Positions 1 through 64,000 of a stretch of 64,000 nt of DNA are shown piece by piece. The DNA is taken from assembly GCA_030549335.1 (NCBI GenBank), contig CM060198.1, positions 38,883,853 through 38,947,852 on the forward strand, read 5' to 3'. A program made the translations under genes and the position numbers. How positions within the stretch are numbered: position 1 is the stretch's first letter; each line of letters opens with the position of its first letter. The notes beneath the pieces were generated by a model. The model was not told the DNA's origin and did not search any database. It saw only the letters and a program-made list of their open reading frames with translations. Source of the stretch: Pontederia crassipes. Taxonomy: Eukaryota > Streptophyta > Magnoliopsida > Commelinales > Pontederiaceae.

Positions 1-152
1 AATCAAAGATAACGCACGTGGGGATTAGAGTCTTAGAGTTAGGTTCAAAGCTATAAGTTAGTTATAGACACTTATTAAAACATTTGGGTGTCCTAAGAGG
101 TGATAGATCTTTAGAACTTTAACTCCATTTCAAACCGAAGTTGAACCGTTAC
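1..152. repeat. 152-bp monomer with 4-bp GTTA insertion
   Basis: The usual CTATAAGTTATAG is here CTATAAGTTAGTTATAG (51-67), a tandem duplication of GTTA consistent with slippage. It breaks the perfect 13-bp dyad of the A monomer. Three further monomers carry the same insertion: 4,591-4,742, 11,848-11,999 and 15,262-15,413. Confidence 0.95.
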
Positions 153-955
153 AATCAAAGATAACGCTATGGGGGATTAGAGTCTTAGAGTTAGGTTCAA
201 AGCTATAAGTTATAGATACTTATTACAACCTTTGGTTGTCCTAAGAGGTGATAGATCTTTAGAACTTTAACTCTATTTCAAACCGAAGTTGAACCGTTAC
301 AATCAAATATAACGCTCTTGCAGATTTGAGTCTTAGAGTTAGGTTCAAAGCTATAAGTTATAGATACTTATTACAACCTTTGGATGTCCTAAGAGGTGAT
401 AGATCTTTAGAACTTTAACTCTATTTCAAACCGAAGTTGAACCGTTACAATCAAAGATAACGCTCTTGGGGATTAGAGTCTTAGAGTTAGGTTCAAAGCT
501 ATAAGTTATAGATACTTATGACATCCTTTGGGTGTCCTAAGAGGTGATAGATCTTTAGAATTTTAACTCTATTTCAATCCGAAGTTGAACCGTTACAATC
601 AAAGATAACGCTCTTGGGGATTAGAGTCTTAGAGTTAGGTTCAAAGCTATAAGTTATAGATACTTATGACATCCTTTGGGTGTCCTAAGAGGTGATAGAT
701 CTTTAGAACTTTAACTATATTTCAAACCGAAGTTGAACCGCTACAATCAAAGATAACGCACTTGGGGATTAGAGTCTTAGAGTTAGGTTCAAAGCTATAA
801 GTTATAGACACTTATTACAACATTTGGGTGTCCTAAGAGGTGATAGATCTTTAGAACTTTAACTCCATTTCAAACCGAAGTTGAACCGTTACAATCAAAG
901 ATAACGCTCTGGGGGATTAGAGTCTTAGAGTTAGGTTCAAAGCTATAAGTTATAG
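1..955. repeat. Segment shared with 4,591-5,545 (offset 4,590 bp)
   Basis: Roughly six and a half monomers here are repeated 4,590 bp downstream in the same order. The shared series is the 152-bp GTTA-insertion monomer, GCTATGGGGG, AAATATAACGCTCTTGCAG, the plain and CATCC monomers, and the rare CCGCTACAATC variant at 741 and 5,331. The copies part after about 955 and 5,545, where one reads TATGACATCC and the other TATTACAACC. The true left end may lie before the window. Confidence 0.85.
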
Positions 956-1903
956 ATACTTATGACATCCTTTGGGTGTCTTAAGAGGTGATAGATCTTT
1001 AGAACTTTAACTCTATTTCAATCCGAAGTTGAACCGTTACAATCAAAGATAACGCTCTTGGGGATTAGAGTCTTAGAGTTAGGTTCAAAGCTATAAGTTA
1101 TAGATACTTATGACATCCTTTGGGTGTCCTAAGAGGTGATAGATCTTTAGAACTTTAACTATATTTCAAACCGAAGTTGAACCGTTACAATCAAAGATAA
1201 CGCACTTGGGGATTACAGTCTTAGAGTTAGGTTCAAAGCTATAAGTTATAGACACTTATTACAACATTTGGGTGTCCTAAGAGGTGATAGATCTTTAGAA
1301 CTTTAACTCCATTTCAAACCGAAGTTGAACCGTTACAATCAAAGATAACGCTATGGGGGATTAGAGTCTTAGAGTTAGGTTCAAAGCTATAAGTTATAGA
1401 TACTTATTACGACCTTTGGTTGTCCTAAGAGGTGATAGATCTTTAGAACTTTAACTCTATTTCAAACCGAAGTTGAACCGTTACAATCAAAGATAACGCT
1501 CTTGCAGATTTGAGTCTTAGAGTTAGGTTCAAAGCTATAAGTTATAGATACTTATTACAACCTTTGGGTGTCCTAAGAGGTGATAGATCTTTAGAACTTT
1601 AACTCTATTTCAAACCGAAGTTGAACCGTTACAATCAAAGATAACGCTCTTGGGGATTAGAGTCTTAGAGTTAGGTTCAAAGCTATAAGTTATAGATACT
1701 TATGACATCCTTTGGGTGTCCTAAGAGGTGATAGATCTTTAGAACTTGAACTCTATTTCAACCCGAAGTTGAACTGTTACAATCAAAGATAACGCTCTTG
1801 GGGATTAGAGTCTTAGAGTTAGGTTTAAAGCAATAAGTTATAGATACTTATTACAACCTTTGGGTGTCCTAAGAGGTGATAGATCTTTAGAACTGTAACT
1901 CTA

Positions 1904-1924
1904 TTTCAAACCGAACCGAAGTTG
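1904..1924. repeat. 5-bp CCGAA duplication within a monomer
   Basis: CAAACCGAAG is expanded to CAAACCGAACCGAAG, an extra CCGAA that lengthens the monomer to 153 bp. The same change is seen near 13,903-13,920. Both are followed by the TTGAACAGTTAC variant, so they share ancestry. Confidence 0.9.
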
Positions 1925-3412
1925 AACAGTTACAATCAAAGATAACGCTCTTGGGGATTAGAGTCTTAGAGTTAGGTTCAAAGCTATAAGTTATAGATAC
2001 TTATGACATCCTTTGTGTGTCCTAAGAGGTGATAGATCTTTAGAACTTTAACTCTATTTCAAACCGAAGTTGAACCGTTACAATCAAAGATAACGCTCTT
2101 GGGGATTAGAGTCTTAGAGTTAGGTTCAAAGCTATAAGTTATAGATACTTATTACAATCTTTGGGTGTCCTAAGAGGTGATAGAGCTTCAGAACTTTAAC
2201 TCTATTTCAAACCGAAGTTGAACAGTTACAATCAAAGATAACGCTCTTGGGGATTAGAGTCTTAGAGTTAGGTTCAAAGCTATAAGTTATAGATACTTAT
2301 TAAAACCTTTGGGTGTCCTAAGAGGTGATAGAGCTTCAGAACTTTAACTCTATTTCAAACCGAAGTTGAACCGTTACAATCAAAGATAACGCTCTTGGGG
2401 ATTAGAGTCTTAGAGTTAGGTTCAAAGCTACAAGTTATAGATACTTATTACAACATTTGGGTGTCCTAAGAGGTGATAGATCTTTAGAACTTTAACTTTA
2501 TTTCAAACCGAAGTTGAACCGTTACAATCAAAGATAACGCTCTTGGGGACTAGAGTCTTAGAGTTAGGTTCAAAGCTATAAGTTATAGATACTTATTAAA
2601 ACCTTTGGGTGTCCTAAGAGGTGATAGAGCTTCAGAACTTTAACTCTATTTCAAACCGAAGTTGAACCGTTACAATCAAAGATAACGCTCTTGGGGATTA
2701 GAGTCTTAGAGTTAGGTTCAAAGCTATAAGTTATAGATACTTATTACAACCTTTGGGTGTCCTAAGAGGTGATAGATCTTCAGAACTTTAACTCTATTTC
2801 AAACCGAAGTTGAACCGTTACAATCAAAGATAACGCTCTTGGGGATTAGAGTCTTAGAGTTAGGTTCAAAGCAATAAGTTATAGATACTTATTACAACCT
2901 TTGGGTGTCCTAAGAGGTTATAGATCTTCAAAACTTTAACTCTATTTCAAACCGAAGTTGAACCGTTACAATCAAAGATAACGCTCTTGGGGATTAGAGT
3001 CTTAGAGTTAGGTTCAAAGCTATAAGTTATAGATACTTATTACAACCTTTGGGTGTCCTAAGAGGTGATAGAGCTTTAGAACTTGAACTCTATTTCAACC
3101 CGAAGTTGAACTGTTACAATCAAAGATAACGCTCTTGGGGATTAGAGTCTTAGAGTTAGGTTTAGAGCAATAAGTTATAGATACTTATGACATCCTTTGG
3201 GTGTCCTAAGAGGTGATAGATCTTTAGAACTTTAACTCTATTTCAATCCGAAGTTGAACCGTTACAATCAAAGATAACGCTCTTGGGGATTAGAGTCTTA
3301 GAGTTAGGTTCAAAGCTATAAGTTATAGATACTTATGACATCCCTTTGGGTGTCCTAAGAGGTGATAGATCTTTAGAACTTTAACTATATTTCAAACCGA
3401 AGTTGAACCGTT

Positions 3413-3552
3413 ACAATCAAAGATAACGCACGTGGGGATTAGAGTCTTAGAGTTAGGTTCAAAGCTATAAGTTATAGATACTTATGACATCCTTTGGGTG
3501 TCCTAAGAGGTGATAGATCTTTAACTCTATTTCAAACCGAAGTTGAACCGTT
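3413..3552. repeat. 140-bp A monomer with 8-bp deletion
   Basis: The expected GATCTTTAGAACTTTAACTC is reduced to GATCTTTAACTC near 3,517-3,528, a loss of 8 bp between two CTTTA repeats. The related copies near 7,816 and 10,776 keep the full sequence, so the deletion happened in this copy after the segment was duplicated, or was converted back in the others. Confidence 0.92.
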
Positions 3553-4590
3553 ACAATTAAAGATAACGCTCTTGGGGATTAGAGTCTTAGAGTTAGGTTC
3601 AAAGCTATAAGTTATAGACACTTATTACAACATTTGGTTGTCCTAAGAGGTGATAGATCTTTAGAACTTTAACTCCATTTCAAAACGAAGTTGAACCGTT
3701 ACAATCAAAGATAACGCTCTGGGGATTAGAGTCTTAGAGTTAGGTTCAAAGCTATAAGTTATAGATACTTATTACAACCTTTGGGTGTCCTAAGAGGTGA
3801 TAGATCTTTAGAACTTTAACTCTATTTCAAACCGAAGTTGAACCATTACAATCAAAGATAACGCTCTTGGGGATTAGAGTCTAAGAGTTAGGTTCAAAGC
3901 TATAAGTTATAGATACTTATGACATCCTTTGGGTGTCCTAAGAGGTGATAGATCTTTAGAACTTTAACTCTATTTCAAACCGAAGTTGAACCGTTACAAT
4001 CAAAGATAACGCTCTTTGGGATTAGAGTCTTAGGGTTAGGTTTAAAGCAATAAGTTATAGATACTTATTACAACCTTTGGGTGTCCTAGGAGGTGATAGA
4101 TCTTTAGAACTTTAACTCTATTTCAAACCGAAGTTGAACCGTTACAATCAAAGATAACGCTCTTGGGGATTAGAGTCTTCGAGTTAGGTTCAAAGCTATA
4201 AGTTATAGACACTAATGACATCCTTTGGGTGTCCTAAGAGGTGATAGATCTTTAGAACTTTAACTCTATTTCAATCCGAAGTTGAACCGTTACAATCAAA
4301 GATAACGCTCTTGGGGATTAGAGTCTTAGAGTTAGGTTCAAAGCTATAGGTTATAGATACTTATGACATCCTTTGGGTGTCCTAAGAGGTGATAGATCTT
4401 TAGAACTTTAACTCTATTTCAATCCGAAGTTGAACCGTTACAATCAAAGATAACGCTCTTGGGGATTAGAGTCTTAGAGTTAGGTTCAAAGCTATAAGTT
4501 ATAGATACTTATGACATCCCTTTGGGTGTCCTAAGAGGTGATAGATCTTTAGAACTTTAACTATATTTCAAACCGAAGTTGAACCGTTAC

Positions 4591-5545
4591 AATCAAAGAT
4601 AACGCACTTGGGGATTAGAGTCTTAGAGTTAGGTTCAAAGCTATAAGTTAGTTATAGACACTTATTAAAACATTTGGGTGTCTTAAGAGGTGATAGATCT
4701 TTAGAACTTTAACTCCATTTCAAACCGAAGTTGAACCGTTACAATCAAAGATAACGCTATGGGGGATTAGAGTCTTAGAGTTAGGTTCAAAGCTATAAGT
4801 TATAGATACTTATTACAACCTTTGGTTGTCCTAAGAGGTGATAGATCTTTAGAACTTTAACTCTATTTCAAACCGAAGTTGAACCGTTACAATCAAATAT
4901 AACGCTCTTGCAGATTTGAGTCTTAGAGTTAGGTTCAAAGCTATAAGTGATAGATACTTATTACAACCTTTGGGTGTCCTAAGAGGTGATAGATCTTTAG
5001 AACTTTAACTCTATTTCAAACCGAAGTAGAACCGTTACAATCAAAGATAACGCTCTTGGGGATTAGAGTCTTAGAGTTAGGTTCAAAGCTATAAGTTATA
5101 GATACTTATGACATCCTTTGGGTGTCCTAAGAGGTGATAGATCTTTAGAACTTTAACTCTATTTCGATCCGAAGTTGAACCGTTACAATCAAAGATAACG
5201 CTCTTGGGGATTAGAGTCTTAGAGTTAGGTTCAAAGCTATAAGTTATAGATACTTATGACATCCTTTGGGTGTCCTAAGAGGTGATAGATCTTTAGAACT
5301 TTAACTATATTTCAAACCGAAGTTGAACCGCTACAATCAAAGATAACGCACTTGGGGATTAGAGTCTTAGAGTTAGGTTCAAAGCTATAAGTTATAGACA
5401 CTTATTACAACATTTGGGTGTCCTAAGAGGTGATAGATCTTTAGAACTTTAACTCCATTTCAAACCGAAGTTGAACCGTTACAATCAAAGATAACGCTCT
5501 GGGGGATTAGAGTCTTAGAGTTAGGTTGAAAGCTATAAGTTATAG
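4591..5545. repeat. Second copy of the 1-955 segment
   Basis: Same monomer order as 1-955, with scattered substitutions (for example AAGTGATAG at 4,947 and TTTCGATCC at 5,163). The same series appears again from 11,848, offset 7,257 bp, with TTTCGATCC shared by those two. The 4,591 and 11,848 copies are therefore more closely related to each other than either is to 1-955. Confidence 0.82.
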
Positions 5546-8460
5546 ATACTTATTACAACCTTTGGTTGTCCTAAGAGGTGATAGATCTTTAGAACTTTAA
5601 CTCTATTTCAAGCCGAAGTTGAACCGTTACAATCAAAGATAACGCTCTTGGGGTTTAGAGTCTTCGAGTTAAGTTCAAAGCTATAAGTTATAGACACTAA
5701 TGACATCCTTTGGGTGTCCTAAGAGGTGATAGATCTTTAGAACTTTAACTCTATTTCAATCCGAAGTTGAACCGTTACAATCAAAGATAACGCTCTTGGG
5801 GATTAGAGTCTTAGAGTTAGGTTCAAAGCTATAAGTTATAGATACTTATGACATCCTTTGGGTGTCCTAAGAGGTGATAGATCTTTAGAACTTTAACTCT
5901 ATTTCAATCCGAAGTTGAACCGTTACAATCAAAGATAACGCTCTTGGGGATTAGAGTCTTAGAGTTAGGTTCAAAGCTATAAGTTATAGATACTTATGAC
6001 ATCCTTTGGGTGTCCTAAGAGGTGATAGATCTTTAGAACTTTAACTATATTTCAAACCGAAGTTGAACCGTTACAATCAAAGATAACGCACTTGGGGATT
6101 AGAGTCTTAGAGTTAGGTTCAAAGCTATAAGTTATAGACACTTATTACAACATTTGGGTGTCCTAAGAGGTGATAGATCTTTAGAACTTTAACTCCATTT
6201 TAAACCGAAGTTGAACCGTTACAATCAAAGATAACGCTATGGGGGATTAGAGTCTTAGAGTTTGGTTCAAAGCTATAAGTTATAAATACTTATTACAACA
6301 TTTGGTTGTCCTAAGAGGTGATAGATCTTTAGAACTTTAACTCTATTTCAAACCGAAGTTGAACCGTTACAATCAAAGATAACGCTCTTGCAGATTTGAG
6401 TCTTAGAGTTAGGTTCAAAGCTATAAGTTATAGATACTTATTACAACCTTTGGGTGTCCTAAGAGGTGATAGATCTTTAGAACTTTAACTCTATTTCAAA
6501 CCGAAGTTGAACCGTTACAATCAAAGATAACGCTCTTGGGGATTAGAGTCTTAGAGTTAGGTTCAAAGCTATAAGTTATAGACACTTATTACAACATTTG
6601 GGTGTCCTAAGAGAAGATAGATCTTTAGAACTTTAACTCCATTTCAAACCGAAGTTGAACCGTTACAATCAAAGATAACGCTCTGGGGGATTAGAGTCTT
6701 AGAGTTAGGTTCAATGCTACAAGTTATAGATACTTATTACAACCTTTGGTTGTCCTAAGAGGTGATAGATCTTTAGAACTTTAACTCTATTTCAAACCGA
6801 AGTTGAACCGTTACAATAAAAGATAACGCTCTTGCAGATTTGAGTCTTAGAGTTAGGTTCAAAGCTATAAGTTATAGATACTTATTACAAGCTTTGGGTG
6901 TCCTAAGAGGTGATAGATCTTTAGAACTTTAACTCTATTTCAAACCAAAGTTGAACCGTTACAATCAAAGATAACACTCTTGGGGATTAGAGTCTTAGAG
7001 TTAGGTTCAAAGCTATAAGTTATCAATACTTATGACATCCTTTGGGTGTCCTAAGAGGTGATAGATCTTCAGAACTTTAACTCTATTTCAAACCGAAGTT
7101 GAACCGTTACAATCAAAGATAACGCTCTTGGGGATTAGAGTCTTAGAGTTAGGTTCAAAGCAATAAGTTATAGATACTTATTACAACCTTTGGGTGTCCT
7201 AAGAGGTTATAGATCTTCAAAACTTTAACTCTATTTCAAACCGAAGTTGAACCGTTACAATCAAAGATAACGCTCTTGGGGATTAGAGTCTTAGAGTTAG
7301 GTTCAAAGCTATAAGTTATAGATACTTATTACAACCTTTGGGTGTCCTAAGAGGTGATAGAGCTTTAGAACTTGAACTCTATTTCAACCCGAAGTTGAAC
7401 TGTTACAATCAAAGATAACGCTCTTGGGGATTAGAGTCTTAGAGTTAGGTTTAGAGCAATAAGTTATAGATACTTATGACATCCTTTGGGTGTCCTAAGA
7501 GGTGATAGATCTTTAGAACTTTAACTCTATTTCAATCCGAAGTTGAACCGTTACAATCAAAGATAACGCTCTTGGGGATTAGAGTCTTAGAGTTAGGTTC
7601 AAAGCTATAAGTTATAGATACTTATGACATCCCTTTGGGTGTCCTAAGAGGTGATAGATCTTTAGAACTTTAACTATATTTCAAACCGAAGTTGAACCGT
7701 TACAATCAAAGATAACGCACGTGGGGATTAGAGTCTTAGAGTTAGGTTCAAAGCTATAAGTTATAGATACTTATGACATCCTTTGGGTGTCCTAAGAGGT
7801 GATAGATCTTTAGAACTTTAACTCTATTTCAAACCGAAGTTGAACCGTTACAATTAAAGATAACGCTCTTGGGGATTAGAGTCTTAGAGTTAGGTTCAAA
7901 GCTATAAGTTATAGACACTTATTACAACATTTGGTTGTCCTAAGAGGTGATAGATCTTTAGAACTTTAACTCCATTTCAAAACGAAGTTGAACCGTTACA
8001 ATCAAAGATAACGCTCTGGGGATTAGAGTCTTAGAGTTAGGTTCAAAGCTATAAGTTATAGATACTTATTACAACCTTTGGGTGTCCTAAGAGGTGATAG
8101 ATCTTTAGAACTTTAACTCTATTTCAAACCGAAGTTGAACCATTACAATCAAAGATAACGCTCTTGGGGATTAGAGTCTAAGAGTTAGGTTCAAAGCTAT
8201 AAGTTATAGATACTTATGACATCCTTTGGGTGTCCTAAGAGATGATAGATCTTTAGAACTTTAACTCTATTTCAAACCGAAGTTGAACCGTTACAATCAA
8301 AGATAACGCTCTTTGGGATTAGAGTCTTAGGGTTAGGTTTAAAGCAATAAGTTATAGATACTTATTACAACCTTTGGGTGTCCTAGGAGGTGATAGATCT
8401 TTAAAACTTTAACTCTATTTCAAACCGAAGTTGAACCGTTACAATCAAAGATAACGCTCT
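5500..8460. repeat. 20-monomer higher-order repeat (2,960 bp), copy 1
   Basis: Rare variants recur exactly 2,960 bp (20 x 148) downstream: AGGTTGAAAG (5,522 to 8,482), CAAGCCGAAG, TATAAATACT (6,281 to 9,241), GAGAAGATAG (6,611 to 9,571), TATCAATACT (7,021 to 9,981), GAGGTTATAGATCTTCAAAA (7,203 to 10,163) and CAATTAAAGA. The match begins between 5,457 and 5,521, so the stated edge is accurate only to within about 60 bp. The unit has no internal foreign sequence. Confidence 0.9.
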
Positions 8461-11430
8461 TGGGGATTAGAGTCTTAGAGTTAGGTTGAAAGCTATAAGT
8501 TATAGATACTTATTACAACCTTTGGTTGTCCTAAGAGGTGATAGATCTTTAGAACTTTAACTCTATTTGAAGCCGAAGTTGAACCGTTACAATCAAAGAT
8601 AACGCTCTTGGGGATTAGAGTCTTCGAGTTAAGTTCAAAGCTATAAGTTATAGACACTAATGACATCCTTTGGGTGTCCTAAGAGGTGATAGATCTTTAG
8701 AACTTTAACTCTATTTCAATCCGAAGTTTAACCGTTACAATCAAAGATAACGCTCTTGGGGATTAGAGTCTTAGAGTTAGGTTCAAAGCTATAAGTTATA
8801 GATACTTATGACATCCTTTGGGTGTCCTAAGAGGTGATAGATCTTTAGAACTTTAACTCTATTTCAATCCGAAGTTGAACCGTTACAATCAAAGATAACG
8901 CTCTTGGGGATTAGAGTCTTAGAGTTAGGTTCAAAGCTATAAGTTATAGATACTTATGACATCCTTTGGGTGTCCTAAGAGGTGATAGATCTTTAGAACT
9001 TTAACTATATTTCAAACCGAAGTTGAACCGTTACAATCAAAGATAACGCACTTGGGGATTAGAGTCTTAGAGTTAGGTTCAAAGCTATAAGGTATAGACA
9101 CTTATTACAACATTTGGGTGTCCTAAGAGGTGATAGATCTTTAGAACTTTAACTCCATTTTAAACCGAAGTTGAACCGTTACAATCAAAGATAACGCTAT
9201 GGGGGATTAGAGTCTTAGAGTTAGGTTCAGAGCTATAAGTTATAAATACTTATTACAACCTTTGGTTGTCCTAAGAGGTGATAGATCTTTAGAACTTTAA
9301 CTCTATTTCAAACCGAAGTTGAACCGTTACAATCAAAGATAACGCTCTTGCAGATTTGAGTCTTAGAGTTAGGTTCAAAGCTATAAGTTATAGATACTTA
9401 TTACAACCTTTGGGTGTCCTAAGAGGTGATAGATCTTTAGAACTTTAACTCTATTTCAAACCGAAGTTGAACCGTTACAATCAAAGATAACGCTCTTGGG
9501 GATTAGAGTCTTAGAGTTAGGTTCAAAGCTATAAGTTATAGACACTTATTACAACATTTGGGTGTCCTAAGAGAAGATAGATCTTTAGAACTTTAACTCC
9601 ATTTCAAACCGAAGTTGAACCGTTACAATCAAAGATAACGCTCTGGGGGATTAGAGTCTTAGAGTTAGGTTCAATGCTATAAGTTATAGATACTTATTAC
9701 AACCTTTGGTTGTCCTAAGAGGTGATAGATCTTTAGAACTTTAACTCTATTTCAAACCGAAGTTGAACCGTTACAATCAAAGATAACGCTCTTGCAGATT
9801 TGAGTCTTAGAGTTAGGTTCAAAGCTATAAGTTATAGATACTTATTACAAGCTTTGGGTGTCCTAAGAGGTGATAGATCTTTAGAACTTTAACTCTATTT
9901 CAAACCAAAGTTGAACCGTTACAATCAAAGATAACACTCTTGGGGATTAGAGTCTTAGAGTTAGGTTCAAAGCTATAAGTTATCAATACTTATGACATCC
10001 TTTGGGTGTCCTAAGAGGTGATAGATCTTCAGAACTTTAACTCTATTTCAAACCGAAGTTGAACCGTTACAATCAAAGATAACGCTCTTGGGGATTAGAG
10101 TCTTAGAGTTAGGTTCAAAGCAATAAGTTATAGATACTTATTACAACCTTTGGGTGTCCTAAGAGGTTATAGATCTTCAAAACTTTAACTCTATTTCAAA
10201 CCGAAGTTGAACCGTTACAATCAAAGATAACGCTCTTGGGGATTAGAGTCTTAGAGTTAGGTTCAAAGCTATAAGTTATAGATACTTATTACAACCTTTG
10301 GGTGTCCTAAGAGGTGATAGAGCTTTAGAACTTGAACTCTATTTCAACCCGAAGTTGAACTGTTACAATCAAAGATAACGCTCTTGGGGATTAGAGTCTT
10401 AGAGTTAGGTTTAGAGCAATAAGTTATAGATACTTATGACATCCTCTGGGTGTCCTAAGAGGTGATAGATCTTTAGAACTTTAACTCTATTTCAATCCGA
10501 AGTTGAACCGTTACAATCAAAGATAACGCTCTTGGGGATTAGAGTCTTAGAGTTAGGTTCAAAGCTATAAGTTATAGATACTTATGACATCCCTTTGGGT
10601 GTCCTAAGAGGTGATAGATCTTTAGAACTTTAACTATATTTCAAACCGAAGTTGAACCGTTACAATCAAAGATAACGCACGTGGGGATTAGAGTCTTAGA
10701 GTTAGGTTCAAAGCTATAAGTTATAGATACTTATGTCATCCTTTGGGTTTCCTAAGAGGTGATAGATCTTTAGAACTTTAACTCTATTTCAAACCGAAGT
10801 TGAACCGTTACAATTAAAGATAACGCTCTTGGGGATTAGAGTCTTAGAGTTAGGTTCAAAGCTATAAGTTATAGACACTTATTACAACATTTGGTTGTCC
10901 TAAGAGGTGATAGATCTTTAGAACTTTAACTCCATTTCAAAACGAAGTTGAACCGTTACAATCAAAGATAACGCTCTGGGGATTAGAGTCTTAGAGTTAG
11001 GTTCAAAGCTATAAGTTATAGATACTTATTACAACCTTTGGGTGTCCTAAGAGGTGATAGATCTTTAGAACTTTAACTCTATTTCAAACCGAAGTTGAAC
11101 CATTACAATCAAAGATAACGCTCTTGGGGATTAGAGTCTAAGAGTTAGGTTCAAAGCTATAAGTTATAGATACTTATGACATCCTTTGGGTGTCCTAAGA
11201 GGTGATAGATCTTTAGAACTTTAACTCTATTTCAAACCGAAGTTGAACCGTTACAATCAAAGATAACGCTCTTTGGGATTAGAGTCTTAGGGTTAGGTTT
11301 AAAGCAATAAGTTATAGATACTTATTACAACCTTTGGGTGTCCTAGGAGGTGATAGATCTTTAGAACTTTAACTCTATTTCAAACCGAAGTTGAACCGTT
11401 ACAATCAAAGATAACGCTCTTGGGGATTAG
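8461..11430. repeat. 20-monomer higher-order repeat (2,960 bp), copy 2
   Basis: This is the tandem partner of 5,500-8,460, lying immediately next to it. It differs by a few scattered substitutions, for example TTTGAAGCCG at about 8,567 instead of TTTCAAGCCG, CATCCTCTGGG at about 10,441 and TTATGTCATCC near 10,731. The match ends near 11,436, where TCTTCGAGTT appears in place of TCTTAGAGTT. From there the sequence follows the 4,170-6,230 block instead. Confidence 0.9.
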
Positions 11431-13487
11431 AGTCTTCGAGTTAGGTTCAAAGCTATAAGTTATAGACACTAATGACATCCTTTGGGTGTCCTAAGAGGTG
11501 ATAGATCTTTAGAACTTTAACTCTATTTCAATCCGAAGTTGAACCGTTACAATCAAAGATAACGCTCTTGGGGATTAGAGTCTTAGAGTTAGGTTCAAAG
11601 CTATAGGTTATAGATACTTATGACATCCTTTGGGTGTCCTAAGAGGTGATAGATCTTTAGAACTTTAACTCTATTTCAATCCGAAGTTGAACCGTTACAA
11701 TCAAAGATAACGCTCTTGGGGATTAGAGTCTTAGAGTTAGGTTCAAAGCTATAAGTTATAGATACTTATGACATCCCTTTGGGTGTCCTAAGAGGTGATA
11801 GATCTTTAGAACTTTAACTATATTTCAAACCGAAGTTGAACCGTTACAATCAAAGATAACGCACTTGGGGATTAGAGTCTTAGAGTTAGGTTCAAAGCTA
11901 TAAGTTAGTTATAGACACTTATTAAAACATTTGGGTGTCCTAAGAGGTGATAGATCTTTAGAACTTTAAGTCCATTTCAAACCGAAGTTGAACCGTTACA
12001 ATCAAAGATAACGCTATGGGGGATTAGAGTCTTAGAGTTAGGTTCAAAGCTATAAGTTATAGATACTTATTACAACCTTTGGTTGTCCTAAGAGGTGATA
12101 GATCTTTAGAACTTTAACTCTATTTCAAACCGAAGTTGAACCGTTACAATCAAATATAACGCTCTTGCAGATTTGAGTCTTAGAGTTAGGTTCAAAGCTA
12201 TAAGTTATAGATACTTATTACAACCTTTGGGTGTCCTAAGAGGTGATAGATCTTTAGAACTTTAACTCTATTTCAAACCGAAGTTGAACCGTTACAATCA
12301 AAGATAACGCTCTTGGGGATTAGAGTCTTAGAGTTAGGTTCAAAGCTATAAGTTATAGATACTTATGACATCCTTTGGGTGTCCTAAGAGGTGATAGATC
12401 TTTAGAACTTTAACTCTATTTCGATCCGAAGTTGAACCGTTACAATCAAAGATAACGCTCTTGGGGATTAGAGTCTTAGAGTTAGGTTCAAAGCTATAAG
12501 TTATAGATACTTATGACATCCTTTGGGTGTCCTAAGAGGTGATAGATCTTTAGAACTTTAACTATATTTCAAACCGAAGTTGAACCGCTACAATCAAAGA
12601 TAACGCACTTGGGGATTAGAGTCTTAGAGTTAGGTTCAAAGCTATAAGTTATAGACACTTATTACAACATTTGGGTGTCCTAAGAGGTGATAGATCTTTA
12701 GAACTTTAACTCCATTTCAAACCGAAGTTGAACCGTTACAATCAAAGATAACGCTCTGGGGGATTAGAGTCTTAGAGTTAGGTTGAAAGCTATAAGTTAT
12801 AGATACTTATTACAACCTTTGGTTGTCCTAAGAGGTGATAGATCTTTAGAAATTTAACTCTATTTCAAGCCGAAGTTGAACTGTTACAATCAAAGATAAC
12901 GCTCTTGGGGATTAGAGTCTTCGAGTTAAGTTCAAAGCTATAAGTTATAGACACTAATGACATCCTTTGGGTGTCCTAAGAGGTGATAGATCTTTAGAAC
13001 TTTAACTCTATTTCAATCCGAAGTTGAACCGTTACAATCAAAGATAACGCTCTTGGGGATTAGAGTCTTAGAGTTAGGTTCAAAGCTATAAGTTATAGAT
13101 ACTTATGACATCCTTTGGGTGTCCTAAGAGGTGATAGATCTTTAGAACTTTAACTCTATTTCAATCCGAAGTTGAACCGTTACAATCAAAGATAACGCTC
13201 TTGGGGATTAGAGTCTTAGAGTTAGGTTCAAAGCTATAAGTTATAGATACTTATGACATCCTTTGGGTGTCCTAAGAGGTGATAGAACTTTAGAACTTTA
13301 ACTATATTTCAAACCGAAGTTGAACCGTTACAATCAAAGATAACGCACTTGGGGATTAGAGTCTTAGAGTTAGGTTCAAAGCTATAAGTTATAGACACTT
13401 ATTACAACATTTGGGTGTCCTAAGAGGTGATAGATCTTTAGAACTTTAACTCCATTTTAAACCGAAGTTGAACCGTTACAATCAAAG
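10004..13487. repeat. Second copy of the 2,755-6,230 segment
   Basis: Monomer order follows 2,755-6,230 to about 13,487. The left copy then carries GCTATGGGGG, whereas this one carries GCTCTTGGGG followed by AGTCTAAGAG. Its left third is also the right part of the 2,960-bp unit. The two repeat structures therefore overlap and must have arisen in successive events. Confidence 0.87.
11848..11999. repeat. 152-bp monomer with GTTA insertion (third copy)
   Basis: Carries the same GTTA duplication as the first monomer, at about 11,898-11,914. It is flanked by the same neighbours as the copy at 4,591, so it was copied as part of a larger segment rather than arising again. Confidence 0.93.
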
Positions 13488-13899
13488 ATAACGCTCTTGG
13501 GGATTAGAGTCTAAGAGTTAGGTTCAAAGCTATAAGTTATAGATACTTATGACATCCTTTGGGTGTCCTAAGAGGTGATAGATCTTTAGAACTTTAACTC
13601 TATTTCAAACCGAAGTTGAACCGTTACAATCAAAGATAACGCTCTTTAGGATTAGAGTCTTAGAGTTAGGTTTAAAGCAATAAGTTATAAATACTTATTA
13701 CAACCTTTGGGTGTCCTAAGAGGTGATAGATCTTTAGAACTTTAACTCTATTTTAAACCGAAGTTGAACCGTTACAATCAGAGATAACGCTCTTGGGGAT
13801 TAGAGTCTTAGAGTTAGGTTCAAAGCTATAAGTTATAGATACTTATGACATCCTTTGGGTGTCCTAAGAGTTGATAGATCTTTAGAACTTTAACTCTAT

Positions 13900-13924
13900 T
13901 TCAAACCGAACCGAAGTTGAACAG
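13900..13924. repeat. Second 5-bp CCGAA duplication
   Basis: Reads CAAACCGAACCGAAGTTG and is followed by AACAGTTAC, as at 1,904. The two sites are about 12 kb apart and mark another dispersed segment exchange inside family A. Confidence 0.9.
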
Positions 13925-15261
13925 TTACAATCAAAGATAACGCTCTTGGGGATTAGAGTCTTAGAGTTAGGTTCAAAGCTATAAGTTAAAGATACTTATT
14001 ACAACCTTTGGGTGTCCTAAGAGGTGATAGATCTTAAGAACTTTAACTCTATTTCAAACCGAAGTTGAACCGTTACAATCAAAGATAACGCTCTTGGGGA
14101 TTAGTGTCTTAGAGTTAGGTTCAAAGCTATAAGTTATAGACACTTATGACATCCTTTGGGTGTCCTAAGAGGTGATAGATCTTTAGAACTTTAACTCTAT
14201 TTCAAACCGAAGTTGAACCGTTACAATCAATGATAACGCTCTTGGGGATTAGAGTCATAGAGTTAGGTTCAAAGCTATAAGTTATAGACACTTATTACAA
14301 CATTTGGGTGTCCTAAGAGGTGATAGATCTTTAGAACTTTAACTTCATTTCAAACCGAAGTTGAACCGTTACAATCAAAGATAACGCTCTGGGGGATTAG
14401 AGTCTTAGAGTTAGGTTGAAAGCTATAAGTTATAGATACTTATTACAACCTTTGGTTGTCCTAAGAGGTGATAGATCTTTAGAACTTTAACTCTATTTCA
14501 AACCGAAGTTGAACCGTTACAATCAAAGATAACGCTCTTGCAGATTTGAGTCTTAGAGTTAGGTTCAAAGCTATAAGTTATAGATACTTATTACAACCTT
14601 TGGGTGTCCAAAGAGGTGATAGATCTTTAGAACTTTAACTCTATTTCAAACCGAAGTTGAACCGTTACAATCAAAGATAACGCTCTTGGGGATTAGAGTC
14701 TTTGAGTTAGGTTCAAAGCTATAAGTTATAGATACTTATGACATCCTTTGGGTGTCCTAAGAGGTGATGGATCTTTAGAACTTGAACTCTATTTCAAACC
14801 GAAGTTGAACCGTTACAATCAAAGATAACGCTCTTGGGGATTAGAGTCTTAGAGTTAGGTTTAAAGCAATAAGTTATAGATATTTATTACAACCTTTGGG
14901 TGTCCTAAGAGGTGATAGATCTTTAGAACTTTAACTCTATTTCATAACGAAGTTGAACCGTTACAATCAAAGATAACGCTCTTGGGGATTAGAGTCTTAG
15001 AGTTAGGTTCAAAGCTATAAGTTATAGATACTTATTACAACCTTTGGGTGTCCTAAGAGGAGATAGATCTTTACAACTTTCACTCTATTTCAAACCGAAG
15101 TTGAACCGTTACAATCAAAGATAACGCACTTGGGGATTAGAGTCTTAGAGTTAGGTTCAAAGCTATAAGTTATAGATACTTATGACATCCCTTTGGGTGT
15201 CCTAAGAGGTGATAGATCTTTAGAACTTTAACTATATTTCAAACCGAAGTTGAACCGTTAC

Positions 15262-15413
15262 AATCAAAGATAACGCACGTGGGGATTAGAGTCTTAGAGT
15301 TAGGTTCAAAGCTATAAGTTAGTTATAGACACTTATTAAAACATTTGGGTGTCCTAAGAGGTGATAGATCTTTAGAACTTTAACTCCATTTCAAACCGAA
15401 GTTGAACCGTTAC
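15262..15413. repeat. 152-bp monomer with GTTA insertion (fourth copy)
   Basis: Carries the GTTA duplication at about 15,312-15,328. It shares the GCACGTGG variant with the monomer at position 1, whereas the copies at 4,591 and 11,848 read GCACTTGG. Position 1 and this copy may therefore form one lineage. Confidence 0.92.
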
Positions 15414-15649
15414 AATCAAAGATAACGCTATGGGGGATTAGAGTCTTAGAGTTAGGTTCAAAGCTATAAGTTATAGATACTTATTACAACCTTTGGTTGT
15501 CCTAAGAGGTGATAGATCTTTAGAACTTTAACTCTATTTCAAACCGAAGTTGAACCGTTACAATCAAATATAACGCTCTTGCAGATTTGAGTCTTAGAGT
15601 TAGGTTCAAAGCTATAAGTTATAGATACTTATTACAACCTTTGGGTGTC

Positions 15650-17390
15650 CTAAGAGGTGATAGAGCTTCAGAACTTTAACTCTATTTCAAACCGAAGTTG
15701 AACCGTTACAATCAAAGATAATGCTCTTGGGGATTAGAGTCTTAGAGTTAGGTTCAAAGCTATAAGTTATAGATACTTATTACAACCTTTGGGTGTCCTA
15801 AGAGGTGATAGATCTTTAGAACTTTAACTCTATTTCAAACCGAAGTTGAACCATTACAATCAAAGATAACGCTCTTGGGGATTAGAGTCTAAGAGTTAGG
15901 TTCAAAGCTATAAGTTATAGATACTTATGACATCCTTTGGGTGTCCTAAGAGGTGATAGATCTTTAGAACTTTAACTCTATTTCAAACCGAAGTTGAACC
16001 GTTACAATCAAAGATAACGCTCTTAGGGATTAGAGTCTTAGAGTTAGGTTTAAAGCAATAAGTTATAAATACTTATTACAACCTTTGGGTGTCCTAAGAG
16101 GTGATTGATCTTTAGAACTTTAACTCTATTTTAAACCGAAGTTGAACCGTTACAATCAGAGATAACGCTCTTGGGGATTAGAGTCTTAGAGTTAGGTTCA
16201 AAGCTATAAGTTATAGATACTTATTACAACCTTTGGGTGTCCTAAGAGGAGATAGATCTTTACAACTTTCACTCTATTTCAAACCGAAGTTGAACCGTTA
16301 CAATCAAAGATAACGCACTTGGGGATTAGAGTCTTAGAGTTAGCTTCAAAGCTATAAGTTATAGATACTTATTACAACCTTTGGGTGTACTAAGAGGTGA
16401 TAGATCTTTAGAACTTTAACTCTATTTCAAACCGAAGTTGAATCGTTACAATCAAAGATAACGCTCTTGGGGATTAGAGTCTTAGAGTTAGGTTCAAAGC
16501 TATAAGGTATAGATACTTATGACATCCTTTGGGTGTCCTAAGAGGTGATAGATCTTTAGAACTTTAACTCTATTTCAAACCGTTACAATCAAAGATAACG
16601 CTCTTGGGGATTAGAGTCTTAGAGTTAGGTTCAAAGCAATAAGTTATAGATACTTATTACAACCTTTGGGTGTTCTAAGAGGTGATAGATCTTTAGAACT
16701 TTAACTCTATTTCAAACCGAAGTTGAACCGTTACAATCAAAGATAACGCTCTTGGGGATTAGAGTCTTAGAGTTAGGTTCAAAGCTTTAAGTTATAGATA
16801 CTTGTTACAACCTTTGGGTGTCCTAAGAAGTGATAGAGCTTCAGAACTTTAACTCTATTTCAAACCGAAGTTGAACCGTTACAATCAAAGATAATGCTCT
16901 TGGGGATTAGAGTCTTAGAGTTAGGTTCAAAGCTATAAGTTATAGATACTTATTACAACCTTTGGGTGTCCTAAGAGGTGATAGATCTTTAGAACTTTAA
17001 CTCTATTTCAAACCGAAGTTGAACCATTACAATCAAAGATAACGCTCTTGGGGATTAGAGTCTAAGAGTTAGGTTCAAAGCTATAAGTTATAGATACTTA
17101 TGACATCCTTTGGGTGTCCTAAGAGGTGATAGATCTTTAGAACTTTAACTCTATTTCAAACCGAAGTTGAACCGTTACAATCAAAGATAACGCTCTTTAG
17201 GATTAGAGTCTTAGAGTTAGGTTTAAAGCAATAAGTTATAAATACTTATTACAACCTTTGGGTGTCCTAAGAGGTGATAGATCTTTAGAACTTTAACTCT
17301 ATTTTAAACCGAAGTTGAACCGTTACAATCAGAGATAACGCTCTTGGGGATTAGAGTCTTAGAGTTAGGTTCAAAGCTATAAGTTATAGA
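15650..17390. repeat. 8-monomer tandem repeat (about 1,173-1,184 bp)
   Basis: The rare series GAGCTTCAG, ATAATGCTCTTGG, AACCATTACAATC, AGTCTAAGAG, TATAAATAC and CAATCAGAGATAAC occurs twice. The offset is 1,173 bp at ATAATGCTCT (15,718 to 16,891). Eight monomers would give 1,184, and the missing 11 bp is the deletion at about 16,578 inside the first unit. Part of the series also occurs near 13,490-13,830. Confidence 0.82.
16450..16586. repeat. 137-bp A monomer with 11-bp deletion
   Basis: AAACCGAAGTTGAACCGTTAC is shortened to AAACCGTTAC near 16,578. Eleven bases are lost between two AACCG repeats, as expected for slippage or single-strand annealing. This accounts for the 1,173 rather than 1,184 bp offset of the surrounding 8-monomer repeat. 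Confidence 0.9.
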
Positions 17391-18239
17391 TACTTATTAC
17401 AACCTTTGGGTATCCTAAGAGGTGATAGATCTTTAGAACTTTAACTCTATTTCATACCGAAGTTGAACCGTTACAATTAAAAATAACGCTCTTGGGGATT
17501 AGAGTCTTAGAGTTAGGTTCAAAGCTATAAGTTATAGATACTTATGACATCCTTTGGGTGTCCTAAGAGGTGATAGATCTTTAGAACTTTAACTCTATTT
17601 CAATCCGAAGTTGAACCGTTACAATCAAAGATAACGCTCTTGGGGATTAGAGTCTTAGAGTTAGGTTCAAAGCTATAAGTTATAGATACTTATGACATCC
17701 TTTGGGTGTCCTAAGAGGTGATAGATCTTTAGAACTTTAACTCTATTTCAAACCGAAGTTGAACCGTTACAATCAAAGATAACGCACTTGGGGATTAGAG
17801 TCTTAGAGGTAGGTTCAAAGCAATAAGTTATAGATACTTATTACAACTTTTGGTTGTCCTAAGAGGTGATAGATCTTTAGAACTTTAACTCTATTTCAAA
17901 CCGAAGTTGAACCGTTACAATCAAAGATAACGCTCTTGGGGATTAGAGTCTTAGAGTTAGGTTCAAAGCTATAAGTTATAGATACTTATGACATCCTTTG
18001 GGTGTCCTAAGAGGTGATAGATCTTTAGAACTTTAACTCTATTTCAAACCGAAGTTGAACCGTTACAATCAAAGATAACGCTCTTGGGGATTAGGGTCTT
18101 AGAGTTAGGTTCAAAGCTATAAGTTATAGATACTTATTACAACCTTTGGGTGTGCTAAGAGGTGATAGATCTTTAGAACTTTAACTCTATTTCAAACCGA
18201 AGTTGAACCGTTACAATCAAAGATAACGCTCTTGGGGAT

Positions 18240-18775
18240 TAGAGTCTTAGAGTTTGGTTCAAAGCTATAAGTTATAGACACTTATTACAACATTTGGGTG
18301 TCCTAAGAGAAGATAGATCTTTAGAACTTTAACTCCATTTCAAACCGAAGTTGAACCGTTACAATCAAAGATAACGCTCTGGGGGATTAGAGTCTTAGAG
18401 TTAGGTTCAATGCTATAAGTTATAGATACTTATTACAACCTTTGGTTGTCCTAAGAGGTGATAGATCTTTAGAACTTTAACTCTATTTCAAACCGAAGTT
18501 GAACCGTTACAATCAAAGATAACGCTCTTGCAGATTTGAGTCTTAGAGTTAGGTTCAAAGCTATAAGTTATAGATACTTATTACAAGCTTTGGGTGTCCT
18601 AAGAGGTGATAGATCTTTAGAACTTTAACTCTATTTCAAACCAAAGTTGAACCGTTACAATCAAAGATAACACTCTTGGGGATTAGAGTCTTAGAGTTAG
18701 GTTCAAAGCTATAAGTTATCAATACTTATGACATCCTTTGGGTGTCCTAAGAGGTGATAGATCTTTAGAACTTTA
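18240..18775. repeat. A-segment shared with 6,545-7,040 and 9,505-10,000
   Basis: The order CATTTGG with GAGAAGATAG, then AGGTTCAATGCT, then CTTGCAGATTTGAG with TTACAAGCTTTGG, then AACACTCTTGG with TATCAATAC recurs here. It lies 8,736 bp from the 9,571 copy and 11,696 bp from the 6,611 copy, which is whole numbers of monomers (59 and 79) plus 4 bp from the one GTTA insertion lying between. It is the nearest relative of the A patch inside the A/B junction. Confidence 0.83.
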
Positions 18776-19102
18776 ACTCTATTTCAAACCGAAGTTGAAC
18801 CGTTACAATCAAAGATAACGCTCTTGGGGATTAGAGTCTTAGAGTTAGGTTCAAAGCTATAAGTTATAGATACTTATTACAACCTTTGGGTGTCCTAAGA
18901 GGTGATAGAGCTTCAGAACTTTAACTCTATTTCAAACCGAAGTTGAACCGTTACAATCAAAGATAACGCTCTTGGGGATTAGAGTCTTAGAGTTAGGTTC
19001 AAAGCTATAAGTTATAGATACTTATTACAACCTTTGGGTGTCCTAAGAGCTGATAGAGCTTCAGAACTTTAACTCTATTTCAAACCGAAGTTGAACCGTT
19101 AC

Positions 19103-19546
19103 AATCAGAGATAACGCTCTTGGGGATTAGAGTCTTAGAGTTAGGTTCAAAGCTATAAGTTATAGATACTTATTACAACCTTTGGGTATCCCAAGAGGTG
19201 ATAGATCCTAAGAACTTTAACTCTATTTCCAACCGAAGTTGAACCGTTACAATCAATGATAAAGCTCTTGCAGATTTGAGTCTTAGAGTTAGGTTCAAAG
19301 CTATAAGTTATAGATACTTATTACAAGCTTTGGGTGTCCTAAGAGGTGATAGATCTTTAGAACTTTAACTCTATTTCAAACCAAAGTTGAACAGTTACAA
19401 TCAAAGATAACGCTCTTGGGGATTAGAGCCTTAGAGTAAGGTTCAAACCACTAAGTTATAGATACTTATTACTACCTTTGGGTATCCCAAGAGGTGAAAG
19501 ATCCTTAGAACTCTAACTCTATTTGCAACCGAAGTTGAACCGTTAC
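19103..19546. other. A/B junction: three mosaic monomers
   Basis: Three consecutive monomers carry mixtures of A and B diagnostic states. The monomer from 19,103 is A up to site 53 (about 19,155) and B from site 86 (19,188). The monomer from 19,251 is B at sites 7 and 13, then A from the CTTGCAGATTTGAG variant (about 19,266) to its end. The monomer from 19,399 is A at sites 7 and 13, then B from site 40 (19,438) onward. There are therefore three switches inside about 285 bp. The returned A piece matches the A variant exactly 740 bp (five monomers) upstream, sharing CAGATTTGAG, TTACAAGCTTTGGG and CAAACCAAAG. This suggests unequal exchange followed by gene conversion, or two nearby crossovers. 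Confidence 0.9.
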
Positions 19547-19969
19547 AATCAATGATAAAGCTCTTGGGGATTAGACTCTTAGAGTAAGGTTCAAACCACT
19601 AAATTATAGATACTTATTACAACTTTTGGGTATCCCAAGAGGTGATAGATCCTTGGAACTTTAACTCTATTTCCAACCGAAGTTGAACCGTTACAATCAA
19701 TGATAAAGCTCTTGGGGATTAGAGTCTTAGAGTAAGGTTCAAACCACTAAGTTATAGATACTTATTACTACCTTTGGTTATCCCAAGAGGTGATAGATCC
19801 TTAGAACTTTAACTCTATTTCCAACCGAAGTTGAACCGTTACAATCAATGATAAAGCTCTTGGGAATTAGAGTCTTAGAGTAAGGTTCAAACCACTAAGT
19901 TATAGATACTTATTACTACCTTTGGGTATCCCAAGACGTGATAGATCCTAAGAACTTTAACTCTATTTC

Positions 19970-21740
19970 CAACCAAAGCTGAACCGTTACAATCAACGAT
20001 AAAGCTCTTGGGGATTAGACTCTTAGAGTAAGGTTGAAACCACTAAGTTATAGATACTTATTACAACCTTTGGGTATCCCAAGAGGTGATAGATCCTTTG
20101 AACTTTAACTCTATTTCCAACCGAAGTTGAACCGTTACAATCAATGATAAAGCTCTTGGGGATTAGAGTCTTAGAGTAAGGTTCAAAGCTCTAAGTTATA
20201 GATACTTATTACAACCTTTGTGTATCCCAAGAGGTGATAGATCCTTAGAACTTTAACTCTATTTTCAACCGAAGTTGAACCGTTACAATCAGTGATAAAG
20301 CTCTTGGGGATTAGTGTCTTAGAGTAAGGTTCAAACCACTAAGTTATAGATACTTATTACTACCTTTGGGTATCCCAAGAGGTGATAGATCCTTAGAACT
20401 TTAACTCTATTTCCAACCGAAGCTGAACCGTTACAATCAATGATAAAGCTCTTGGGGATTAGTCTCTTAGAGTAAGGTTCAAACCACTAAGTTATAGATA
20501 CTTATTACTACCTTTGGGTATCCCAAGAGGTGATAGATCCTTAGAACTTTAACTCTATTTGCAACGGAAGTTGAACCGTTACAATCAATGATAAAGCTCT
20601 TGGGGATTAGACTCTTAGAGTATGGTTCAAACCACTAAATTATAGATACTTATTACAACTTTTGGGTATCCCAAGAGGTGATAGATCCTTGGAACTTTAA
20701 CTCTATTTCCAACCGAAGTTGAACCGTTACAATCAATGATAAAGCTCTTGGGGATTAGAGTCTTAGAGTAAGGTTCAAACCACTAAGTTATAGAAACTTA
20801 TTACAACCTTTGGGTATCCTAAGAGGTGATAGATCCTTAGAACTTTAACTCTATTCCCAACCGAAGTAGAACCGTTACAATCGATGATAAAGCTCTTGGG
20901 GATTAGACTCTTAGAGTAAGGTTGAAACCACTAAGTTATAGATACTTATTACAACCTTTTGGTATCCCAAGAGGTGATAGATCCTTAGAACTTTAACTCT
21001 ATTTCCAACCGAAGTTGAACCGTTACAATCAATGATAAAGCTCTTGGGGATTAGAGTCTTAGAGTAAGGTTCAAACCACTAAGTTATACATACTTATTAC
21101 AACCTTTGGGTATCCTAAGAGGTGATAGATCCTTAGTACTTTAACTCTATTTCCAACCGAAGTTGAACCGTTACAATCAATGATAAAGCTCTTGGGGATT
21201 AGAGTCTTAGAGTAAGGTTCAAACCACTAAGTTATAGATACTTATTACCACCTTTGGTTATCCCAAGAGGTGATAGATCCTTAGAACTATAACTCTATTT
21301 CCAACCGAAGTTAAACCGTTACAATCAATGATAATGCTCTTGGGGAATAGAGTAAGGTTCAAATCTCTAAGTTATAGATACTTATTACCACCTTTGGGTA
21401 TCCAAAGAGGTGATAGATCCTTAGAACTTTAACTCTATTTCCAATAGAAGTTGAACAGTTACAATCAATGATAAAGCTCTTGGGAATTAGAGTCTTAGAG
21501 TAAGGTTTAAACCACTAAGTTATAGATACTTATTACTACTTTTGGGTATCCCAAGAGGTGATAGATCCTAAGAACTTTAACTCTATTTCCAACCGAAGCT
21601 GAACCGTTACAATCAACGATATAGCTCTTGGGGATTAGAGTCTTAGAGTATGGTTCAAACCACTAAGTTATAGATACTTATTACAACCTTTGGGTATCCC
21701 AAGAGGTGATAGATCCTTAGAACTTTAACTCTATTTCCAA
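19970..21740. repeat. 12/14-monomer repeat, copy 1 (1,768 bp)
   Basis: The unit from CCAAAGCTGA (19,973) to the next CCAAAGCTGA (21,741) is 1,768 bp: twelve monomers, one of them the 140-bp form. Its variants reappear in the following unit in the same order: GATCCTTTGAAC, AAAGCTCTAAG with TTTGTGTATCCC, GATTAGTGTC, AACGGAAG, CCTTGGAAC and CTATTCCC with CGATGATAAAG. Confidence 0.87.
21320..21460. repeat. 140-bp B monomer subtype, 8-bp deletion (first of eight)
   Basis: In this subtype the tandem octamers TTAGAGTC and TTAGAGTA are reduced to one. GGGGAATAGAGTAAGG replaces the longer block, and the monomer is always linked to ATAATGCTC upstream and AAATCTCTAAG downstream. The TGGGGAATAG marker starts at 21,341, 23,405, 26,356, 32,556, 36,837, 38,753, 43,477 and 46,869. 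Because it recurs inside the larger repeat units, the deletion arose once and was then amplified. Confidence 0.93.
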
Positions 21741-23800
21741 CCAAAGCTGAACCGTTACAATCAACGATAAAGCTCTTGGGGATTAGACTCTTAGAGTAAG
21801 GTTGAAACCACTAAGTTATAGATACTTATTACAACCTTTGGGTATCCCAAGAGGTGATAGATCCTTTGAACTTTAACTCTATTTCCAACCGAAGTTGAAC
21901 CGTTACAATCAATGATAAAGCTCTTGGGGATTAGAGTCTTAGAGTAAGGTTCAAAGCTCTAAGTTATAGATACTTATTACAACCTTTGTGTATCCCAAGA
22001 GGTGATAGATCCTTAGAACTTTAACTCTATTTTCAACCGAAGTGGAACCGTTACAATCAATGATAAAGCTCTTGGGGATTAGTGTCTTAGAGTAAGGTTC
22101 AAACCACTAAGTTATAGATACTTATTACTACCTTTGGGTATCCCAAGAGGTGATAGATCCTTAGAACTTTAACTCTATTTCCAACCGAAGCTGAACCGTT
22201 ACAATCAATGATAAAGCTCTTGGGGATTAGTCTCTTAGAGTAAGGTTCAAACCACTAAGTTATAGATACTTATTACTACCTTTGGGTATCCCAAGAGGTG
22301 ATAGATCCTTAGAACTTTAACTCTATTTGCAACGGAAGTTGAACCGTTACAATCAATGATAAAGCTCTTGGGGATTAGACTCTTAGAGTACGGTTCAAAC
22401 CACTAAATTATAGATACTTATTACAACTTTTGGGTATCCCAAGAGGTGATAGATCCTTGGAACTTTAACTCTATTTCCAACCGAAGTTGAACCGTTACAA
22501 TCAATGATAAAGCTCTTGGGGATTAGAGTCTTAGAGTAAGGTTCAAACCACTAAGTTATAGATACCTATTACAACCTTTTGGTATCCCGAGAGGTGATAG
22601 ATCCTTAGAACTTTAACTCTATTTCCAACCGAAGTTGAACCGTTACAATCAATGATAAAGCTCTTGGGGATTAGTCTCTTAGAGTAAGGTTCAAACCACT
22701 AAGTTATAGATAATTATTACAACCTTTGGGTATCCCAAGAGGTGATAGATCCTTAGAACTTTAACTCTATTTCCAACCGAAGTTGAACCGTTACAATCAA
22801 TGATAAAGCTCTTGGGGATTAGAGTCTTAGAGTAAGGTTCAAACCACTAAGTTATAGAAACTTATTACAACCTTTGGGTATCCTAAGAGGTGATAGATCC
22901 TTAGAACTTTAACTCTATTCCCAACCGAAGTAGAACCGTTACAATCGATGATAAAGCTCTTGGGGATTAGACTCTTAGAGTAAGGTTGAAACCACTAAGT
23001 TATAGATACTTCTTACAACCTTTTGGTATCCCAAGAGGTGATAGATCCTTAGAACTTTAACTCTATTTCCAACCGAAGTTGAACCGTTACAATCAATGAT
23101 AAAGCTCTTGGGGATTAGAGTCTTAGAGTAAGGTTCAAACCACTAAGTTATACATACTTATTACGACCTTTGGGTATCCTAAGAGGTGATAGATCCTTAG
23201 TACTTTAACTCTATTTCCAACCGAAGTTGAACCGTTACAATCAATGATAAAGCTCTTGGGGATTAGAGTCTTAGAGTAAGGTTCAAACCACTAAGTTATA
23301 GATACTTATTACCACCTTTGGTTATCCCAAGAGGTGATAGATCCTTAGAACTATAACTCTATTTCCAACCGAAGTTAAACCGTTACAATCAATGATAATG
23401 CTCTTGGGGAATAGAGTAAGGTTCAAATCTCTAAGTTATAGATACTTATTACCACCTTTGGGTATCCAAAGAGGTGATAGATCCTTAGAACTTTAACTCT
23501 ATTTCCAATAGAAGTTGAACAGTTACAATCAATGATAAAGCTCTTGGGAATTAGAGTCTTAGAGTAAGGTTTAAACCACTAAGTTATAGATACTTATTAC
23601 TACTTTTGGGTATCCCAAGAGGTGATAGATCCTAAGAACTTTAACTCTATTTCCAACCGAAGCTGAACCGTTACAATCAACGATATAGCTCTTGGGGATT
23701 AGAGTCTTAGAGTATGGTTCAAACCACTAAGTTATAGATACTTATTACAACCTTTGGGTATCCCAAGAGGTGATAGATCCTTAGAACTTTAACTCTATTT
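21741..23800. repeat. 12/14-monomer repeat, copy 2 (2,064 bp offset in right part)
   Basis: Copy 2 follows copy 1 at offset 1,768 up to the CCTTGGAAC monomer (20,683 to 22,451). From the CTATTCCC monomer onward (20,851 to 22,915) the offset is 2,064. The difference, 296 bp, is exactly two monomers: those around 22,560-22,860 with GATACCTATTAC, CCCGAGAGG and GATAATTATTAC. This copy gained two units or the first lost two. Confidence 0.88.
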
Positions 23801-26150
23801 CCAACCGAAGTTGAACCGTTACAATCAATGATAAAGCTCTTGGGGATTAGACTCTAAGAGTAAGGTTCAAACCACTAAGTTATAGATACTTATTACAACC
23901 TTCGGGTATCCTAAGAGGTGATAGATCCTTAGAACTTTAACTCTATTTCCAACCGAAGTTGAACCGTTACAATCAATGATAAAGCTCTTGGGGATTAGAC
24001 CCTTAGAGTAAGGTTGAAACCACTAAGTTATAGATACTTATTACAACCTTTGGGTATCCCAAGAGGTGATAGATCCTTAGAACTTTAACTCTATTTCAAA
24101 CCGAAGTTGAACCGTTACAATCGATGATAAAGCTCTTGGGGATTAGAGTCTTAGAGTAAGGTTCAAACCACTAAGTTATACATACTTATTACAACCTTTG
24201 TGTATCCCAAGAGGTGATAGATCCTTAGAACTTTAACTCTATTTTCAACCGAAGTTGAACCGTTACAATCAATGATAAAGCTCTTGGGGATTAGTGTCTT
24301 AGAGTAAGGTTCAAACCACTAAGTTATAGATACTTATTACTACCTTTGGGTATCCCAAGAGGTGATAGATCCTTAGAACTTTAACTCTATTTGCAACCGA
24401 AGTTGAACCGTTACAATCAATGATAAAGCTCTTGGGGATTAGACTCTTAGAGTAAGGTTCAAACCACTAAATTATAGATACTTATTACAACTTTTGGGTA
24501 TCCCAAGAGGTGATAGATCCTTGGAACTTTAACTCTATTTCCAACCGAAGTTGAACCGTTACAATCAATGATAAAGCTCTTGGGGATTAGAGTCTTAGAG
24601 TAAGGTTCAAACCACTAAGTTATAGATACTTATTACTACCTTTGGTTATCCCAAGAGGTGATAGATCCTTAGAACTTTAACTCTATTTCCAACCGAAGTT
24701 GAACCGTTACAATCAATGATAAAGCTCTTGGGAATTAGAGTCTTAGAGTAAGGTTCAAACCACTAAGTTATAGATACATATTACTACCTTTGGGTATCCC
24801 AAGACGTGATAGATCCTAAGAACTTTAACTCTATTTCCAACCGAAGCTGAACCGTTACAATCAACGATAAAGCTCTTGGGGATTAGACTCTTAGAGTAAG
24901 GTTGAAACCACTAAGTTATAGATACTTATTACAACCTTTGGGTATCCCAAGAGGTGATAGATCCTTTGAACTTTAACTCTATTTCCAACCGAAGTTGAAC
25001 CGTTACAATCAATGATAAAGCTCTTGGGGATTAGAGTCTTAGAGTAAGGTTCAAAGCTCTAAGTTATAGATACTTATTACAACCTTTGTGTATCCCAAGA
25101 GGTGATAGATCCTTAGAACTTTAACTCTATTTTCAACCGAAGTTGAACCGTTACAATCAATGATAAAGCTCTTGGGGATTAGTGTCTTAGAGTAAGGTTC
25201 AAACCACTAAGTTATAGATACTTATTACTACCTTTGGGTATCCCAAGAGGTGATAGATCCTTAGAACTTTAACTCTATTTCCAACCGAAGCTGAACCGTT
25301 ACAATCAATGATAAAGCTCTTTGGGATTAGAGTCTTAGAGTAAGGTTCAAACCACTAAGTTATAGATACTTATTACAACCTTTGGGTATCCCAAGAGGTG
25401 ATAGATCCTTTGAACTTTAACTCTATTTCCAACCGAAGTTGAACCGTTACAATCAATGATAAAGCTCTTGGGGATTAGAGTCTTAGAGTAAGGTTCAAAT
25501 CTCTAAGTTATAGATACTTATTACAACCTTTGTGTATCCCAAGAGGTGATAGATCCTTAGAACTTTAACTCTATTTTCAACCGAAGTTGAACCGTTACAA
25601 TCAATGATAAAGCTCTTGGGGATTAGTGTCTTAGAGTAAGGTTCAAACCACTAAGTTATAGATACTTATTACTACCTTTGGGTATCCCAAGAGGTGATAG
25701 ATCCTTAGAACTTTAACTCTATTTCCAAACGAAGCTGAACCGTTACAATCAACGATAAAGCTCTTGGGGATTAGAGTCTTAGAGTATGGTTCAAACCACT
25801 AAGTTATACATACTTATTACAACCTTTGGGTATCCGAAGAGGTGATAGATCCTTAGAACTTTAACTCTATTTCAATCGAAGTTGAACAGTTACAATCAAT
25901 GATAAAGCTCTTGGGAATTAGAGTCTTAGAGTAAGGTTCAAACCACTAAGTTATAGATACTTATTACTACTTTTGGGTATCCCAAGAGGTGATAGATCCT
26001 AAGAACTTTAACTCTATTTCCAACCGAAGCTGAACCGTTACAATCAACGATATAGCTCTTGGGGATTAGAGTCTTAGAGTATGGTTCAAACCACTAAGTT
26101 ATAGATACTTATTACAACCTTTGGGTATCCCAAGAGGTGATAGATCCTTA
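23200..26150. repeat. 20-monomer B repeat (2,951 bp), copy 1
   Basis: Variants recur 2,951 bp downstream: the 140-bp monomer (23,405 to 26,356), CCTTCGGGTATCC (23,900 to 26,851), CGATGATAAAG, GATACATATTAC, AGACGTGATAG (24,802 to 27,753) and TTTCAATCGAAG (25,870 to 28,821). Twenty monomers would be 2,960; the missing 9 bp are the 8-bp deletion and one 1-bp deletion. The left edge is set by TTACGACC at about 23,161, absent from copy 2. Confidence 0.9.
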
Positions 26151-29110
26151 GAACTTTAACTCTATTTCCAACCGAAGTTGAACCGTTACAATCAATGATA
26201 AAGCTCTTGGGGATTAGAGTCTTAGAGTAAGGTTCAAACCACTAAGTTATAGATACTTATTACCACCTTTGGTTATCCCAAGAGGTGATAGATCCTTAGA
26301 ACTATAACTCTATTTCCAACCGAAGTTAAACCGTTACAATCAATGATAATGCTCTTGGGGAATAGAGTAAGGTTCAAATCTCTAAGTTATAGATACTTAT
26401 TACCACCTTTGGGTATCCAAAGAGGTGATAGATCCTTAGAACTTTAACTCTATTTCCAATAGAAGTTGAACAGTTACAATCAATGATAAAGCTCTTGGGA
26501 ATTAGAGTCTTAGAGTAAGGTTTAAACCACTAAGTTATAGATACTTATTACTACTTTTGGGTATCCCAAGAGGTGATAGATCCTAAGAACTTTAACTCTA
26601 TTTCCAACCGAAGCTGAACCGTTACAATCAACGATATAGCTCTTGGGGATTAGAGTCTTAGAGTATGGTTCAAACCACTAAGTTATAGATACTTATTACA
26701 ACCTTTGGGTATCCCAAGAGGTGATAGATCCTTAGAACTTTAACTCTATTTCCAACCGAAGTTGAACCGTTACAATCAATGATAAAGCTCTTGGGGATTA
26801 GACTCTAAGAGTAAGGTTCAAACCACTAAGTTATAGATACTTATTACAACCTTCGGGTATCCTAAGAGGTGATAGATCCTTAGAACTTTAACTCTATTTC
26901 CAACCGAAGTTGAACCGTTACAATCAATGATAAAGCTCTTGGGGATTAGACCCTTAGAGTAAGGTTGAAACCACTAAGTTATAGATACTTATTACAACCT
27001 TTGAGTATCCCAAGAGGTGATAGATCCTTAGAACTTTAACTCTATTTCAAACCGAAGTTGAACCGTTACAATCGATGATAAAGCTCTTGGGGATTAGAGT
27101 CTTAGAGTAAGGTTCAAACCACTAAGTTATACATACTTATTACAACCTTTGTGTATCCCAAGAGGTGATAGATCCTTAGAACTTTAACTCTATTTTCAAC
27201 CGAAGTTGAACCGTTACAATCAATGATAAAGCTCTTGGGGATTAGTGTCTTAGAGTAAGGTTCAAACCACTAAGTTATAGATACTTATTACTACCTTTGG
27301 GTATCCCAAGAGGTGATAGATCCTTAGAACTTTAACTCTATTTGCAACCGAAGTTGAACCGTTACAATCAATGATAAAGCTCTTGGGGATTAGACTCTTA
27401 GAGTAAGGTTCAAACCACTAAATTATAGATACTTATTACAACTTTTGGGTATCCCAAGAGGTGATAGATCCTTGGAACTTTAACTCTATTTCCAACCGAA
27501 GTTGAACCGTTACAATCAATGATAAAGCTCTTGGGGATTAGAGTCTTAGAGTAAGGTTCAAACCACTAAGTTATAGATACTTATTACTACCTTTGGTTAT
27601 CCCAAGAGGTGATAGATCCTTAGAACTTTAACTCTATTTCCAACCGAAGTTGAACCGTTACAATCAATGATAAAGCTCTTGGGAATTAGAGTCTTAGAGT
27701 AAGGTTCAAACCACTAAGTTATAGATACATATTACTACCTTTGGGTATCCCAAGACGTGATAGATCCTAAGAACTTTAACTCTATTTCCAACCGAAGCTG
27801 AACCGTTACAATCAACGATAAAGCTCTTGGGGATTAGACTCTTAGAGTAAGGTTGAAACCACTAAGTTATAGATACTTATTACAACCTTTGGGTATCCCA
27901 AGAGGTGATAGATCCTTTGAACTTTAACTCTATTTCCAACCGAAGTTGAACCGTTACAATCAATGATAAAGCTCTTGGGGATTAGAGTCTTAGAGTAAGG
28001 TTCAAAGCTCTAAGTTATAGATACTTATTACAACCTTTGTGTATCCCAAGAGGTGATAGATCCTTAGAACTTTAACTCTATTTTCAACCGAAGTTGAACC
28101 GTTACAATCAATGATAAAGCTCTTGGGGATTAGTGTCTTAGAGTAAGGTTCAAACCACTAAGTTATAGATACTTATTACTACCTTTGGGTATCCCAAGAG
28201 GTGATAGATCCTTAGAACTTTAACTCTATTTCCAACCGAAGCTGAACCGTTACAATCAATGATAAAGCTCTTTGGGATTAGAGTCTTAGAGTAAGGTTCA
28301 AACCACTAAGTTATAGATACTTATTACAACCTTTGGGTATCCCAAGAGGTGATAGATCCTTTGAACTTTAACTCTATTTCCAACCGAAGTTGAACCGTTA
28401 CAATCAATGATAAAGCTCTTGGGGATTAGAGTCTTAGAGTAAGGTTCAAATCTCTAAGTTATAGATACTTATTACAACCTTTGTGTATCCCAAGAGGTGA
28501 TAGATCCTTAGAACTTTAACTCTATTTTCAACCGAAGTTGAACCGTTACAATCAATGATAAAGCTCTTGGGGATTAGTGTCTTAGAGTAAGGTTCAAACC
28601 ACTAAGTTATAGATACTTATTACTACCTTTGGGTATCCCAAGAGGTGATAGATCCTTAGAACTTTAACTCTATTTCCAAACGAAGCTGAACCGTTACAAT
28701 CAACGATAAAGCTCTTGGGGATTAGAGTCTTAGAGTATGGTTCAAACCACTAAGTTATACAAACTTATTACAACCTTTGGGTATCCGAAGAGGTGATAGA
28801 TCCTTAGAACTTTAACTCTATTTCAATCGAAGTTGAACAGTTACAATCAATGATAAAGCTCTTGGGAATTAGAGTCTTAGAGTAAGGTTCAAACCACTAA
28901 GTTATAGATACTTATTACTACTTTTGGGTATCCCAAGAGGTGATAGATCCTAAGAACTTTAACTCTATTTCCAACCGAAGCTGAACCGTTACAATCAACG
29001 ATATAGCTCTTGGGGATTAGAGTCTTAGAGTATGGTTCAAACCACTAAGTTATAGATACTTATTACAACCTTTGGGTATCCCAAGAGGTGATAGATCCTT
29101 AGAACTTTAA
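26151..29110. repeat. 20-monomer B repeat (2,951 bp), copy 2
   Basis: Directly adjoins copy 1 and carries the same variant series with very few differences (TTTGAGTATCC at about 27,001, ATACAAACTTATTAC at about 28,757). That near-identity suggests a recent duplication. After about 29,110 the CCGAATTTGAACC monomer and TTTGTGCATCCC start a different series. Confidence 0.9.
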
Positions 29111-32100
29111 CTCTATTTCCAACCGAATTTGAACCGTTACAATCAATGATAAAGCTCTTGGGGATTAGAGTCTTAGAGTAAGGTTCAAACCACTAAGTTA
29201 TACATACTTATTACAACCTTTGTGCATCCCAAGAGGTGATAGATCCTTAGAACTTTAACTCTATTTCCAACCGAAGTTGAACCGTTACAATCAATGATAA
29301 AGTTCTTGGGGATTAGAGTCTTAGAGTAAGGTTCAAACCACTAAGTTATAGATACTTATTACTACCTTTGCGTATCCCAAGAGGTGATAGATCCTTAGAA
29401 CTTTAACTCTATTTCCAACCGAAGTTGAACCGTTACAATCAATGATAAAGCTCTTGGGGATTAGATTCTTAGAGTAAGGTTCAAACCACTAAGTTATAGA
29501 AACTTATTACAACCTTTGGGTATCCTAAGAGGTGATAGATCCTTAGAACTTTAACTCTATTCCCAACCGAAGTAGAACCGTTACAATCGATGATAAAGCT
29601 CTTGGGATTAGAGTCTTAGAGTAAGGTTCAAACCACTAAGTTATAGATACTTATTACTACCTTTGGGTATCCTAAGAGGTGATAGATCCTTAGAACTTTA
29701 ACTCTATTTGCAACCGAAGTTGAACCGTTACAATCAATGATAAAGCTCTTGGGGATTAGACTCTTAGAGTAAGGTTCAAACCACTAAATTATAGATACTT
29801 ATTACAACTTTTGGGTATCCCAAGAGGTGATAGATCCTTGGAACTTTAACTCTATTTCCAACCGAAGTTGAACCGTTACAATCAATGATAAAGCTCTTGG
29901 GGATTAGAGTCTTAGAGTAAGGTTCAAACCACTAAGTTATAGATACTTATTACTACCTTTGGTTATCCCAAGAGGTGATAGATCCTCGAACTTTAACTCT
30001 ATTTCCAACCGAAGTTGAACCGTTACAATCAATGATAAAGCTCTTGGGAATTAGAGTCTTAGAGTAAGGTTCAAACCACTAAGTTATAGATACTTATTAC
30101 TACCTTTGGGTATCCCAAGACGTGATAGATCCTAAGAACTTTAACTCTATTTCCAACCGAAGCTGAACCGTTACAATCAACGATAAAACTCTTGGGGATT
30201 AGACTCTTAGAGTAAGGTTGAAACCACTAAGTTATAGATACTTATTACAACCTTTGGGTATCCCAAGAGGTGATAGATCCTTTGAACTTTAACTCTATTT
30301 CCAACCGAAGTTGAACCGTTACAATCAATGATAAAGCTCTTGGGGATTAGAGTCTTAGAGTAAGGTTCAAAGCTCTAAGTTATAGATACTTATTACAACC
30401 TTTGTGTATCCCAAGAGGTGATAGATCCTTAGAACTTTAACTCTATTTTCAACCGAAGTTGAACCGTTACAATCAATGATAAAGCTCTTGGGGATTAGTG
30501 TCTTAGAGTAAGGTTCAAACCACTAAGTTATAGATACTTATTACTACCTTTGGGTATCCCAAGAGGTGATAGATCCTTAGAACTTTAACTCTATTTTCAA
30601 CCGAAGCTGAACCGTTACAATCAACGATAAAGCTCTTGGGGATTAGAGTCTTAGAGTATGGTTCAAACCACTAAGTTATACATACTTATTACAACCTTTG
30701 GGTATCCGAAGAGGTGATAGATCCTTAGAACTTTAACTCTATTTCAACCGAAGTTGAACCGTTACAATCAATGATAAAGCTCTTGGGGATTAGACTCTTA
30801 GAGTAAGGTTCAAACCACAAAGTTATAGATACTTATTACTACCTTTGGGTATCCCAAGACGTGATAGATCCTAAGAACTTTAACTCTATTTTCACCGAAG
30901 CTAAACCGTTACAATCAACGATAAAGCTCTTGGGGATTAGACTCTTAGAGTAAGGTTGAAACCACTAAGTTATAGATACTTATTACAACCTTTGGGTATC
31001 CCAAGAGTTGATAGATCCTTTGAACTTTAACTCTATTTCCAACTGAAGTTGAACCGTTACAATCAATGATAAAGCTCTTGGGGATTAGAGTCTTAGAGTA
31101 AGGTTCAAAGCTCTAAGTTATAGATACTTATTACAACCTTTGTGTATCCCAAGAGGTTATAGATCCTTAGAACTTTAACTCTATTTTCAACCGAAGTTGA
31201 ACCGTTACAATCAATGATAAAGCTCTTGGGGATTAGTGTCTTAGAGTAAGGTTCAAACCACTAAGTTATAGATACTTATTACTACCTTTGGGTATCCCAA
31301 GAGGTGATAGATCCTTAGAACTTTAACTCTATTTCCAAACGAAGCTGAACCGTTACAATCAACGATAAAGCTCTTGGGGATTAGAGTCTTAGAGTATGGT
31401 TCAAACCACTAAGTTATACATACTTATTACAACCTTTGGGTATCCGAAGAGGTGATAGATCCTTAGAACTTTAACTCTATTTCAACCGAAGTTGAACCGT
31501 TACAATCAATGATAAAACTCTTGGGGATTAGACTCTTAGAGTAAGGTTCAAACCACAAAGTTATAGATACTTATTACAAACCTTTGGGTATCCTAAGAGG
31601 TGATAGATCCTTAGAACTTTAACTCTATTTCCAACCGAAGTTGAACCGTTACAATCAATGATAAAGCTCTTGGGGATTAGAGTCTTAGAGTAAGGTTCAA
31701 ACCACTAAGTTATAGAAACTTATTACAACCTTTGGGTATCCTAAGAGGTGATAGATCCTTAGAACTTTAACTCTATTCCCAACCGAAGTAGAACCGTTAC
31801 AATCGATGATAAAGCTCTTGGGGATTAGACTCTTAGAGTAAGGTTGAAACCACTAAGTTATAGATACTTATTACAACCTTTTGGTATCCCGAGAGGTGAT
31901 AGATCCTTAGAACTTTAACTCTATTTCCAACCGAAGTTGAACCGTTACAATCAATGATAAAGCTCTTGGGGATTAGAGTCTTAGAGTAAGGTTCAAACCA
32001 CTAAGTTATAGATAATTATTACAACCTTTGGGTATCCCAAGAGGGGATAGATCCTTAGAACTTTAACTCTATTTGCAACCGAAGTTGAACCGTTACAATC

Positions 32101-32404
32101 AATGATAAAGCTCTTGATTAGAGTCTTAGAGTAAGGTTCAAACCACTAAGTTATAGAAACTTATTACAACCTTTGGGTATCCTAAGAGGTGATAGATCCT
32201 TAGAACTTTAACTCTATTCCCAACCGAAGTAGAACCGTTACAATCGATGATAAAGCTCTTGGGGATTAGACTCTTAGAGTAAGGTTGAAACCACTAAGTT
32301 ATAGATACTTATTACAACCTTTTGGTATCCCAAGAGGTGATAGATCCTTAGAACTTTAACTCTATTTCCAACCGAAGTTGAACCGTTACAATCAATGATA
32401 AAGC
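29111..32404. repeat. B block built of short rearranged cassettes
   Basis: About 22 monomers that are not one copy of any single larger unit. They combine pieces seen elsewhere: TTTGTGCATCC, CTATTCCC with CGATGATAAAG, the CCTTGGAAC monomer, and two closely spaced AGACGTGATAG cassettes (30,119 and 30,857). Local length changes include CTTGGGATTAG (29,606), GATCCTCGAAC (29,983), CAAACCTTTGGG (31,577) and CTCTTGATTAG (32,111, loss of three G). Confidence 0.8.
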
Positions 32405-35400
32405 TCTTGGGGATTAGATTCTTAGAGTAAGGTTCAAACCACTAAGTTATAGATACTTATTACAACCTTTGGGTATCCTAAGAGGTGATAGATCCTTAGA
32501 ACTATAACTCTATTTCCAACCGAAGTTAAACTGTTACAATCAATGATAATGCTCTTGGGGAATAGAGTAAGGTTCAAATCTCTAAGTTATAGATACTTAT
32601 TACCACCTTTGGGTATCCAAAGAGGTGATAGATCCTTAGAACTTTAACTCTATTTCCAATCGAAGTTGAACAGTTACAATCAATGATAAAGCTCTTGGGA
32701 ATTAGAGTCTTAGAGTAAGGTTCAAACCACTAAGTTATAGATACTTATTACTACTTTTGGGTATCCCAAGAGGTGATAGATCCTAAGAACTTTAACTCTA
32801 TTTCCAACCGAAGCTGAACAGTTACAATCAACGATATAGCTCTTGGGGATTAGAGTCTTAGAGTATGGTTCAAACCACTAAGTTATAGATACTTATTACA
32901 ACCTTTGGGTATCCCAAGAGGTGATAGATCCTTAGAACTTTAACTCTATTTCAAACCGAAGTTGAACCGTTACAATCGATGATAAAGCTCTTGGGGATTA
33001 GAGTCTTAGAGTAAGGTTCAAACCACTAAGTTATACATACTTATTACAACCTTTGTGCATCCCAAGAGGTGATAGATCCTTAGAACTTTAACTCTATTTC
33101 CAACCGAAGTTGAACCGTTACAATCAATGATAAAGCTCTTGGGGATTAGAGTCTTAGAGTAAGGTTCAAACCACTAAGTTATAGATACTTATTACTACCT
33201 TTGGGTATCCCAAGAGGTGATAGATCCTTAGAACTTTAACTCTATTTGCAACCGAAGTTGAACCGTTACAATCAATGATAAAGCTCTTGGGGATTAGACT
33301 CTTAGAGTAAGGTTCAAACGACTAAATTATAGATATTTATTACAACTTTTGGGTATCCCAAGAGGTGATAGATCCTTGGAACTTTAACTCTATTTCCAAC
33401 CGAAGTTGAACCGTTACAATCAATGATAAAGCTCTTGGGGATTAGAGTCTTAGAGTAAGGTTCAAACCACTAAGTTATAGATACTTATTACTACCTTTGG
33501 TTATCCCAAGAGGTGATAGATTCTTAGAACTTTAACTCTATTTCCAACCGAAGTTGAACCGTTACAATCAATGATAAAGCTCTTGGGAATTAGAGTCTTA
33601 GAGTAAGGTTCAAACCACTAAGTTATAGATACTTATTACTACCTTTGGGTATCCCAAGACGTGATAGATCCTAAGAACTTTAACTCTATTTCCAACCGAA
33701 GCTGAACCGTTACAATCAACGATAAAGCTCTTGGGGATTAGACTCTTAGAGTAAGGTTGAAACCACTAAGTTATAGATACTTATTACAACCTTTGGGTAT
33801 CCCAAGAGGTGATAGATCCTTTGAACTTTAACTCTATTTCCAACCGAAGTTGAACCGTTACAATCAATGATAAAGCTCTTGGGGATTAGAGTCTTAGAGT
33901 AAGGTTCAAAGCTCTAAGTTATAGATACTTATTACAACCTTTGTGTATCCCAAGAGGTGATACATCCTTAGAACTTTAACTCTATTTTCAACCGAAGTTG
34001 AACCGTTACAATCAATGATAAAGCTCTTGGGGATTAGTGTCTTAGAATAAGGTTCAAACCACTAAGTTATAGATACTTATTACTACCTTTGGGTATCCCA
34101 AGAGGTGATAGATCCTTAGAACTTTAACTCTATTTCCAACCGAAGCTGAACCGTTACAATCAATGATAAAGCTCTTGGGGATTAGAGTCTTAGAGTAAGG
34201 TTCAAACCACTAGGTTATAGATACTTATTACTACCTTTGGGTATCCAAAGAGATGATAGATCCTTAGAACTTTAACTCTATTTCCAATCGAAGTTGAACA
34301 GTTACAATCAATGATAAAGCTCTTGGGAATTAGAGTCTTAGAGTAAGGTTCAAACCACTAAGTTATAGATACTTATTACTACCTTTGGGTATCCCAAGAC
34401 GTGATAGATCCTAAGAACTTTAACTCTATTTCCACCGAAGCTGAACCGTTACAATCAACGATAAAGCTCTTGGGGATTAGACTCTTAGAGTAAGGTTGAA
34501 ACCACTAAGTTATAGATACTTATTACAACCTTTGGGTATCCCAAGAGGTGATAGATCCTTACAACTTTAACTCTATTTTCAACCGAAGTTGAACCGTTAC
34601 AATCAATGATAAAGCTCTTGGGGATTAGTGTCTTAGAGTAAGGTTCAAACCACTAAGTTATAGATACTTATTACTACCTTTGGGTATCCCAAGAGGTGAT
34701 AGATCCTTAAAACTTTAACTCTATTTCCAAACGAAGCTGAACCGTTACAATCAACGATAAAGCTCTTGGGGATTAGAGTCTTAGAGTATGGTTCAAACCA
34801 CTAAGTTATACATACTTATTACAACCTTTGGGTATCCGAAGAGGTGATAGATCCTTAGAACTTTAACTCTATTTCCAATCGAAGTTGAACAGTTACAATC
34901 AATGATAAAGCTCTTGGGAATTAGAGTCTTAGAGTAAGGTTCAAACCACTAAGTTATAGATACTTATTACTACCTTTGGGTATCCCAAGACGTGATAGAT
35001 CCTAAGAACTTTAACTCTATTTCCAACCGAAGCTGAACCGTTACAATCAACGATAAAGCTCTTGGGGATTAGACTCTTAGAGTAAGGTTGAAACCACTAA
35101 GTTATAGATACTTATTACAACCTTTGGGTATCCCAAGAGGTGATAGATCCTTTGAACTTTAACTCTATTTCCAACCGAAGTTGAACCGTTACAATCAATG
35201 ATAAAGCTCTTGGGGATTAGAGTCTTAGAGTAAGGTTCAAAGCTCTAAGTTATAGATACTTATTACAACCTTTGTGTATCCCAAGAGGTGATAGATCCTT
35301 AGAACTTTAACTCTATTTTCAACCGAAGTTGAACCGTTACAATCAATGATAAAGCTCTTGGGGATTAGTGTCTTAGAGTAAGGTTCAAACCACTAAGTTA

Positions 35401-38400
35401 TAGATACTTATTACTACCTTTGGGTATCCCAAGAGGTAATAGATCCTTAGAACTTTAACTCTATTTCCAGACGAAGCTGAACCGTTACAATCAACGATAA
35501 AGCTCTTGGGGATTAGAGTCTTAGAGTATGGTTCAAACCACTAAGTTATACATACTTATTACAACCTTTGGGTATCCGAAGAGGTGATAGATCCTTAGAA
35601 CTTTAACTCTATTTCAACCGAAGTTGAACCGTTACAATCAATGATAAAGCTCTTGGGGATTAGTCTCTTAGAGTAAGGTTCAAACCACTAAGTTATAGAT
35701 AATTATTACAACCTTTGGGTATCCCAAGAGGTGATAGATCCTTAGAACTTTAACACTATTTGCAACCGAAGTTGAACCGTTACAATCAATGATAAAGCTC
35801 TTGGGGATTAGAGTCTTAGAGTAAGGTTCAAACCACTAAGTTATAGAAACTTATTACAACCTTTGGGTATCCTAAGAGGTGATAGATCCTTAGAACTTTA
35901 ACTCTATTCCCAACCGAAGTAGAACCGTTACAATCGATGATAAAGCTCTTGGGGATTAGACTCTTAGAGTAAGGTTGAAACCACTAAGTTAGAGATACTT
36001 ATTACAACCTTTTGGTATCCCAAGAGGTGATAGATCCTTAGAACTTTAACTCTATTTCCAACCGAAGTTGAACCGTTACAATCAATGATAAAGCTCTTGG
36101 GGATTAGAGTCTTAGAGTAAGGTTCAAACCACTAAGTTATACATACCTATTACAACCTTTGGGTATCCTAAGAGGTGATAGATCCTTAGAACTTTAACTC
36201 TATTTCCAATCGAAGTTGAACAGTTACAATCAATGATAAAGCTCTTGGGAATTAGAGTCTTAGAGTAAGGTTCAAACCACTAAGTTATAGATACTTATTA
36301 CTACCTTTGGGTATCCCAAGAGGTGATAGATCCTTAGAACTTTAACTCTATTTGCAACCGAAGTTGAACCGTTACAATCAATGATAAAGCTCTTGGGGAT
36401 TAGAGTCTTAGAGTAAGGTTCAAACCACTAAATTATAGATACTTATTACAACTTTTGGGTATCCCAAGAGGTGATAGATTCTTGGAACTTTAACTCTATT
36501 TCCAACCGAAGTTGAACCGTTACAATCAATGATAAGCTCTTGGGGATTAGAGTCTTAGAGTAAGGTTCAAACCACTAAGTTATACATACTTATTACAACA
36601 TTTGGGTATCCTAAGAGGTGATAGATCCTTAGAACTTTAACTCTATTTTCAACCGAAGTTGAACCGTTACAATCAATGATAAAGCTCTTGGGGATTAGAG
36701 TCTTAGAGTAAGGTTCAAACCACTAAGTTATACATACTTATTACAACCTTTGGGTATCCTAAGAGGTGATAGATCCTTAGAACTATAACTCTATTTCCAA
36801 CCGAAGTTAAACCGTTACAATCAATGATAATGCTCTTGGGGAATAGAGTAAGGTTCAAATCTCTAAGTTATAGATACTTATTACAACCTTTGGGTATCCA
36901 AAGAGGTGATAGATCCTTAGAACTTTAACTCTATTTCCAATCGAAGTTGAACAGTTACAATCAATGATAAAGCTCTTGGGAATTAGAGTCTTAGAGTAAG
37001 GTTCAAACCACTAAGTTATAGATACTTATTACTACCTTTGGGTATCCCAAGAGGTGATAGATCCTAAGAACTTTAACTCTATTTCCAACCGAAGCTGAAC
37101 CGTTACAATCAACGATATAGCTCTTGGGGATTAGAGTCTTAGAGTATGGTTCAAACCACTAAGTTATAGATACTTATTACAACCTTTGGGTATCCCAAGA
37201 GGTGATAGATCCTTAGAACTTTAACTCTATTTCCAACCGAAGTTGAACCGTTACAATCAATGATAAAGCTCTTGGGGATTAGACTCTTAGAGTAAGGTTC
37301 AAACCACTAAGTTATAGATACTTATTACAACCTTCGTGTATCCCAAGAGGTGATAGATCCTTAGAACTTTAACTCTATTTTCAACCGAAGTTGAACCGTT
37401 ACAATCAATGATAAAGCTCTTGGGGATTAGTGTCTTAGAGTAAGGTTCAAACCACTAAGTTATAGATACTTATTACTACCTTTGGGTATCCCAAGAGGTG
37501 ATAGATCCTTAGAACTTTAACTCTATTTCCAACCGAAGCTGAACCGTTACAATCAATGATAAAGCTCTTGGGGATTAGAGTCTTAGAGTATGGTTCAAAC
37601 CACTAAGTTATACATACTTATTACAACCTTTGGGTATCCTAAGAGGTGATAGATCCTTAGAACTTTAACTCTATTTCCAATCGAAGTTGAACCGTTACAA
37701 TCAATGATAAAGCTCTTGGGGATTAGAGTCTTAGAGTAAGGTTCAAACCACTAAGTTATAGATACTTATTACTACCTTTGGGTATCCCAAGAGGTGATAG
37801 ATCCTTAGAACTTTAACTCTATTTGCAACCGAAGTTGAACCGTTACAATCAATGATAAAGCTCTTGGGGATTAGACTCTTAGAGTAAGGTTCAAACCACT
37901 AAATTATAGATACTTATTACAACTTTTGGGTATCCCAAGAGGTGATAGATTCTTGGAACTTTAACTCTATTTCCAACCGAAGTTGAACCGTTACAATCAA
38001 TGATAAAGCTCTTGGGGATTAGAGTCTTAGAGTAAGGTTCAAACCACTAAGTTATACATACTTATTACAACCTTTGGGTATCCTAAGAGGTGATAGATCC
38101 TTAGAACTTTAACTCTATTTCCAACCGAAGTTGAACCGTTACAATCAATGATAAAGCTCTTGGGGATTAGAGTCTTAGAGTAAGGTTCAAACCACTTAGT
38201 TATAGATACTTATTACTACCTTTGGGTATCCCAAGAGATGATAGATCCTTAGAACTTTAACTCTATTTCCAACCGAAGCTGAACCGTTACAATCAACGAT
38301 AAAGCTCTTGGGGATTAGAGTCTTAGAGTATGGTTCAAACCACTAAGTTATAGATACTTATTACAACCTTTGGGTATCCGAAGAGGTGATAGATCCTTAG

Positions 38401-38600
38401 AACTTTAACTCTATTTCCAATCGAAGTTGAACCGTTACAATCAATGATGAAGCTCTTGGGGATTAGACTCTTAGAGTAAGGTTCAAACCACTAAGTTATA
38501 GATACTTATTACAACATTTGGGTATCCTAAGAGGTGATAGATCCTAAGAACTTTAACTCTATTTCCAACCGAAGTTGAACCGTTACAATCAATGATAAAG
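32405..38600. repeat. 42-monomer higher-order repeat (6,197 bp), copy 1
   Basis: A large tandem unit starting at the GATTAGATTCTTAG monomer (32,413) and repeated from the same rare monomer at 38,610. Shared markers in order are TTAAACTGTTAC with the 140-bp form, TTTGTGCATCC (33,052 to 39,544), GATACATCC (33,959 to 40,451), TTTCCACCGAAG (34,430 to 40,922), GAGGTAATAG (35,433 to 42,073), TTAGAGATAC (35,989 to 42,629), CACTTAGTTATAG and AATGATGAAGC (38,443 to 45,083). Confidence 0.9.
34490..34640. other. Hybrid monomer, one unit fewer than its copy at 41 kb
   Basis: Here the GGTTGAAACC monomer continues as GATCCTTACAAC and TTTTCAACCG. In the second copy (40,975-41,225) the GGTTGAAACC monomer ends in CCTTTGAAC, and a further AAAGCTCTAAG monomer carries CCTTACAAC. 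The step in offset from 6,492 to 6,640 is 148 bp. The breakpoint lies in the shared TATCCCAAGAGGTGATAG block. Confidence 0.85.
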
Positions 38601-41600
38601 CTCTTGGGGATTAGATTCTTAGAGTAAGGTTCAAACCACTAAGTTATAGATACTTATTACAACCTTTGGGTATCCTAAGAGGTGATAGATCCTTAGAACT
38701 ATAACTCTATTTCCAACCGAAGTTAAACTGTTACAATCAATGATAATGCTCTTGGGGAATAGAGTAAGGTTCAAATCTCTAAGTTATAGATACTTATTAC
38801 CACCTTTGGGTATCCAAAGAGGTGATAGATCCTTAGAACTTTAACTCTATTTCCAATCGAAGTTGAACAGTTACAATCAATGATAAAGCTCTTGGGAATT
38901 AGAGTCTTAGAGTAAGGTTCAAACCACTAAGTTATAGATACTTATTACTACTTTTGGGTATCCCAAGAGGTGATAGATCCTAAGAACTTTAACTCTATTT
39001 CCAACCGAAGCTGAACAGTTACAATCAACGATATAGCTCTTGGGGATTAGAGTCTTAGAGTATGGTTCAAACCACTAAGTTATAGATACTTATCACAACC
39101 TTTGGGTATCCCAAGAGGTGATAGATCCTTAGAACTTTAACTCTATTCCCAATTGAACTTGAACCATTACAATCAATGATAAAGCTCTTGGGGATTAGAG
39201 TCTTAGAGTAAGGTTCAAACCACTAAGTTATAGAAACTTATTACAACCTCTAGGTATCGCAAGAGGTGATAGATCTTTAGAACTTTAACTCTATTTCCAA
39301 CCGAAGTTGAACCGTTACAATCAATGATAAAGCTCTTGGGATTAGAGTCTTAGAGTAAGGTTGAAACCACTAAGTTATAGATACTTATTACAACCTTTGG
39401 GTATCCCAAGAGGTGATAGATCCTTAGAACTTTAACTCTATTTCAAACCGAAGTTGAACCGTTACAATCGATGATAAAGCTCTTGGGGATTAGAGTCTTA
39501 GAGTAAGGTTCAAACCACTAAGTTATACATACTTATTACAACCTTTGTGCATCCCAAGAGGTGATAGATCCTTAGAACTTTAACTCTATTTCCAACCGAA
39601 GTTGAACCATTACAATCAATGATAAAGCTCTTGGGGATTAGAGTCTTAGAGTAAGGTTCAAACCACTAAGTTATAGATACTTATTACTACCTTTGGGTAT
39701 CCCAAGAGGTGATAGATCCTTAGAACTTTAACTCTATTTGCAACCGAAGTTGAACCGTTACAATCAATGATAAAGCTCTTGGGGATTAGACTCTTAGAGT
39801 AAGGTTCAAACCACTAAATTATAGATATTTATTACAACTTTTGGGTATCCCAAGAGGTGATAGATCCTTGGAACTTTAACTCTATTTCCAACCGAAGTTG
39901 AACCGTTACAATCAATGATAAAGCTCTTGGGGATTAGAGTCTTAGAGTAAGGTTCAAACCACTAAGTTATAGATACTTATTACTACCTTTGGTTATCCCA
40001 AGAGGTGATAGATTCTTAGAACTTTAACTCTATTTCCAACCGAAGTTGAACCGTTACAATCAATGATAAAGCTCTTGGGAATTAGAGTCTTAGAGTAAGG
40101 TTCAAACCACTAAGTTATAGATACTTATTACTACCTTTGGGTATCCCAAGACGTGATAGATCCTAAGAACTTTAACTCTATTTCCAACCGAAGCTGAACC
40201 GTTACAATCAACGATAAAGCTCTTGGGGATTAGACTCTTAGAGTAAGGTTGAAACCACTAAGTTATAGATACTTATTACAACCTTTGGGTATCCCAAGAG
40301 GTGATAGATCCTTTGAACTTTAACTCTATTTCCAACCGAAGTTGAACCGTTACAATCAATGATAAAGCTCTTGGGGATTAGAGTCTTAGAGTAAGGTTCA
40401 AAGCTCTAAGTTATAGATACTTATTACAACCTTTGTGTATCCCAAGAGGTGATACATCCTTAGAACTTTAACTCTATTTTCAACCGAAGTTGAACCGTTA
40501 CAATCAATGATAAAGCTCTTGGGGATTAGTGTCTTAGAATAAGGTTCAAACCACTAAGTTATAGATACTTATTACTACCTTTGGGTATCCCAAGAGGTGA
40601 TAGATCCTTAGAACTTTAACTCTATTTCCAACCGAAGCTGAACCGTTACAATCAATGATAAAGCTCTTGGGGATTAGAGTCTTAGAGTAAGGTTCAAACC
40701 ACTAGGTTATAGATACTTATTACTACCTTTGGGTATCCAAAGAGATGATAGATCCTTAGAACTTTAACTCTATTTCCAATCGAAGTTGAACAGTTACAAT
40801 CAATGATAAAGCTCTTGGGAATTAGAGTCTTAGAGTAAGGTTCAAACCACTAAGTTATAGATACTTATTACTACCTTTGGGTATCCCAAGACGTGATAGA
40901 TCCTAAGAACTTTAACTCTATTTCCACCGAAGCTGAACCGTTACAATCAACGAAAAAGCTCTTGGGGATTAGACTCTTAGAGTAAGGTTGAAACCACTAA
41001 GTTATAGATACTTATTACAACCTTTGGGTATCCCAAGAGGTGATAGATCCTTTGAACTTTAACTCTATTTCCAACCGAAGTTGAACCGTTACAATCAATG
41101 ATAAAGCTCTTGGGGATTAGAGTCTTAGAGTAAGGTTCAAAGCTCTAAGTTATAGATACTTATTACAACCTTTGTGTATCCCAAGAGGTGATAGATCCTT
41201 ACAACTTTAACTCTATTTTCAACCGAAGTTGAACCGTTACAATCAATGATAAAGCTCTTGGGGATTAGTGTCTTAGAGTAAGGTTCAAACCACTAAGTTA
41301 TAGATACTTATTACTACCTTTGGGTATCCCAAGAGGTGATAGATCCTTAGAACTTTAACTCTATTTCCAAACGAAGCTGAACCGTTACAATCAACGATAA
41401 AGCTCTTGGGGATTAGAGTCTTAGAGTATGGTTCAAACCACTAAGTTATACATACTTATTACAACCTTTGGGTATCCGAAGAGGTGATAGATCCTTAGAA
41501 CTTTAACTCTATTTCCAATCGAAGTTGAACAGTTACAATCAATGATAAAGCTCTTGGGAATTAGAGTCTTAGAGTAAGGTTCAAACCACTAAGTTATAGA

Positions 41601-44600
41601 TACTTATTACTACCTTTGGGTATCCCAAGACGTGATAGATCCTAAGAACTTTAACTCTATTTCCAACCGAAGCTGAACCGTTACAATCAACGATAAAGCT
41701 CTTGGGGATTAGACTCTTAGAGTAAGGTTGAAACCACTAAGTTATAGATACTTATTACAACCTTTGGGTATCCCAAGAGGTGATAGATCCTTTGAACTTT
41801 AACTCTATTTCCAACCGAAGTTGAACCGTTACAATCAATGATAAAGCTCTTGGGGATTAGAGTCTTAGAGTAAGGTTCAAAGCTCTAAGTTATAGATACT
41901 TATTACAACCTTTGTGTATCCCAAGAGGTGATAGATCCTTAGAACTTTAACTCTATTTTCAACCGAAGTTGAACCGTTACAATCAATGATAAAGCTCTTG
42001 GGGATTAGTGTCTTAGAGTAAGGTTCAAACCACTAAGTTATAGATACTTATTACTACCTTTGGGTATCCCAAGAGGTAATAGATCCTTAGAACTTTAACT
42101 CTATTTCCAGACGAAGCTGAACCGTTACAATCAACGATAAAGCTCTTGGGGATTAGAGTCTTAGAGTATGGTTCAAACCACTAAGTTATACATACTTATT
42201 ACAACCTTTGGGTATCCGAAGAGGTGATAGATCCTTAGAACTTTAACTCTATTTCAACCGAAGTTGAACCGTTACAATCAATGATAAAGCTCTTGGGGAT
42301 TAGTCTCTTAGAGTAAGGTTCAAACCACTAAGTTATAGATAATTATTACAACCTTTGGGTATCCCAAGAGGTGATAGATCCTTAGAACTTTAACTCTATT
42401 TGCAACCGAAGTTGAACCGTTACAATCAATGATAAAGCTCTTGGGGATTAGAGTCTTAGAGTAAGGTTCAAACCACTAAGTTATAGAAACTTATTACAAC
42501 CTTTGGGTATCCTAAGAGGTGATAGATCCTTAGAACTTTAACTCTATTCCCAACCGAAGTAGAACCGTTACAATCGATGATAAAGCTCTTGGGGATTAGA
42601 CTCTTAGAGTAAGGTTGAAACCACTAAGTTAGAGATACTTATTACAACCTTTTGGTATCCCAAGAGGTGATAGATCCTTAGAACTTTAACTCTATTTCCA
42701 ACCGAAGTTGAACCGTTACAATCAATGATAAAGCTCTTGGGGATTAGAGTCTTAGAGTAAGGTTCAAACCACTAAGTTATACATACCTATTACAACCTTT
42801 GGGTATCCTAAGAGGTGATAGATCCTTAGAACTTTAACTCTATTTCCAATCGAAGTTGAACAGTTACAATCAATGATAAAGCTCTTGGGAATTAGAGTCT
42901 TAGAGTAAGGTTCAAACCACTAAGTTATAGATACTTATTACTACCTTTGGGTATCCCAAGAGGTGATAGATCCTTAGAACTTTAACTCTATTTGCAATCG
43001 AAGTTGAACCGTTACAATCAATGATAAAGCTCTTGGGGATTAGAGTCTTAGAGTAAGGTTCAAACCACTAAATTATAGATACTTATTACAACTTTTGGGT
43101 ATCCCAAGAGGTGATAGATTCTTGGAACTTTAACTCTATTTCCAACCGAAGTTGAACCGTTACAATCAATGATAAGCTCTTGGGGATTAGAGTCTTAGAG
43201 TAAGGTTCAAACCACTAAGTTATACATACTTATTACAACATTTGGGTATCCTAAGAGGTGATAGATCCTTAGAACTTTAACTCTATTTTCAACCGAAGTT
43301 GAACCGTTACAATCAATGATAAAGCTCTTGGGGATTAGAGTCTTAGAGTAAGGTTCAAACCACTAAGTTATACATACTTATTACAACCTTTGGGTATCCT
43401 AAGAGGTGATAGATCCTTAGAACTATAACTCTATTTCCAACCGAAGTTAAACCGTTACAATCAATGATAATGCTCTTGGGGAATAGAGTAAGGTTCAAAT
43501 CTCTAAGTTATAGATACTTATTACAACCTTTGGGTATCCAAAGAGGTGATAGATCCTTAGAACTTTAACTCTATTTCCAATCGAAGTTGAACAGTTACAA
43601 TCAATGATAAAGCTCTTGGGAATTAGAGTCTTAGAGTAAGGTTCAAACCACTAAGTTATAGATACTTATTACTACTTTTGGGTATCCCAAGAGGTGATAG
43701 ATCCTAAGAACTTTAACTCTATTTCCAACCGAAGCTGAACAGTTACAATCAACGATATAGCTCTTGGGGATTAGAGTCTTAGAGTATGGTTCAAACCACT
43801 AAGTTATAGATACTTATTACAACCTTTGGGTATCCCAAGAGGTGATAGATCCTTAGAACTTTAACTCTATTTCCAACCGAAGTTGAACCGTTACAATCAA
43901 TGATAAAGCTCTTGGGGATTAGACTCTTAGAGTAAGGTTCAAACCACTAAGTTATAGATACTTATTACAACCTTCGTGTATCCCAAGAGGTGATAGATCC
44001 TTAGAACTTTAACTCTATTTTCAACCGAAGTTGAACCGTTACAATCAATGATAAAGCTCTTGGGGATTAGTGTCTTAGAGTAAGGTTCAAACCACTAAGT
44101 TATAGATACTTATTACTACCTTTGGGTATCCCAAGAGGTGATAGATCCTTAGAACTTTAACTCTATTTCCAACCGAAGTTGAACCGTTACAATCAATGAT
44201 AAAGCTCTTGGGGATTAGAGTCTTAGAGTATGGTTCAAACCACTAAGTTATACATACTTATTACAACCTTTGGGTATCCTAAGAGGTGATAGATCCTTAG
44301 AACTTTAACTCTATTTCCAATCGAAGTTGAACCGTTACAATCAATGATAAAGCTCTTGGGGATTAGAGTCTTAGAGTAAGGTTCAAACCACTAAGTTATA
44401 GATACTTATTACTACCTTTGGGTATCCCAAGAGGTGATAGATCCTTCGAACTTTAACTCTATTTGCAACCGAAGTTGAACCGTTACAATCAATGATAAAG
44501 CTCTTGGGGATTAGACTCTTAGAGTAAGGTTCAAACCACTAAATTATAGATACTTATTACAACTTTTGGGTATCCCAAGAGGTGATAGATTCTTGGAACT

Positions 44601-45250
44601 TTAACTCTATTTCCAACCGAAGTTGAACCGTTACAATCAATGATAAAGCTCTTGGGGATTAGAGTCTTAGAGTAAGGTTCAAACCACTAAGTTATACATA
44701 CTTATTACAACCTTTGGGTATCCTAAGAGGTGATAGATCCTTAGAACTTTAACTCTATTTCCAACCGAAGTTGAACCGTTACAATCAATGATAAAGCTCT
44801 TGGGGATTAGAGTCTTAGAGTAAGGTTCAAACCACTTAGTTATAGATACTTATTACTACCTTTGGGTATCCCAAGAGGTGATAGATCCTTAGAACTTTAA
44901 CTCTATTTCCAACCGAAGCTGAACCGTTACAATCAACGATAAAGCTCTTGGGGATTAGAGTCTTAGAGTATGGTTCAAACCACTAAGTTATAGATACTTA
45001 TTACAACCTTTGGGTATCCGAAGAGGTGATAGATCCTTAGAACTTTAACTCTATTTCCAATCGAAGTTGAACCGTTACAATCAATGATGAAGCTCTTGGG
45101 GATTAGACTCTTAGAGTAAGGTTCAAACCACTAAGTTATAGATACTTATTACAACATTTGGGTATCCTAAGAGGTGATAGATCCTAAGAACTTTAACTCT
45201 ATTTCCAACCGAAGTTGAACCGTTACAATCAATGATAAAGCTCTTGGGGA
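38601..45250. repeat. 45-monomer higher-order repeat (about 6,640 bp), copy 2
   Basis: Copy 2 keeps the monomer order of copy 1, but the offset steps from 6,197 to 6,492 to 6,640 bp. The steps are two monomers added near 39,145-39,440 and one near 40,980-41,240. It ends near 45,250 where CTTGGGGATAGAG replaces GATTAGATTC. Its last part is also the first part of the 3,392-bp repeat. Confidence 0.9.
39140..39300. repeat. Most divergent B monomer region
   Basis: These monomers read CTATTCCCAATTGAACTTG, GAACCATTAC and ACCTCTAGGTATCGCAAG, and revert to GATCTTTAG, a family A state at site 106. I found these combined changes nowhere else in the window. They lie in the two-monomer stretch present in copy 2 but not copy 1 of the 6.2-kb repeat, so they may come from another part of the array. 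Confidence 0.8.
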
Positions 45251-45976
45251 TAGAGTCTTAGAGTAAGGTTCAAACCACTAAGTTATACATACTTATTACA
45301 ACCTTTGTGTATCCCAAGAGGTGATAGATCCTTAGAACTATAACTCTATTTCCAACCGAAGTTGAACCGTTACAATCAATGATAATGCTCTTGGGGAATA
45401 GAGTCAGAGTAAGGTTCAAATCTCTAAGTTATAGATACTTATTACAACCTTTGGGTATCCAAAGAGATGATAGATCCTTAGAACTTTAACTCTATTTCCA
45501 ATCGAAGTTGAACAGTTACAATCAATGATAAAGCTCTTGGGAATTAGAGTCTTAGAGTAAGGTTCAAACCACTAAGTTATAAATACTTATTACTACCTTT
45601 GGGTATCCCAAGACGTGATAGATCCTAAGAACTTTAACTCTATTTCCAACCGAAGCTGCACCGTTACAATCAACGATAAAGCTCTTGGGGATTAGACTCT
45701 TAGAGTAAGGTTGAAACCACTAAGTTATAGATACTTATTACAACCTTTGGGTATCCCAAGAGGTGATAGATCCTTTGAACTTTAACTCTATTTCCAACCG
45801 AAGTTGAACTGTTACAATCAATGATAAAGCTCTTGGGGATTAGAGTCTTAGAGTAAGGTTCAAAGCTCTAAGTTATAGATACTTATTACAACCTTTGTGT
45901 ATCCCAAGAGGTGATAGATCCTTAGAACTTTAACTCTATTTTCAACCGAAGTTGAACCGTTACAATCAATGATAAA
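42585..45976. repeat. 23-monomer repeat (3,392 bp), copy 1
   Basis: Markers recur 3,392 bp downstream: TTAGAGATAC (42,629 to 46,021), the 140-bp monomer (43,477 to 46,869), GATCCTTCGAAC (44,440 to 47,832), CACTTAGTTATAG, AATGATGAAGC, GAGTCAGAGTAAGG and GAAGCTGCACC (45,652 to 49,043). Twenty-three monomers less 12 bp of known deletions equals 3,392. Confidence 0.92.
45361..45415. repeat. 2-bp-deleted relative of the 140-bp subtype
   Basis: This monomer has the linked ATAATGCTC and GGGGAATAG markers but reads GAGTCAGAGTAAGG, only 2 bp shorter than full length. The same form occurs at about 48,783-48,803. Full-length relatives reading GAGTCATAGAGTATGG lie further right, from about 50,860. The subtype thus exists in full-length, -2 and -8 forms in separate zones. 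Confidence 0.88.
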
Positions 45977-48900
45977 GCTCTTGGGGATTAGACTCTTAGA
46001 GTAAGGTTGAAACCACTAAGTTAGAGATACTTATTACAACCTTTTGGTATCCCAAGAGGTGATAGATCCTTAGAACTTTAACTCTATTTCCAACCGAAGT
46101 TGAACCGTTACAATCAATGATAAAGCTCTTGGGGATTAGAGTCTTAGAGTAAGGTTCAAACCACTAAGTTATACATACCTATTACAACCTTTGGGTATCC
46201 TAAGAGGTGATAGATCCTTAGAACTTTAACTCTATTTCCAATCGAAGTTGAACAGTTACAATCAATGATAAAGCTCTTGGGAATTAGAGTCTTAGAGTAA
46301 GGTTCAAACCACTAAGTTATAGATACTTATTACTACCTTTGGGTATCCCAAGAGGTGATAGATCCTTAGAACTTTAACTCTATTTGCAATCGAAGTTGAA
46401 CCGTTACAATCAATGATAAAGCTCTTGGGGATTAGAGTCTTAGAGTAAGGTTCAAACCACTAAATTATAGATACTTATTACAACTTTTGGGTATCCCAAG
46501 AGGTGATAGATTCTTGGAACTTTAACTCTATTTCCAACCGAAGTTGAACCGTTACAATCAATGATAAGCTCTTGGGGATTAGAGTCTTAGAGTAAGGTTC
46601 AAACCACTAAGTTATACATACTTATTACAACATTTGGGTATCCTAAGAGGTGATAGATCCTTAGAACTTTAACTCTATTTTCAACCGAAGTTGAACCGTT
46701 ACAATCAATGATAAAGCTCTTGGGGATTAGAGTCTTAGAGTAAGGTTCAAACCACTAAGTTATACATACTTATTACAACCTTTGGGTATCCTAAGAGGTG
46801 ATAGATCCTTAGAACTATAACTCTATTTCCAACCGAAGTTAAACCGTTACAATCAATGATAATGCTCTTGGGGAATAGAGTAAGGTTCAAATCTCTAAGT
46901 TATAGATACTTATTACAACCTTTGGGTATCCAAAGAGGTGATAGATCCTTAGAACTTTAACTCTATTTCCAATCGAAGTTGAACAGTTACAATCAATGAT
47001 AAAGCTCTTGGGAATTAGAGTCTTAGAGTAAGGTTCAAACCACTAAGTTATAGATACTTATTACTACTTTTGGGTATCCCAAGAGGTGATAGATCCTAAG
47101 AACTTTAACTCTATTTCCAACCGAAGCTGAACAGTTACAATCAACGATATAGCTCTTGGGGATTAGAGTCTTAGAGTATGGTTCAAACCACTAAGTTATA
47201 GATACTTATTACAACCTTTGGGTATCCCAAGAGGTGATAGATCCTTAGAACTTTAACTCTATTTCCAACCGAAGTTGAACCGTTACAATCAATGATAAAG
47301 CTCTTGGGGATTAGACTCTTAGAGTAAGGTTCAAACCACTAAGTTATAGATACTTATTACAACCTTCGTGTATCCCAAGAGGTGATAGATCCTTAGAACT
47401 TTAACTCTATTTTCAACCGAAGTTGAACCGTTACAATCAATGATAAAGCTCTTGGGGATTAGTGTCTTAGAGTAAGGTTCAAACCACTAAGTTATAGATA
47501 CTTATTACTACCTTTGGGTATCCCAAGAGGTGATAGATCCTTAGAACTTTAACTCTATTTCCAACCGAAGTTGAACCGTTACAATCAATGATAAAGCTCT
47601 TGGGGATTAGAGTCTTAGAGTATGGTTCAAACCACTAAGTTATACATACTTATTACAACCTTTGGGTATCCTAAGAGGTGATAGATCCTTAGAACTTTAA
47701 CTCTATTTCCAATCGAAGTTGAACCGTTACAATCAATGATAAAGCTCTTGGGGATTAGAGTCTTAGAGTAAGGTTCAAACCACTAAGTTATAGATACTTA
47801 TTACTACCTTTGGGTATCCCAAGAGGTGATAGATCCTTCGAACTTTAACTCTATTTGCAACCGAAGTTGAACCGTTACAATCAATGATAAAGCTCTTGGG
47901 GATTAGACTCTTAGAGTAAGGTTCAAACCACTAAATTATAGATACTTATTACAACTTTTGGGTATCCCAAGAGGTGATAGATTCTTGGAACTTTAACTCT
48001 ATTTCCAACCGAAGTTGAACCGTTACAATCAATGATAAAGCTCTTGGGGATTAGAGTCTTAGAGTAAGGTTCAAACCACTAAGTTATACATACTTATTAC
48101 AACCTTTGGGTATCCTAAGAGGTGATAGATCCTTAGAACTTTAACTCTATTTCCAACCGAAGTTGAACCGTTACAATCAATGATAAAGCTCTTGGGGATT
48201 AGAGTCTTAGAGTAAGGTTCAAACCACTTAGTTATAGATACTTATTACTACCTTTGGGTATCCCAAGAGGTGATAGATCCTTAGAACTTTAACTCTATTT
48301 CCAACCGAAGCTGAACCGTTACAATCAACGATAAAGCTCTTGGGATTAGAGTCTTAGAGTATGGTTCAAACCACTAAGTTATAGATACTTATTACAACCT
48401 TTGGTATCCGAAGAGGTGATAGATCCTTAGAACTTTAACTCTATTTCCAATCGAAGTTGAACCGTTACAATCAATGATGAAGCTCTTGGGGATTAGACTC
48501 TTAGAGTAAGGTTCAAACCACTAAGTTTATAGATACTTATTACAACATTTGGGTATCCTAAGAGGTGATAGATCCTAAGAACTTTAACTCTATTTCCAAC
48601 CGAAGTTGAACCGTTACAATCAATGATAAAGCTCTTGGGATAGAGTCTTAGAGTAAGGTTCAAACCACTAAGTTATACATACTTATTACAACCTTTGTGT
48701 ATCCCAAGAGGTGATAGATCCTTAGAACTATAACTCTATTTCCAACCGAAGTTGAACCGTTACAATCAATGATAATGCTCTTGGGGAATAGAGTCAGAGT
48801 AAGGTTCAAATCTCTAAGTTATAGATACTTATTACAACCTTTGGGTATCCAAAGAGATGATAGATCCTTAGAACTTTAACTCTATTTCCAATCGAAGTTG

Positions 48901-49370
48901 AACAGTTACAATCAATGATAAAGCTCTTGGGAATTAGAGTCTTAGAGTAAGGTTCAAACCACTAAGTTATAAATACTTATTACTACCTTTGGGTATCCCA
49001 AGACGTGATAGATCCTAAGAACTTTAACTCTATTTTCCAACCGAAGCTGCACCGTTACAATCAACGATAAAGCTCTTGGGGATTAGACTCTTAGAGTAAG
49101 GTTGAAACCACTAAGTTATAGATACTTATTACAACCTTTGGGTATCCCAAGAGGTGATAGATCCTTTGAACTTTAACTCTATTTCCAACCGAAGTTGAAC
49201 TGTTACAATCAATGATAAAGCTCTTGGGGATTAGAGTCTTAGAGTAAGGTTCAAAGCTCTAAGTTATAGATACTTATTACAACCTTTGTGTATCCCAAGA
49301 GGTGATAGATCCTTAGAACTTTAACTCTATTTTCAACCGAAGTTGAACCGTTACAATCAATGATAAAGCT
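45977..49370. repeat. 23-monomer repeat (3,392 bp), copy 2
   Basis: Tandem partner of the preceding unit with almost the same sequence by eye. The differences I see are mostly single-base indels clustered between about 48,340 and 49,040: CTTGGGATTAG, CTTTGGTATCC, CTAAGTTTATAG, CTTGGGATAGAG and CTATTTTCCAACC. The unusual clustering could be sequencing or consensus error in a repeat, or real change. Confidence 0.9.
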
Positions 49371-51500
49371 CTTGGGATTAGTGTCTTAGAGTAAGGTTCA
49401 AACTACTAAGTTATAGATACTTATTACTACCTTTGGGTTTCCCAAGAGGTGATAGATCCTAAGAACTTTAACTCTATTTCCAACCGAAGCTGAACCGTTA
49501 CAATCAACGATAAAGCTCTTGGGGATTAGAGTCTTAGAGTATGGTTCAAACCATGAAGTTATAGATACTTATTACAACCTTTGGGTATCCGAAGAGGTGA
49601 TAGATCCTTAGAACTTTAACTCTATTTCCAACCGAAGTTGAAACCGTTACAATCAATGATAAAGCTCTTGGGGATTAGACTCTTAGAGTAAGGTACAAAC
49701 CACTAAGTTATAGATACTTATTACAACCTTTGGGTATCCGAAGAGGTGATAGATCCTTAGAACTTTAACTCTATTTCCAATCGAAGTTGAACCGTTACAA
49801 TCAATGATGAAGCTCTTGGGATTAGAGTCTTAGAGTAAGGTTCAAACCACTAAGTTATAGAAACTTATTACAACCTTTGGGTATCCTAAGAGGTGATAGA
49901 TCCTTAGAACTTTAACTCTATTTCCAATCGAAGTTGAACAGTTACAATCAATGATAAAGCTCTTGGGAATTAGAGTCTTAGAGTAAGGTTCAAACCACTA
50001 AGTTATAGATACTTATTACAACCTTTGGGTATCCCAAGACGTGATAGATCCTAAGAACTTTAACTCTATTTCCAACCGAAGCTGAACCGTTACAATCAAC
50101 GATAAAGCTCTTGGGGATTAGACTCTTAGAGTAAGGTTGAAACCACTAAGTTATAGATACTTATTACAACCTTTGGGTATCCCAAGAGGTGATAGATCCT
50201 TTGAACTTTAACTCTATTTCCAACCGAAGTTGAACCGTTACAATCAATGATAAAGCTCTTGGGGATTAGAGTCTTAGAGTAAGGTTCAAAGCTCTAAGTT
50301 ATAGATACTTATTACTACCTTTGGGTATCCCAAGAGGTGATAGATCCTTAGAACTTTAACTCTATTTCCAACCGAAGCTGAACCGTTACAATCAATGATA
50401 AAGCTCTTGGGGATTAGAGTCTTAGAGTATGGTTCAAATCACTAAGTTATAGATACTTATTACAACCTTTGGGTATCCGAAGAGGTGATAGATCCTTAGA
50501 ACTTTAACTCTATTTCAACGGAAGTTGAACCGTTACAATCAATGATAAAGCTCTTGGGGATTAGACTCTTAGAGTAAGGTTCAAACCACAAAGTTTTAGA
50601 TACTTATTACAACCTTTGGGTATCCTAAGAGGTGATAGATCCTTAGAACTTTAACTCTATTTCCAACCAAAGTTGAACCGTTACAATCAATGATAAAGCT
50701 CTTGGGGATTAGAGTCTTAGAGTAAGGTTCAAACCACTAAGTTATACATACTTATTACAACCTTTGGGTATCCTAAGAGGTGATAGATCCTCAGAACTAT
50801 AACTCTATTTCCAACCGAAGTTGAACAGTTACAATCAATGATAATGCTCTTGGGGAATAGAGTCATAGAGTATGGTTCAAATCTCTAAGTTATAGATACT
50901 TATTACAACCTTTGGGTATCCAAAGAGGTGATAGATCCTTAGAACTTTAACTCTATTTCCAATCGAAGTTGAACAGTTACAATCAATGATAAAGCTCTTG
51001 GGAATAAGAGTCTTAGAGTAAGGTTCAAACTACTAAGTTATAGATACTTATTACTACCTTTGGGTATCCCAAGAGGTGATAGATCCTAAGAACTTTAACT
51101 CTATTTCCAACCGAAGCTGAACCGTTACAATCAACGATAAAGCTCTTGGGGATTAGAGTCTTAGAGTATGGTTCAAACCATGAAGTTATAGATACTTATT
51201 ACAACCTTTGGGTATCCGAAGAGGTGATAGATCCTTAGAACTTTAACTCTATTTCCAACCGAAGTTGAACCGTTACAATCAATGATAAACCTCTTGGGGA
51301 TTAGACTCTTAGAGTAAGGTACAAACCACTAAGTTATAGATACTTATTACAACCTTTGGGTATCCTAAGAGGTGATAGATCCTTAGAACTTTAACTCTAT
51401 TTCCAACCGAAGTTGAACCGTTACAATCAATGATAATGCTCTTGGGGAATAGAGTCATAGAGTATGGTTCAAATCTCTAAGTTATAGATACTTATTACTA
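49050..51500. repeat. Segment repeated at 54,376 and 61,500 (offsets 5,327 and 7,103 bp)
   Basis: The series TTTGAAC, AAAGCTCTAAG, GATTAGTGTC, TGGGTTTCCC (49,434, 54,761, 61,864), AACCATGAAG, AAGGTACAAACC, AACGGAAG, CAAAGTTTTAG (50,589, 55,916, 63,019) and GGAATAAGAG occurs three times in the window. The offsets are 36 and 48 monomers less 1 bp. This copy diverges near 51,500. Confidence 0.87.
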
Positions 51501-52520
51501 CCTTTGGGTATCCCAAGAGGTGATAGATCCTTAGAACTTTAACTCTATTTCCAACCGAAGTTGAACCGTTACAATCAATGATAAAGCTCTTGGGGATTAG
51601 AGTCTTAGAGTATGGTTCAAACCACTAAGTTATACATACTTATTACAACCTTTGGGTATCCTAAGAGGTGATAGATCCTTAGAACTTTAACTCTATTTCC
51701 AATCGAAGTTGAACCGTTACAATCAATGATAAAGCTCTTGGGGATTAGAGTCTTAGAGTAAGGTTCAAACCACTAAGTTATAGATACTTATTACTACCTT
51801 TGGGTATCCCAAGAGGTGATAGATCCTAAGAACTTTAACTCTATTTCCAACCGAAGCTGAACCGTTACAATCAACGATAAAGCTCTTGGGGATTAGAGTC
51901 TTAGAGTATGGTTCAAACCATGAAGTTATAGATACTTATTACAACCTTTGGGTATCCGAAGAGGTGATAGATCCTTAGAACTTTAACTCTATTTCCAACC
52001 GAAGTTGAACCGTTACAATCAATGATAAAGCTCTTGGGAATAAGAGTCTTAGAGTAAGGTTCAAACCACAAAGTTATAGATACTTATTACTACCTTTGGG
52101 TATCCCAAGAGGTGATAGATCCTAAGAACTTTAACTCTATTTCCAACCGAAGCTGAACCGTTACAATCAACGATAAAGCTCTTGGGGATTAGAGTCTTAG
52201 AGTATGGTTCAAACCATGAAGTTATAGATACTTATTACAACCTTTGGGTATCCGAAGAGGTGATAGATCCTTAGAACTTTAACTCTATTTCCAACCGAAG
52301 TTGAACCGTTACAATCAATGATAAACCTCTTGGGGATTAGACTCTTAGAGTAAGGTACAAACCACTAAGTTATAGATACTTATTACAACCTTTGGGTATC
52401 CTAAGAGGTGATAGATCCTTAGAACTTTAACTCTATTTCCAACCGAAGTTGAACCGTTACAATCAATGATAATGCTCTTGGGGAATAGAGTCATAGAGTA
52501 TGGTTCAAATCTCTAAGTTA
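51000..52520. repeat. 7-monomer tandem repeat (1,036 bp), partial second copy
   Basis: GGAATAAGAG (51,001 to 52,037), AACCATGAAG and the rare ATAAACCTC (51,285 to 52,321) recur at exactly 7 x 148 bp. The second copy runs only about 3.3 monomers before diverging at about 52,520. The middle of the first unit (51,500-51,800) resembles 44,150-44,420, so it looks inserted from the 3,392-bp repeat. Confidence 0.85.
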
Positions 52521-53319
52521 TAGATACTTATTACAACCTTTGGGTATCCAAAGAGGTGATAGATCCTTAGAACTTTAACTCTATTTCCAATCGAAGTTGA
52601 ACAGTTACAATCAATGATAAAGCTCTTGGGAATTAGAGTCTTAGAGTATGGTTCAAACCACTAAGTTATAGATACTTATTACAACCTTTGGGTATCCGAA
52701 GAGGTGATAGATCCTTAGAACTTTAACTCTATTTCCAACCGAAGTTGAACCGTTACAATCAATGATAAAGCTCTTGGGGATTAGACTCTTAGAGTAAGGT
52801 ACAAACCACTAAGTTATAGATACTTATTACAACCTTTGGGTATCCGAAGAGGTGATAGATCCTTAGAACTTTAACTCTATTTCCAATCGAAGTTGAACCG
52901 TTACAATCAATGATGAAGCTCTTGGGGAATAGAGTCTTAGAGTAAGGTTCAAACCACTAAGTTATAGAAACTTATTACAACCTTTGGGTATCCTAAGAGG
53001 TGATAGATCCTTAGAACTTTAACTCTATTTCCAATCGAAGTTGAACAGTTACAATCAATGATAAAGCTCTTGGGAATTAGAGTCTTAGAGTAAGGTTCAA
53101 ACCACTAAGTTATAGATACTTATTACAACCTTTGGGTATCCCAAGACGTGATAGATCCTAAGAACTTTAACTCTATTTCCAACCGAAGCTGAACCGTTAC
53201 AATCAACGATAAAGCTCTTGGGGATTAGACTCTTAGAGTAAGGTTGAAACCACTAAGTTATAGATACTTATTACAACCTTTGGGTATCCCAAGAGGTGAT
53301 AGATCCTTTGAACTTTAAC

Positions 53320-56300
53320 TCTATTTCCAACCGAAGTTGAACCGTTACAATCAATGATAAAGCTCTTGGGGATTAGAGTCTTAGAGTAAGGTTCAAACCA
53401 CTAAGTTATACATACTTATTACAACCTTTGGGTATCCTAAGAGGTGATAGATCCTTAGAACTTTAACTCTATTTCCAACCGAAGTTGAACCGTTACAATC
53501 AATGATAATGATCTTGGGGATTAGAGTCTTAGAGTAAGGTTCAAACCACTTAGTTATAGATACTTATTACTACCTTTGGGTATCCCAAGAGGTGATAGAT
53601 CCTTAGAACTTTAACTCTATTTCCAACCGAAGCTGAACCGTTACAATCAACGATAAAGCTCTTGGGGATTAGAGTCTTAGAGTATGGTTCAAACCACTAA
53701 GTTATAGATACTTATTACAACCTTTGGGTATCCGAAGAGGAGATAGATCCTTAGAACTTTAACTCTATTTCCAATCGAAGTTGAACCGTTACAATCAATG
53801 ATAAAGGTCTTGGGGATTAGACTCTTAGAGTAACGTTCAGACCACTAAGTTATAGATACTTATTACAACCTTTGGGTATCCTAAGAGGTGATAGATCCTT
53901 AGAACTTTAACTCTATTTCCAACCGAAGTTGAACCGTTACAATCAATGATAAAGCTCTTGGGGATTAGAGTCTTAGAGTAAGGTTCAAACCACTAAGTTA
54001 TACATACTTATTACAACCTTTGGGTATCCTAAGAGGTGATAGATCCTTAGAACTATAACTCTATTTCCAATCGAAGTTGAACCGTTACAATCAATGATAA
54101 TGCTCTTGGGGAATAGAGTCATAGAGTAAGGTTCAAATCTCTAAGTTATAGATACTTATTACAACCTTTGGGTATCCAAAGAGGTGATAGATCCTTAGAA
54201 CTTTAACTCTATTTCCAATCGAAGTTGAACAGTTACAATCAATGATAAAGCTCTTGGGGATTAGAGTCTTAGAGTAAGGTTCAAACCACTTAGTTATAGA
54301 TACTTATTACTACCTTTGGGTATCCCAAGAGGTGATAGATCCTTAGAACTTTAACTCTATTTCCAACCGAAGCTGAACCGTTACAATCAACGATAAAGCT
54401 CTTGGGGATTAGACTCTTAGAGTAAGGTTGAAACCACTAAGTTATAGATACTTATTACAACCTTTGGGTATCCCAAAAGGTGATAGATCCTTTGAACTTT
54501 AACTCTATTTCCAACCGAAGTTGAACCGTTACAATCAATGATAAAGCTCTTGGGGATTAGAGTCTTAGAGTAAGGTTCAAAGCTCTAAGTTATAGATACT
54601 TATTACAACCTTTGTGTATCCCAAGAGGTGATAGATCCTTAGAACTTTAACTCTATTTTCAACCGAAGTTGAACCGTTACAATCAATGATAAAGCTCTTG
54701 GGGATTAGTGTCTTAGAGTAAGGTTCAAACTACTAAGTTATAGATACTTATTACTACCTTTGGGTTTCCCAAGAGGTGATAGATCCTAAGAACTTTAACT
54801 CTATTTCCAACCGAAGCTGAACCGTTACAATCAACGATAAAGCTCTTGGGGATTAGAGTCTTAGAGTATGGTTCAAACCATGAAGTTATAGATACTTATT
54901 ACAACCTTTGGGTATCCGAAGAGGTGATAGATCCTTAGAACTTTAACTCTATTTCCAACCGAAGTTGAACCGTTACAATCAATGATAAAGCTCTTGGGGA
55001 TAAGACTCTTAGAGTAAGGTACAAACCACTAAGTTATAGATACTTATTACAACCTTTGGGTATCCGAAGAGGTGATAGATCCTTAGAACTTTAACTCTAT
55101 TTCCAATCGAAGTTGAACCGTTACAATCAATGATGAAGCTCTTGGGGATTAGAGTCTTAGAGTAAGGTTCAAACCACTAAGTTATAGAAACTTATTACAA
55201 CCTTTGGGTATCCTAAGAGGTGATAGATCCTTAGAACTTTAACTCTATTTCCAATCGAAGTTGAACAGTTACAATCAATGATAAAGCTCTTGGGAATTAG
55301 AGTCTTAGAGTAAGGTTCAAACCACTAAGTTATAGATACTTATTACAACCTTTGGGTATCCCAAGACGTGATAGATCCTAAGAACTTTAACTCTATTTCC
55401 AACCGAAGCTGAACCGTTACAATCAACGATAAAGCTCTTGGGGATTAGACTCTTGGAGTAAGGTTGAAACCACTAAGTTATAGATACTTATTACAACCTT
55501 TGGGTATCCCAAGAGGTGATAGATCCTTTGAACTTTAACTCTATTTCCAACCGAAGTTGAACCGTTACAATCAATGATAAAGCTCTTGGGGATTAGAGTC
55601 TTAGAGTAAGGTTCAAAGCTCTAAGTTATAGATACTTATTACTACCTTTGGGTATCCCAAGAGGTGATAGATCCTTAGAACTTTAACTCTATTTCCAACC
55701 GAAGCTGAACCGTTACAATCAACGATAAAGCTCTTGGGGATTAGAGTCTTAGAGTATGGTTCAAATCACTAAGTTATAGATACTTATTACAACCTTTGGG
55801 TATCCGAAGAGGTGATAGATCCTTAGAACTTTAACTCTATTTCAACGGAAGTTGAACCGTTACAATCAATGATAAAGCTCTTGGGGATTAGACTCTTAGA
55901 GTAAGGTTCAAACCACAAAGTTTTAGATACTTATTACAACCTTTGGGTATCCTAAGAGGTGATAGATCCTTAGAACTTTAACTCTATTTCCAACCAAAGT
56001 TGGACCGTTACAATCAATGATAAAGCTCTTGGGCATTAGAGTCTTAGAGTAAGGTTCAAACCACTAAGTTATACATACTTATTACAACCTTTGGGTATCC
56101 TAAGAGGTGATAGATCCTCAGAACTATAACTCTATTTCCAACCGAAGTTGAACCGTTACAATCAATGATAATGCTCTTGGGGAATAGAGTCATGGAGTAT
56201 GGTTCAAATCTCTAAGTTATAGATACTTATTACAACCTTTGGGTATCCAAAGAGGTGATAGATCCTTAGAACTTTAACTCTATTTCCAATCGAAGTTGAA

Positions 56301-56825
56301 CAGTTACAATCAATGATAAAGCTCTTGGGAATAAGAGTCTTAGAGTAAGGTTCAAACTACTAAGTTATAGATACTTATTACTACCTTTGGGTATCCCAAG
56401 AGGTGATAGATCCTAAGAACTTTAACTCTATTTCCAACCGAAGCTGAACCGTTAGAATCAACGATAAAGCTCTTGGGGATTAGAGTCTTAGAGTATGGTT
56501 CAAACCATGAAGTTATAGATACTTATTACAACCTTTGGGTATCCGAAGAGGTGATAGATCCTTAGAACTTTAACTCTATTTCCAACCGAAGTTGAACCGT
56601 TACAATCAATGATAAAGCTCTTGGGGATTAGACTCTTAGAGTAAGGTACAAACCACTAAGTTATAGATACTTATTACAACCTTTGGGTATCCTAAGAGGT
56701 GATAGATCCTTAGAACTTTAACTCTATTTCCAACCGAAGTTGAACCGTTACAATCAATGATAATGCTCTTGGGGAATAGAGTCATAGAGTATGGTTCAAA
56801 TCTCTAAGTTATAGATACTTATTAC
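53320..56825. repeat. B segment repeated at 60,570-64,000
   Basis: Markers recur downstream: AATGATCTTGG (53,506 to 60,757), TAACGTTCAGACC (53,831 to 61,082), TCCCAAAAGG (54,471 to 61,574) and TGGGTTTCCC (54,761 to 61,864). The offset is 7,251 bp in the left part and 7,103 in the right, exactly one monomer less. This copy keeps the monomer that the right copy has lost. Confidence 0.88.
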
Positions 56826-57632
56826 AACCTTTGGGTATCCAAAGAGGTCATAGATCCTTAGAACTTTAACTCTATTTCCAATCGAAGTTGAACAGTTACA
56901 ATCAATTATAAAGCTCTTGGGAATTAGAGTCTTAGAGTAAGGTTCAAACCACTAAGTTATAGATACTTATTACTACCTTTGGGTATCCCAAGAGGTGATA
57001 GATCCTTAGAACTTTAACTCTATTTGCAACCGAAGTTGAACCGTTACAATCAATGATAAAGCTCTTGGGGATTAGACTCTTAGAGTAAGGTTCAAACCAC
57101 TAAATTATAGATACTTATTACAACTTTTGGGTATCCCAAGAGGTGATAGATTCTTGGAACTTTAACTCTATTTCCGACCGAAGTTGAACCGTTACAATCA
57201 ATGATAAAGCTCTTGGGGATTAGAGTCTTAGAGTAAGGTTCAAACCACTAAGTTATACATACTTATTACAACCTTTGGGTATCCTAAGAGGTGATAGATC
57301 CTTAGAACTTTAACTCTATTTCCAACCGAAGTTGAACCGTTACAATCAATGATAATGCTCTTGGGGATTAGAGTCTTAGAGTAAGGTTCAAACCACTTAG
57401 TTATAGATACTTATTACTACCTTTGGGTATCCCAAGAGGTGATAGATCCTTAGAACTTTAACTCTATTTTCAACCGAAGTTGAACCGTTACAATCAATGA
57501 TAAAGCTCTTGGGGATTAGTGTCTTAGAGTAAGGTTCAAACCACTAAGTTATAGATACTTATTACTACCTTTGGGTATCCCAAGAGGTGATAGATCCTTA
57601 GAACTTTAACTCTATTTCCAACCGAAGCTGAA
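56005..57632. repeat. 11-monomer repeat (1,628 bp), copy 1
   Basis: Rare states recur at exactly 11 x 148 = 1,628 bp: GGGCATTAGAG, GAGTCATGGAG (56,188 to 57,816), GTTAGAATC (56,451 to 58,079), GAGGTCATAG (56,844 to 58,472) and TTTCCGACCG (57,171 to 58,799). The unit begins close to 56,005; before that CAAAGTTGGACC differs from the partner. Confidence 0.9.
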
Positions 57633-59095
57633 CCGTTACAATCAATGATAAAGCTCTTGGGCATTAGAGTCTTAGAGTAAGGTTCAAACCACTAAGTTAT
57701 ACATACTTATTACAACCTTTGGGTATCCTAAGAGGTGATAGATCCTCAGAACTATAACTCTATTTCCAACCGAAGTTGAACCGTTACAATCAATGATAAT
57801 GCTCTTGGGGAATAGAGTCATGGAGTATGGTTCAAATCTCTAAGTTATAGATACTTATTACAACCTTTGGGTATCCAAAGAGGTGATAGATCCTTAGAAC
57901 TTTAACTCTATTTCCAATCGAAGTTGAACAGTTACAATCAATGATAAAGCTCTTGGGAATAAGAGTCTTAGAGTAAGGTTCAAACTACTAAGTTATAGAT
58001 ACTTATTACTACCTTTGGGTATCCCAAGAGGTGATAGATCCTAAGAACTTTAACTCTATTTCCAACCGAAGCTGAACCGTTAGAATCAACGATAAAGCTC
58101 TTGGGGATTAGAGTCTTAGAGTATGGTTCAAACCATGAAGTTATAGATACTTATTACAACCTTTGGGTATCCGAAGAGGTGATAGATCCTTAGAACTTTA
58201 ACTCTATTTCCAACCGAAGTTGAACCGTTACAATCAATGATAAAGCTCTTGGGGATTAGACTCTTAGAGTAAGGTACAAACCACTAAGTTATAGATACTT
58301 ATTACAACCTTTGGGTATCCTAAGAGGTGATAGATCCTTAGAACTTTAACTCTATTTCCAACCGAAGTTGAACCGTTACAATCAATGATAATGCTCTTGG
58401 GGAATAGAGTCATAGAGTATGGTTCAAATCTCTAAGTTATAGATACTTATTACAACCTTTGGGTATCCAAAGAGGTCATAGATCCTTAGAACTTTAACTC
58501 TATTTCCAATCGAAGTTGAACAGTTACAATCAATGATAAAGCTCTTAGGAATTAGAGTCTTAGAGTAAGGTTCAAACCACTAAGTTATAGATACTTATTA
58601 CTACCTTTGGGTATCCCAAGAGGTGATAGATCCTTAGAACTTTAACTCTATTTGCAACCGAAGTTGAACCGTTACAATCAATGATAAAGCTCTTGGGGAT
58701 TAGACTCTTAGAGTAAGGTTCAAACCACTAAATTATAGATACTTATTACAACTTTTGGGTATCCCAAGAGGTGATAGATTCTTGGAACTTTAACTCTATT
58801 TCCGACCGAAGTTGAACCGTTACAATCAATGATAAAGCTCTTGGGGATTAGAGTCTTAGAGTAAGGTTCAAACCACTAAGTTATACATACTTATTACAAC
58901 CTTTGGGTATCCTAAGAGGTGATAGATCCTTAGAACTTTAACTCTATTTCCAACCGAAGTTGAACCGTTACAATCAATGATAATGCTCTTGGGGATTAGA
59001 GTCTTAGAGTAAGGTTCAAACCACTTAGTTATAGATACTTATTACTACCTTTGGGTATCCCAAGAGGTGATAGATCCTTAGAACTTTAACTCTAT
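57633..59095. repeat. 11-monomer repeat (1,628 bp), copy 2 (partial)
   Basis: Follows copy 1 directly and matches it to about 59,095, where TTTCCAACCGAAGCTG replaces TTTTCAACCGAAGTTG. About ten of the eleven monomers are present. Differences from copy 1 are few (CTCTTAGGAATTAG at about 58,542; CAATTATAAAG in copy 1 at about 56,904). Confidence 0.88.
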
Positions 59096-60569
59096 TTCCA
59101 ACCGAAGCTGAACCGTTACAATCAACGATAAAGCTCTTGGGGATTAGAGTCTTAGAGTATGGTTCAAACCACTAAGTTATAGATACTTATTACAACCTTT
59201 GGGTATCCGAAGAGGAGATAGATCCTTAGAACTTTAACTCTATTTCCAATCGAAGTTGAACCGTTACAATCAATGATAAAGCTCTTGGGGATTAGACTCT
59301 TAGAGTAAGGTTCAAACCACAAAGTTTTAGATACTTATTACAACCTTTGGGTATCCTAAGAGGTGATAGATCCTTAGAACTTTAACTCTATTTCCAACCA
59401 AAGTTGAACCGTTACAATCAATGATAAAGCTCTTGGGGATTAGAATCTTAGAGTAAGGTTCAAACCACTAAGTTATACATACTTATTACAACCTTTGGGT
59501 ATCCTAAGAGGTGATAGATCCTCAGAACTATAACTCTATTTCCAACCGAAGTTGAACCGTTACAATCAATGATAATGCTCTTGGGGAATAGAGTCATAGA
59601 GTATGGTTCAAATCTCTAAGTTATAGATACTTATTACAACCTTTGGGTATCCAAAGAGGTGATAGATCCTTAGAACTTTAACTCTATTTCCAATCGAAGT
59701 TGAACAGTTACAATCAATGATAAAGCTCTTGGGAATAAGAGTCTTAGAGTAAGGTTCAAACTACTAAGTTATAGATACTTATTACTACCTTTGGGTATCC
59801 CAAGAGGTGATAGATCCTAAGAACTTTAACTCTATTTCCAACCGAAGCTGAACCGTTACAATCAACGATAAAGCTCTTGGGGATTAGAGTCTTAGAGTAT
59901 GGTTCAAACCATGAAGTTATAGATACTTATTACAACCTTTGGGTATCCGAAGTGGTGATAGATCCTTAGAACTTTAACTCTATTTCCAACCGAAGTTGAA
60001 CCGTTACAATCAATGATAAAGCTCTTGGGGATTAGACTCTTAGAGTAAGGTACAAACCACTAAGTTATAGATACTTATTACAACCTTTGGGTATCCTAAG
60101 AGGTGATAGATCCTTAGAACTTTAACTCTATTTCCAACCGAAGTTGAACCGTTACAATTAATGATAATGCTCTTGGGGAATAGAGTCATAGAGTATGGTT
60201 CAAATCTCTAAGTTATAGATACTTATTACAACCTTTGGGTATCCAAAGAGGTGATATATCCTTAGAACTTTAACTCTATTTCCAATCGAAGTTGAACAGT
60301 TACAATCAATGATAAAGCTCTTGGGAATTAGAGTCTTAGAGTAAGGTTCAAACCACTAAGTTATAGATACTTATTACTACCTTTGGGTATCCCAAGAGGT
60401 GATAGATCCTTAGAACTTTAACTCTATTTGCAACCGAAGTTGAACCGTTACAATCAATGATAAAGCTCTTGGGGATTAGACTCTTAGAGTAAGGTTCAAA
60501 CCACTAAATTATAGATACTTATTACAACTTTTGGGTATCCCAAGAGGTGATAGATTCTTGGAACTTTAA

Positions 60570-63500
60570 CTCTATTTCCAACCGAAGTTGAACCGTTACA
60601 ATCAATGATAAAGCTCTTGGGGATTAGAGTCTTAGAGTAAGGTTCAAACCACTAAGTTATACATACTTATTACAACCTTTGGGTATCCTAAGAGGTGATA
60701 GATCCTTAGAACTTTAACTCTATTTCCAACCGAAGTTGAACCGTTACAATCAATGATAATGATCTTGGGGATTAGAGTCTTAGAGTAAGGTTCAAACCAC
60801 TTAGTTATAGATACTTATTACTACCTTTGGGTATCCCAAGAGGTGATAGATCCTTAGAACTTTAACTCTATTTCCAACCGAAGCTGAACCGTTACAATCA
60901 ACGATAAAGCTCTTGGGGATTAGAGTCTTAGAGTATGGTTCAAACCACTAAGTTATAGATACTTATTACAACCTTTGGGTATCCGAAGAGGAGATAGATC
61001 CTTAGAACTTTAACTCTATTTCCAATCGAAGTTGAACCGTTACAATCAATGATAAAGCTCTTGGGGATTAGACTCTTAGAGTAACGTTCAGACCACTAAG
61101 TTATAGATACTTATTACAACCTTTGGGTATCCTAAGAGGTGATAGATCCTTAGAACTTTAACTCTATTTCCAACCGAAGTTGAACCGTTACAATCAATGA
61201 TAAAGCTCTTGGGGATTAGAGTCTTAGAGTAAGGTTCAAACCACTAAGTTATACATACTTATTACAACCTTTGGGTATCCTAAGAGGTGATAGATCCTTA
61301 GAACTATAACTCTATTTCCAATCGAAGTTGAACCGTTACAATCAATGATAATGCTCTTGGGGAATAGAGTCATAGAGTAAGGTTCAAATCTCTAAGTTAT
61401 AGATACTTATTACAACCTTTGGGTATCCAAAGAGGTGATAGATCCTTAGAACTTTAACTCTATTTCCAATCGAAGTTGAACAGTTACAATCAATGATAAA
61501 GCTCTTGGGGATTAGAGTCTTAGAGTAAGGTTCAAACCACTTAGTTATAGATACTTATTACAACCTTTGGGTATCCCAAAAGGTGATAGATCCTTTGAAC
61601 TTTAACTCTATTTCCAACCGAAGTTGAACCGTTACAATCAATGATAAAGCTCTTGGGGATTAGAGTCTTAGAGTAAGGTTCAAAGCTCTAAGTTATAGAT
61701 ACTTATTACAACCTTTGTGTATCCCAAGAGGTGATAGATCCTTAGAACTTTAACTCTATTTTCAACCGAAGTTGAACCGTTACAATCAATGATAAAGCTC
61801 TTGGGGATTAGTGTCTTAGAGTAAGGTTCAAACTACTAAGTTATAGATACTTATTACTACCTTTGGGTTTCCCAAGAGGTGATAGATCCTAAGAACTTTA
61901 ACTCTATTTCCAACCGAAGCTGAACCGTTACAATCAACGATAAAGCTCTTGGGGATTAGAGTCTTAGAGTATGGTTCAAACCATGAAGTTATAGATACTT
62001 ATTACAACCTTTGGGTATCCGAAGAGGTGATAGATCCTTAGAACTTTAACTCTATTTCCAACCGAAGTTGAACCGTTACAATCAATGATAAAGCTCTTGG
62101 GGATTAGACTCTTAGAGTAAGGTACAAACCACTAAGTTATAGATACTTATTACAACCTTTGGGTATCCGAAGAGGTGATAGATCCTTAGAACTTTAACTC
62201 TATTTCCAATCGAAGTTGAACCGTTACAATCAATGATGAAGCTCTTGGGGATTAGAGTCTTAGAGTAAGGTTCAAACCACTAAGTTATAGAAACTTATTA
62301 CAACCTTTGGGTATCCTAAGAGGTGATAGATCCTTAGAACTTTAACTCTATTTCCAATCGAAGTTGAACAGTTACAATCAATGATAAAGCTCTTGGGAAT
62401 TAGAGTCTTAGAGTAAGGTTCAAACCACTAAGTTATAGATACTTATTACAACCTTTGGGTATCCCAAGACGTGATAGATCCTAAGAACTTTAACTCTATT
62501 TCCAACCGAAGCTGAACCGTTACAATCAACGATAAAGCTCTTGGGGATTAGACTCTTAGAGTAAGGTTGAAACCACTAAGTTATAGATACTTATTACAAC
62601 CTTTGGGTATCCCAAGAGGTGATAGATCCTTTGAACTTTAACTCTATTTCCAACCGAAGTTGAACCGTTACAATCAATGATAAAGCTCTTGGGGATTAGA
62701 GTCTTAGAGTAAGGTTCAAAGCTCTAAGTTATAGATACTTATTACTACCTTTGGGTATCCCAAGAGGTGATAGATCCTTAGAACTTTAACTCTATTTCCA
62801 ACCGAAGCTGAACCGTTACAATCAACGATAAAGCTCTTGGGGATTAGAGTCTTAGAGTATGGTTCAAATCACTAAGTTATAGATACTTATTACAACCTTT
62901 GGGTATCCGAAGAGGTGATAGATCCTTAGAACTTTAACTCTATTTCAACGGAAGTTGAACCGTTACAATCAATGATAAAGCTCTTGGGGATTAGACTCTT
63001 AGAGTAAGGTTCAAACCACAAAGTTTTAGATATTTATTACAACCTTTGGGTATCCTAAGAGGTGATAGATCCTTAGAACTTTAACTCTATTTCCAACCAA
63101 AGTTGAACCGTTACAATCAATGATAAAGCTCTTGGGCATTAGAGTCTTAGAGTAAGGTTCAAACCACTAAGTTATACATACTTATTACAACCTTTGGGTA
63201 TCCTAAGAGGTGATAGATCCTCAGAACTATAACTCTATTTCCAACCGAAGTTGAACCGTTACAATCAATGATAATGCTCTTGGGGAATAGAGTCATGGAG
63301 TATGGTTCAAATCTCTAAGTTATAGATACTTATTACAACCTTTGGGTATCCAAAGAGGTGATAGATCCTTAGAACTTTAACTCTATTTCCAATCGAAGTT
63401 GAACAGTTACAATCAATGATAAAGCTCTTGGGAGTAAGAGTCTTAGAGTAAGGTTCAAACTACTAAGTTATAGATACTTATTACTACCTTTGGGTATCCC

Positions 63501-64000
63501 AAGAGGTGATAGATCCTAAGAACTTTAACTCTATTTCCAACCGAAGCTGAACCGTTACAATCAACGATAAAGCTCTTGGGGATTAGAGTCTTAGAGTATG
63601 GTTCAAACCATGAAGTTATAGATACTTATTACAACCTTTGGGTATCCGAAGAGGTGATAGATCCTTAGAACTTTAACTCTATTTCCAACCGAAGTTGAAC
63701 CGTTACAATCAATGATAAAGCTCTTGGGGATTAGACTCTTAGAGTAAGGTACAAACCACTAAGTTATAGATACTTATTACAACCTTTGGGTATCCTAAGA
63801 GGTGATAGATCCTTAGAACTTTAACTCTATTTCCAACCGAAGTTGAACCGTTACAATCAATGATAATGCTCTTGGGGAATAGAGTCATAGAGTATGGTTC
63901 AAATCTCTAAGTTATAGATACTTATTACAACCTTTGGGTATCCAAAGAGGTGATAGATCCTTAGAACTTTAACTCTATTTCCAATCGAAGTTGAACAGTT
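60570..64000. repeat. Second copy of the 53,320-56,825 segment, cut by the window end
   Basis: Follows the left copy to the last base of the window, so its right edge is unknown. It has one monomer fewer: at about 61,500-61,650 the CACTTAGTTATAG monomer continues directly as TATTACAACC with TCCCAAAAGG. In the left copy these two features lie in successive monomers. Confidence 0.88.
61497..61644. other. Hybrid monomer formed by a one-unit deletion
   Basis: The left half (CAAACCACTTAG) equals the monomer near 54,240 and the right half (CAACC, TCCCAAAAGG, CCTTTGAAC) equals the next monomer near 54,400. One 148-bp unit between them is gone without any frame change in the array. This is the expected product of out-of-register exchange between neighbouring monomers; the switch lies between GTTATAG and TACAACC. 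Confidence 0.85.

Follow-up and report, generated by a model that had tools for sequence, protein, structure and literature searches.

A three-switch boundary between two types of a 148-bp satellite in Pontederia crassipes and its possible origin in a short conversion tract

The boundary between two sequence types, A and B, of one 148-bp satellite family in Pontederia crassipes was found to run A|B|A|B, with three switches that keep the 148-bp register throughout. It lies in contig CM060198.1, within a stretch of 64,000 nucleotides (the window). The best explanation, which we hold at somewhat less than even confidence, is an A/B junction together with one short non-allelic conversion tract of 141-174 bp. 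The seam has no visible function and is regarded as a scar of array turnover, most likely left by the copying and exchange that ordinarily take place among adjacent repeats.

Array structure and monomer types

Tandem Repeats Finder returned the whole window as a single unbroken satellite array (period 148, 433 copies, positions 1-64000, 93% matches), with copies of one unit arranged head to tail over kilobases as in tandem satellite DNA. Segmentation with a 148-bp consensus, which starts after the first 94 bases, divided the array into 432 full monomers and one partial monomer (432, of 56 bp, left out of the counts below), gapless between monomers. In the segmented array, insertions never exceed 5 bp and the longest deletion is 11 bp (monomer 111, 16540). 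A centromeric location would be no more than a guess, based on the kind of array it is.

Diagnostic columns were defined as those whose commonest base differs between the first 124 monomers and monomers 138-431, which gave ten columns (16, 38, 65, 71, 98, 108, 110, 111, 144 and 148). Of the 148 consensus positions, 10 distinguish A (monomers 0-127) from B (monomers 131-431); monomers are on average 0.970 identical to their own consensus in A and 0.966 in B, against 0.905 for A monomers compared with the B consensus. Outside the seam, six strict columns show three alleles of the other type, in B monomer 265 and in A monomers 95 and 116. The GC skew drops at the boundary from 0.11-0.13 (window positions 1-18000) to about 0 (20000-64000), which may be a simple reflection of the ten class differences.

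Recurrent variants were also observed within each type. Eight B monomers (21265, 23329, 26280, 32480, 36761, 38677, 43401 and 46793) have the same 8-bp deletion (columns 83-90) and are nearly the same in their other variants too, and this deletion serves as a repeated mark of block duplication. Another sub-type of B (18A, 47C, 65C, 99T, 111T, 112G, 148G) is repeated from monomer 334 on (about 49444-63944), and the best lags are 48, 36, 37 and 11 monomers in monomers 330-431 versus 68, 45 and 23 in monomers 131-329. Within A, a CAAAC insertion is common to the monomers at 1871 and 13866 (81 monomers apart), a TATA insertion to those at 4533, 11790 and 15204 (49 and 23 monomers apart) and a T insertion to those at 3208, 4384, 7497, 10457, 11641 and 15055 (8 to 23 apart); these recurrent small insertions suggest block duplications inside A.

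The seam and the haplotype of its A patch

The array and its seam resolve into the following features.

95..19044, + strand: type A satellite, monomers 0-127, 148-bp period; 0 monomers with at least three B-type alleles
19045..19155, + strand: leading part of monomer 128, still type A and followed by switch 1; type A at all eight diagnostic sites from 19060 to 19155
19156..19187, + strand: switch 1 (A to B), flanked by the diagnostic columns 111 (A) and 144 (B)
19188..19263, + strand: short B patch; six B-type diagnostic sites, 76 bp minimum and 115 bp maximum
19264..19270, + strand: switch 2 (B to A), bounded by the B site 19263 and the private A-haplotype allele 19271
19271..19411, + strand: A patch of 141-174 bp, which shares its rare linked alleles with monomers 45-46, 65-66 and 124-125
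19412..19437, + strand: switch 3 (A to B), between the last A at 19411 and the first diagnostic B at 19438
19438..63944, + strand: type B satellite, starting late in monomer 130 and continuing through monomer 431; none of monomers 131-431 with at least three A-type alleles

Monomers 120-127 are all-A and monomers 131-133 all-B at the ten sites, and between them the ten-site strings of monomers 128, 129 and 130 are AAAAAAAABB, BBBBAAAAAA and AAAABBBBBB, respectively. With hybrids taken as monomers holding at least three alleles of each type, 129 and 130 are the only ones among the 432, and this lone A/B hybrid site in 64 kb fits short-range exchange. Because monomers 128 (19045-19192), 129 (19193-19340), 130 (19341-19488) and 131 (19489-19636) are each exactly 148 bp long, the switches kept phase. 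The initial annotation had placed three switches at 19,155-19,188, 19,263 to about 19,270 and 19,411-19,438, and the ten diagnostic columns confirmed all of them. Switch 1 falls in 32 bases that are identical in the A and B consensuses, the longest such stretch of the monomer. After switch 2 the first diagnostic A stands at 19290, and a private A-haplotype allele stands earlier, at 19271. At 19412 all three candidate donors described below have A and the patch has G; switch 3 may therefore lie right at 19411/19412 if the donor had A in that column, in which case the A patch would measure 141-148 bp, and otherwise up to 174 bp. Independent mutation is an implausible source of six B sites followed by ten A sites, as a matter of judgement rather than of a computed P value.

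Across 19264-19411, each of three upstream copies equals the A patch at 147 of 148 bases, with the same lone mismatch at 19393, and the 129 bp of 19264-19392 occur exactly at 6828, 9788 and 18524 besides 19264 itself. The nearest of these copies is:

18524..18671, + strand: monomers 124-125, closest of the candidate donors of the A patch; 148 bp with one mismatch, lying 740 bp upstream

With three equal candidates, at distances of 5, 64 and 84 monomers upstream, the donor is not fixed and the nearest one not proven. An exact match five monomers upstream had been claimed; the match is indeed there and is the nearest candidate, but it carries the mismatch at 19393, and a unique donor at that place is rejected given the equal copies at 6828 and 9788. 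The mismatch allele at 19393 is present in 39 of 301 B monomers and 3 of 128 A monomers, a point that counts against a conversion tract.

The A patch carries 79C, 80A, 85T and 135G, then 43A in the next monomer. Among A monomers these alleles are rare (11 of 128 for each of columns 79, 80 and 85; 3 of 128 each for 135 and then 43), and within the window all five are found together only at monomers 45-46, 65-66 and 124-125 and in the A patch. The combination 79C-80A-85T follows none of the 15 monomers in the window that resemble monomer 128 (A monomers with 14G or 18C); 14 of these were tested directly, and the fifteenth (127) precedes 128 itself, which lacks 79C. The patch and the flanking A thus appear to come from different registers and, judged from the copies in the window, the patch does not simply continue the flanking A in register. 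It has the form of a non-allelic gene conversion tract, that is, a short donor-matched tract with both ends in the 148-bp phase, here with a donor that is not unique. The B patch (19188-19263) equals the B consensus with one variant at 19210; the window holds no other exact copy of it, but with that base left out of the comparison it matches at 22 other places.

Two local properties of the DNA were considered at the seam and rejected. Monomers 128-131 contain 8 mismatches, a number reached or exceeded in 26 of 429 four-monomer windows, which speaks against locally raised mutation; mean mismatches per monomer are 1.0 in A and 0.41 in B, and relative to B alone the eight are highish. A hairpin is not indicated (z = -1.65), as 10 of 200 shuffles fold equally well.

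Routes to three switches

Under the preferred explanation, an exchange would have joined A to B in register within the 32-bp identity stretch (switch 1), and a short non-allelic gene conversion, with an out-of-register A-type copy as template, would then have placed about one monomer's length (141-174 bp) of A in the first B monomers and so produced switches 2 and 3. Conversion is supported by the phase-preserving switches and by the five linked rare alleles of the A patch. We infer that the patch is a conversion tract and not the residue of two unequal exchanges, and also the order of events and a local donor.

Plain conversion predicts one B register on both sides of the A patch. The B patch together with the stretch from column 72 of monomer 130 to column 148 of monomer 131 was therefore compared with B at 21 offsets (-10 to 10). 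The best mismatch totals were 5 at offset 0 (same register) and 6 at offset 1 (a one-monomer insertion), while offsets -10, -2 and 7 reached 4, below both. The B register is uninformative or not conserved, and neither replacement nor insertion stands out; the result gives plain replacement no support, and a near-consensus B patch holds little information. A further point against conversion is that the patch is possibly exactly 148 bp long, with switches 2 and 3 in one phase, as insertion also predicts.

A single simple crossover is rejected, as three switches are present. The argument that a single crossover gives one switch was nevertheless too strong, because crossovers can carry discontinuous conversion tracts and because three switches also result when a simple junction is duplicated. 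One such duplication in tandem predicts that switches 1 and 3 share a phase and are spaced by a multiple of 148; they lie in columns 111-144 and 71-98, respectively, 224-282 bp apart, and this difference in phase excludes a single duplication of a simple junction.

Serial unequal exchanges are a possible but less probable route. One example is a duplication that spans the junction with an offset of about five monomers, after which a deletion with breakpoints near column 71 would leave about one A monomer-length between two B stretches. The many such joins in the array (74-90 template switches) agree with it, as do modest identity peaks in A at lags of 49, 20 and 59 monomers (0.960, 0.955 and 0.954; median 0.947), the fact that switches 2 and 3 can share a phase (columns 72-79 and 72), and B stretches flanking the A patch that fit no single B register better than others. 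Against this stands the need for at least two events after the first junction, and a simulation in which duplication and deletion alone yield the out-of-phase pattern less often when events are few.

That simulation followed labels only, with 1500 runs in each of 12 settings (nine with conversion, three with duplication and deletion alone) at 5, 20 and 60 events, which were confined to within 20 monomers of the centre; phases were called different above 12 columns. Out-of-phase triples within 300 bp arose from duplication and deletion alone in 1, 26 and 34 of 1500 runs (5, 20 and 60 events, respectively). The corresponding numbers were 67, 88 and 61 with half conversion and a mean tract of 125, 83, 87 and 14 with nine tenths conversion and the same mean tract, and 31, 52 and 23 with nine tenths conversion and a mean tract of 450. 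The simulation favours conversion at few events and hardly at many; at 60 events, the result for duplication and deletion alone (34 of 1500) lies within the spread of those with conversion (61, 14 and 23). The observed patch lengths were reproduced in 6 runs in all with conversion and in 0 without it (0-2 of 1500 per setting), and since these lengths are very rare in every setting, the models are weakly separated.

The proposal of the initial annotation, in which a crossover was combined with conversion or exchange recurred at one place, still belongs to the best class of explanation once its one-switch argument is set aside together with its hint of a hot spot. The latter was judged against the array background with a switch model in which each stretch is a copy, subject to mutation and switching, of sequence elsewhere in the window that lies a multiple of 148 bp away, and switches are counted on Viterbi paths with chosen costs (90 lenient; 76 and 74 stricter). 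Lenient costs gave 10 triples inside 283 bp versus 5.36 under uniform placement, which is borderline (P = 0.059); in this setting the switch at column 44 of monomer 130 rests on the single base 19393, and the seam supplies two of the ten triples. Stricter costs gave 4 triples versus 3.40 (P = 0.44; 76 switches) and 4 versus 3.07 (P = 0.37; 74 switches). Under uniform placement, the chance of a given switch being in such a span is 17%, 11% and 10% for 90, 76 and 74 switches, respectively. Other clusters lie near monomers 11-12, 14-16, 99-101, 151-153, 264-265 and 366-367 at lenient costs, and those at 11, 151 and 264 are left besides the seam at strict costs. These three-switch clusters within one type (monomers 11-12, from 1723; 151-153, from 22441; 264-265, from 39113) are about as dense as the seam. 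Three switches in less than 300 bp are therefore near the array's own background, equally tight clusters occurring elsewhere at about the uniform-placement rate, and a recombination hot spot at the seam is rejected, with the lenient setting borderline. A phase preference of the switches was likewise rejected, on the basis of a phase mass of 9.0-15.4 of 90 in each of eight bins and without a formal test. The seam looks like a visible case of processes that operate elsewhere in the array; it is conspicuous because A and B differ at ten sites.

We consider it unlikely that one event made all three switches, whether break-induced repair with template jumps or a crossover with a discontinuous heteroduplex or conversion tract. 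All switches do fall within 283 bp, and the diagnostic sites put each of them in 26-32 bp of A/B consensus identity; furthermore, break-induced replication is proposed as a main motor of satellite change (PMC12321929, PMC8997354). A clear mismatch excess, a possible trace of error-prone repair, is not seen around the junction (8 mismatches, with 26 of 429 windows at 8 or more), and the crossover version is opposed by the patch haplotype following a 128-like monomer in none of the 15 A copies surviving in the window.

An artefact at the boundary, with A and B reads wrongly joined or corrected during assembly or polishing, is unlikely, and slightly less probable than a one-event origin. Near-identical arrays are where assemblers fail. 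A chimeric join would nevertheless give one switch, and it would take several errors to produce three in register together with linked rare alleles. Mosaics of this sort are also seen at other places within the array, although the same cause could underlie those.

More improbable still, the A patch could be exactly one 148-bp monomer, excised from the A array as a single-monomer circle and integrated into B through one crossover next to the A/B junction; alternatively, one template-switching repair event could have made all three switches. The circle reading implies that both patch ends lie at the same phase, after column 71. If true, the circle or single-event reading would be a molecular snapshot of one satellite type invading another.

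Relation to known satellite systems

Searches with the sequence itself were uninformative: one 21-base word had 0 exact matches in viral contigs and bacterial and archaeal genome contigs, and six DNA words sought in the literature returned matches of one word each, on subjects unrelated by title. A literature search for satellite 'hybrid monomers' found none. Among satellites of similar size, the 147-148 bp centromeric tandem repeats of cultivated strawberry (PMC10807706) and the Vaccinium monomers of 138-148 bp are alike in length only, which identifies nothing. A deer satellite paper was discarded as a parallel, as 148 there is a position and not a length.

In the unequal exchange model (Smith 1976, as summarised in PMC8997354), out-of-register exchange leads to mosaics and block duplications, and the many switches of the present array suggest likewise; in contrast, one exchange across a simple junction cannot give A|B|A|B here, where the phases differ. 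Maize centromere cores share with the preferred explanation a role for conversion as the main form of exchange where crossovers are suppressed, whereas conversion was inferred there (PMC2834711) from centromere-wide markers and linkage disequilibrium rather than from satellite monomer mosaics.

The closest parallel is the short-tract conversion of Arabidopsis centromeres (Dong et al. 2025, as cited in PMC12321929). According to that review, conversion tracts there measure ~125 bp, are mostly nearby and mostly stay under a monomer, and break-induced replication is the main mode of expansion. Shared features are a roughly monomer-sized tract, a possibly nearby donor in the same array, and a phase that is kept; by this analogy, the putative tract of 141-174 bp would be of the same order. 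It also spans about a whole monomer of 148 bp, which counts against conversion, and it is seen in one static sequence with a donor that is not unique. Short conversion tracts have already been reported for plant centromere satellites, and the seam would be an ordinary if clean instance. Exchange becomes visible where satellite types meet: with ten near-fixed markers per monomer and rare linked alleles, the tract ends are resolved to between a few and about 30 bases, and satellite seams can be used to measure the lengths and registers of conversion tracts.
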